Shown here piece after piece: positions 1 to 64,000 of a stretch of DNA of 64,000 nucleotides (its first letter is position 1; each line of letters begins with the position of its first letter). Location of the stretch: positions 18,470,858-18,534,857 of the forward strand of contig OX387190.1 in the NCBI GenBank assembly GCA_947561395.2, in the 5' to 3' direction. The DNA comes from Buxus sempervirens. Lineage: Eukaryota; Streptophyta; Magnoliopsida; Buxales; Buxaceae. The notes below the pieces were generated by a model. The model was given only the letters and a program-made list of their open reading frames with translations, ran no database searches and had not been told where the DNA came from. A program made the position numbers and the translations under genes.

Positions 1-2682
1 TTTTCTGTGGTATCTACGCCTGTTCATGGTATGTGTGGATTGCGTTCCTCAGATGGGTGGCCCAGTGTTAGATAGGCTTGGGCATCACTGTGCATCAATA
101 GGGTCACACAAGGCTATGATTTTAAAGCCGTAAAACTGTAGAGCCAGGTTTGGTAATAGATATGGTACTCCAGATCAGGCAAGAACCCAATTTCTCGAGT
201 TAATGTAAGTGTTATTGATCAATGGCATGTTTCTAAGAGGCTTAGCATGCATGAATTAAGGTCCAACAACGTTTAAAAGTTTGCTGAAAAATCAAAAATT
301 TTTTTTAAGTTGCGATCTGTTTTGCGGTTGAAAAATCGTTGATTTGCATTTCTGGCGATTTTCGCTGCGTGCAAGCGAAGTGGGGTGACGTGCTAAGCAA
401 AACAGGCGAAATGGGAGAGGGAGGGGGTGCAAATTTTTTTTGGCGATTTTTTTGCAGTGCGTCGGTCAAACGTGATGGCATGACGAAGAAATTTGGTGAA
501 ACTTCCTCAAAATAAAAGAACTCTTAATTCTTGTCTTTGTTGATTTTTCCATTGATTGATCATACAAAATGTTGTTTCGTGCCCTCTGCGGCATAACCCA
601 TCGGCACTGAAACAATAAACCTTGAGGTCAAAAGGCTCATGAATGACCTAAAGATTGGTAGGTGGCTTATGTAAATGATTGTTGTGGAAGGGATTCTTCT
701 CCCTGATATGTGGGACAGTTCCTAGTGATGGTGGTGCTGTTTGAGGGTGCCATCGACCAGGAAGAGAATCTCTCCCCCAACTATCATATATACAAGTAGC
801 TTCTCTTGATCTCTCTTTCCAACTGTAACCAAACAATTTGGATAAAAAGGAATAGTGTTTTGACACGAATCAGTTTATTATATTTTGTGGTTGCATTTTA
901 AGATTAAAGTTTAATTTCAGATTCTATGAATTTTTTTTCTTGGATAAATGGACCGGGCTCAGCTTTATCAATATTTTGTATGCCTAAACTCAGCGGGCTA
1001 GGAATTTCCAATGTATGAACTTTTTAAACCTTGAAATCAGTATGGTTGGAGCTCTCCTAAGCCTGATGTGGTAGGCCCCAGTGTTGTCCTACTAGTATAA
1101 AACATTTTTTCTGTGTTGGACAGAATAAATACTTAAAACCCTCATTGGTCTGTGTTGTGTTGGTGTCAAAGTTCCTCTGCACTACAGGTAATTCTTCTAG
1201 GATGTGGAAATATCCATCTCATATTGCTATTGATAGTATGAAAGACTAAGTGTTCATATTGATTTTGGTCATCTCTATTTTCTTTATTTTGCCTAGACTA
1301 TGAATTAGGTGTTATGGTTTATCCATGTGATGTGTCTTCTCGTATTTTAAGTGTATTTGGAATCAAGGCATTTTTTTTTCTTGTGTACAATGAAGCCAAT
1401 ATAGCTTTGTCTTCTATGAAAGAGTTACCTGAGAAATTTTTTTTTGCATGTTCTTCAAGGTTGCTTATTTATTTAACTTCTTTTGGTCTGCTGGGATGGT
1501 TGTTTCACTTGTTCATGAGTCATGTGGTTAACTATTCTTGGCTATATTATGTGTAATGATGTGATATAGGTTGAAGAGATTCTCAAATTTCAATAACTGC
1601 CTAGATTGTTTGGTTTTTATGTTGTATTAAGATAATTTGAGTTCTTTTACACCTTATTTATGGGTCTCATTCTATAGTTGGTTCCAACACTCTTAAGTGC
1701 CCCTTGCACATGCCTAACATAGTAACATGTATAACCGAAGTAAAAATACTATGTCATCTATCCTGTCCTGAAAAATTATTTGGTTTTTATTCCATAGTTT
1801 CAAAGTTAATATCCATCCATGTTTTTAAAACCTAAACTATTCCTGATGTTCACATCAATAAAAACCTGGGGCTGTTTATCTCTTAGAAGGTGATTCTGTC
1901 TGGATGACATCTAAAAGCCAGATAGAATCAGTGGCTTGATTGTTCATTTCCATGGTGAGTTTGTGTTTCTTTTATGCATTTAATCATCCTCAATTTTTCG
2001 TCTATTTCTTTTTTTTCCCCTCCCTTTGCAGAATACTCTGTTTCCCCACAAGTCCTCAGATTTTATAGTTAATATGATAAATTTTACTATCAGATAAACG
2101 ATTAACAATACTTAAATTTGGAAATGTTAATGTTTGGCAGATCTCTCTCTTGTTTTTGTTATTAAGGTATGGTCCATATTGGTGAGTAGGAACAAAATAT
2201 GGGGATTGGATGCATTGGATTCATGCCTGGTACTCCGGTAGCTGAAATGTGGTGATGTGTGCAAAATGCTTACAGGTTTCCAGTTTATATTTCCAATAAA
2301 TTTGCTTCTTCCGTTTATAAAGTTACAAGATTATTTAACCATCCTCCAGTTGTTAGGTTTTTTTGTTAGCCCCCAGTTTGTGGGCCTGATGAAGTCTAAT
2401 TCTAACTGGGATCTCACTGGAATTATTTATCTATATTGTAATGTTTATAAATGAATCTCTTATCCCAGATTGAATTCTTATAAATGAATCTCTTAATTAT
2501 TTTTTACAAGAATTTTTCAATAGTTAATATCTTTAAACTAGCTTTGTCAACTGTAGCACATCTAATCATGCACATTTGTTTTCAATTCATTTTGGTTCTG
2601 CAAATAGTTTATTATCTTTATAAAAATTACTTATAAAAATTATTTTTATTATTTTTAGATATAATCATATCAGGGGTAGTAA
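1..2682. other. Unassigned left flank of Helitron copy 1
   Basis: No coding region convinces in any frame; the longest open frames (about 80 codons at 1314-1556 and 72 codons on the minus strand at 648-866) have low-complexity or unrecognisable translations. The stretch is moderately AT-rich with many T-runs and no obvious TE termini. It could be intron, UTR or intergenic DNA of a gene lying to the left, but nothing here proves that. Confidence 0.3.
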
Positions 2683-5137
2683 TCTATACTACAATTAAAA
2701 GCATGAACTATCTTAAGTGTTTTTCTTTTTCACACACCTAAAATACCCCCTTCTAAAATCTTTATTTAATTTCAAAAGTAACATTTTCTTTTTTTTATTG
2801 CCGTGAATCTGATAAAGTTCTACTAAATTAGATAAACCTTGATTATATAAATATGTATGATAAAATTTTAATTAATAAAATCCTATTAAATTAGATTAAC
2901 CTTAATTATATTTATCTAAAATGCTTTAATTAACTAATAAAACCAAAATTATTAATAACTTATATTCATTATTCTAGAATATTTAATTCAAAATCTACTT
3001 GTACTTTATCTAAAAGAATTTTAAATAGAATATTTAATTTCGAAATTAACTTTTTTTGTTATTAGGTAAGTCTAATAAAATCCTAATAATTAGATAAACC
3101 TTAATTATATTTATCTAAAAGATTTTTATTTAAATAATATAAATCTAAAGTATTGATAATAATAATTTTTTTATATCTACCCATTATTCTAGAAAAATTA
3201 ATTCAAAACTTTTTGCACTTGTCTAAAAGAATTGTAATTGAATAAAATAAAAATATTTTGTTAAAATTAATTTTAGTCAATATCCAAAAGAATTTTAACG
3301 TAAAACAAATGAATTAATATATACATATATGTGCATGCGTGTGCGTGCATGTGCCTTCGTGTGTGTGTGCATTCCAATAGAGTTGAATGTAAATTCAATT
3401 CCTAATATTTAAATATTATTAGTGGCCATTTATTTCAATTAACATAATACTTCGACTCGAGAGCAATTTATTATTAAATTTTATTATCAATTTACACAAG
3501 AAACGTAAAAGGCAAACATACTATTGGTATTTTATTTTTTAACAACTACCATGTGCAAAGTATGTGCATATTGAATAAATGTATATGGTATGTTCAATAG
3601 ATACTTAGGTTATAATTAAGGTTATTATGAATAAGGTAATTCAAGGTTAGCTATATATCTTAACCCATTCAATAGATAGATAACTATAGGTAAAATGTAA
3701 TGAAATAAATTAGTTACCTTGTGATTACTAAACATTTAGTTAACTCCAATATCTCAAATTAAGTACTTCGTAAAAGGCAAACAAATCAAATAAAATTAAA
3801 TAAGAGTTAGACTAATTCATTAAAGAAAAGCAAAATTAAACAAGAATTAAATCGAGAGATAGTAAATATAACTTTTATAGAATTTTATTTACTTCTTGAT
3901 GATAATAGATTTACCTATTTCATTAATGAGATGCATGTTATAGAGAAATATAAATTGGCATATATGAAATGGTGGTGGTGAAGTTTGTAGGAATAACAAT
4001 TATTTTAAGCAATATATTTAAAAGTTTAAATCATGTAAATAATTTGTCAAGATCATTCATAATTTGTTATCATCAATCAAAATATAATATGTGTGACAAC
4101 TATAAATAACAATCTCACCATGCTTTAAAATGAGAAAACAAAATTCAACTATTTACAATGAAAATTGCATTGTGAAATGATGTGTCATTCGATGAAGTCG
4201 CATATTTTCAAGCTAATTTTTTAGAATATAATTATTAAAGTTTATATTATGAAATTATTATTTTAAAATTATAAGAACACATTTAACATAATTAAAAAAA
4301 ATTGGAATCCAATCAAATAAACATAAAAAATAAATAAATTATAAAAAATTCTAAAATAAAACTGACTTCACTAAAATATATTAAATATAATAATCATTTT
4401 AAATTATTAAAAATATCAAAGCTCTGTTTTTCATGCATTATATTGTATGGCCTTAAGTCTCATGTTAAATATATTTATTATTTTAATTATTAACATATTA
4501 AATTATATTAATATATCATATTAAAACATTACAATACTATATTATCAAAATTACTTTCATTATTATTTTAATTATAATAATATATGTTATAAAAAGTATT
4601 TATTAATTGTTTTGATAATTATTAGTAAAATAATTAATCTATTAATTATATTAATTTTTATGCTAATGTGATTATATTAATATATTAATATGGCACTTTA
4701 GTATGTATTAGTTATTTCAATAACTTATATACTTAATTAATTAAAATTAAGTATTTTGATAGTTATTAATATATATTAATAGTTTAATTATATTCTATTT
4801 GGTTAATTTTATTATTATTTTAAGATCTCCGGTACTTTGAGATGATGTTGATGGTCATTTACATCCAATGATTCACAACAACATGAATTTGCACCCGGGG
4901 AATAGAAATATTGACCAAAATATTTCAAATCATCCATGCCTTGGGAATGGCAACTAAATGACACATGGAATATGGGGTACAAACCATGCTACATATTAGA
5001 GATCTTCCTTGAGTTATTAGGGGTTGAAAACACACTAGTATTGTTCTTTTTTTTTATTTGAATTTAGTAGGATTTTATTAGTAATTCTAATTATCACAAC
5101 CTTTAGATGAGTATTAGAGAAGAGTCTAATTAAGTGG

Positions 5138-6235
5138 TGAAAAACACGGTTTAGACTCTAACAACACCTAGAGAGGGGTGAATAGGTGTAAACGATTGTG
5201 GAATAAAATTCTACTAATTAAAGACAAGTCCTTAATTAATAGGCATGCACAAGTCTTGAACAAATAGCAACTAATCACACAAAATTGCAAAGAAAGTAAT
5301 GAGACAACACAAGCAATTTTGGTGACGAAGGGAAAACTCTAAGAGAACTCTCAACAAGAAAAACCCTCTGGGCGATCAGGTGCCACCTCAGAAAATTCAC
5401 TATAAGAAGAAGACTTATAGACAGTGGTTCAGACGACCCAATACAGACTTTGACTCACAGTGTAAGTATCTTGAGAACTCTTCAGATTTGCAACCTTGAA
5501 ACAATCCAGAACTTTGAATATCTTCTTAGTGAAGCGCCAAATGAACTCGCTCAGCAACCGTAGGAACTCCCACGAGCAAGCTCTCTAACCTGGAACTCCA
5601 AGGTAAGATAAGAGAGAAGAAAGAAAGGTTTTGATGGCTCAAAGGTAGAAAGGGAAGGAGAAGAAGTTCTCTTCCTCACACACATGATTTTAGGGTTCTA
5701 AAAACGTCTCGGGTAACCCTAAAGAACGTCTAAACAATCCTTATATAAGTTAGAAAGAAGTAGAGAAAGAATAGGAAACAAATCAGAAAAGATCGGAATT
5801 TTATAACTGATTTTCTGTATTGAACGTTCGAACGTTCATTGAACACGGCTCTAACGTTCAATACGTAGAATTACTTCACCTTTTCTCGTTCGAACGAAAG
5901 TCTTACGTTGAGTTTAAATAACACAAACGATCGAACGTTGGGACTAACATTGGTGAACGCAACTCTCGGGTTTCTCTGCAGACCTTGAATGTTCGAACGA
6001 CAAGTCTTGTCTTCTCTAATGCAACTCTCGGGTTTGATTGTATTTGAACTTTGCACTGAGCGTTTGAATGACACATCAAACGACTATCTAACGATCACTA
6101 TAACTTCCTCAATTTGACTCCGACTTAGACGCCGTTTGAACCAAGACTCCTACAACCTATCCCAAACACTTTGAACACCTTGAAAACTTACTTTTTGACA
6201 CGGAATTAAGCCAATATAAAATATTGAACCTAACA
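5138..6235 (-). repeat. Solo LTR of the copia family (1098 bp)
   Basis: Begins TGAAAAACAC and ends CCTAACA, flanked by the 5-bp duplication AGTGG (5133-5137 and 6236-6240). It is clearly related along its length to the 1151-bp LTRs of the copia element 80 bp downstream, but more diverged and missing part of the short tandem repeats. On the minus strand a TATA-like TTATATAAGG lies at about 5742-5752. There is no internal region or second LTR, so it is the product of LTR-LTR recombination. Helitron copy 2 shows the empty site (one AGTGG) at the matching position near 27621-27630. Confidence 0.9.
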
Positions 6236-6317
6236 AGTGGGATGTTATTAATAATTGCAATTATTAAAATTCTTTTAGTTAGATAAGTATTGGAGAAGTC
6301 TGAATGCCTAAAGATGG

Positions 6318-7468
6318 TGAAAAACACAGTTTAGACTCTAAATCACCTAGAGGGGGGTGAATAGGTGAAACCGATTGCGGAATAAAATTTATATCAATTA
6401 AAAAATAGTTCTTAATTAATAGGCATGCACAAGTCTGAGCACTTAACAATCCATCACACAAAATTGCAAAATAAAGAAAGGACCACACAAGCAATTTTGG
6501 TGACGAAGGGAAAACTCTAAGAGAACTCTCAAAGAGAAAAACCCTCCGGGCGATAAGGTGCCACCTCTGAAAATCACTATAAGAAGAAGACTTACAATAG
6601 TGGTTCAGACGACCCAAACTGACTCTGACTCACAATGTAAATATCTGAATAACTCTTCAGATTTGCATCCTTGCAACGATCCAGAACTCTGAATATCTTC
6701 TTAGTGAAGCGCCAAACGAACTCGCTCAGCAACCGTAGGAACTCCCACGAGCAAACTCTCCAACCCGGAACTCCAAGGTAGAAAAGAAAGATTAAGAAAG
6801 GTTTTGATGGCTCAAAGAAGAAGAAGGAAGAGGAAAAAGATCTCTTGCTCTCACACACGTTTTTAGGGTTCTCTAAAACGTCTTCGGTAACCCTCACAAT
6901 AACCTAGACACTACTTAAATAGATTGGGAGAAGGTAAAAGAAGAAAAGGAAACAAATCAGAAAAGATTGGACTTCTAAAACTGAAGTTTGTTAATGAACG
7001 TTCGAACGCTCAGCGAACGCGGCTCGAACGTTCAAGACAAAAAACTCACTTTTCTTCTTCTTGTTCGAACGGTCAGAAAACGAGAGGCGAACGCTGCTCT
7101 CGGGTTTCTCTGTTGAACTCCATCGGTCGAACAGTCAGCGAACGTTCAGCCCACACTGCTCTCTGGTTTCTCTGAGTGTCACCAACGGTCGAACGGTCAG
7201 CGAACGTTCAGCCCACGCTGCTCTCGGGTTTCTTTGTGTGTCACCAACGGTCGAACGTTCAGCGAACGTTCAGCCCACGCTGCTGTCGGGTTTCTTTGTG
7301 TGTCACCAACGGTCGAACGGTCGGCAAACGTTGGTCGTAACTTTATCAATTTTACTCCGATCATAACCCCGTTTGAACCGCAATACTTATAACCTATCCC
7401 AAATACTTTGACCATATTTATAAGACCTTTTTGACACGGAATAAAGCCAAAACAAAATAATCCTTACA
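6318..7468 (-). repeat. 3' LTR of the copia element (left copy)
   Basis: 1151 bp, TG...CA bounded, same length as the right copy at 18600-19750. It contains about four tandem ~62-bp units (7085-7335) rich in GAACG/CGTTC half-palindromes. A degenerate TATA-like stretch on the minus strand (about 6914-6925) lies at the place where the related solo LTR has TTATATAAGG. Substitutions between the two LTRs concentrate in the tandem-repeat part. Confidence 0.92.
7085..7335. repeat. Tandem ~62-bp repeats inside the LTR
   Basis: About four head-to-tail units, each with GAACGTTCAGC, a CTGCTCTCGGGTTTCT core and CACCAACGGTC. The same block is present in the right LTR at about 19370-19610. The units differ mainly in the hexamers around CGAACG. 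Confidence 0.75.
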
Positions 7469-7470
7469 AA

Positions 7471-7480
7471 CTCCCCCTTT
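7471..7480 (-). other. Polypurine tract of the copia element
   Basis: On the minus strand this reads AAAGGGGGAG, two bases before the TG of the 3' LTR at 7468. Position and composition are those of the plus-strand primer of LTR retrotransposons. Confidence 0.85.
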
Positions 7481-8944
7481 GGCTATTCCGTGACAAAATT
7501 AACAAGACTTATTCTAATTGTTGTGAACCACCAAGCAACAATTTGAACAAGAAAAAAACATAAAAAATTTAACATGACCTCCCCCTAAACCTTTTAAACC
7601 CATACATATTCACCTGTTCCTGAAACATCAAACAAATTGAAAATACCAAGTGAAAAGCAAGGGTAATAGAAACAACCAAACACAAGTAATAGAATGAGCT
7701 CACAATTATCAAAAGTACTAATTTCTCATTCATTTACTTTACACTATTTACATTTGGACATTCATGAACCACCAACAAAAGTATTCAACACAATATACAT
7801 TCATGATGAACAACAAACCAAAATATTAACATCCATGTTCCATGTTCAATACATCCACCCAAAATAATCATGCTTATCATTCAAATTTAACACAAGACTT
7901 CTCCCCCTTTTTGTCACAACTAGACAAAGGGATCATTCCACTAATGAGATGGCCCAGCACCATCACCCACTCCACTGCCACCACCTCCACTCGAACCCGG
8001 AGCCTCAGTAGCAAGATCTTCATCATCCACTTGATTAAAGTACCCTTCCAATGCAGATTCGAGCTTTCCAAACGACGTTTGCAAATTTGATTGTTGAAGC
8101 TCAAGTCGCTCAAACCGAAGAACCATGTCTTTATGGTGCCTCTGCAAGTAAGAGAGAATCTGGGTATTTTGTTCTTTGAGGGACAGGAGTTCCTCATGCA
8201 AAGAAGCGGGAGGGTGAGCCTCAGTAGGATCATCCGGATTTGGAGCCGGAGTGGAAGACAAATGAGCACGGCTTTGTTTAAGAGTGGATTCGGTGATAGG
8301 GTTTGAAGCCTTACACAACTCTAATGGAGGAAAAGCAACATTCAAAGCACGAACTAAACGGGCAATCAAGCACCCATAGGGAAGACCATACGTCTTCTTG
8401 GAATTGAAGAAAATATCTAGGATTTTGGAGCAAATGACCGAAGGCAAATCAATAGAATGATGCTTCTTCAAAGCATACAGAAACAAGAATTTATCAAAAG
8501 GGACAGAGGATTTATGGGCTACGGGAAACAAGTTGTGACTTTGAATACGAAAAATCACAATGGTTTCAGCCGTAAAGTATTTAACAGACAAAGCACCACC
8601 TCTAAAAACCCAATTTCCTCTTCCAAGATGTAGAAGAGTATCAACAACCTCATTTTGAAAATCAGGGGTAGGAGGAGGATAAGGAAATTGAGGTTCCGGG
8701 ACCCGAGGAAGACCAAAAACCGAGGCAAGAACATCGGGTCCAACACGAAAAGGAGTGCCTCAAAGAAAAGTTGAGAATTCAAAATTTTCAAAATCAACAT
8801 CATGGATGTTGGTGTAGAATTCTCTAACTAGCTCTACAGAGGGAAGAATAAAGTTTCCAAACATTGAATCCCAACCCCTATTTTTAAAGCAATCTGAGAC
8901 CTCATTAGGAAGCGTTGCAAATTTAACCTCTCTTTCTAGGATGA

Positions 8945-11713
8945 TGTGAGACATGGAAAAAATCACCGGAATGATCATCCCTCCGTCAACACACGGGCTC
9001 AACGCAAAAATGGGAGAGTCGCCACCATTCATAATTTTGGGGTGTGAATGGACACCAAAGGATAAAAAATAAGCAAAAAAGAGACAAAAGAAACATTCTA
9101 GGGTAAAAATAACCCTACTTGAAAATCAAATCCAGAGATGGGTAAGGGGATTAGATTATGAACGGGGGAAGGTGTTAGGCACCCCCATTCATCCACACGA
9201 AGTGGTAGCCAAGTGTATGTTCATGCAAAAATAAGAACGCTTGCTAAAATCATAGAAAACCTTGAAAAAGGACCAATGTATGATATTTTCACATGAAGAT
9301 CTAAATGGATTCTAGATCCTCTCTTATATCAATATCATTTCTGGAATACCACAAAAAGATGGAAATCAAAGCACAAGTTATTCAAAAACCAAGTTGAATC
9401 AAATCCGGAAAATTCGGTGAAAAGTAATGCCATTTGTCTTGAAATCATTCAAATACAATTTTAAATCAAATCAAACCAAATCCATTTGAAAGATTACAGT
9501 AAATAAGAGTCTCATGCAAAATTTCACTTCATTCCGATAAAAATCCTAGGAGTTATGCTCCTTTGAAGTTGATGCTGGGGATTTTTAAAAGTGATAAGTG
9601 GGCAACTTTGGGAAATTGCATAGAAAATTCCACTCCATAAAAATCCACGAAATTTGGTGTGATTGAAGTCTGTATGGCTGTCTTTCAAAAGAAACTAGCC
9701 TCATACAAAAATCCCTTCGGATGGGCCTTGGGTGGTCTCCCGAATAGGCCCCGAAGATCACAGATTTACCCAGAAAAGTACAAATGAACAGTTCTGAGTA
9801 AATCGGCTACCAATAATTCAAATGGAATCCAAAAATTATGAAACCAACTGGATTTGAAAATAGACTCATAAAGGAGTACTCAAAAATAAAATCACTCAAA
9901 TCGGACTTAAAACGAACACATGGCGCTCCGTCGAAGTGACAAGTTCTGTATTTGAACCTGAACTGTCCACTCAACTTCGACAGAGAGATGTCAAAAATCC
10001 GTTTGATAGAAATTTATGAAATTTGGTGGACATAAACTAGACAGGCTCAACTTTCCCATGGTTTTAGAATCGCTCCAAAATTCATCCGGACGATGAAGTT
10101 ATGAGCGTCCGAAGTCAGGGTACAGTTGCTGTCCAGTTAGGCCCTTTTTGAGTAAAACCAACTCAAAACTGTGATAAAGTGTGTGAGATTCGTGTGAGAT
10201 GAATCCAAAACCTTGAAAAATCATTTGAAAACATTCCAGAATTGATTGAAGCCATTTATTTGAGATTTATCACAATAAATGCAATAAACCCCAAATATGA
10301 GCCTATCCCACCAAAGTAGTGATATGTATGTGCAAGTGTGAAAAACCAAACAAGATCAATAGCATGCATACATATTCATCAAAATGAGGTTCTAAAATAG
10401 CCTAGGGTTCCGTTCCATTATCGTTTCCCTCTGTTCTCTCTCCCCGTTAAACACGGTTCTTCAAGATAATCAAGGGTACTTTGAATATGAAACGGTCTAC
10501 AATCAATCAAAAGGCTTTATGCTACATAGGTTCTAGTACTAGGGTCAATCCGCAGTCTCGTTTCTCCTAGATCCCGCCTCCACGTTTTACGGCTAGGGGG
10601 AGTCTCGAGATACTTTGAGCCGGGGAAGGGTTTTCACACACAAAGAAGGCCTTATTCTACAAAAAGGTAGAAGAATAGATCTAGATCTAGGAATGTAAAG
10701 ACAGAAAATAAAAGAAAAGTTTGAGGCTTACCTGGGTTCTGGATGCGATCCCGCAGCGGTTTTCTTCTTCTCTTGGAGTTCTTCTTGACGAGAATTCAAA
10801 ACAAGAGTTGATTGCCATTTGCTTAAGGAGGAGCCTCCTATTTATAGGCAAAGGTTAGGGTTAGGGTTGGTGAGATTGGTAGACACAACATAATGTCTAT
10901 AGTCCACCAACCTTAACCCTAAGGCTATTTCCGAGATTTCCCCTCATTTAATGAGGGATATGATGGTAAAAGTGAACAGCTCTCGGAAAACCCTAATTTT
11001 GAGCAAAACTTGTGTATCCGGTATATCAGACCGGATACACAAGGGCCTTAAGGTATCCGGTCTATGATGCCGGATACACTGAGGTCTACTTGTATCCGGC
11101 ATTTTCCACCGGATACAAAGAAGGACACTTGTATCCGGCCTGAGTTGCCGGATACAAGGAAAAAAGCCTTTTTTTTCGAATTTTAACACAGGCAATACTT
11201 ATTTACATGTATTATCGTTTAAGTAAATGGCTTTACTTAAGATATTACATGTAAATAAGCAAACACCCCCCCCCCCCCATTTGAATCCATTAAAAATAGT
11301 TCCAGACCCAAATTCCAAGTGAATAAAAAGTCAACTTTCCAGTTCTAGGCAAAATTCTGATTTTTTAGGTCTGGAAAAAAGGTTCAATATGTTAAAACCA
11401 AGGTATTCGCCAAGATTTAAAATCTCAAAAAATTCTTTTATGCAATAACATGGCTAAAAACCTGATTACCGGGAAAAATTATCTTGAAATCTGGCTTTAA
11501 AAAATATTTCATTTTCTGGGGTCAAAAGTCAACAAAATTCAACCCGAAAAAGTTTGATTTTGCACAAAAGATTGAATTCGGGCCTTTTCCTTTTCCGTTT
11601 TGGATTCAAATGGGTTAAGTATCTCAAACCCAATGCAAAGAACTGAAAATTCCAATAAAATATTTCTCTCCTTCAAGATTTATCAAAAATCGTGCAATTT
11701 TGGGGTGTCTACA
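8945..11713 (-). mobile_element. Tat-like solo LTR, copy A (2769 bp), inside the envelope-like ORF
   Basis: On the plus strand it starts TGTGAGACATGG and ends GGGGTGTCTACA, flanked by GATGA (8940-8944 and 11714-11718). It is related over its whole length to copies B (37162-39441) and C (47536-50049), which lie in the opposite orientation. The transcription strand is inferred to be minus from a TATAAATA box (10839-10846) followed 108 bp on by a consensus splice donor CAG|GTAAG (donor at 10731). A four-hairpin array lies upstream of the TATA box. It carries a 16-base C-run near 11264-11279. No protease/RT/integrase coding sequence lies inside, so it is a solo LTR or an LTR-only derivative. Confidence 0.85.
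11014..11155. repeat. Four tandem 25-bp dyads (8-9-8) in LTR copy A
   Basis: Four units GTATCCGG-N9-CCGGATAC at 11014-11038, 11053-11077, 11092-11116 and 11131-11155. All arms are perfect, all spacers are exactly 9 nt, and all spacers differ in sequence. Unit period is about 39-40 bp. Confidence 0.9.
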
Positions 11714-11839
11714 GATGACAGACCTATCACAGAAAAAATCTTCAAAATTTTTACCAGCTCTCTTGTCTACAAAAAAGGACTCATCATACCTAGGTTTCTT
11801 ATTGGAATTTTTGGTGCCAAGAGATTTCTTCCTAGGCAT

Positions 11840-13605
11840 CTAGGAATAGAATTGAACCAATAAAGAAAGAAAAAAAACAATAATAAAAAAAAAACACATG
11901 TTAGACTAAGATAACATGGAAGAACAAACTAATTAAACTACATGCTAAGAAAAAAAATGCATGAGAGAAAACAATTGTTCAAACCAAGAAAATTCCAAAA
12001 CATTCGAGCAACGTTTGAACGTTCGGCAAACGTTGAAGACAAACGAACCCAGATTTGGGGATTTTCGATCAAATCATCAACTTCAACAAAATCGGCCAAA
12101 TAATGACTTGAAATCAACAATAAAACAAGAATACAACATTTAGAAACTGATTTGAACAAAAATAAACCATAAACCACGAAGAAATCTAAGATTTAACTTG
12201 AAAAACCCTAGAAAACCCTAGCCGATGATAAACATTGAGAGAAAAAAAGAAAATAATGAATGAAAACAAAAAAACTTCCCTTGAATCACGATTTGGAAGC
12301 ATGAATCGAAGAGAGAAAACAAAAATAATTGAAAGCCCTAAAATCGCCAGACGTTCGAACGAGTCTTGTTTCGAACGCTCCAAAAACCCTAAGGTCTTTT
12401 TCGCACGCGACCCTTTTTAAAAACAGATTTTTAATTGAACGTTCGAACGTTCAGCGAACACGTGGCGAACGTTAAATAAGGAATTTGTTTTGAAGGCAAC
12501 GTTCGACAAACGTTCGTAGAACGTTGGTTGAAATGACCAAAATTTGTTAACGTTCGATAGGCCGTTTGAACGTTCATCAAAAGTTCAGAAAAATTTCCAG
12601 ATTTCAGCAAGAAAACTCATCTCTTTTCAACCAAAAACACTCCAAACAAACGTAAAAACATGCAAGACATACATACAACTATAAATCAAGTATAAACTCT
12701 TGAAAGCTCAAATTTTGACATATTTTGAGAACCATTTTGCTCTAAAATTCAGATTTGAACAAATTTAACTTCAATACTCCCAAATAATTACACAACAACT
12801 CAACCAAATTTTCAATTGTGTTTGTGTGCATGTGCAAGGCCAAATACAACAAGTTTTGCCTATATGAGAGCTTGGTGAAGAGGAGTTGGCCATTGATCAA
12901 GAAATCCAATATTACCCAAGTCTCTCTAAAAATTGAAAAGAGCCCTTTCATGACCTAAGCATCAAGATTTTGAAATTTTCTCCCCTATTTCTTACAATTC
13001 TTTTTGCACAAAGAGTAGTGTTCCTTAGAATATCTGAGTTTACAGCTTATTCCATGGTTATACTCCTTGTGATTTTCTTTCTTTTTGAACTCAATATTGC
13101 TGGGGTTTACATTTCATCCCAGAGTTCTTTTCATATAACTTTTTCTTTTTAAACAAAAGGGAGAAATCTCTTTGTAACACAAGATCATATGCTAGGGTCT
13201 TTTCAACTTAAGATAGACAAGAGTAAACTCAGGATTGCCTATCCACACAACACCGAAATTAAAAAATAAGCTTCCTCAATTGTATTTGGTATGTGTATGT
13301 GATGTATAAACCACAAATAGAGTTTAGCAAGATGATTGTGAGATTATTAGAAACTGTTGAGACCAAATTTGAGAAATCATCTTTGAAGAGTTTGTAGGTT
13401 CTCAAAATATAACCAAAAGATATATATTTTCAAAACCTTATACTTATCCTATAGTTGACACATGTCAAGACAAGAACTCATATAAAAACCGAAAAACCAA
13501 AATATGAAAGAAAAACAAATACAAAAGCAAAATACAAAAACAAATAAGCATGCTAAAGAAAAGAAATATGCATGAGACACCCTAAAGCATGCTACAAAGT
13601 CCTTC
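11840..13605 (-). other. Copia spacer between pol and the envelope-like ORF
   Basis: No convincing ORF. Between about 12005 and 12590 it holds a cluster of the same palindromic GAACGTTC/CGTTCGAACG motifs that fill the LTR repeats, for example at 12437-12470. The remainder is AT-rich noncoding sequence. Confidence 0.6.
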
Positions 13606-16600
13606 TTAATGAAGAAGACCAACACCAATAGCTTTCCTAAGAAACTCAAACTTAAGAGCATCTAAAGGTTTGGTAAAGAGGTCAGCTAATTGATTTTCAG
13701 ATGGGATGTGTTCAAGAGATATCACATGATCTTCTACCAACTCTCGAATAAAATGATGTCGTATATCAATGTGCTTGGTTCGAGAGTGTTGAACCGGGTT
13801 TTTGGAAATATTAATAGCACTTGTATTATCACAATACAAGACAATAGTTCCTTGTTCGATCCCATAATCACTCAACATTTGCTTCATCCAAAGCAATTGA
13901 GTGCAACCACTACCAGCTGCTATATACTCCGCTTCAGTTGTGGACAAGGAAATAGAGTTTTGCTTCTTGCTCATCCATGCCACTAGATTGTTCCCAACAT
14001 AGAAACAACCTCCAGTTGTGCTCTTCCTATCATCTGCATTTCCAGCCCAGTTGGCATCAGAATAGCCTTCTAGAATTGCAGAAGTGTCTCTATAGAACCA
14101 TATACCATGATCAACAGTACCGTTAACATATCATATGACACGTTTGATGGCAGATAAGTGAGACTCTTTAGGATTTGCTTGGAATCTAACACACACACCT
14201 ACAATAAAGGCAATATCAGGCCTACTAGCGGTAAGATACAAAAGACTACCTATCATGCTTCTATAAAGAGTGTTATCTACACTCTTTCCAGATAAATCAG
14301 AATCAAGTTTCAAGGTAGTGCTCATAGGGGTTCTAGTGTGTTTCTTGCTGTCCAACCCAAATCTCTTCACAAGGTCTTTAGCATATTTAGATTGAGATAT
14401 GAAAATCCCATCTGTAGATTGAGAAATCTGAAGACCTAAGAAAAAATTTAATTCACCAACCATGCTCATTTCAAATTCATGTTGCATAGCTTTGGCAAAA
14501 TTTAAAGCAAGAGAATCAATTGGAGAACCAAAAACAATATCATCCACATAAACTTGAGCAACAGTGAAACTGCTTTTATCCTTTCTAATGAACAAAGTTT
14601 TATCAACTCCTCCTTTTGTGAACTTGTGATCTAAGAGATATGCAGTAAGTCTCTCATACCAAGCTCTAGGAGCTTGTTTCAACCCATACAAGGCTTTCTT
14701 AAGCCTAAACACATGATGTGGGAACTTTGGATTTACAAACCCCTTGGGTTGTTCAACATATACTTCTTCATGAAGTATCCCATTCAGAAAAGCACTTTTT
14801 ACATCCATTTGATGCAATTTAAAACCCAAGTGGCAAGCTACAGCAAGTAAAATCCTTATAGATTCAAGTCTAGCTACAGGGGCAAAAGTTTCATCAAAAT
14901 CAATACCCTCAACTTGGGTATATCCTTGTGTAACCAACCTAGCCTTATTTCTCACTATAGTGCCATGTTCATCAGACTTGTTCTTGAAAATCCATTTGGT
15001 TCCAATAACATTATAATTTTCAGGTCTAGGAACAAGATACCACACATCATTCCTAATGAATTGGTTTAATTCATCATGCATGGCATTAATCTAGCACTCA
15101 TCAGTAAGTGCTTCTTCTACCTTCTTAGGTTCAAGAGTTGAGACATAGGATGCAAATGACATCTGATTTAGGACTTTCCTACGAAGTCTCATCCCTTCAT
15201 TCAAATCACCAATTAACAACTCTTTGGGATGATTTAACTTTACTCTAGAGGAAGGTTCTTTTGTAGGACCTGGAGTTGAAGAAAAACCTTCTTCAGAAGT
15301 TGAAGAAGATGACTCAGATGACTTAGGATTTTGAATTTCAACAGTCAAGTCATTTTCCCCTACTTCTAGACTAGTCTCCCCCTCAACTTGAGACTTATCA
15401 ACCCCTTCATCCACAACAACATTTATGGATTCCATGACAGTGTGTGTACGTAAGTTATACACACGGTAAGCCCTGCTATTCTTAGAATAACCTAGGAAGA
15501 TTCCTTCATCACTCTTAGCATCAAACTTAGCCAAATTCTCCCTATCTCTCAAAATAAAACATTTACTTCCAAAAACACGAAAGTATTTGACAGTGGGCTT
15601 TTTACCATACCAAATTTCATAAGGAGTCTCAGTACTCCCAGGCCTCAAATACACCCTATTTATCACATGGCAAGTCGTGTTAATCGCTTCTCCCCAGAAA
15701 TACATGGCCACACCCTTGGCATGTATCATAACTCTTGCCATCTCTTGAAGAACCCTGTTTTTCCTCTCTACTACTCCATTTTGCTGTGGAGTAATAGGAG
15801 CAGAGAACTCACGATGAATTCCCTCTTCAAGACAAATTTTCAAGGATTGAGTTCTTGAACTCTTTCCCATGGTCACTCCTCATCCTAACAACCTTAGACT
15901 TTTTTTCATTAGAGAGTCTTCGACACAAAGACTTGATCAACTCACTTGCTTCAGATTTTTCTCTTAATAGCTCAACCCAAGTAAATCTGGAGAAGTCATC
16001 CACAATAACCAAAATGTACCTCCTACCACCAAGACTTTCAGTCCTAGAAGGACCCATAAGGTCCATATGCAACAATTCAAGAGGTTTGTGGGTTAAGCAC
16101 TCAGTGATCTTTTTGTGGCTAGATCTAGTTTGCTTTCCCAACTGACATGGCCCACACACATTTGGTTCTACTTTGGCAAGCTTAGGAAGGTCTCTAACAA
16201 AATCATGCTTGGACAATTCATTCATGTTTTTAAAATTCAAGTGACCAAGCCTTTGATGCCACAATTCATGCATATCAACTTTGGAAGAGTTACACACAAC
16301 ATTAGAGTTAGTAATCACACCATAACAATTATCCGGAGTTCTTTCTCCTTGAAGCACACACAAACCATTTGCATAAAACACAGAACACATATCTTTAGCA
16401 AATTTAACTTCCATGTTTGAGTCACACAATTGACTTATACTAATCAAGTTAGCTTTCAAGCCATCAACAAATAGTATTTCACTCAAAGTAGGTATACCGG
16501 AAATTTCAATAACACCCTTACCTACAATAGGAGCTTTGCTTCCATCACCAAAAGTAACAGTACCACAAGAATAATCTTCAAAAGATTTAAACAATGATTT

Positions 16601-16714
16601 GTCACCACACATGTGATGAGAGCAAGCACTATCAAGATACCACATAAGACTATTTCTAGCCTTCAAAGCAACATGAACTACATGGCAAGTCAATTCACTT
16701 CTTTTAACCCAAAT
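13606..16714 (-). pseudogene. copia pol (protease, integrase, RT, RNase H), inactivated
   Basis: Reads in the same frame as gag beyond a single in-frame TAA (16715-16717). Domains in order: aspartic protease with LDSACS; integrase HHCC zinc region (WHQRLGHL ... CGPC); integrase core with MDLMGP, VDDFSRF, RSDHGKEF and the Glu-bearing QQNGVVERKN; reverse transcriptase with [10 protein letters not shown] and YVDDIVFGS; RNase H with STTEAEYIAA and the C-terminal RTKHIDIRHHF. The integrase-before-RT order defines Ty1/copia. Damage: a one-base frameshift in a T-rich stretch near 15838, a TAG at 15092-15094 or its immediate neighbourhood at the integrase/RT junction, and a TGA at 14131-14133 at the start of the RNase H connection. 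The polyprotein ends at 13606. No functional enzyme is expected. Confidence 0.92.
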
Positions 16715-18556
16715 TTACTTAGACTCAGTGGTTTTCTTGGTCATTGAAGCTAATTGTTGACTTAAGAGCTTTGTCTGATTTGAAAGTTCTTTCACTTGTT
16801 TAGACAAATTCTCTTGAGGTTTTCTAGGTGAGGATTTCCTAGAGTTTTGGTTCAAATCCCAACAATTTGGTCTAATATGTCCAGAAATACCACAATAATG
16901 ACAAGTAGGGATAAAATTCTGAGTTTGGGAACTCTTGGTTGGAACACCCCTAGGTTTTGACCAATTAGACTTTTGACAACGATTTCTACCTTGGTTTGTC
17001 TTACCCTTGGAAGGATTGGACCTATTCTTTCTTTTGGTATTCACAACTTGGGTCTTAGAAGAAGATGGAGTATCATTGGAGGCTTCCTTGTATCCTAAAC
17101 CCCTTTTATTAGTTCCTAATTGACTCATCCCTAGCATATTGTCCAAATTTGCTGAACCTGTAGAAAACTTCTGGAGTTGAGTTTTAGTTCTTTCAAGCTC
17201 TTCCTTAAGAGACTTATTCTCAGATTCTAGGGATTCAATCTTCAACTTGTGTTCACCTAGACGAGAAGTAGACTCTTCAAATTTTGCTTGAAGATCTTCT
17301 TTCTTGTGCTCTACATCATTTAGCCTTTTGAGATTGGACTTCAATTGTTTCTTTGCTTTCAAACACTCCTTAAACAATTTATCATAAGCATCTTGAATAC
17401 TTTCCTCATCATCATCAGACTCATCATGAGAACCAATTGCATTCTCACTTGGTGGAAAGTCTTCATAATTGCTAGAGTCACCACTCCCAACAATAGAGGT
17501 GAAAGCCATGTAATTTTGACTTTCATCTGTTTTGGAGTCCTTACTATCCCTATCAGAAGCACTCTCATGAGAAAGAGTGGCATTCATGGCTTTCCCTTGA
17601 AGCTTCTTAAATGTGGGACACTCCGACCTAATGTGACCAAAACCCTGACACTCATGACATCTGATTTGTTGGAGTTTTTGCAACCTAGAGTCCTTAGGAT
17701 GTTTGGACTCTCTAGATTCAGATTTGATTCTTGACTTTTGATCTCTACCACTAGAACTCCCCTTGGATTTATACCTCTCATTTTCACTCCTTGGTTTCCT
17801 CCTTCTAAACATTTTCCTAAAGTTCTTTACCAATAGGGCAATGTCTTCATCTCCCATGGATTCCTCACTCGAATCATTATAAGCCTTTTCTTTACTAGAT
17901 TTGAGAGCTATAGACTTATTTTTCTTAGTAGGAGGAAGAGTGAGTTCATAAGTTTGAATTGATCCTATGAGATCTTCAACCCTAATGCCATTAATATCCT
18001 TACTCTCTTCTATAGCAGTCACTTTGGGTCTATATTTTTCAGGAAGAGACCTAAGGATTTTTCTAACCACTCTATTTGGAGGAATTCTTTCACCAAGATT
18101 AAAACTAGAGTTCACAATATCACTTAGTTTAGCATAGAAGGAATCAAAAGATTCATCATCTCCCATTTTTAGTTCTTCAAACCTAGTGATAAGCATTTGT
18201 AATTTTGAATTTTTCACAAGGACAGTTCCCTCATGAGTGGTTTGGAAAATTTCCCAAATTTCTTTACTGGTTTGACAAGTAGACACCCGTTTGAATTCAT
18301 CAGCAGAGATTGCACTAAAAAGTGCATTAACACCTTTAGAGTTGTAGTTAACATCAATTAACTCCTCTCTAGTATAGTTATCTGGATCTTTGGGTTTCGT
18401 CTCACCATCAACAATCACAGTTGGAGGATTCCATCCTCTCTCAACACTTCCCCAAACTTTTTCATCTATAGCCTTCAGATACGCTCTCATTCTAACTTTC
18501 CAGTAGGCATAATTGCTGCCATCAAAGAAGGGTGGGGCAGTGGAGGACTTGTCCAT
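16715..18556 (-). CDS. gag: copia Gag with two zinc knuckles (613 aa)
   Basis: I start at the ATG at 18554-18556 (MDKSSTAPPFFDGSNY). The open frame extends upstream to 18598, but only through the primer-binding site and without an ATG. Residues about 1-200 match the UBN2-type Gag core of plant copia elements (NYAYWKVRMRAYL, LRSLPEKYRPKVTAIEE). A first CX2CX4HX4C knuckle (CHECQGFGHIRSEC) is followed by an acidic Ser/Asp-rich region and a long heptad region (about residues 410-470). A second knuckle (CHYCGISGHIRPNC) lies near the C-terminus. Two knuckles and over 600 residues make this Gag larger than usual for copia, in line with a Sirevirus. The frame is intact and ends at TAA 16715-16717, after which pol continues in the same frame. 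Confidence 0.9.
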   Translation of the reverse strand: MDKSSTAPPFFDGSNYAYWKVRMRAYLKAIDEKVWGSVERGWNPPTVIVDGETKPKDPDNYTREELIDVNYNSKGVNALFSAISADEFKRVSTCQTSKEIWEIFQTTHEGTVLVKNSKLQMLITRFEELKMGDDESFDSFYAKLSDIVNSSFNLGERIPPNRVVRKILRSLPEKYRPKVTAIEESKDINGIRVEDLIGSIQTYELTLPPTKKNKSIALKSSKEKAYNDSSEESMGDEDIALLVKNFRKMFRRRKPRSENERYKSKGSSSGRDQKSRIKSESRESKHPKDSRLQKLQQIRCHECQGFGHIRSECPTFKKLQGKAMNATLSHESASDRDSKDSKTDESQNYMAFTSIVGSGDSSNYEDFPPSENAIGSHDESDDDEESIQDAYDKLFKECLKAKKQLKSNLKRLNDVEHKKEDLQAKFEESTSRLGEHKLKIESLESENKSLKEELERTKTQLQKFSTGSANLDNMLGMSQLGTNKRGLGYKEASNDTPSSSKTQVVNTKRKNRSNPSKGKTNQGRNRCQKSNWSKPRGVPTKSSQTQNFIPTCHYCGISGHIRPNCWDLNQNSRKSSPRKPQENLSKQVKELSNQTKLLSQQLASMTKKTTESK

Positions 18557-18585
18557 GACTAACAGAGTCAAGGATCTGGTTACCC

Positions 18586-18597
18586 GCTCTGATACCA
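18586..18597 (-). other. Primer-binding site (tRNA-iMet)
   Basis: Minus strand reads TGGTATCAGAGC, the standard plant copia site complementary to the 3' end of initiator tRNA-Met, two bases after the CA of the 5' LTR at 18600. Confidence 0.95.
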
Positions 18598-18599
18598 AT

Positions 18600-19750
18600 T
18601 GAAAAACACAGTTTAGACTCTAAATCACCTAGAGGGGGGTGAATAAGTGAAACCGATTGCGGAATAAAATTTCTATCAATTAAAAACAAGTTCTTAATTA
18701 ATAGGCATGCACAAGTCTGAGCACTTAACAATCCATCACACAAAATTGCAAAATAAAGAAAGGACCACACAAGCAATTTTGGTGACGAAGGGAAAACTCT
18801 AAGAGAACTCTCAAAGAGAAAAACCCTCCGGGCGATAAGGTGCCACCTCTGAAAATCACTATAAGAAGAAGACTTACAATAGTGGTTCAGACGACCCAAA
18901 CTGACTCTGACTCACAATGTAAATATCTGAAGAACTCTTCAGATTTGCATCCTTGCAACGATCCAGAACTCTGAATATCTTCTTAGTGAAGCGCCAAACG
19001 AACTCGCTCAGCAACCGTAGGAACTCCCACGAGCAAACTCTCCAACCCGGAACTCCAAGGTAGAAAAGAAAGATTAAGAAAGGTTTTGATGGCTCAAAGA
19101 AGAAGAAGGAAGAGGAAGAAGATCTCTTGCTCTCACACACGTTTTTAGGGTTCTCTAAAACGTCTTCGGTAACCCTCACAATAACCTAGACACTACTTAA
19201 ATAGATTGGGAGAAGGTAAAAGAAGAAAAGGAAACAAATCAGAAAAGATTGGACTTCTAAAACTGAAGTTTGTTAATGAACGTTCGAACGCTCAGCGAAC
19301 GCGGCTCGAACGTTCAAGACAAAAAACTCACTTTTCTTCTTCTCGTTCGAATGGTCAGAAAACGAGAGGCGAACGCTGCTCTCGGGTTTCTCTGTTGAAC
19401 TCTATCGGTCGAACGGTCAGCTAACGTTCAGCGAACGCTGCTCTCTGGTTTCTCTGAGTGTCACCAACGGTCGAACGGTCAGCAAACGTTCAGCCCACGC
19501 TGCTCTCGGGTTTCTCTGTGTGTCACCAACGGTCGAACGTTCAGCGAACGTTCAGCCCACGCTGCTATCGGGTTTTTCTGTGTATCACCAACGGTCAAAC
19601 GGTCGGCGAACGTTGGTCGTAACTTTATCAATTTTACTCTAATCATAACCCCGCTTGAACCGCAATACCTATAACCTATCCCAAATACTTTGACCATATT
19701 TATAAGACCTTTTTGACACGGAATAAAGCCAAAACAAAATAATCCTTACA
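18600..19750 (-). repeat. 5' LTR of the copia element (right copy)
   Basis: 1151 bp, same ends and length as the left LTR. It contains the ~62-bp tandem repeats at about 19370-19610. It abuts the PBS on the inside and the target duplication GATGG (19751-19755) on the outside. Confidence 0.93.
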
Positions 19751-20260
19751 GATGGTAATTAAATTAGTTGGCAATAATAAAGAAATTAGACTTTTATTAG
19801 TAAAATTCCAATTATTTAAATTTCTTTAGTTAGATAAGTATTGGAGAAGAAGTCTAAACACCTAGGTAATAAAATTATTCCCAATAATAATAAAAATAGG
19901 TACTTTGAAATCAAATATTCTAGAAAAGATATTTTGGTATATAAAAATAAGGTACACTTTTGGTAGTTAATAGTTGTATAGATTTAAATTCTATAACATA
20001 CAAAACTCTTTTAATATTTGAAAAATTAATTGTGATAAAATAATTGAATATAATAATTTCAATTTGCTAATTAAAAAATTAAATTATAAAATAAGAAGTG
20101 TTAATCCAATGAAATTTAAAAAAAAATGAAATATCTTTTGGGAATAACCATAATAATTAATAAAAAATTAGTATTTTAATTTAATAACTAGATTCTATTA
20201 CTCTAAAATAAAAAGCAATAAAGCCAATCTTAACATGCAACGCAGGTTCACAATTGCTAG

Positions 20261-21699
20261 TATATATAAAAATGTACAGAGGTTGACAATAGACAGGAAA
20301 ATCAATTTTTTTAGATCAAAAGCTCATGAACGGTTGAAAGGTTTTGAAGGCCAAAAATGTAGAAATAAATAAATAAAAGGATGGCTTTCACGCTTCCTTT
20401 TCTCCAGTGATTTCATTTTCCATTTCTACATGATAGTCGGATGCAAATCTAGCAGATATATCAATGCTAAATGTTACATATAACCCAGTAACCTATAAAA
20501 TTATCTAAATTAGACTTCTTGAGTACAGTTGGATCATCTCACATGCCATAATTGTGAAGAACCATATTTCTTTCATGGGCACTTGGCTCTTGTATCGATA
20601 TGTGAAAGTGAGACACTCCTATAGATTATTATGCAATGGTTAAAGAGTCAGGATGCAGAAGTAATGTTGGCCCCTGTTGAGTTCTTTTGTGAGATGCCTG
20701 TAACATTCCCATACTTTTTATTAAATATTTTCACATTTATGCAGATCTATAGGTTTTCTATTGCCCCTTTTCCATTTTATTTTTGCGATGAAATCCCTTT
20801 TGTTTATGATATCTTTGTATTACATCTTGCTTGCTATAAGATATACAAATGATGGATGCTTCACTAGTAATGATTCTTGCTTTAAACTAGTCCTTCAACC
20901 TGCCTGGATTCCAAGTTGTAAATAAATTTGCCGGTTTTCGATGAGGACTTGTTGAACCATTGTACTTATAAACAAGTATTTCAGTTTCTTTAAATCGTAG
21001 GCTATATATAATTTATAGTATAGAATAAAAATACTTTAGCGTTTTATCTTAAAAATAAGAATATATATATATATTTGGGATTTCATTTTCTTATAGAATT
21101 TTCTTTCAATTTTCAGATCATAGAAATTTTAAGTTTTAGTAAGTTGTGATGGTTACTAATACTTCCCTAGAAGGTTTTTAAAAAAAAAAAAACACCCTAA
21201 CACATAAAGGAACTTAAAGAGGAGAATTGATAATGTATACTAGTTAGTTATTCTTATTAATCTGCAAGTAGTAGTTAGATTGTTTTCATATATTTTCTAC
21301 TTAATTTTTAGTTTATATTTACATTCAATTATAGCCATAAATTTGGCCTAACTTGCCTGAAGCCTGCTTGACCCAATACTGCTAAACGATCAAACTGATT
21401 ATTTATGGGTCTTTTGGAGTTAGTAATCTTCGCAAGCCATTTGAATTATTGTGAACTATTACATTCATGACCATCTTGTTCTTCGCTCTAGACCTAATCT
21501 GGGTGTCTAAATTTATGGATTATTTTTTGTACCCAAAACCTCATGTTACCCCATATAATAGAAATTCAAACTTTTGGTCATTTTGTCAGTGTGAAATATA
21601 CCCACATTGAGGCAAACCCATGGGATATAAAGACACCATAGAATTGACTCTTGAATGCCTACCTGAGTTGGTCACACTCTCTCCTGTTTTTGTGTAGGA
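20261..21699. other. Unassigned DNA between Helitron 1 and the LINE relic
   Basis: No gene or TE termini recognised. A 73-codon frame at 20631-20852 has no recognisable motif. Simple features only: an (AT)n run near 21061-21074 and an A-run near 21180. Confidence 0.3.
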
Positions 21700-22760
21700 T
21701 TTGGATCTTCTATATCTTTGGTGGGAAACAATGTCCTTTCCTCCTTTTTCCCAACGATCTTCACAATTGTGATTTTGCTCAATGATTTGGTTTCCAAGGT
21801 GCTCTCTTGGTTCTCTTCTGGTCTTATTTGGAATTTTGCCTCTCAAGAAGGATCCAAGGTGTTCAGAATTATTAGAGTTAGCCTCCTTTTTTGATTCATG
21901 AAGATGTTTTTATTGATGCACAGAGTCCTAATATCCATATTTGGAGTTTAGACCCTTCAGGATCTTTCTTTTGCTGCTCCTTTAGTGTGTACAGTGAGGG
22001 TAGATCTACCCTTCTTGCTCCATATCCTCACAAGTTAGTGTGGAAACCTACAATTCCAACAAAAATCAAGGCTTTCACTTGGACTTTGCTATTGAAGATT
22101 TAACACAATTGATCATCTCCAAAATACTAAGAATTAGGTAGCTTTATCTCCAAATTCATGTGTGCTTTGTTTGTGCCAAAGTGAAATTGAAACTATCCAT
22201 CACATTCTTATTCTGTATAGCTTGGACTGGAGCATTTGGGGGCTATTTTTATCACTAAATTGCAGAAGCCAAGCACATTCATGTACAAGCCTCGCACCTT
22301 GCATCAAGGTCCAAAGAGAGACGTCCAATGTTGCTCCCAAGTTTCAGAAAAAGAGAGAGAAATGAGAAGAAAATAGAGGAAGATAGATGGGAAATTTTTT
22401 AACGGATGAGCAGACGCAGGCTTTTATTTATACTAAATCAAGACTAATCCCATCATAACCAGAATTCCTAATTTGTCTATCCATCCACCAATAGGGTATC
22501 CAACTATAACCCATTTCCCTTATATTTAGGAAAACCAAAGCAAACGTGTCCACTTGGCATTATGCCAAACTTCTAAGTCTCCCAACGTAGACGCGTAATC
22601 ACTGAAGCTTCATTGAAATTAGAGAGAAGGGATGAACACTTAATTGCCTCCTTTTCCGTGTGGCATATTTGGTTAGAGAGGAATAGAAGAATATTCAAAG
22701 ATAAAAAGAAGTTTGTCGAAGCAATTTGTGAAACTATTTCGGCATCAGTAGCTTCAAAAC
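21700..22760 (+). pseudogene. LINE relic: zinc-binding RT tail (zf-RVT)
   Basis: Pieces of translation in shifting plus-strand frames match the C-terminal zinc-binding region of plant L1-type reverse transcriptases. In order these are IHIWSLDPSGSF then SVYSEGRS, LVWKPTIPTKIKAFTWTL (21891-22103), CLCQSEIETIHHILI with W.IW following (22162-22250), and VWHIWLERNRRIFKDKK (22613-22700). The order and spacing fit the family (W-S-x2-G-x-FSV..., VWK..IP.K...F.W, CxxC...E...HIL.C, W.IW.ERN.RIF). Several frameshifts and stops, and about 350 bp of unrelated sequence between 22263 and 22612, show it is dead. The upstream RT core is not in the window. Confidence 0.6.
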
Positions 22761-23546
22761 AGATTATTACTTGTACCCTTTTTCTATTTCTTCTCACTTT
22801 AATCTAATTCTCTTCATTAGCAACCAAAAAACACGCCCCACAATCAGTATTACATTCTGTTGCCCTAGACATTGCACAAGGACAGGGTGTAATTTCCTTT
22901 TATTTGTTTGCATTTTAGTCTTACTTTTTATTGATGAGGAATGTGGCCTTGAAACTATTTTTATTGGGTTGGAATTAATAAAGGGTAAACCCTATTTACA
23001 TGTAAAGATTTAATTAAATGAAACTCAAATATAAAATCTTTTGCATAGTTTGTTTCATGTAACTAAGGTCCTAAAAGAAGCAGTCTTGACTGAGTAACTG
23101 TCATTGTTCTTTAACCTGTAGAAGGCCTTCTCTTTGAATAAACTTATAAATACGTCAACACCTTGATCTTGAAAATTTTCAAATGGTGTATGTATTATTC
23201 TCTGTATTGAAGTCATGTGTCCAACAAAACCTGGCGTCAATATGCGTAGTGCATCCATCGAAAAACAGGATTCTTTATTAGTTCAATTATTGACATATTT
23301 TGTAGATAGAGAGAGATTGCACTGGTCGTTGACATGTAGCCACATTTCCCCAATATGGGGAAGAAATCTCTAGGTTTCGCCGGCATGTTGTCAGATTTCA
23401 TCGACATGCCTCATTTCGCCACATGCTAGAGAAAAACGCAAAAAGGGTTTTGTACCCACTATTTCGTGCGCTGGACAAAAAAAAAAAAAGAAAAGAAATT
23501 TGGCTATCACCATGAGTAGTGGTGTTGGTATGGTGGTGATGGTAAC
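22761..23546. other. Unassigned DNA
   Basis: No gene recognised. A 67-codon minus-strand frame at 23055-23258 has no known motif. Confidence 0.3.
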
Positions 23547-24142
23547 CAGAGGCGGAGCCAGAAAATTAGCTTAGGAGGGGCAAACAATAAGTTAGAATAA
23601 ATTCAACTACGGGCCACTTTTGGTCGGTATATATAAAAATGTAAAAATAGTCCATCAAAAAACTTCTTTTTAGAAAATGGTCATTTAAAAAAATAAATTT
23701 TTTTGAATTATAGGGTAACTTTACTATAGTTACGTGAGATACAACAACAACCTACTTGGGATGCAAACGCATTATATGTGGGATACGATCATATGATACA
23801 CTCGTGTCACATGTAGGATGTATTCTTGCCTCGCGTATTCCACGTAAAATGTGTTCTTGTTCCAAGTAGGCTACACTTGTACTCCAAATAGCCAGGTAAA
23901 ATGACTATATTTTTTTTTTGTTTTGAAAAGTTACCTTCAATTATTTTTGAAAGTGACCTTAGTTCTGCAAATGAGATCTTTTATGGGCCGTTTTCATATA
24001 TTCAGGCTAAAAAAGTGACCTTCTTCAAATTTTTTGGGGGCAATTGCTTTAAGTTGTTGGCCATTTTATATAATATTTAAAATAGAAAAAAATTAGAGGG
24101 GGGGCAATTGCCCCCCTATGCGCCCCCTTGGCTCCGCACATG
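23547..24142. mobile_element. hAT-like non-autonomous element (596 bp)
   Basis: Terminal inverted repeats CAGAGGCGGAGCCA (left) and, read inward from the right, CATGTGCGGAGCCA (11 of 14 match), flanked by the 8-bp direct repeat ATGGTAAC (23539-23546 and 24143-24150). An 8-bp duplication with CAG-type ends points to hAT. The interior has no ORF and is AT-rich, with a G/C-run just inside the right end. Confidence 0.75.
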
Positions 24143-24150
24143 ATGGTAAC

Positions 24151-24979
24151 AAATGACTTCCACCAAAAAGCAGTAGAAGTTTTTTTTCAAAAATTAGGAA
24201 AATATTTTTTTCTGTTTTTAAATCTATTATTATTATAAAGCCAACTGTCTCCTTTTTATCTGATATTTGATACCTAAATTGCCCCACACATTTTATTATA
24301 TTCACTTTAATCTCCCCTTAACTAACTTACACTTTTATGACTACCTTATATGTCCAAAATTCCGTTTCCTTTTAATTCTTATTACTTTTATATCCTTACA
24401 CATATAACTACTTCTATTCCCCAAAATGTCCTTCAATGTATTTTTTCTTTTATCTCTTAATTAATTTTTTTGCTATGTGCATTTCCCCTAGTTTTGCATT
24501 AAAACAAACACGAGAAAATTTAAAAATTTAGAAAAAAAAGTTCTCTTCATTTTCCAATAAAACAAATAGAGCCCACGAGGCCACGAATATCATAGCATTA
24601 AATAAACTTCCATTATATGCAAAAGAGAAAGAAAATAAATAATTTTCTTCTTCATTTTTGCCCCTCTAATTTTTCTTGTTTGCATGTGCAACAAAAATTG
24701 AAGGTTTCAAAAGATTCTCACACCTATAAGGGGCTGTTTGGAAATGTTTTTTTCTTTTTTTAATTGCTTTAAACAATATAGAATCAAAAAACTTTTTTTT
24801 GTGCTTTAGAAATAAGGGATGAGAGAACTTCCTCAGCTAACAATTAATGAAAATTAGTTATGATTTTAAAAATAAATTAAAAAACATTTAAAAAATCCAA
24901 TAATTATGATCTAAAAATTATTTGTGAATTGTGATTATGATACTGATGGTAGTGGTAATACTAATGAAGGTAATAGTAG
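24151..24979. other. Unassigned AT-rich DNA
   Basis: T-rich and low complexity; no gene or TE terminus recognised. Confidence 0.3.
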
Positions 24980-25061
24980 TTGGGATGGCAATTGGGTAGG
25001 TTAAATGGGTAAGTCGCCCCACCTCGGACTTGACCTTCATATATTAACATGTTATTTTTAA

Positions 25062-26901
25062 TCTATACTATTATAAGCACGAACTATCTTAGGTGTGTTC
25101 ATTTTTGCATACCTAAAATACCCTCTTAAAAAATCTTTATTTAATTTCATTTCAAAAGCAATATTTGCTTTTTTTCTTATTGCATGTGAATCTAACAAAG
25201 TTTTAGATAAACATTGATTATATAAATATCTAGGATTAAATTTTAATTAATAAACTCCAACTAAATTATATAAACCTTAATTATACTTATCTAAAAGACT
25301 AATTAAATAATAAAACCTAAATTATCAATAACAATGATTTCGTATATATATCTATTATTCTAAAATATTTAATTCAAAAACTATTTGTACTTTATCTAAA
25401 AGAATTCAAATAGAATATTTAATTTCACAATTAACCTTTTTCGTTATTTGCGTGAGTCTATTAAAATCCTACTAATTGGATAAACCTTATTTATATTTAT
25501 CTAAAAAATTATTTGATTAAATAATATAAACCTAAATTATTGATAATAATAATTTTGTATATATTCTAGAAAATTTAATTCTAAATTACTTATGCTTGCC
25601 TAAAAGAATTCTAATTGAATAAAATAAGAATATTTTAACAAATAATATTTTACTCAATATTCTAAAAGAATATTAAATTAAAAGAATTTTAACATAAAAC
25701 AAATGAATTAATAAATTGATGTATACATAGATATGTGCTTCCATGTGCGTACATGTGCTTTTGTGTGTGTTCATTCCAATAGAGTTGAATGTCAATTCAA
25801 TTCCTCATAATTAAATATTATTAACGGCCATTTATTTCAATTACCATAATACTTCAACTTGAGAGCAAATTTATTATTAAAATTTATTATCAATTTACAT
25901 AAGAAACATAAAAGACAAATATACTATTGGTATTTTATTTTTCAACAACTACTATATACAAAGTATGTATTTAATAAATGTGTATGGTATATTCAATGAG
26001 CATAGGTTATAATTAGGGTTACTTTGAATAAGTTAACTCAAGGTTAGCTATATATCTTAACCCATCCAATATATAGATAATAAAATAAATTATTTACCTT
26101 GTACTTGCTAAACATTTAGTTTACTCCAATATCTCGATTAAGTACTGCGTAAAAGGCAAACAAAAATCAAATAAAATTAAATAAGAGTTAGACTAATTCA
26201 TTAAAGAAAAGCAAAATTAAATAATAATTAAATTGAGAGATATTGAATATTACTTTCTAGAATTTATTTACTTATTTATGATAATAGATTTACCAATTTC
26301 ATTAATGAGATGCATACTATAGATCAGGAATAGAAATTGGCGTATATGGAATGGTGGTGGTGAAGGTTGTAGGAATCACAATTATTTTAAGCAATATATT
26401 TATAAGTTTGAACCATGTAAATAATTTGTTAAGATCATTCATAATTTGTTAGTATCATTCAAAATATAAAATGTGTGACAGCTATACATAACAATCTTGC
26501 CATGTTTTAGAATAAGAAAACAAAAACTAACAATTTACAATAAAAATTGCATTGTAAAACTATGTATCTTTCGATGAAGCTGCATACTTCTAAGCTAATT
26601 TTTAAGAATATATTTATTGAAGTTGATATTATTAATTATTAAATTTGTTAATTTAAAATTATAAGAACACATTTAAGATAATTAAGAAAGAATTGGAATC
26701 CAATCAAATATACATGAAATATAAATTAATCTTGTAAAAAAAAAATTCTAAAATAAAACTGACTTCTCTAAAATATATTAAATATAATAATCATTTTAAA
26801 TTATTAAAAATATCAAAGCTACATTTTCATGCATTATATTGTATAGCCTTAAGACTCATGTTAAATATATTGATTATTTTTATAATTAATATATTAAATT
26901 A

Positions 26902-26939
<38 letters not shown>

Positions 26940-28230
26940 TATATTAAAACATTATAATACTATATTATCAAAATTACTTTTATTATCATTTTAATTATAA
27001 TAATATTAAAAACATTTATTAATTGTTTTGATAATTATTAGAAAAATATTTAATCTATTAATTATACTAATTTTTATGTTGATATATTAATATAATCATG
27101 TTAATATGACACTTTAATATATATTAATAATTTCAGCAACTAATATACTTAATTAATTAAAATAAGTATTTTTGATAATTATTAGTATATATTAATAGCT
27201 GAATTATATTCTATTTTATTAGTTTATTATTATTTCAAGATCTCATGTATTTTGAGATGATGTTGATGGCTATTTACATCTATAGTCTAAAAAAAGTGAG
27301 TTGCATGAGTTTGCATCCCGAGGAATAGTAACCAAAATATTTCAAATCATCCCTATCTTGGGTGTGGCAACTAAATAACATATGGAATATGGGTAACCAA
27401 AATATTTCAAATCATCCCTATCTTGGGTGTGGCAACTAAATAACATATGGAATATGGGTACGAACCATGCTGTATATTAGAGATTTTCCTTGAGTTATTA
27501 TGGGTTGAAATACATTATCATAGATCTTTTTTATTTATTTGAATTTACTAGGATTTTATCAGTAATTCCAATTATCAAAATTCTTTTATTTAGATAAGTA
27601 TTAAAGAAGAGTCTAATTAAGTGGGATGTTATTACTAATTGCAATTATTAAAATTCTTTTAGTTACATAAGTATTGGAGAAGTCTGTAGACTCTGAACAC
27701 CTAAAACTGGTAATTAAATTAGTTGCGGCAATATTAAAGAAAGTATACACTTTTATTAGTAAAATTCCAATTATGAGAATTCTTTCAGGTAGATAAATAT
27801 TTGAGAAGAAGTCTACACGCTTGGCTAATAAAATGACTCTCAATAACATAATTTCAAAAAGGGTATTTCTGAAATCAAATATTCCATAGAAATGATATTT
27901 TGGTATTTAAAAATAAAGCAGATTTTTGGTAGTTATTAGTAGTATAAGTTTAAATTCTATAAGAAACAAAACTCTTTTAATCTTTGAAAAATTAATTGTA
28001 ATAATATAATTGAATATAGTAATTTCAGTTTGCTAATTAAAAAAATAATTATAAAATAAGAAATATAAATCCAATACAATTTAAGAAAAAGAAATATCTT
28101 TTGGGAATCTCCATAATAATTAGTAAAAAAACTTAGCATTTTTATTTGATAACCAGAGTCTGCTACTCAAAAATAAAAAATAAAACAATAAAATCAATCT
28201 TAACATGCAACTCACGTTCACAATTGCTAG
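25062..28230 (+). mobile_element. Non-autonomous Helitron, copy 2 (3169 bp)
   Basis: Starts TCTATACTATTATAAGC after A25061 and ends CTAG at 28227-28230 before T28231. The 3' imperfect stem (TGCAAC, loop, GTTCA) at about 28206-28220 is followed by 10 nt to the end. It aligns throughout with copy 1 (for example 25062-25170 with 2683-2790, 25740-26700 with 3330-4300, and both right ends) but lacks the LTR insertions, so it serves as the empty-site reference. No ORF of note. An (AT)n tract lies at about 26908-26935. Confidence 0.85.
27329..27458. repeat. 65-bp tandem duplication inside Helitron 2
   Basis: Two near-identical units start at 27329 and 27394 (TAACCAAAATATTTCAAATC...). Copy 1 has only one unit near 4910-4980, so the duplication arose after the copies separated. 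Confidence 0.8.
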
Positions 28231-28480
28231 TATATTTTAAATATTAATTCATGTATATTATATATAAAAAATACATATTCGTGTAATAAATATTTTACTA
28301 ATATATATATTTTATTTTTAAAAAGTATTTTTTTCATTTTATACGCCAACTATGGCAGACCTGCCCTGCAACACTACCAACCCGATAGGGGTAGGGCACT
28401 TTTAGCCAAATATCAAACTCCTATAGGGGCTGATTTGGGTTCACGAAAACCCCCGCTCCATTGCCACTCCTAGATAGTAG

Positions 28481-28800
28481 TAGGGGTGATGGTTTTAATT
28501 GAAGGGAGTGCACGGTTTGGTCCGAACAAAAGTTTGATTGAACCAAATCGAAAAGAATCGTTTGGGTTGGTTTTGTTTTTTATTTTAAATTTCGGTTTTG
28601 TTATGATTTAAAAAATAGAAAACCAAATTAACTCGGTTCACTTTACGTTTAGGGCTTCGATTAAATCAAACCAAACTGAAAACCAAACCAAACTAAATTA
28701 AGTATCTGTAAATCGAAAATCAAAATTAGGGGTTCTAGTTTGGGTCCAAACCAGAACCCGTAAATAAACTTAAACCATGTTGGTTGAACCACCTGGTATA
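28481..28800. mobile_element. Degenerate MITE rich in GGTTTGGT / AACCAAACC
   Basis: Begins near GTGCACGGTTTGGTCCG and runs as complementary GGTTTGGT and AACCAAACC stretches to about 28790. This is the style of plant hAT-type foldback MITEs, like the clear example at 51565-52052. Exact ends and target duplication are not visible. Confidence 0.35.
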
Positions 28801-28953
28801 AAATGAGAGAAATAGTAGAGGAAATAGCAGAGGAATAATTTCCCTCGTCAATCGTCTACTGGACGAAGGAAAAAGGAAACCCTTGATCGTTTGTCTTGTC
28901 CGATGAAAAAGCTCACCAGATATCAATCCGTCTTCGCCAATCTCCATGGAATG

Positions 28954-29288
28954 GTAACACACACTCTCTCTCTCCCTCTCCCTCTCTCTCTCTTTCTGAG
29001 TTGAGATTGATGTTATCTTTCTCTTGGCTTGAAATATGTTGTCTTCTTGAAATTGAGCAACAGTGCCTCAGTGGAAGCACACCTTGACGTTGTCTGTCTC
29101 AATTCGTATCTCAGCTGGCCTGAAATGGCTGGTATTTTGAGCTATTAGGCTTGAAATTGAGCAACAATGCCTCTGTCGAAACAACACTTATTAATGATCT
29201 TTCTGTAGTTTTATAGAGTTTGTAATGCTTGCTTAACTCATAGAACTGTGTAATATTGGTTTGTGATAGCTTTTGGATTTACTACAAG
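28954..29288 (+). other. Possible 5' UTR intron of the FRS gene
   Basis: Donor-like ATG|GTAACA at 28953/28954 and acceptor-like ACTACAAG|ACGG at 29288/29289, 29 bp before the start codon. A CT-rich tract (28965-28995) lies near the donor. Many plant FRS genes have 5' UTR introns; here it is only inferred from splice-site look. Confidence 0.4.
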
Positions 29289-29317
29289 ACGGTTGAGTGA
29301 TTATTGGATAGCATAAA

Positions 29318-32244
29318 ATGGAATTAAATGTTGAGTTAGGAACAGAGTCAGCTGACGACTGTGGCAAGAATAATGTAGAAACAGAAGAAACTAGCAAAAG
29401 AGGATTCAAGCCAGAAGTTGGAATGGAGTTTGAGTCAGAAGAAGAAGGTTATAAGTTTTATAACGAGTATGCTAAAATTCTTGGTTTTAGCATTCGAAGA
29501 AAGCATAAGAATATGAGGTATGGGGTCATAAAAAATAGGACTTTTTGTTGTTCTAGATCTGGCTTTAGAGATAAGGACAGGAGAAATAAAGATGTTAAAA
29601 AGCCTCGTGCCGAGACAAGGACTGGTTGTCAAGCAGAGATGAAAGTTTCTCTAACAGATGATGGTAAATATGTTGTCTATAAGTTTGAACCAAAGCATAA
29701 CCATAAGCTTGTATCCTCTGATATGGTTCACTTTTTGAGGTCACATAGGCGATTGACTAATGCACAAGGTGCTGCAGGCAGCATTGCAAATAGTTCAGCC
29801 ACTGCACCAGGGTCAGTAATGGAAACAACAGGTAAACAAGCAGGTGGAGCTGAAAATCTAAGATTTATGCCCGAAGATTGTAACAATCATTTGTGTTCTA
29901 AACGGGAAAAGCAAATGCAAAAAGGAGATGCTGGGGCCTTATTAGAGTACTTTGAAATGAAACAAATAGAAGATTCGTCCTTTTTCTATGCCATCCAGCT
30001 TGATGAGGAAGAACTGATAACAAATATTTTTTGGGCAGATGCACGAATGATTGTTGACTATAGCTATTTTGGCGATGTGGTTTGTTTTGATACTACATAT
30101 AAAACAAACAAAAGTGGCCGCCCATTTGGGCTATTTGTTGGGGTAAATCATATGAAGCAAACTGTTGTTTTTGGTGCATCATTGCTTTATGATGAAACAA
30201 TACCATCATTTAAGTGGTTGTTTACAACATTTGCAAAGGCAATGTCTGGAAGAAAGCCACAAACAATTATGACAGATGAGGACCATGCAATGTGTAGTGC
30301 CATAAAATCAGTTTGGCCGGACACTTGTCATCGTTTTTGTTTGTCGCACATATATCAAAATGCTGCAAAGCACATTCATAAGATTTTTGAACTTCACAAA
30401 ACCTTTGGGAAAGACTTTCAGAAATGTATATATGAATTTGAAGATGACGAGGAATTCGTAGATGCATGGAATAATATGATAAAAAAAAATGATCTTCAGA
30501 CCAATGAATGGCTAGAGGAAAGATTTAAAGAACGAGAAAAATGGTCTTTGGCATATGGGCGAGATGCCTTTTGTGCTAATATGAGCACTGTACACAAATC
30601 TGAAAGCGTGAACAGCACATTAAGGAGATACTTGAACACTCAAAAGGATTTATGGTGCTTTTTGAAGCATTTTGATAAGTTCTTATTAGACCGACGATAT
30701 AAAGAGCAGCAAGATGATTGTTACATGAGGCAAAGTACTCCAGTTGTTGCGGGATCGATTTCCATGTTAGATCATGCAAAGAATATCTACACCCCAGCTA
30801 TATTTGAAATGGTCCATAATGAAGTGCTGCAAGTTCTAAATTGCCATGTTCGTTCTTTTAGTGAAGTTGGGACAGTGAAGGAATATAGGGTTTTAAACTC
30901 TCAAGGAAGTATGCAACGCCAACACAATGTTACTTTTGACTCGTTGAATGTTACTGTAGTCTGTTCTTGTAAGAAATTTGAGTTTACAGGAATTTTATGC
31001 AGTCATGCATTAAAGGTTCTTAACACCAATGAAGTAATGAAAATTCCTGATAAATATATCCTGAAGAGGTGGACTAAAGATGCAAAGTGTGGATCAGTTG
31101 AGTCAATTCATTGTGGATCTAATGTAGAAAATGATATTGGATTGGAGATTGGGAGGAGATACAAGGATCTTTGTCGTCAGTTTGTCCAAATAGCAACTAA
31201 AGCTGCAGAGTGCAAAGGGACGTATGATATTGCTAGTCGTTATGTAAAGAAAGTAAACAGAGATGTGGATATGTTCTTGAAGCATGCATCCCCTGAAGAA
31301 TCTGAACAACTTGGAAGTGCAGATGTCACTACTAGTTGTAGTAGTGAAGATGATTTGGAATATTATGCTGGTGAAGAGACATTTGCAACAATACCAGGTA
31401 TTAAACAAAAAGTGAAACCTGGTCATACAGGTCAAACTCTTTGTAGGTACAAAGGTAACCTTGATGAATCTATAAGCCAAAGAAGAAAGAAATCAAAGGA
31501 CTGTGGGGTAGTGAACAATGATGTTGAGAACCTCAATGAGAAAGCAAATTGTCAGAAGAAAACATCTCAAATGTCAAATCCCACTCTTGTTTGTTCATGT
31601 GAGGTGACTCTCCCAACTCCATGCACACAGGTATCATCGACCCTTTTTCACACAATGTTATGACTACTTCCTTAATGAACTTAATTCTATTTCATAAGAA
31701 TATATTACAAATTACACAGGAATCAATTGGTTTGGCTGCAAATAGCTCTGGTCAATCATCAATGGCTTCAATAGAACGACCACCTTTTCTGTTTCAGAAT
31801 ATGTGCCAAAAGTTGCTGGTAAATATTTCAAAATCATTTCAACTATCAGTTACATATCATATAAGGATTTTACTAACAACAGAGACAAACGTGTATCAGC
31901 CAATCAACCCCAACATTTATCAGTTGAACCATGGCCAAAAGCAACAAGGAAGTTCTAGTTTTACTCAAATGTCACAGGTAGTAATTATGATACATCATTT
32001 ACATCCAAATAAAAAGCATATCTGTGACTGATGTTAGTTTTTGTGTTACATTATGCAGCCATTTTGCTTTAGTGGTCTATCTAGGGAACCCACGCATAGT
32101 GGAATTTCTTTTATTCAGGTGTAATGCCAAATCAGTTTGTGATTAGATTTATATTATATAGTGTAAAAGTTTACTCTTGTAATAGGTTTAACTTTTTTCA
32201 TACAGGAAACAAGGCATTCAGATGGAAGGGATACACAAAAATAG
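29318..32244 (+). CDS. FAR1-RELATED SEQUENCE (FRS) protein, five coding exons
   Basis: Proposed exons: 29318-31630, 31720-31818, 31885-31977, 32059-32118 and 32206-32244 (TAG), giving about 867 residues. All introns are GT...AG and the frame stays open across every junction. FRS proteins are nuclear transcription regulators domesticated from Mutator-like transposases; FHY3/FAR1 act in far-red light signalling. Domains: the FAR1 DNA-binding zinc region at about residues 35-145 (GMEFESEEEGYKFYNEYA, FCCSRSG, CQAEMKV, HNHKLV); a MULE transposase core at about 245-370 (VCFDTTYKTNKSGRPF, IMTDEDHAMCSAI, CHRFCLSHI); a SWIM zinc finger at about 547-590 (CSCKKFEFTGILCSHAL). The C-terminal part is low-complexity and Ser/Gln-rich. 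There are no TIRs around it, it has introns and an intact frame, so I read it as a host gene, not a transposon. If intron 1 is retained, translation stops 11 codons into it. Confidence 0.9.
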
Positions 32245-34923
32245 GAGTGTGTTCCTTGCTCTTAGCCAGAATTTTTGGAGACTGGGATTTTTGAACTGAT
32301 GTAATATGTCGGTTCAGGTAAATGAATGGGATGATAAACTATAAGTGAGTATATAGTGCAAAATAATTATGAATTGAGTAGATCCTAATCTGAATTAAGA
32401 GCTACATTGTGAACTTTATTTAATATGTCAATTATGATTTATATGATGTACCCTTACTAAATTTTCCTTCTAAATTCATGTACTGTTGTGAGAATGCTAA
32501 AGACCAGCTACAAGGTATACACAGTTACTTATTTTGGCTCTCACTCGTCTCACTTTTTCCTCTTCAGAAGCCTTTTTTTGTTATATATTAAAATTTCAAT
32601 ATACATTTTATTAAATTATTAATAAAATGCTCTCAATACGTTTCCATGGTTCCCAAAATGTTTATGAATTTTGTTAGATCCATCTTACATAAGATTGAAC
32701 AGTGTTTCAACTTTCCAAGTGGTAAAAGTTTATACCAATACCAAATTTAGTTCCTTAATTAAAGGTTTGCTTAAGAATTTCGTCAAGAGTTAATGTGCCA
32801 GTATTTGGTTTAGCCTTTTCTTAGGAAACCATGCTCAACATACTTGGCATGGCATCTGGAGAACATGTTTCCCTTGCAGAATTTTCGTTCCTGTAAAACA
32901 AATACTGGATACCATTGTCCATCTTTTTCCTCAGTATATTTAATAACACTATGGGGCTTTAACTCCGATGTGATCTTTGTTGGGGTATTTAATTCTGGAT
33001 CTCTTTTTGTTCATGATTACTGATTCTTTTTTATTATCTTTTTTACAATTGATTTATAAAGTATCAATTTATCAAGGAGGTTTTAGTTTTGTTGAAGCCG
33101 TCTTTAATGTTAAATAAAATGACATGACACTTTTGCTTTTCAGATTTATTTTTAAATTTGAAGAAGAAAATGAAAAATAAAAAGAAAGTCACGCAAGCAA
33201 ATCGGAAGTTTCAGTTCTCCTAGCTGTTCTGAGTGATCATAATATTGATAAACAGCTTCTTTTCTTTTTCCTTTTTCTTTTTTTTTTTCTTTTTTTTTCT
33301 TTTTCCTCTTTCATGTTAATAGATATGATGATGTTCTTGATTTTTTCTTTAATGCATGTACAAAGAACTGCTTTCCTCTATCAAAAGCCTTTGCTGTCTA
33401 TGATTTCTTCATTTTGAACCCTTAGGTTGCTGATACATGGAAGTCATTGGATTGGTGGCTTGATGATCCCCGTCTCATTTCCATGATCTTCGCTCGAGGG
33501 AAGAGTGATATTATTAATGGGATCATAAACTGCTAATTCTCTTGTTAAATATACCAATGGAACATTTTTTTTGTTTTTTGTTTTGGGTGGAAGTTATACC
33601 CAACCCAGATGTAGAGTTGCTTGCTCAATTTCATAGGTAGCTACAGATACCCAATCTGATAAATTGGTGAAAGTCCTTTTTGTTGAATTTCTTAGTTGTA
33701 TGTTCAGCTAGTAGTGTAATATCTTTTGATGGCATCTGTCTATAAACTTACTGAAAACTATATCACAGTGAATTGCAGAATGTATAAAGTCATTCATCTT
33801 TCTTTTGAGCTTCATTGTAGGTTGTCTGGTATGTATTCAAGCTTGCTGGTCAATCTTTATAGCCTGGAATGTACCTATCCATCAACTTGTCTAAACCCAG
33901 CAACATCTGAACGCGTGGCTCGGTACTTCAAAATTTCAGGTTAATTCATTACAGGGTGGTTTGTTATTGGGCTATGTTTTTGCAGTGAACTAACTTTTAT
34001 TTTTATATCAAACAAAGGCACCAATGTGGTGATCAGCATCCAAAGCCAGTATCCATGGAGAGGACATTTTCCTAGTGCAGGAACTCCAGAGTTTAGTTGC
34101 TCCAAATAAAGGAGTATTCTGCAAGAACCAACTCAAAATTAGATGCTGACAGAATGTTCTAGCCTGACTCACCAGAGACCAAAACATCTCATAAGGGGCT
34201 GACATTAGAACTAGCCCTTCATTTGATGTGATCAAACAGTTACAGACATTACCAAAAAACAATTTTTCCATCAAACCCAGATGCCTTAAATTTCAAAGTA
34301 CACATTTCAATGTGTTTAGTACATAAATTAGATAGCGTACAAAAAAGAAGTAATCTAATAGATTGAAATTATTTGTACTTAGATATTTTGAAAAGTTAAT
34401 AAGATTTTACATTATTTAGATAAGCCATCAAAGACTTGATTATTTAACTTTATCGATGCATAAAGAACTCAAAAACAGAAAAAAAAGAAAAGAAAAGAAG
34501 GAATAATAGTGTTCAGTTTGTTAGGATTCGAACATTTTGTCGTAGACATAGCTAATATTATAGGAAACGTAATTGGGGAATATAAATATAAAGCAAAATA
34601 ATAGCATTCGCACTTGATGACGCAAATGCAAATAATCCTTCAGTAGCTATTTTAAAAGAAAACCTCAAGATTGTTGGCCCGACAAACATTCTCTTAAGTA
34701 TCCCTTTAAAATTTGAATGATTCCCATATGCCTTTATAACTACTAGTAGTGGCATGTGCATACTGCATGTCTTAAATCCAATAACTCTAGCATAGAAGTA
34801 GGGGTGGGGTTTAAATTTGAAAGTGGAAAGAGGGCATAACGGTTATCATTTAGGAGTTTTTTTTTTACTTGTGGAGGGCAATCCTTGGAAAAAAAAAAGG
34901 GAGGGCCAAAGGGGGAATATTTC
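32245..34923. other. 3' flank of the FRS gene, otherwise unassigned
   Basis: Probably begins with the 3' UTR. A short exon-like stretch at 33425-33530, after an acceptor-like CCCTTAG, could be a 3' UTR exon or unrelated. T-rich tracts at 33260-33310. A frame of 88 codons on the minus strand (34008-34274) is not recognisable. No TE ends seen. Confidence 0.35.
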
Positions 34924-36524
34924 TGTCACGCCTCGGACCTGGTATATTACCAAAATATACCTAAATCTAGAACGTGGTAAGTTTTTGGTCCATATTAAGC
35001 GTCTACTAATATTCCAGACAATAATCAGAGTGAATAAATTTAAAAAAAAAAATCCACTATCATTAATAACCTGAAATCAATGGGCAAAACGAAAGTGTAA
35101 CAAATCCATCGATCATAAATCTGTAAAACTGATACCATAAATCCTGTATGGAATAACTGAGACCAACTGATAAAATTGATACCATAATTAAAACTGAACT
35201 ACTAAAATTAAATCTTCAAATCAACTCAATAAAAGAATTGAGATCCTGTCCTACATAATCAAAAATAGAAATCCTTATGGACAACTAGAACTATCCCAAT
35301 GCTTTAACCTTTTGCTGAATGTTCACCATGATCTGAAAACAAAACAGTGAAAACTATGTGAGATACGAATATCTCAGTAGACATCAACAATGAATGAAGT
35401 TAAGAACAGCAATAGAATAAATCTTTTGAAAACATGCTCTACCTCTAAATACATGCTCTACCTCTATCAAAACCACGACATCCATATCATTAAATTCCAT
35501 ACTAGCATGAGATAATAGACATGAAACATGGCATATCAATGATTTCAATACGTATAACTAATACCCAATTGAAACAAACAGCAACCAAGGATCATAACTT
35601 TGGTGTCTTTGTACTCGTTGTAAACCTTTATAAATCAAATGTCACTTCACGTCTTATTTGTAAAGCTGACTGATGTATCAAGTGCGGACATAGACTTCTT
35701 GCAGAGCACCCTCTACCATGAGTGGTTGACATATATGATCCCCTTATAATAGGTAGATCACCGCGATTATATCCATAGACCCATACCACTAGAAGATAAT
35801 GCTCAACAGAGCCTTGTGTGTATGACTTAAAAAAGCAATCAGTACAAATAAACCCTTATCATTTCCCAAAGAGAAATATGAACCCCCCATAAGAGCTCCA
35901 AACAATCACTACAATATAGTTTACATATAGGTATCACGCCATCCTATCTAGAAATAGAAATTAACACTCACATGCTTTGATCTCAAGGACCCTAGTGCAA
36001 CCATATTCTCCTCTTTTCTTTTCTTTTCACTTTATCTTTTCTCACTTTTCTCAAATTTGTGTAAATCCTCATCATAGGTATTTACCATCATTTTCTAGTA
36101 TACCTTCATCATAGGAGTATACTTCCTTTGTTTGGCATCATTCCCTCATCATAGGTTAATGTGCAATAACATTTTTCTCATTATTATCTTTAAAACAATA
36201 ACTTCTATGAGAAAAGGCTCACTAGTTCCTATCAATCCATGCAATATTTCATGTTTACAATCCATAGCATCCAAGCCCACATTTCAACATACCTCATCAT
36301 AGGTTATGTTATTTACATATGTTGTACTCATCTCAATCATATTACGAGTCATTATTAATAAGTCATAAAACATGCTTGCTACATAAGCATTAAACATTCA
36401 ACTCATATGGCATTATAGTATTCCATTTTCATCTTTCTAAATCACAATGATCACTCAATATGCTTTCATATTATACAAAACCATTACATTAATTGCATTG
36501 TAACCATTAATATGCAATCTGGAT

Positions 36525-36690
36525 GTCGGAGATTTCCAGAAGATTTGTGGACGATTGAGCATCAAACGCTTGCAAACAACCCAATAGTGGCGATTTCCGG
36601 ATGATTTACGAACGCTTGAGCATCAAACGAATGCAGACAATCTAAGAGTGGCGATTTCCAGAAGATTTGTGGGCACATTGCACATCAAAA
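36525..36690. repeat. ~61-bp tandem repeat (about 2.7 units)
   Basis: Units starting near 36528, 36589 and 36650 share GGCGATTTCC(A/G)GA, GATTT(G/A)(T/C)G and GAGCATCAAACG. Confidence 0.75.
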
Positions 36691-37161
36691 TGTGATTTAA
36701 GTCCATTTTTGATTGTTTTAAGCGATCTGGTGCGTCAGCCCGTGCGCTATTTTAAGGGGTTTTCTCTCATTTATTTAGAGAAGATATGAAACCCTAATTT
36801 TGCCAACACAACTCTTATGAAATCACGTGAAACACATACTAAAAACAGAGTTTATCTTCTAACCAAAATGATGTAAGATTTTAAAGGGTTCATGCCTAGC
36901 TTTAAATCTTCAAATCACTCCCAGCAACACTCTGATCAAAACCTTGGTTCGTGCACATCAAATGATATCAAGAACAAGCCAAGAGATCTCTGAAAACTTA
37001 GCAAGAAAACAACACGAACATAGCAAAAGTCACGCACATAGTAGGGTCTTCCTTCTTCCTTCTTCCTTTCTCTCTTTCAGCCTTCTTCTTCCTCTCCTGG
37101 ATCACACAAACATGGTAGAAGGAAGGGTTTAGGGTTTCTCTTTCTCAGACTATCTTGGACG

Positions 37162-39441
37162 TGTAGACACCCCAAATTGCACAAACAATCATCAAAAATC
37201 ATTATCTCCTGGAAAGCCAGCACAGAATTTGAAGAAAATAAACTTTTACCTGTATCCGGATACTCAATCCGGATACAAGTACTCCTTCCCGTATCCGGAT
37301 ACTCATACCGGATACACGTGAGCCTTAGGGTATCCGGTACCATGTACCGGATACCTTAAAGCCCTTTGTTATCCGGCCTGATATACCGGATATCTTAAGT
37401 TTGCTCAAAATTAGGGTTTTCCGAGAGCTTTTCACTTTTACCATCATGTCCCTCATTAAATGAGGGGAAATCTCGGAAATAACCTTAGGGTTTAGGTTGG
37501 AGGGGTTCTAGACATTAATTTGTGTCTACCAATAACCCTAACCTTTGCCTATAAATAGGAGACTCCTCCTTAAGCAAAGCACACAACTCTTGTTTTGAAT
37601 TCTCGCAAAGAAGAACTCCAAGAGAAGAAGAAAACCGCTGCGGAATCGCCTCCAGAGCTCAGGTAAGCCTCAACTCTTCTTTTTATTTTCTGTCTTTACA
37701 TTCCTAGATCTAGATCTCTTCTTCTACCTTTCTGTAGTGTAAAGCCTTGTTTGTATGTGTGGAAATCCTTCCCCGGCTCAAAGTATCTCAAGACTCCCCT
37801 AGCCGTAAAACGTGAAGGCAGATCTAGGAGAAACGAGACTGGGGATTGACCCTAGTGCTAGAACCTATGTAGCATAAGGCCTTTTTGATTGATTGTAAAC
37901 CGTTCCATATTCAAAGTACCCTTGATTATCTTAAAGAGAACAGAGGGAAACGATAATGGAACGGAACCCTAGGCTATGCTAGAACCTATTTTGTTGAATC
38001 TATATGCATGTTGTATTGATCTTGCTTGGTTTTTCACTTTTGCACACATATTACACTTTTTTGGTGAATAGGCTCACATTTGGGGATTTATTACATTCAT
38101 TGTGATAAATCTCCAATAAATGGCCTCAATCAAATTCTGGAGTGTTTTTAAATGTTTTTCAAAGGTTTTGGATTCATCTCACACGAATCACACACTTTTT
38201 GTCAATTTTCGGATATGGTTTTCTTCAAAAGTGGCTTAGCTTGACAGCACCTGTACCCTTACTTCGGACGTCCATAACTTCATCATCCGGATGAATTTTG
38301 GGGCGATTCCAGAACCATGGGAAAGGTGAGGCTGTCTAGTTTATGTCCACCAAATTTCATAAATTTCTATTTAGCGGATTTTTGACACCTCTCTGTCGAA
38401 GTTAAGTGGACAGTTCAGGTTCAAATACAGAACTTGTCACTTCGACGGAGCGCCATGTGTTCGATTTAAGTCCGATTCGAATGATTTTTGTTTCTGAGTA
38501 CTCCTTTTTGAGTCTATTTTCAAATCCAGTTGGTTTCATAATTGTTGGATTCCATTTGAATTATTGGTAGCCGATTTACTCAGAACTGTTCATTTGTACT
38601 TTTTTGGGTAAATCTGTGATCTTTGGGGCCTGTTCGGGAGACCACCCAAGGCACATCCGAAGGGATTTTTGTATGAGGCTAGTTTCTATTGAAATATGGC
38701 CATACAAACTTCAATCACACCAAATTTCGTGGACTTTTATGTAGTGGATTTTTCTAGACAATTTTCCAAAGTTGCCCACTTACCACTTTTAAAAATCCCC
38801 AGCAGCAACTTCAAAGGAGCATAACTCCTAGGATTTTTATCGGATTAACTTGAGATTTTGCATGAGCTCCTTATTTATCATAATCTTTCAAATAGAGTTG
38901 GTTTGAATCAATTTGAAATTGGATTCGAATGATTTCAAGACAAAGGACCTTACTTTTTACCAAAATTCCCGGATTTGCCTCAACTTGGTTTTGGCCACTT
39001 TTACTTTGATTTCCATCTTTTGAAATACTCCAGAAGTGATATTGACATAAGAGAAGATCTAAAATCCATTTGGATCTTCATGTGAATATATCATACACTT
39101 GTTCCTTTTTTTAAGGTTTTTTCATGATTTTTAGCAAGCTTCTTATTTTCTTTTTTAGCATGAACATACACTTGGCAACCACTTCGTGTGGGTGAATGGG
39201 GGTGCCTAACACCTTCCCCCGTTCATAATCTAATCCCCTTACCCATCTCTGGATTTGATTTTCAAGTAGGATTATTTTTATCCTAGAATGTTTCTTTTTT
39301 CACTTTTTGCCTATTTTTGATCTCTTTTGGTGTCCATTCTCACCCCAAAATCATGAATGGTGGCGACTCTCCCATTTTTGCGTTGAGCCCGTGTGTTGAC
39401 GGAGGGATGATCACTCCGGTGATTTTTTCCCATGTCTCACA
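37162..39441 (+). mobile_element. Tat-like solo LTR, copy B (2280 bp)
   Basis: Begins TGTAGACACCCC and ends CATGTCTCACA; flanks GGACG (37157-37161) and GGATG (39442-39446) differ at one base. TATAAATA at 37550-37557, leader, then the splice donor CAG|GTAAG at 37663. The tract GGGGTGCCTAACACCTTCCC near 39198 is shared with copies A and C. A short open frame at 39351-39526 is just conserved LTR sequence also present in A and C. Confidence 0.82.
37252..37393. repeat. Four tandem 25-bp dyads (8-9-8) in LTR copy B
   Basis: Units at 37252-37276, 37291-37315, 37330-37354 and 37369-37393. The arms are TATCCGG/CCGGATA throughout; the last unit has outer T/A instead of G/C, changed on both arms or mismatched. 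Spacers are always 9 nt, with sequences unrelated to copy A. Confidence 0.9.
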
Positions 39442-42409
39442 GGATGAAAACTCAAAACCAACAAAACAACCCTATTCTTATGCATGGGTATTAACCATAT
39501 TAAAACCCTATTTAAATAAGACATGATCAAATGCTTACAACTCTAACTTAACTCATGCACATGACCAATCAAAAGCCTCCCTTATTTTAAATCCTTCAAT
39601 TAATGAAATCCTTGATCCCATGAAACTCAAGGTACAATATTAGAATGCTTAACCAATTAGATTTAAACAAAACTTTAACATTAAACTTACTGCAAGCACC
39701 CAAATTTTGATCAAACCAAAATGTGCTAAAAACAGCAAAACCTCAAAATAGATTTGAACCCTAAGGAGCAAGAAATGTCTTTTTTTTCTGATCCCTATAC
39801 CCTATGCCAATGGGTAGGAAATCTCGATACGGTTCCAACGCAACTGAGTTTGTGTGAATCGGAGTCCGGATAAAGTAGTTATGGTCAAAACACTCTCAAG
39901 GGCAAAACTGTAATTAAATGTAAAACTGGCAACGTGACAAATGTGCAAACCACGTTTGCCAAGTGGAAAATTAAAGGACAAAACACAAAAGAAAATAAAA
40001 TATCATGAGATTTCTCTCAGTAATGAGAGATCATGGATGATATTTTTCTCATTAATGAGAAATCTCTTATTAATGAGAGAATCAAATGGAGATTTCTCTC
40101 ATGAAATCCCTCTACCCTAACCTCACTTATAGATAGGTCCCCCTCTCCCTAGACCTCTCTCAAGACTCTCCAAGACCACCCCTCTCCCCTAACCTCTCTC
40201 AAGACACTCCAAGGCTCCACCCTCACTCCACACTCTCTAAGTCTCGACCTCCCACTTCACACTCCAACACACATACCTCCCACTTCACTCTCCAAGGCTC
40301 CACCCCCCACTACACTCTCCAAGACCCCTAACCCCTTCCAAACCTCTTCAAAAACCTACCAATCTCCACCAACCTTCTTCTTCTTCCTCTTGAACCAAGA
40401 AGGAAACCCAAGAACCCTTAGACCTTGAAAAGGAGGAGCTCAACTGCTGTCCACACTTCAAGAAGACTCAAAGCAACCCTCAAGAAGGCTCTCATCCCCA
40501 AGGTGAGCTTTCTTTTTGTATTTTATTCAATATATATGAAGATCTATGCTATTTGAGCTTGTTAAGAGTAAATGCTCGTGTTTAACACATGTTATACCCT
40601 TTCTTCGTCTTCCCTCTCCCCCTTTTGCCTTTATTTTGTTTGTGAGAGGAGATCCCTAGGGTAAGGGGAGAAGATGAGGCAAAATGGGAGGTATTGAGAG
40701 ATCCTATAATGGTAAAACCACATAAGAGACTCATGTTAATGCACTTTCATGTTTCTTTCATTTAATAAGGGGAGAGCATGTTCTCCTTCCCATCTCCATC
40801 TAATGTACCCTATAAACCCCCACCTTCCCTTCTTTACTAGCTTTCGTAGTCCTCTTTAACTCTCTTTTAATATTGTTATATATGTTGTTTCTTGAGGTTG
40901 ATTTGTATGGTGTTACCATTTCTAGCATGCACACATGAAGCATATCACCACACACATGGGAGAGTCACCAAGCACATGTTCACTTCTTGATTCCAAGCAC
41001 ACTTTTATGATTCTTATACACCTTGTGAAGCACATACTTCATTGTTTTTGCTTATATATGATAGTAATGCTGATTTCTTTGTTTTAAGTAATGGATTTAA
41101 GTGTATTATGTGAGCATGCAACTTGGTGTGGCCAATTCGGACTTTGGGGAAGGACCTTTTAGGTCCCTCATTTCCACCTCCTCATGGAGGGAATGAGCAT
41201 TTCCTAGGCACCTTGGGAGACGTGCTTATGGCCTCTCCCAATCACATGAGATTCAACTCATGGATGGAGGAACAAGGCCCTTAGCCTTGCTCCCCATTTC
41301 CTTTGGCTTAAAACCAAACCAATAGCTTAATTAGGTTCACCATCCTAGTCTTAGACTACTGTGGGACTACTTAGGGGCCCACAATAATCTTGGTCTTCCT
41401 CAAAGACCATTGGATCCATTCCCTGTTCACAAAATGCAAAACTATAATTTTCTGTGCTTGACTGAAAACTCAGTTCGATCAAGCATATAACCAGTCATAG
41501 CCGAAATTGGATTTCGGTTATGCTTATTTTTTAGCATGACCGAAATTCAATTTCGGTCATGAATGGTTACTGGGTTGACCGACCTGTTTTTTTTGGTCAA
41601 ACCCAAAGAAAACCCAAAAGATGCAATTTCTGAATCCTTTATGGCTTTAACCCCTTTTAATCAAACCAATTAAAACCAATAGGGTTTTGGGCTCTACCTT
41701 AACCCAATTTGGGGCTTGGGCCCAAATTTGATACCGATGGGCCTTCCAATGGGGTCCACGCATCAGACTCAGGTCACTTGAGCTAAAAAGATAGAATCAA
41801 AATAAAGGGACCTACAACACACATGTGGTCCCACCAAGACTTAATCAAATGAGCATGTTGGCATAGGATGGGTGAGATAAAGGTGAGTTGACTCAATTAA
41901 AGATTAACCATGGATGACCCATGGGACCCGTCTCTTGATGGGACAGACCAGGGTGTCTACGAACTTCCCCGAATCCTAACCGGACACTTTCTCAGAATCT
42001 CGATGCGCAGACCACCCAGTAGACAGTCTTTTATCCAGGTGTCTGTTTGCACCCCATTAGGTAGTGGCGACTCCCCAAACTCCTTTTATCCAAATTTGAC
42101 ATCCCGATCCCAGAAGCGTATGATCCTTCACACTTTCGCCGGAGAGCGCGTTGGGTATTTCCCAAAGGGAGGTGATCACATCACCGTCCCCCACGTGCGC
42201 CGCGGATTGACGTGTGCACACTTACCTTAGTCTTTTCTTTGATCTTGACCTTCCAAACTCTCCAAAGATTTCCGGAATCAAGTCTCACCCTCTCTTTCAC
42301 CTAAAAATCACAGTTTAACCTCAAATTAATTCCATATATTTATTAAAATTAAATATATAAAGGGGCAAGAGCTTACAATTTCCCCCCAGTTGGTTTTACT
42401 AATAGTATA

Positions 42410-44271
42410 TGTGAGACCATGACCCTCAGGTCGGTTGGACCATCGAACCGTTTTAGTTTTGGAGTTGCCACTATCCATCGGGTCATGAGTGTGGATAGTC
42501 ACCCATAAATTAATTATGCAGATAAGACAAAACCAGTCTAACCAAAAATTGGGGTAGGAGGTTCGGTTAAGAGGTTGGGAAGGTGTTAGGCTCCCAACTC
42601 CTTCTGGCTTAATGAATCAGTTGCCTTCTCAAATTTCACCCAAAATAAATTCATAAAAATGATAAAATAAAAATGTGGGATTATTAGGATTTGACCCAAT
42701 ACATAATAATCAAATGGACCATTAATCCCAATCCCTTGGAAAATATCTACAAAATTGGGATTTCCAAATATAAGCTTACTCATGATATATTAAAAAAATA
42801 ACTAAATTGAAAATAAAAAAATCTTTCATTTGGGTTTAAGTCACTTGGCCATTACATTGGAGTTTAGTAAAAGCCCTTGGTGATGTTGAACCACTTTTGC
42901 CAGCAAGAAAGGTGATAAAATATACTAAGTTGAACTAATCCTAAAAATAAAATGATGAAGTCAAATGAACAAGAAGCTATAGAATAACGTAACTAGCAGA
43001 AGTATACATGCATGACAAATTTCACGTGAAAATGGACCTTTTTTTAGAAAGAAAAAACACCTAAGAGCACAATCTAAGATATGAATAAAAAAGTAAACTA
43101 GTAAAACTCAAATAAATCCTAAGAAAAATTGAGATCACAAATAACAAGTAACATTTATCATAAAAATAAACATGAAGCAATAATAAAAAAAATGAAGGCA
43201 ACTTAATTAACTAATATAACATGAATGCATAACATAAGGTGAACCTAGAATATGATTGAACTAAATCATGACAATCTAATAATAAAGTAAAATAAAAGAT
43301 CTAAAACAAATTCTAAATCATGCATAAAAACGAAATGAGTTCAGCCACAAGCATTCCACCTAAGCTTCAAATGGTGATCCTATCAACATACTATAGATTT
43401 ACGTAACAAGTTTCCAGCAATAAAGACAATCAAATAATCATAAAAAAAAATCAAGGTTTAGTATCAACTATCAAGCACAACATGAAAATATTCTGGCCGA
43501 TCGAATAAAACAATAAAGTATGACCAACAACAATGAGGAATTCGACTTACCTGATTCTCGGGAGAGCTAGAATTTGAACATTGCCGAAAGCTAAAATTCA
43601 ATATCGCCTGAGTTACCTTATACTGCTAAGAAATCTGAAGGCTTGCGCATGACTCCAAGGGAGCACTCTCGTCAATTCATGGGAGGGATCATTCGCCAGA
43701 AGCAAGGTTTGGTTCACCAGTGATCACCAAAGCTTAAAGTTGCTACTTTGGAGGAGTGCTAAATAGGGGGCTATTCCCTGAGATCACAAGAGATATCCGA
43801 TGTGGCTGAAAAATTAAGAGAGAAAGGAAAGTGGGACAACCTCTATTTTTGAGAGAATGAAATCACCGTCGCTTGTGTTCAATCGTTTCACTTCTCCCTT
43901 TCCACATTGCCTTCTCTTCTTTCCACTGTTGTGCTCAACCGTCCTCCTCTCTTCTCATGTTTTCCTCACAATGCCTCCACGTATACTATCCTCTCTTTCT
44001 CCCCTCCCTTCTCTTGGAGTGGGACCCCTTTTATAGACAACAAGAGATGAGATTCCTTCTCTCATTAGTGATAAGGGAGAAATATATCTTTATCTCCAAC
44101 AATCCCTATCACTTATCATGGCTCTATTTCAAAATTTTCTTCCTTATCAAGAGAACCAGATAACTTCCTTTTCTTTTGATTGGGCCATAATAGGCTTTGT
44201 ATGGGATTGGGTTCAGCCCTACTGGGTTATCTCACTTTAAATGGGGTTTAGCCCAAATTGAGGTGTCTACT
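42410..44271 (-). mobile_element. Tat-like solo LTR, copy E (1862 bp)
   Basis: Plus strand begins TGTGAGACCATG and ends GAGGTGTCTACT, flanked by GTATA (42405-42409 and 44272-44276). On the minus strand there is a TATA box CTATAAAAGG (44027-44036) and a donor CAG|GTAAG at 43550. Ends and layout match copies A-C, but the body is diverged and has no TATCCGG dyads. The tract GGGAAGGTGTTAGGC near 42578 corresponds to the one in A-C. Confidence 0.8.
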
Positions 44272-44276
44272 GTATA

Positions 44277-44794
44277 GATGTTCTCATGTAACTATCTTAT
44301 ATATGGTTAAGGTTTATACGAATAAGTACGCACGTATTGTACCGCACGAGCTACCCCTAGGCACATTCTTTAATTTTGGTTATGATGATGTCTTTGTTAC
44401 CCTGCCTGCTTGGTCCAATATGGTTACATAGTCTGATACCTTGTTTCTAGGGGTGTTCATAGGCGTGCTGCTAGTCTGGCCAGGAATGACCAGCTAGTTC
44501 TTGGATGTGCTTTGTCATCCATTGCTTGTTTGTACAACGACTACAATCGGACCGGGAAAGACTTTTAAAATCCTAATAAATTCTTAGATAGGCTTGGTCA
44601 AGTATGGAAATTCTCAGATAGGCCCGAGTCGCCCGACCAATATTTATATAAAATATTATAAATAAAATTTGTAAATATAATCTTTTGTTTATAATATGTA
44701 CTTATAAAGTACTTGAATTTTGATTTTAAACCTTAATAAGTGTGTGTTTTAATGTTCTTTCCTATTTTAAAACATTATTTATAGATAAATATAA
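44277..44794. other. Unassigned DNA before the DUF247 array
   Basis: AT-rich; a GGGGTGTTCATAGG segment near 44453 may be the edge of a decayed hAT-type MITE. No gene. Confidence 0.3.
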
Positions 44795-47535
44795 AACAGA
44801 GCCAAGTAAAGTCCATGTCTTTTCTTCGAAATCCAGTAAGGCTTGTTTACCTCGATGATAAGGACCTATTGACCTTAGGCAAACAAGCCTTCTGATTAAT
44901 GTTGACAAGGTTATTGGGAAGCTTAAAGATGCATGCCGAGCTCCTTATGGATGGTGTCAATTCTCGTCGCCAATCCTGTAATCGTTGCTGAAACATCATT
45001 GCATGATACTCCAGTTCTGAGAGTCTGATTTTTATCCCGTGGCAGCTCTCTAAAATTTCTTCTCATATTTTGAAATCCGGACCAATTAGAGTCCTTGTCA
45101 TGGTACTTGGGAATATTTTTCTAACTTCTCTGTGTTGAGTCTCCGCAATGAGGGGGAGGGAGGGAAGAGAGGTTATTTGCTAGTGAAATGGCGGGCAATG
45201 TTTTATATCCTATCCCGTAATTGTCGCTGCAACATCATTGCATGATAATCAAGTTCTGAGAGTCTAATTTTCATCACGTGGCTGTTCTTTGAAATTTCTT
45301 TTGTCAAATTTTGAAATTTGGATTGATTGGATGCATTTGTCACAGTACTTGGGAGATTTGAACTTCTCTATGTTGAGTCTCGACAATGAGTGGGAGGGGA
45401 GAGAAGTTATTTGCTAGTGAAGACGATGGGAAATGTTGTATCAACGTACATTTCCCTTGTAGCCTCTTCTAGTGGATGAATGTCGCTAAGGTATCTTCTC
45501 AAAGTCTAGTTCACGTCAGTATTGTCTACTCTAGTTACAAGTAAGGTCCATTTCTTTTCTTCGAAATCTAGTAAGGCTCGTTTACCTCGATGATAAGGAC
45601 CTATTGACACAATTTGAGACAAGTAAGCCTTCTCATTAATGTCAACAAGGTTACCAGGAAGCCTAAAGACACATGTCGAGCTCCTTCTGCATGGTGTAAA
45701 TTTTCGTTGCCTATCTCACAATCATCGCTGTAACATCATTGCATAATACTCAAGTTCTGAGAGTATGATTTTCATCTCGTAGCTACTTTCTGAAATTTCT
45801 TCTGTTATATTTTGAAATCTAGATTGATGGGATGCATTGTCACAGTACTTGGGAAATTTTTGCTAACTTATTTGTGTTGAGTCTCGACAATGAGGGAGAG
45901 GGAGGGAAGAGAGGTTATTTGCTAGTGAAGATGGTGGAAAATGTTGTATCAACAGAGCCAAGTAAAGTCCATGTCTTTTCTTCGAAATCCAGTAAGGCTT
46001 GTTTACCTCGATGATAAGGACCTATTGACCTTAGGCAAACAAGCCTTCTGATTAATGTTGACAAGGTTATTGGGAAGCTTAAAGATGCATGCCGAGCTCC
46101 TTATGGACGGTGTCAATTCTCGTCGCCAATCCTGTAATCGTTGCTGAAACATCATTGCATGATACTCCAGTTCTGAGAGTCTGATTTTTATCCCGTGGCA
46201 GCTCTCTAAAATTTCTTCTCATATTTTGAAATCCGGACAAATTAGAGTCCTTGTCATGGTACTTGGGAATATTTTTCTAACTTCTCTGTGTTGAGTCTCC
46301 GCAATGAGGGGGAGGGAGGGAAGAGAGGTTATTTGCTAGTGAAGATGGTGGAAAATGTTGTATCAACATAAATTTCTCTTGCAGTTTCTTCTAGTGGATT
46401 AATGTCACTCAAGTATCTTCTCAAAGTTTTGTTCATGTCGGTATTGTCTACTTTAGTTACAATGGAGCCAAACAAGGCTATCTTCAAAATCCAGTAAGGC
46501 TTGTTTACCTCTATGATAAGGACCTATCGAGATAATCTCAGGCAAACAAGCCTTTCGATTAATGTCGACAAGGTTATTGGGAAGCCAAAGAAGCATGTCG
46601 AGTTCCTTTTAGATGGTGTCAATTCTCGTCACCCGTCCTGCAATCGTCACTGCAACATCATTGCATCTTATTCAAGTTTTGAGAGTTTGATTTTCATCCT
46701 GTGGTTGCTCTTTGAAATTTATTCTGTTATGTTTTGAAATCCTGATTGATTGGATGCCATGTCACAAGACTTGGGAAATTTTTGCTAACTTCTATATGTT
46801 GAGTCTCAACAATGAGGGGAAGGGAGGGAAGAGAGGTATTTGCTTCCTATCACTGCAACATCTATCATTGCATGGTACTTAAGTTCTGAGTCTGATTATC
46901 ATCATGTGGCTTCTCTCTGAAATTTCTTCTCTCATATTTTGAAATCTGGACCGATTGGACACCTTGTCATAGTATTTGGGAAATTTGAACTTCTATGTGA
47001 TGAGTCTCGACAATGATGGGGAGGGAGGGGATAGAAGTTATTTACTAGTGAAAATGATGTGAAATGTTATATCAATGTAAATTTCCCTTGCAGTTTCTTC
47101 TAGTGGATAGATGTCGTTCAGGCATTTTCTCAAAGTCTTGTTCACGTTGGTATTGTTTGCTCTAGTTACAATAGAGCCAAGTAAGGTCCATTTCTTTTCT
47201 TTGAAATCCAGTAAGGCTTGTTTACCTCGACGATAAGGACATATATCAACATAATCTTAGGCAAACAAGTTGATTAATGTCGACAATGTTACTGGGAAGC
47301 CTAAAGATGCATGTTGAGCTCCTTGTGGATGGTGTCAATTCTTGCCGCCTATCCTGCAATCATTGCCCTTTGAAATTTCTTCTATCATATTTTGAAATCC
47401 GGATCAATTGGATGCCTTGTCACAGTACTTGGGAAATTTTCTCTAAGTTCTCAGTGTTGAGTCTCAACAATGAGGGGGAGGGAGCGGAGAGAGGTTATTT
47501 GCTAGAGAAGATGGCAAGAAATGTTATATCAATGT
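44795..47535 (-). pseudogene. DUF247 fragment array, segment 1 (about five copies)
   Basis: Head-to-tail copies of a unit that, on the minus strand, encodes pieces of the N-terminal part of a plant DUF247 protein (typical CIFRLP, then N-KACLPKIVSIGPYHQGKQ, then KKW, then NPLEE-ARE). Conserved anchors (AGTAAGGCTTGTTTACC on the plus strand) lie near 44836, 45571, 45991, 46494 and 47209. Every copy carries stops or frameshifts and none continues into the rest of DUF247, so these are fragments and not genes. Copies at 44795-45190 and 45950-46345 are almost identical. The segment ends where LTR copy C is inserted. Confidence 0.75.
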
Positions 47536-50049
47536 TATAGACACCCCAAATTGCACAGTAAAAATGATCAATAATCAGCAAAAATAATTGCTTCCTTTGA
47601 ATCCAGCACAAAAATGTGAAAAAAAGCAAGTTTTCCTTGTATCCGACAACTCAGGTCGGATACAAGTGCATCTGTTCGTATCCGATGGAACATGCCGGAT
47701 ACAAGTAGCCCTTAATGTATTCGGCAACATATGCCGGATACACATAAGCGCTAGTGTATCCGACCTGACATGCCGGATACACTAGTTTTGCTCAAAATTA
47801 GGGTTTTCCGAGAGCTTTCACCTTTTACCATCATATCCCTCATTAAATGAGTGGAAATCTCGGAAATAGCCTTAGGGTTAAGGTTGGTGGGCTCTAGACA
47901 TTATTTTGTGTCTAGCATCATGCAAACCCTAACCCTAGCCATTGCCTATAAATAGGAGGCTCCTCCTTAAGCAAATGACCATTAACTCTCTTGCCAACAA
48001 TTCTTGCTAAGAACTTTTGCCAAGAAAAGCTCCGAGAGAAGAGGAAAACCGCTGCGGAAGTGCTTCCAGAACCCAGGTAAGCCTCAAACCTCTTTTTAAT
48101 TTCTGTTTTTTTCATTTCTAGATCTAGATCTCTTCTTCTACCTTTCTGTAGAATAAGGCCTTGATGTGTGTATGAAAACCCTTCCCCGGCTCAAAGTATC
48201 TCAAGACTCCCCCTAGCCGTAAAACGTGAAGGTGGGATCTAGGAGAAACGAGACTGAGGATTGATCCTAGTGCTAGAACCTCTTTGAATAAGCCTTTTGA
48301 ATCTTTGTAAACCGTTCCATATTCAAAGTACCCCAAGATTATCTTGAAGAACCGTGTTTAACGGGGAGAGAGAACTAAGGGAAACGATAATGGAACGGAA
48401 CCCTAGGTTGTTCTAGAACCCTTTTTTTTATTGATCTAAATGCATGCTATGAGCCTTCTGATTCTTTGAAAACCCTTCCGTATTCAAAGTACCCCAACAT
48501 TATCTTGAAGAACCGTGTTTAACGGGGAGAGAGAACTAAGGGAAACAATAATGGAACGGAACCCTAGATTGTTTTAGAACCTTATTTTGATTAATATGAA
48601 TGTATATTATCTTTGCTACGTTGTTCGAATGGTTTTTTACACTTACACATACATAGCACATGATTTTGGGTGGGATAGGCTCATATTTTGGATTTATTGC
48701 GTTTATTGTGATAAATCTGAAATAAATAGCCTCAATCAATTTTGGAATGTTTTCAAATGATTTTTAAAGGATTTTGATTAATCTTGCACGGATCACACAT
48801 ACTTCATCACTATTTGGTGTTGGTTTTTTTCAAAAAGGGCTTAACTTGATAGCAACTGTACCACAACTTCGGACACTTATAACTTCACCGTCCGGATGAA
48901 TTTTGCAGTTATTTTAGAACCATGGGAAAGGTGAGGCTGTCTAGTTTATGCCTACCAAATTTCATCAATTTCTATCAAGCAGATTTTTGACACCTCTCTG
49001 TCAAAGTTGATAGGTCATTTCAGATCTGAATACGGAACCTGTCACTTCGACTGAGCGCCATGTGTTTGTTTTAAATCCGATTCGAGTGATTTTTGTTTCT
49101 GGGCACTCCTTTATGAGTCTATTTTCAAATCCAGTTGGTTTCATAATTTTTTAACTCCATCTGTGTCGTGAGTAACAGATTTACTCAGAGCTGTTCAACA
49201 GCACTTTTCTGGGTAAATCTGTGATCTTCGGGGCCTGTTCGGGAGACCACCCAAGGCACATCCGAATGAATTTTTGTATGAGACTAGTTTCATTTAAAAG
49301 GTGGCCATACAAACTTCACTCACACCAAATTTCATGAATTTATATTGAGCAGAATTTTCTAGATAATTTTCCAAACTTGCCCACTTGTCACTTTTAATCA
49401 TCTCCAGCAGCTACTTTAAAGGAGCATAACTCCTAGGTTTTCAACCGGATCAACTTGAAATTTTGCATGAGACTCTGATTTACCATAATCTTTCAAATAG
49501 ATTTGGTTTGATTCAATTTAAAATTGGACTTGAATGATTTTAAGACAAATGGCATTATCTTTTACCGAATTTCTCGGATTTCACTCAACTTGGTTTTTTT
49601 TGCAATCTTTGCTTTGATTTCTATTTATTGTTGATATTTCAAAAGTGATATTGACATAAAAGAGGATCTGGAATCCATTTGGATTTCTCATGTGAAGATA
49701 TCACACATTGGCTTAATTCTTTTCCAATGTTTTTAATGATTTTTTAGCAAGCTTTCTTATCCTTTTTGCATGTACAAACACTTGGCAACCACCTTGTGTG
49801 GGTGAATGGGGGTGCCTAACAGCTTCCCCCGTTCATAATCTAATCCCCTTACCCATCTCTGGATTTGATTTTCAAGTAGGGTTATTTTTACTCTAGAATT
49901 TGGTTTTTAACCCTTTTTGCATATTTTGATGATTTTGGTGTCCATTCACACCCCAAAAATCTGAATGGTGGCGACTCTCTCACTTTTTGCGTTGAGCCCG
50001 TGTGCTGACGGAGGGGGAATCATCCCGGTGATTTTTCCCATGTCTCACA
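47536..50049 (+). mobile_element. Tat-like solo LTR, copy C (2514 bp), inside the DUF247 array
   Basis: Begins TATAGACACCCC (first TG decayed to TA) and ends CATGTCTCACA, flanked by AATGT (47531-47535 and 50050-50054). Other array units give the uninterrupted sequence, confirming the insertion. TATAAATA at 47947-47954 and splice donor CAG|GTAAG at 48077. About 110 bp around 48300-48410 is repeated at 48460-48570. Confidence 0.85.
47639..47780. repeat. Four tandem 8-9-8 dyads in LTR copy C
   Basis: First unit 47639-47663, last 47756-47780. Spacers are 9 nt. The first unit has GTATCCGA paired with TCGGATAC, a two-sided change that keeps the stem; the others have one mismatch each. Confidence 0.88.
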
Positions 50050-51183
50050 AATGTACATTTCCCTTGGAGTCTCTTCTAGTGGATTAATGTCACTCATGTA
50101 TCTTCTTAAAGTTCTGTTCATGTCGGTATTGTTTGCTCTAGTTATAACGAAGTCAAGCAAGGTTCATTTCTTTTCTTCAAAATCCAGTAAAGCTTGTTTA
50201 CTTGGATGATAAGGACTTATCGACACAATCTCAAGAAAACAAGCCTTCCAATTAATGTCGACAAGGTTATTGGGAAGCCTAAAGATACATGCCCAGCTCC
50301 ATGTAGATTGTGTTAATTCTTGTTGCCTATCTCGCAATCATCGCTGCAACATCATTGCATGATAATCAAGTTTTGAGAGTCTAATTTTCATCACGTGGTT
50401 GTTCCTTGAAATTTCTTTTGTCAAATTTTGAAATCCGGATCGATTGGATGCCTTGTCACAATACTTGGGAGATTTGAACTTCTTTATGTTGAATCTTGAC
50501 AATGAGTGGGAGGGGAGAGAAGTTATTTTCTAGTGAAGACGATGGGAAATGTTTTATCAACGTACATTTCCCTTGCAGTCTCTTCTAGTGGCTTAATGTC
50601 TCTTAGGTATCTTCCCAAAGTCTCGTTCACGTCGGTATTGTCTGCCTAGTTAAAACAGAGCCAATTAAGGTCCATTTATTTTCTTTGAAATCGAGTAAGG
50701 CTTGTTTACCTTGATGATGAGGACCTATCGGCACAATCTTAGGCAAACAAGCTTTCTGATTAAGGTTGACAAGGTTACTGGAAAGTCTAAAGATGCATGT
50801 TGAGCTCCTTGTTGATGGTGTCACTTCTCATCACCTATCCCGCAAATGTCACCGCTGCATCATTTCATGATACTCAAGTTTTGAAAGTCAAATTTTCATC
50901 CGTGGCTGCTCTATGAAATTTATTCTTACATATTTTGAAATCGGATCGATTGGATGCCTTGTTTTCCCTTACAGTCTCTTCTAGTAGATTAATGTCACTC
51001 AGATAGATTCTCAAGGTTCCATTCATATCGGTTATTTTCTGCTCTAGTTACAACAGAGCCAAGTAAGGTCCATTTCTTTTTTTTGAAATCCAATAAGGCT
51101 TGTTTGCCTTGATGATAAGGACCAATCAAGACAATCTCAGGCAAACAGGCCTTCTGATTAATTTCGACAAGGTTACTGGGAAG
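50050..51183 (-). pseudogene. DUF247 fragment array, segment 2 (about three copies)
   Basis: Anchors near 50186, 50695 and 51092. The minus-strand frames 50627-50824 and 50995-51186 read DUF247-like CIFRLPSNLVNLNQKACLPK, then IGPHHQGKQALLDF, then KWTL. The last copy is cut by the 6.2-kb insertion at 51184. Confidence 0.75.
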
Positions 51184-51564
51184 CATGGTTTACTAGGTTG
51201 GCTGGTACCGGGATTAGCTAGTCCCGATTTGGTATTCCGGTATAAGACTAGTCGATTGGAACGGCCGTCTCAAACTTGGGCTGTCCCAAGTTGGATCGCC
51301 TGAGTTAAGCATGACAGCAGCGTAAAAGTTGTTGTCAAGCTCGAGACACCATTTTTGATGTCTTGGGCTCTAAGATTTGATTCTGCCCTTGTTTTCTTAA
51401 AAGAAAACCATGAGAGAGAGAGAGAGAGAGATAATAGTGAGGAAGATCCTCCTTTGTGCCAATCAACAAGGCAAATAGCATCATCGACTCTCAAGATTCG
51501 ACTCCCTGGAGATTTTCTAAGGAGTCCGATGATGCCATTTGCCTTGTTAAATGGATATGTTGAG

Positions 51565-52052
51565 TAGGGGTGCAACTCGGTTCGGTTTGGTCCGGGTTGA
51601 TGTCAACCCAAGACCAAACCGAAAATATATATAGTTAAACCGAACCGAATTGAAAACCGAATCGAAAATATATAAAAAAACCGAAACTGAAACCGAACCG
51701 AACCAAACTGAACCGAATTACATGAAAACTATTCGGTTCGGGTTAGACCAATATATTCTTATCTCAAACAAAAGGTTTTTTTTGTAATATCCTTAAAGTT
51801 TAGCATATATTATATTATATATATATAAAACATAGATTATATATTATAATATATATATGAATTCGGTTCGGTTCGGTTCGGTTTAAGGAAATACATGAAT
51901 TTGGTTTGGTTTAACTGAACATGAAACCCAAAACCGAACCGACCTAGTTCGGTTTAGGGATTTTTGGATCAAACCGAACCACTATAAAACCGAACCAAAC
52001 CGAACCGAAGTCGGTTCGGGTTCGGTTTTAACCGGACCAAGTTGCACCCCTA
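51565..52052. mobile_element. hAT-type foldback MITE (488 bp)
   Basis: TIRs TAGGGGTGCAAC...GTTGCACCCCTA with flanking 8-bp duplication ATGTTGAG (51557-51564 and 52053-52060). The interior is GGTTCGGTT / AACCGAACC repeats, able to fold on itself, around an AT-rich centre. Confidence 0.9.
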
Positions 52053-52284
52053 ATGTTGAGATCATCAAGAAGCCAAGTAGCACAGAATCCTTCAAAATAG
52101 AGGGCAAATGCAAGATTGGTCGGAGACTCGAAGAGGAAGGTGTGAGATTAGTTGAATTCTTGGAGAGGAAGGTGCAAGATCAAAACACAGGTGGGTTTGG
52201 ATTCTAATGTTTGGAAAGGACTTATTTAGGAGAGAACATTGAGGAGGACTTGAGTCATGTCCTCATTTATTACCTGATAACATG

Positions 52285-52411
<127 letters not shown>

Positions 52412-52478
52412 AGGACTGATTGCTTCTGCAAGTCTCTTGACTGTTCTCCTCTTTGTTTAGCTTCTTTGGCTAGTATCT

Positions 52479-55464
52479 TGTAACGCCTTGGATCTGAGTT
52501 ACGTAGTGAAACCGTAACTCATCTCCGAAGGTTAATATATCACATAGGATCGCAATATCATAGTGAAGGAAAAACATGAATAAAACAATAACTACATAAT
52601 CAGAGTGCACTATAAACCCAAGCTCAAATATAAAATACCATATCTCAAGCTTAACTCACATGAACCAAGCATTTACCCCTATAGTATCGTCCTCTCCAAG
52701 ATCTGAAAACAAAACAAAACGTGATGAGATACGAATATCTCAGCAAGTAGCACATGCATGCAATAAAACATTTATAACAGTTCTAAAATATGATTCAATG
52801 GTAAAACATGCATCCGTAACGATAACCAACAATTACGAGTAATCCAAGTAATCCAATTACAACCATGTATCATGAATAAGGAAAATACCATAACCATCAT
52901 ATAATAAAAATCCATAGCGTGCAATCAACAGAAATAAGTCCCAGGTGGACTCATGAAATAAGATTGCCTTTAACTAGGGTAATGCCAATGTCCACTATGC
53001 CACCTCTCGGCTTATGTGTGAAGCCGAGTACACGATCATCGTCTTATTGCGGAGGAACGCACCTAGTACAGTGATGGGTTGGCATGTACTAATCCAGTCA
53101 TAGTCCGAATACACGATAAAATGAGGGACATCCGCAGCCCTCCAAGTACTCGATAAGGCCTCACTGAGTACACAGTGGAAACGCTTGCGTGAACAAAGTA
53201 TTACGACTAGCAAAGAACAATCTATTCCACTATCTAGCTCTTAACATGACAAATGTGGATCCACACCGAGCTATGCCATCTAGACTCAAGCTAAAGCCAA
53301 TCTGAAAACTCGGTAATCTCAGCTCATTTTAATCTCATACATATCATCCCGAGTACACGGGTCATCTCTGAGTACACAGAGGAATCAACATCCCAAGTAC
53401 ATGGGGCATCCCTGAGTACACGAAGGTAGATATCCATCAACTCATCAAAACAATAAAACCATCCTCCAAGTACATGGAGAGATCTGAATAATCACCTTAA
53501 ACCAAAATAGTTTGTTTAAAAGCCTTTTTCAATAATATTGCATAAAAGTCCCTTTATAGTTCCGAATTTGGTAAAAGTGTCAATCTCGGCTAAACCGGCA
53601 AATCCAAATATTAAAACCAGAGTTAAATACTGTTATTAAATCCAAAACACTAGAATTTTCCTATGAGTATTACCCTTAGTTCACTCCCTTTAAAATAAAC
53701 TATTAATGTTCACTACTAAAACTTCTAATTCTCTTAAGTGAAACCCATAATTTCCACCTCTTAGTTATCTTAACTTTTGCAATTGATCTGTAATATTTCT
53801 CCAAACAATTTCCAATATGATCTGAACATAAAGAAAGACAATTATATAATCTTTGCTTTAGAATTTCAATGCATTAAAATCACACATATCATATCTAAAA
53901 TTATTCCCCAATTCTCACTAGGTTAAATCTCTTCATTTAAATTCCTATTTTAGATTCCCATTACTCACTCCAATTTCCCCTAATCCTCTCTAATTAATCC
54001 CAGATATAACCTGCACCTTAACTGAAATTACTATAATTTATACTTGCACAATTTCATTTCTCTAAGAATTCATAATCCTTACCTAATACAAGTTCCCAAT
54101 TCCTTTAATTGAAACCTCAAGTATAATCCCAATTCAACATCTCTTTACTCTTCCAAGGCCCCTAGTTTACCGCTAATTAAATCCCCCAAAGTAGATTTTA
54201 ACAGAAATTTAAAATGAGCTAAAAATAGGCTGGGCGCCAACCTCTGGGAAGGTAGGCGCCCCTGAGCCTGCCTGGGTGCTCATACCAGTTTCAAAATTTG
54301 AGATGCGGCGGATGAGATTTGCCTAGGATTGACCTACTGTTTTGCTTCCAAACCTTTTCCATCACATTCCTAATAGTCTAAATGATGATTTTGCGTTCAT
54401 TTGGATTTAATTGAATCACAAAACAAAACCACCTAACCTTAGCCGCCCATGCTATTCCTCAAACAGAATTTTGATACCAACAAACGTAATTTCAAATTCT
54501 ATATGAACTGATATGATTTTTCTTCACCATTTCATTTCCAGCAAATCACTAATCATCTAAACAATCCATTATCATGCAGTTGAACTTAATTGCATCATAT
54601 TTTCATGCTACTCAAGTCTATGCGCCATTATCTCACAAAAACAGAGTGCGGCAAATTAATTGTTCAAGACTATACCAGAATTTAGTTTAAATCATCCAAA
54701 TTGAAAACAAGTTGTGCTACTCACATATTAGAAGCAAATCCAAGCTAATAAACTCCTCAATTCCTCAAACGAATTTCTGAAATACTGCCTCCAGAACTGA
54801 TCGCACGAACAGTTACTGTTGAAATTCAATTTCTGATCAGATATCTACAGATCTGTATTCCTCTTGATAAATTCAACTAATTATAACCTAATTAATCAAA
54901 CTTACCTGAATTTCGGATTGAAATAGCTGAGATTGCAGCTCTTGAACAAATCTGAGTGTTGCCGCAAGATCTCTTCACTCCAAATTTAAACAATTAATTC
55001 TCAACGACCACCTTAGATCTTCTCTGATCACCACAAAATCCTTAATATTTTGATTTGACTCCTCAAACCCTAATTCTCCTCTTCTTCTTCTTTGGCGATC
55101 TCCCTCTCTAGATCGAGCAATGAGCCAGCTGAACTAACGAACTAAATGCTACCTTTATATATAGTTGCTGCCAAGCTTTGTTTAAAACCTTGATCCTATA
55201 CTTGCCACTCCAACAAGATTTCCTACATAAGCACCATTTGATATGGTCTGATCGCATGATCGCCACACTACTGATCCATCAAAAACCAGCCAATAGAATT
55301 TTTAATGTTTACCTCTTAACTTTACTAACACACCTCCCATTGAAACTCTCGAAATCTCTAGCTTAACTCTTTATTTACCTTTCCTGAAATTTTCCATTGA
55401 TTAAAAATCAATTAATAACATAAAAACCCAATTTTTAATGTTATTAAAAATTTGGGATTTTACA
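52479..55464 (-). mobile_element. Solo LTR, TGTAA...CGTTACA type (2986 bp)
   Basis: Plus strand starts TGTAACGCCTTGG and ends GGGATTTTACA, flanked by TATCT (52474-52478 and 55465-55469). On the minus strand a TATATATAAAGG box (about 55155) precedes a leader and a donor CAG|GTAAG at 54905, so I orient it minus. GAGTACAC motifs recur at 53025-53425. No internal coding region. Confidence 0.82.
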
Positions 55465-55469
55465 TATCT

Positions 55470-56024
55470 CCCTTTTTGAATGGCTATTTCAAGGTCACAG
55501 TCGTGTACAACTTAGTGGTCGACCTGCAGTTGTTGTTTCCCCTTGTTTTGTTCTCAAGGTGTAGCGAGTGTCGTCTATTTGCTTTGATAGTGCTTGGTCT
55601 CATGTTTAATAATGCCTCCTCCACCCTTCACCCGCATTTCTTTTTTCGAAGGTTTGTATTGGTGTTATAATAATTGCCTTCCTTCCGTTGTCTCTCTATC
55701 ATGGTAGACTATTTCCCTCATATGGGACTTTCAATCCGCCTTAATGCAGACCCTTTCTCAGGCATCACTGATGGGTTTCCATTGGTATCTGTGGTCTTGG
55801 CCACCCGCTTGGAATTTATGTGCAAAACTCTTATGATATGTGCAGGAGGAAGAGTTGTTGTTTCTGAGAGGAATCGTGTAGCTTGTTTCATTGCATCTTT
55901 TTTGTTTATGTTTGTTCAGCTTTACCTAACCTGGCTTTTTTGGCCTTGGATGATGTAAGTTTGCTCTGTTTTAATGAAATTGCATAGGCTTGGCCATTAC
56001 CAAAAAAAGAGAAGGGGAGAGCGA
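55470..56024 (+). other. Interior of the hAT-like insertion, no recognised gene
   Basis: Frames of 72 and 94 codons (55452-55670, 55674-55958) have no recognisable domain. They may be transduplicated exon material or chance. Confidence 0.3.
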
Positions 56025-56860
56025 TAGAGGTGCAAGTAGGGCGGGTTTGGTCGGGTTATGACAGTTTGGGCTCAATTCAATCTAAGATTTACTAGTCCAA
56101 ACTTGTCATCGACCTGCCCTAACCCAAACTCACTAACCCAAACCCAACCTAAACATTATTATTTGAGTCCGGGTTGGCTCAAACAAAATGTAAGATTTTG
56201 AATTTTTTTTCAATTTTTGTTATAATTGTAAAATGTTAGGATATCATTAATTAAATCTTCTATCAACATACTTTTATGTTTGTTATAAATACAAATGTTA
56301 TAAATGCCTCCTGATTTGAACCTTGAATTTGGGAAGAAAGACATTTAATTAATTTATTTATTTAAAACAATTTTCAAAATATAATACTAGTTCACTATAT
56401 TTGTGGTTTTGGACAATTTTTCTTGTAGAGTATGTGCTCCCAAATATCACATTCATTATAGCATATATGTATATGTATGTGAGTATAAAATTATTTATTT
56501 GAGAATAAATTCATAAACTTATTATCACATGCTAATAAATTTATGTTTAATTGTTGATTGCATAATTACAATGACAATATAAAAGGAAAAAAAAACCAAT
56601 GGTACATATACATACAAATAAATACTCACTTATATCTATATATATATATTTGTTGGAGTTTTATGCATATATTTATATAAGAGTGTGTACATAAAGTTAA
56701 CATTAACTTTGGGCTTTTTGGGTAGTATAACTTGAACCTGAGCCCAACCCAAATTCGACTTTGGGCTAGAAATGAAAACGAAACCAAACTCAATGCTCCG
56801 TTCGAGCTCTTATTTGGATTGGGTGGGCTTTGAGCTGTTTGGGCAAGATTTACAGTTCTA
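56025..56860. mobile_element. Probable hAT-type MITE (836 bp)
   Basis: Ends TAGAGGTGCAAG and, inward from the right, TAGAACTGTAAATC. Flanks GAGAGCGA and GAAAGGGA agree at 6 of 8 bases. Subterminal GGGTTTGG / CCCAAACC blocks lie at both sides. Confidence 0.5.
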
Positions 56861-56904
56861 GAAAGGGAGGGAGGAAAAGATGGTCCCATTGATTGTTGTG
56901 TAAT

Positions 56905-57334
56905 GAAATGTCTTCATCAAACTTTTTTTTGTCTTTTTGGTGTAATAAATGTCTTCATCAAACTTTTTTTCCTCTTCAATAGACTTTTTTTCTTTGATGA
57001 AAAGACACAATAAAGGTCCTCCTCAGACTTTTTTTCCTCTTCAATAAATGTCTTCATTAGACTTTTTTTCTTTGATGAAAAGACACAATAAATGTCCTCA
57101 TCAAACTTTTTTTTTGGTGTAATGAGAGGGAGGGAAAAAATCTGCACTCTGATGCAGATTTTTATATTTTTATGAGGAGATCAGATTGGACTAGCTGATC
57201 CCAGTCGGTACCATTCAGTACCGATCTGGACAGAAAAAAATCTGCACTCTAATGCAGATTTTTATATTTTTATAAAGAGACCGGATTGGACTAGTTGATC
57301 CCAGTCGGTACCATTCGGTACTGGTCTGGATAGA
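56905..57334. repeat. Two tandem repeat blocks
   Basis: Units of AATGTCTTCATCA-AACTTTTTTT repeat irregularly at 56905-57115. Two 100-bp units start near 57135 and 57235, each with TCTGCACTCT-ATGCAGA (a small dyad) and GGTACCATTC. Confidence 0.8.
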
Positions 57335-57400
57335 ACAATCTAGTTTGTATTGGGACTTGCCCGACCCGGTCTGGTACTTGGTCTCGGTACAAAAAGCATG

Positions 57401-59593
57401 TTGGGAAGCCTAAAGATGCATGCCGAGCTCCTTGTGGATAGTGTCAATTCTCATTGTCTATCCCTCAATTGTCACTAGAACATCATTGCATGATACTTAG
57501 AGTCTATTTTCATCCCATGGCTGCTCTCTGAAATTTGTTCTGTCATATTTTGAAATCCGGTTCGATTGGATGCCTTGTCACAACACTTGGGAAATTTCCA
57601 CAAACTTTTCTTTGTTGAAACGCGACAATGATGGGGTAGGAGGAGAGAGAGGTTATTTGCTAGTGAAGATAGGGGAAATGTTGTGTCTCCTGTCCCACAA
57701 TCGTTGCTGCAACATTATTGCATGATAGTCAAGTTCTGAGAGTCTGATTTTCATCCTGTGACTGTTCTTTGAAATTTCTTCTGTCATATTTTGAAATCTG
57801 GATCAATTGGAGGTCTTGTAACAGTACTTGGGAAATTTGAACTTCTTTGTATTTAGTCTCGACAATGAGGAAGAGGGAAGGGAGAGAGGTTATTTGCTAG
57901 TGAAGATGGTAGGAAATGTTTTATCAACGTATATTTCCCTTGCAGTCTCTTCTAGTGGATTAATGTCTCTCTAGTATCTTCTCAAAGTCTTGTTCATGTC
58001 AGAATTGTTTGCTCTAGTTACAGAGCCAAGTAAAGGTCAATTTCTTTTCTTTGAAATCCAGTGAGGCTTATTTACTTCGATGATAAGGACCTATTAACAC
58101 AATCTAAGACAAACAAGCCTTATGATTAATGTCAACAAGGTTATTGGGAAACCTAAAGATGCATGCCGATCTCCTTGTGGATGGTGTCAATTCTCGTCTG
58201 CTATCCCGCAATCGTTGTCGTAGCATCATTGCATGACACTCAAGTTCTGAGAGTATGATTTTCATCCCATGACTGCTCTTTAAAATTTCTTTTGTCATAT
58301 TTTGAAATCCGGATCGATTGGATGCCTTATTATAGTGCTTGGGAAATTTGAACTTCTTTGTGTTTAGTCTCGACAATGAGGAAGAGGGAGGGGAAAGAGG
58401 TTATTTGCTAGTGAAGATGGCAGGAAATGTTTTATCAATGTATATTTCCCTTGCAGTCTCTTCTAGTGGATTAATGTCGTTCAGATAGCTTCTAAAAGCC
58501 TCGTTCACATTGGTATTGCCTGCTCTAGTTACAACGGAGCCAAGTAAGGTCCATTTCTTTTCTTCGAAATTTAGTAAGGCTTGTTTACCTTGATGATAAG
58601 GATTTATCGACACAATCTTAGGCAAACAAGCCTTTTGATTAGTGTGGACAAGGTTATTGGGAAGCCTAAAGATGCATGCCAAGGTCCTTGTGGATGGTGT
58701 CAATTCTCGTCGCCTATCCGCAGTCATCGCTACAACACCATTGCATGATACTCAAGTTCTGAGAGTCTGATTTTCATTCCATGGCTGCTATTTGAAATTT
58801 CTTCCATCATATTTTGACATCCAGTGGATTGGATGCCTTCTTAGAGTATTTGAGAAGTTTTCGCTAACTTCTCTGCGTTGAGTCTAGACAGTGAGGGGAA
58901 GGGAGGGGAGAGGGGTTATTTCCTAGTGAGACAGTGGAAAATATTTTATCAACATAGATTCCCTTGCAGTCTCTTCTAGTGGATTAATGTCGCTCAGGTA
59001 TCTTCTCAAAGTTCTATTTACGTCGGTATTTTCTGCTCTAGTTACAACGGAGCCAAGTAAGATCCATTTCTTTTCTTCTAAATCAAGTAAGGCTTTTTTA
59101 CCTCGATCGATAAGGAAACTGGGAAGTCTAAAAATGCATACCGAGCTCCTTGTGGATGGTGTCAATTCTCGTCGCCTATCCTGCAACCGTCACTGCAACA
59201 TCATTGCATGATACTCAAGTTCTAAGAGTTTGATCGATTTTCATTTCATGGTTGCTCTCTAAAATTTCTTTTGACGTATTTTCAAATCTAGATCGATTGG
59301 ATGCCTTGTCATAGTATTTGGGAAATTTTCGCTAACTTCTCTATTTTGAGTCTCGACAATGAGGGAGAGGGAGGGGAGAGATGTTATTCGCTAGTGAAGA
59401 CGGCAAGAAATGTTGTATCAACGTACATTTCCCTTGTCGTCTCTTCTAGTGAATTAATTTGACTCAGGTATCTTTTCAAAGTCCAGTTCACATCAGTATT
59501 GTTTGCTCTATTTACAACAGAGCGAAGTAAGGTCCATTTATTTTCTTCGAAATGTAGTAAGGCTTGTTTACCTCGATGATAAGGACCTATAGA
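57401..59593 (-). pseudogene. DUF247 fragment array, segment 3 (about four copies)
   Basis: Anchors near 58063, 58575, 59085 and 59561. The best frame, 58401-58727 (108 codons from ATG), reads ELTPSTRTLACIFRLPNNLV, KACLPKIVSINPYHQGKQ, KKWTLLGSVVTR, NPLEETARE. This covers roughly the first 75-80 residues of the DUF247 domain, then leaves the family and stops. Neighbouring frames at 58104-58376 and 58923-59186 carry the same blocks. The unit is about 0.5-0.7 kb. The segment ends at a MITE. Confidence 0.75.
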
Positions 59594-60154
59594 TAGGGCT
59601 GATCATTGGGTAGGCTTGGGCGGGTTCGGGCTTGGCCAGAGGTCCCACATAATTGATATGATCTTTTTCTAAGCCCACCCAGCTCGATGATCGAGCTTGT
59701 GACTTAATGACCAAGCCCGTTCAATAAGCACACTTAAATGCTGAAGCCCCCCCAACAATAGTCACTTAGACATCTAAGTTTATACTTTAAAAGAAGGAAT
59801 AAAACACTAATCTCTTGCTATGATAATTCAAAAAAAAATGTTGGAAATTTTTTTTACTTTGCCAACAAAAAGTATCACCGTTTTGAAATACTGAAGACTT
59901 GTGGAATAGATATGAGTAGTTTAGGGTTAGAAAGAATGTATTAATTAAATAGTAAAAAGTAAAAATCAATTAAAGAGTTAAACTTTGGGCTGGGTTGGGC
60001 CAGCTCGGCATTTCTTATTTTTGACCAAGCCCACCCAAATTTTTCCGTGCTTTTAAAAATCAATCCCAACCTGACCCTATGGTCAACCATTGCATGACCA
60101 AGCCCATCTAAAAACTGGTTGGTCACCTCAGCCGGGCGACCATGAACACCCTCA
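59594..60154. mobile_element. hAT-type MITE (561 bp) inside the array
   Basis: Ends TAGGGCTGATCATTGGG and, inward from the right, TGAGGGTGTTCATGG. Flanks are CCTATAGA (59586-59593) and CCTATCGA (60155-60162). The undisrupted array units read CCTATCGA here, confirming the target. The interior has GGGCTTGG / CCAAGCCC blocks. Confidence 0.7.
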
Positions 60155-60340
60155 CCTATCGATACTATCTGAGGTATACACCCTTACCTATCGATACTAT
60201 CTGAGGTATACAAGCCTTCTGATTAAAGTCAACAAGGTTCCTGGAAAGCCTAAAGATGAATGTCTAGCTCGTTGTGGATGATGTCAATGCTCATCACCTA
60301 TCCTGCAATCGCCGCCACAACATTATTGCATGATATTCAA
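60155..60340 (-). pseudogene. DUF247 fragment array, last piece
   Basis: Continuation of the unit broken by the MITE, preceded by a local ~30-bp duplication (TATCGATACTATCTGAGG repeated at 60157 and 60188). The array homology stops at about 60340 and the TERT-bearing units begin. Confidence 0.65.
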
Positions 60341-60705
60341 GTTAGACTGAGTTGACTCAAACCAGGAAGACTTGAGGGACCCGTCAACCGACGGCACGGA
60401 CCAGGGTGTCTTACGACTTCGTCGGACCGTAACTGAGACCTTATCTAGAATCTCAAGTCGCAGGACTTCCCCTTCAAGAGTTGTTATTTTAGTTGGAAAA
60501 TATATTTCTATATGGTTGATCATTAACTTCACCGATTGTTAGAATGCAAATATTTCACTATAAACTAAGTCTTTTCAATCGGCAATATAAAGAAATTCCT
60601 CTATTAAATTCAAGGTTTACACCAAAAAGATACAAAACGAAAAATGAAAAAATTGATGAAGATTAATACAGACGGAGAAGAAAAAGAATTGAGAAGAAGG
60701 TACAC

Positions 60706-60890
60706 CTCCAATTGTGAGTGATGACTAGTGTGGTAGAATGATGTGATCGGTGGAGCATTTTCGGATACAACTAGGAAGCACCGAATCAGAAGCTTGCAAT
60801 ATTTAGCAGGTTCCTTTGGTCTTAAAAGGAATGACATGGAATTTTCGCCGCTACAGCGGAGGCAACACCGCCCGTTACATTGGCATCCCG
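60706..60890 (-). pseudogene. TERT: TERT exon-1-like fragment, copy 1 (truncated)
   Basis: Minus strand reads the later half of the TERT-like exon: C-rich motif, then SMSFLLRPKEPAKYCKLLIR, then SENAPPITSF and SHHSQLE. The 5' half with the start codon is lost in the deletion that joins 60890 to U3/leader sequence. It ends at the same GAG|GTGTAC donor as the other copies. Confidence 0.75.
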
Positions 60891-61009
60891 CTGGAATGTA
60901 TTCTATTTTTTATTTTCTTCCTCAGCCTATTGGAGTCTCGGAAGGGCTATGGGGTCACCAGCCAAAAAAAACGACCAACAACAACCCCCAACAAGTGGGT
61001 AGATGTTGC

Positions 61010-61017
61010 TTTTTATA
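61010..61017 (-). promoter_or_regulatory. TATA box upstream of TERT fragment copy 1
   Basis: Minus strand GCCTATAAAAAGC, about 120 bp upstream of the truncated TERT fragment. The same site in unit 2 (about 62854-62861) is degraded to CCTGTAAAAG. Confidence 0.55.
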
Positions 61018-61874
61018 GGCAATTCAACACACATGTTTGGATATACACATTAGGCAAACACACACTCTGGCCCAGGAAGTCTTGGGCCTTCAAACCCAAA
61101 TCTAGGTTATGGGCCCCAAGCCCATGTCTAGACCCTTTGGAAGCAAACTAAATAAAATAAATCAAATTGTTTGGCTACCATTGTCAGGCCCCCCAAATGG
61201 GCCCACGAATCATCCCAGCTCACTTTGAATAAAACTTTACCTAACTTCCCACTTAAACTATAAATAAAAATTTATTAAAATCGCCAAGAACCAAAGGGCA
61301 TCTTAGGATTAGACCGAGGCTCACCAGGGGACATGTGGGCTAAGCTTAGCCCACCAAGGGATCCGTGGGCCTTCCAACGGGGTCCACCCAATCAGACCCA
61401 GATCACTAAACTAAGAATGATAAAATCAAATAAAAGGGAACCCGCACCACTTTGATGGCCCCCACCAGACCCAGTAAAGGTGGGCGTGTTTGGTTTAGGA
61501 ATAGGGTGAGCTAGACTGAGTTGACTCAAACCAGGAAGACCTGAGGGACCCATCTACCGACGTCGTGGACCAGGGTGTCCTAGGACTTCCCCGGACCGTA
61601 ACTGAGACCTTAGTTAGAGTCTCAAGCCGTAGGACTTCCCCTCTTGAGTTATTATTTTAGTTGGAAAAATATATTTCTATATGGTTGATCATTAACTTCA
61701 CCGATTGTCAGAATGCAAATATTTCAGTATAAACAAAGTCGTTTCATTCGGCAACATAAAGAAATTCCTCTATTAAATTCTAACTTTACACCAAAAACAT
61801 ACAAAACAAAAAATGAAAAAATCGATGAAGATTAATAAAGACGGAGAAGAAAAAGAATTGAAAAGAAGGTACAC

Positions 61875-62162
61875 CTCCAATTGTGAGTGATGACTAGCAT
61901 GATAGAATGATGTGATCGGTGGAGCATTTTCGGATACAACTAGGAAGCACAGAATCAGAAGCTTGCAATATTTAGCAGGGTCCTTTGGTCTTAAAAGGAA
62001 TGACATGGTATTTTTGCCGCGGCAGCCGAGGCAACGCCGCCTGTTACACCGGCATTCCGCCGCTGAAGGCGGCGGCCGAGGCAGCAATGATACTATTGTG
62101 TCCGCTAAAGTGCGAGCACGGCTCCAGTACAACCTCCACAGATCCTCCGGGACTTTCGTCAT
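61875..62162 (-). pseudogene. TERT: TERT exon-1-like fragment, copy 2 (complete, 96 codons)
   Basis: ATG at 62160-62162 and an open frame of 96 codons to a splice-donor-like GAG|GTGTACC at 61875/61874. The translation resembles the extreme N-terminus of plant telomerase reverse transcriptase block by block, as I recall that family: VPEDLWRLYWSRARTLADTI, then ECRCNRRRCLGC, then MSFLLRPKDPAKYCKLL, then SENAPP and SQLE. TERT is the catalytic subunit that extends telomeres; this covers only the start of the N-terminal domain and none of the RNA-binding or RT motifs. After the donor the frame runs into T-rich intron-like sequence and stops at 61773. It lies in an LTR-like tandem unit, so I take it as a captured exon and not the cellular TERT locus. 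The frame is intact, so it could still be transcribed and spliced. Confidence 0.8.
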
Positions 62163-62229
62163 TGCGATTGGCGGTCTTTTTCTCAGGTGTCGTTCAACAG
62201 AAGTCTTTGTGACTGGCGGCCTTTTTCTC

Positions 62230-62600
62230 AGGTGTGAAAGCTACGCAAGCTCCAAAGGGGTAGAAGCTTTTTTACGCCGTTCAGGTGAAGTTCCAGGGAG
62301 ATGCAAGATAGAAGCTTTTTTACGCCGTTCAAGAGAAGTTTCAGGGAGAGGAAGTTTCAGGGAGACGCAATATAGAAGCTTTTTTACGCATTTCAAGACG
62401 AAGTTTCAGGGAGACGTAAGACGAAGTTTCGGGGAGAGGAAGTTTCAGGGAGACGCAAGATAGAAGCTTTGTTACGCCGTTCAAGACGAAGTTTTAGGGA
62501 GACAAAGTTTCAGGGAGAATTCGAGACGAAGTTTGAATTTTCAGGGAGATGCCATTCAAGCGAAGTTTCAGGAGACGCCATTCAAGAGAAGTTTGAAGAG
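62230..62600. repeat. Short direct repeats upstream of TERT copy 2
   Basis: Irregular tandem repeats built from GAAGTTTCAGGGAGACGCAA, GATAGAAGCTTTTTTACGC and CGTTCAAGA, at least seven variants between 62230 and 62600. They lie on the promoter side of the TERT ATG (minus strand). Unit 1 has lost them by deletion. Confidence 0.85.
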
Positions 62601-63720
62601 AAGTCTTTGTGACGACTTGAAATCCTTTATGACGCAAGAGTGTTACGATCCTCTGACGCAGCTCTATCTGCTGAGATGCGTCCTATTTGAGTCTCAAACC
62701 CGATTTCAACTTTCCCCCTGGAATGTGTTCTATTTTTTATTTTCTTCCTCAGCCTATTTGAGTCTCGGATAGAGTTGGAGGGAGAGGAAGGGCTATGGGG
62801 TCACCAGCCAAAAAAAACGACCAACAACAGCCCCCAACAAGTGGGTAGATGTTGCTTTTACAGGCAATTCAACACACATGTTTGGAAACACACATTAGGG
62901 CCACACACACTCTGGCCCAGGAAGTCTTGGGCCTTCAAACCCAAATCTAAACTATGGGCCCCAAGGCCATGTCTAGCCCCTTTGGAAGCAAACTAAATAA
63001 AATAAATCAAATTCTTTTGCTACCATTGTGAGGCCCACCCAATGGGCCCACGAATCATTCCATCTCACTTTGAATAAATCTTAACCTAACTTCCCACTTA
63101 AACTATAAATAAAAATTTATTAAAATCACAAAGACCCAAAGGGCCTCCAAGGATTAGACCGAGGCTCACCAGGGGACATGTGGGCTAAGCTTAGCCCACC
63201 AAGGGATCCGTGGGCCTTCCAACGACGTCCACCCAATCAGATCCAAATCACTTAACTAAGAAAGATAAAATCAAATGAAAGGGAACCCGCACCATTTTGA
63301 TGGCCCCCACCAGACCCAATAAAGGTGAGCGTGTTTGGCTTAGGAATAGGGTGAGTTAGACTGAGTTGACTCAAACCAAGAAGACCTGAGGGAGCCGTCA
63401 ACCGACGGCGCGGACCAGGGTGTCTTAGGACTTCCCCGGACCGTAACTGAGACCTTATCTAGAATCTCAAGCCGCAGGAGTTCCCCTTCTGGAGTTGTTA
63501 TTTTAGTGGGACAAATATATTTCTATATTGTCGATCAATAACTCCACCGATTCTCAGAATGCAAATATTTCACTATAAACTAAGTCTTTTCATTCGTCAA
63601 CATAAAGAAATTCCTCTATTAAATTCTAACTTTACATCAAAAACATACAAAACGAAAAATGAAAAAATCGATGAAGATTAATACAGACGAAGAAGAAATA
63701 GAATTGAGAAGAAGGTACAC

Positions 63721-64000
63721 CTCCAATTGTGAGTGATGACTAGCGTGGTAGAATGATGTGATCGGTGGAGCATTTTCGGATACAATTAGAAAGCACCGAA
63801 TCAGAAGCTTGCAATATTTAGCAAGGTCCTTTGGTCTTAAAAAGAATGACATGGCATTTTCGCCGCTGCAGCCGAGGCAACGCCGCCTGTTGCACCGGCA
63901 TTCCTCCGTTGAAGGCGACGGCGGAGGCAGCAACGATACTGTTGTGTCCGCTAAAGTGCGAGCACGGCTGCAGTACAACCTCCACAGATCCTCCGGGACT
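63721..64000 (-). pseudogene. TERT: TERT exon-1-like fragment, copy 3 (runs off the window)
   Basis: Same exon as copy 2 from the donor at 63721 up to the VPEDLWRLY region; the ATG would lie just beyond 64000. By hand it differs from copy 2 at about 18 nucleotides, which give about 13 amino-acid changes (for example CLGCSGENAMSFFLRPKD). That is the pattern of neutral drift. The frame stays open over the whole visible part. Confidence 0.78.

Follow-up and report, generated by a model that had tools for sequence, protein, structure and literature searches.

The last 3.66 kb of the 64,000-nucleotide stretch of Buxus DNA analyzed here (the window) form a tandem array on the minus strand, in which every unit contains sequence homologous to the N-terminus of plant TERT. 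The units are head-to-tail monomer copies with direct-repeat spacings of 1169 and 1845-1846 bp. We count at least three of them, one ending at the window end at position 64000, and the array may continue past this point. It abuts a second tandem array of ~510-bp monomers on the same strand, which derives from a DUF247 gene; the 5' ends of two unrelated host genes, TERT and DUF247, have thus been amplified as neighbors on a single strand. The TERT array is composed of the following features:

60340-60343, no strand: left edge of the TERT array, where AGTT is common to the DUF247 monomer and the LTR-like piece
60343-61511, minus strand: unit 1, 1169 bp, with a 658-bp deletion relative to unit 2
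61512-63356, minus strand: unit 2, 1845 bp, the sole complete unit
63357-64000, minus strand: unit 3, which ends at the window end
60703-60894, minus strand: what is left of TERT exon 1 in unit 1, matching AtTERT residues 39-101 (47% identity, tblastn E 6.0e-13)
61875-62162, minus strand: TERT exon 1 in unit 2, 96 codons from the ATG to SQLE (tblastn E 5.4e-21, match 62156-61872)
63721-63999, minus strand: TERT exon 1 in unit 3, 93 codons (tblastn E 3.9e-21, match 63999-63718)
61634-61874, minus strand: putative start of intron 1, 241 bp, beginning GTGTAC, with 28% GC and 43% T on the coding strand
62163-62712, minus strand: 550 bp that precede exon 1 in unit 2 and include a degenerate minisatellite (~62261-62601)
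63178-63477, plus strand: LTR-like piece spanning the junction of units 2 and 3, which recurs at the junction of units 1 and 2

BLAST alignments between units show 90.5-92.2% identity, and by segment the units differ from each other by 6-12%, which rules out an assembly duplicate as their source. The deletion in unit 1 corresponds to positions 62063-62720 of unit 2 and takes away ~34 of the 96 codons. Wherever the parts exist, the order of upstream sequence, exon and intron-like sequence is the same in the units. The open frame of unit 2 extends beyond SQLE to 61773, and the first three codons of the unit 3 exon lie past the window end.

A tblastn search of the whole window with a provisional reference for the Arabidopsis TERT N-terminus, checked over residues 135-180, returned three strong matches, one per unit (next best E 0.70). 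The original prediction of three consecutive TERT-bearing units on the minus strand is borne out by this search. In the PDB, residues 135-180 of this reference match chains of human TERT (E 7e-4), and the reference protein is therefore a TERT. BLASTP of the 96-codon frame of unit 2, which had been proposed to follow TERT, gives a significant match to the same reference (44 of 94 residues identical, 47%, Arabidopsis residues 8-100), and the similarity is collinear with the N-terminus, as expected for a plant TERT fragment. Smith-Waterman scores against Arabidopsis TERT are 207 for unit 2 and 205 for unit 3, whereas 2000 shuffles of each reach at most 61 and 66; chance similarity is rejected on these values. 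Two of the motifs that had been expected in every unit need correction for unit 1. VPE-LWRL is present in units 2 and 3 and is missing from unit 1, since the 658-bp deletion has removed its first ~34 codons, and CRC...CLGC fails in unit 1, where the corresponding motifs read CQC and CLRC.

Searches with the Buxus sequences against broader collections were negative. The 129-amino-acid frame of unit 2 matched 0 Pfam families, a PDB search with one TERT unit as query returned no TERT and a single match to a histone (E 0.29), and a profile built from two units together with the reference N-terminus reached no animal TERT there, its one match being a phage-defence protein (E 0.7). None of 36 candidates in a protein-database search with the TERT frame had an E value of 1 or less. 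Among possible relatives of the TERT unit, 0 of 11 stretches in viral contigs and 0 of 133 in prokaryote genome contigs were confirmed. A text search of the literature for peptides of the TERT reference found no paper that contains them, and Rfam and tRNA scans of the window returned 0 and 0 hits. A functional TERT gene is rejected for the scanned 9.3 kb of minus strand, from which the downstream RNA-binding and reverse transcriptase domains are absent: the three minus-strand frames of 51001-60342 contain DUF247 only and no TERT domain. The rest of the window was checked for TERT via a list of open reading frames of at least 90 amino acids.

The homology to TERT stops at SQ-E, the position at which we take the first intron of plant TERT to be located. 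The coding strand then reads GTGTACCTTC, beginning with GT, and the GC content falls from 51% in the exon to 28% in the adjoining 241-bp T-rich stretch. The donor-like site after SQ-E shows no strong consensus match when judged by eye. This stretch would represent the beginning of intron 1, donor site included, and the 550 bp on the other side of the exon are possibly TERT 5' flank. We infer the extent of TERT-derived DNA beyond exon 1 in this way. The end of the homology at SQ-E, directly before GT and a T-rich, intron-like stretch, indicates copying at the DNA level.

The exon sequences appear to evolve neutrally. Ka/Ks is 0.81 for units 2 and 3 (93 codons), 0.79 for units 1 and 2 (62 codons) and 0.83 for units 1 and 3 (62 codons); the test has low power, as each pair offers 15-18 changes. 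Of the 18 exon changes that separate units 2 and 3, 13 are nonsynonymous, with 68-72% expected under neutrality (one-sided p 0.59-0.73). Sixty-seven changes could be attributed to a single unit; C>T or G>A accounts for 31 of them, including 9 at CpG. There are 0 stop codons in the compared codons (93 for units 2 and 3, 62 for unit 1), which leaves room for weak constraint; the chance of finding no stop under neutrality is 0.34-0.47, assuming ~25 changes.

The piece shared by the unit junctions has a relative elsewhere in the window, and a block close to this relative recurs in three solo-LTR-like copies:

41707-42010, plus strand: dispersed relative of the LTR-like piece, with a CACCCC..GTGGCGACTC block 54 bp further on
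47536-50049: solo-LTR-like copy, flanked by the 5-bp repeat AATGT
37162-39441: solo-LTR-like copy, with 5-bp flanks GGACG/GGATG
8945-11713, minus strand: solo-LTR-like copy, flanked by the 5-bp repeat TCATC

Positions 63178-63477 match 41707-42010 with a score of 204 (maximum 48 in 100 randomised controls), and the core at 63211-63477 is 70% identical to 41738-42010. The three longer copies start with TGTAGACACC or TATAGACACC (T[G/A]TAGACACC), end with CATGTCTCACA and look like solo LTRs. All three contain the CACCCC..GTGGCGACTC block ~80 bp before their 3' end, and the piece in the TERT units is therefore probably an LTR fragment from near the LTR 3' end. It may belong to a Ty3/Tat-like family. 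TERT is antisense to the piece. The word TGGCGACTC at 42065 was considered as a primer-binding site and dropped, as the same block is found inside the solo-LTR-like copies at the distance given above; a literature text search for it together with 'primer binding site' and 'retrotransposon' found no paper. The primer site TGGTATCAGAGC has only one occurrence in the window, at a Copia element (minus strand, 18597), and none in the TERT units. Neither a complete LTR nor a target-site duplication was found for the TERT units in the window, which ends inside unit 3. The earlier description of the units as LTR-like thus applies to the ~300 bp at their junctions.

The neighboring DUF247 array occupies several blocks:

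57401-60343, minus strand: part of the DUF247 array that abuts the TERT array, interrupted between 59593 and 60189
44792-47535 and 50050-51184, minus strand: other parts of the DUF247 array, split by the solo-LTR-like insertion at 47536-50049

Monomers were matched at 44792-47535, 50050-51184, 57401-59593 and 60189-60343 (6227 bp net), and five full-length monomers have pairwise identities of 82-88%. They code on the minus strand for the N-terminal ~80 residues of DUF247 (PF03140), with E values of 5.4e-21 for a frame of 51001-60341, 5.7e-15 for a frame of 44792-47533 and 6.7e-14 for the open reading frame at 58401-58727. Divergence among the DUF247 monomers exceeds that among the TERT units, and the DUF247 array may for this reason be the older of the two; less homogenisation would be an alternative explanation.

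Two further insertions were seen within the DUF247 array. The one at ~59594-60150 is flanked by CCTATAGATA and CCTATCGATA and has the look of a small DNA transposon, hAT-like by eye; its right end is blurred by a 32-bp tandem duplication at 60146-60212. The other, at 51185-57400, is 6.2 kb long and contains an (AG)n run at 52287-52408; TGGGAAGC borders it on either side and may be a target-site duplication.

At the left edge, the TERT array starts mid-way in the LTR-like piece and not at an LTR end. The AGTT shared across this edge reads CAAGTT in the DUF247 monomer, GAGTT at the junction of units 2 and 3 and GAGCT at the junction of units 1 and 2. It could be the trace of end-joining or recombination, or the four shared letters may have arisen by chance. 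An edge in the middle of the piece is, as far as the sequence can tell, unlike the end of an inserted retroelement.

Taken together, we favor, with a probability of roughly two in three, a satellite-like amplification at the DNA level of a fused TERT/LTR segment, which is now decaying without function. The TERT 5' end, probably exon 1 with part of the DNA before it and ~240 bp of intron 1 after it, would have been fused to a piece of an LTR-type retrotransposon, and the fused ~1.85-kb segment would have been multiplied head to tail by DNA-level processes. These would be either unequal crossing-over or the excision of a circle and its rolling-circle copying, with joining by microhomology to the neighboring, more diverged DUF247 array of similar making. 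The units would now be decaying neutrally, with no functional protein and no selected role. The identity of the donor gene, the fusion, the route of amplification and the lack of function are inferred. DNA-level copying is favored because intron-like sequence is retained and because the edge lies mid-piece, and the array has the appearance of repeat DNA in decay and not of a working gene.

Clearly less probable is the scenario closest to the original prediction, in which a non-autonomous LTR retroelement took up TERT exon 1 in antisense and an LTR-TERT-LTR-TERT-LTR multimer arose via retrotransposition or LTR-LTR recombination. Plant LTR retroelements are known to capture genes (PMC13317346), and the layout of the array agrees with such an origin in that an LTR-like piece, oriented as its plus-strand relative at 41.7 kb, sits at each unit junction with TERT antisense in between. 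However, just ~300 bp are clearly LTR-like. Leftward extension of the match to the 41.7-kb relative scores 35, which is not above chance (control maximum 44), and rightward extension gives an ambiguous score of 36 (controls have a mean of 24.4, an S.D. of 4.0 and a maximum of 38, n = 100). The array moreover begins inside the LTR-like piece, no complete LTR was found in the window, and intron-like sequence has been kept although TERT is antisense. The claim that the unit is a retroelement with a captured exon is not upheld by these observations.

The preserved order of upstream, exon and intron-like sequence, together with a window that ends at 64000, would also fit an in-place tandem duplication of the first exon at the original TERT locus; the true gene would then begin close beyond the window end, and an LTR would have landed in the duplicated DNA. 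We regard this as unlikely: on the minus strand the downstream exons are expected at lower coordinates, yet 51001-60342 consists of the DUF247 array and its insertions and yielded no TERT domain in three minus-strand frames, and the exons could be outside the window only if the block had been displaced or inverted.

It is very improbable that the array is maintained as an antisense or small-RNA source regulating TERT, driven by plus-strand LTR promoter activity: maize elements with captured fragments are reported as siRNA reservoirs (PMC13317346, in the part available), and a TATA-like word, CTATAAATA, precedes the LTR-like piece on the plus strand at 61258 and 63103, but this word, weak by itself, is also found at three further sites in the window, there are no inverted repeats of at least 40 bp in 56000-64000 (only a 20-bp minus-strand self-match), and the substitutions look neutral. 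The CTATAAATA word is the only hint of transcription of the TERT units. Rather far-fetched, too, is the broader idea that a recurrent genome process makes adjacent same-strand tandem arrays from host-gene 5' ends, in this case TERT and DUF247, and that a large, transcribed TERT array, in which exon 1 with its splice-donor-like site is preceded by a retroelement piece on the opposite strand, dampens telomerase via antisense or small RNA.

Partial TERT copies have been described in other plants. The accessible part of PMC7916837 reports extra or truncated TERT copies in several species, among them TERT_D and TERT_12exD in N. sylvestris, fragments of intron 7 to exon 12 and of an exon 12 end that are associated with Ogre-SD1_I, a truncated TERT-like sequence of 208 N-terminal residues in Amborella, and, in Vigna radiata, exon 9 in two inverted copies. 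Like the Buxus units, these are truncated fragments, in one case Ogre-linked, and they exist there besides a full gene. In contrast, the copies in that part of the paper are single or paired and mostly involve other exons, whereas in Buxus exon 1 is present in at least three head-to-tail units with a common junction piece. The original prediction knew of no description of such an arrangement; TERT fragments as such are published in this source, and for a tandemly amplified TERT exon 1 we found no report among the open-licence papers listed.

A comparable tandem expansion of retroelement-associated sequence is seen in Lathyrus sativus, where according to the available text of PMC7004042 nine of 11 major satellites come from tandem repeats within LTR retrotransposons (Tat/Ogre). 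The monomers described there derive from 3' UTR repeats of the element itself, whereas the Buxus monomer is largely a host-gene fragment. The capture of gene fragments by plant transposable elements, including siRNA effects, is reviewed in PMC13317346. As in the cases covered by the available portion of this review, a host exon is joined to transposon-like DNA in Buxus; unlike them, the TERT units have no detected intact element ends or target-site duplication.

With TERT and DUF247 side by side, the locus offers a clear case of gene fragments turning into satellite-like DNA. If the arrays are large, they would provide a natural test of parent-gene silencing by repeated exon fragments. In this plant they can also mislead the annotation of TERT and counts of its copies.

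Two further features were seen elsewhere in the window. Positions 29318-31663 hold an open frame of 781 amino acids whose domains are FAR1, MULE transposase and SWIM, either a FAR1-related gene or a MULE transposase. The Copia-type retrotransposon with the TGGTATCAGAGC site at 18597 spans 13606-18598 (minus strand) and has split open frames, one of them with RVT_2; similar open reading frames and 62-bp repeats at 6279-7366 and 18522-19614 suggest the LTRs of this element.
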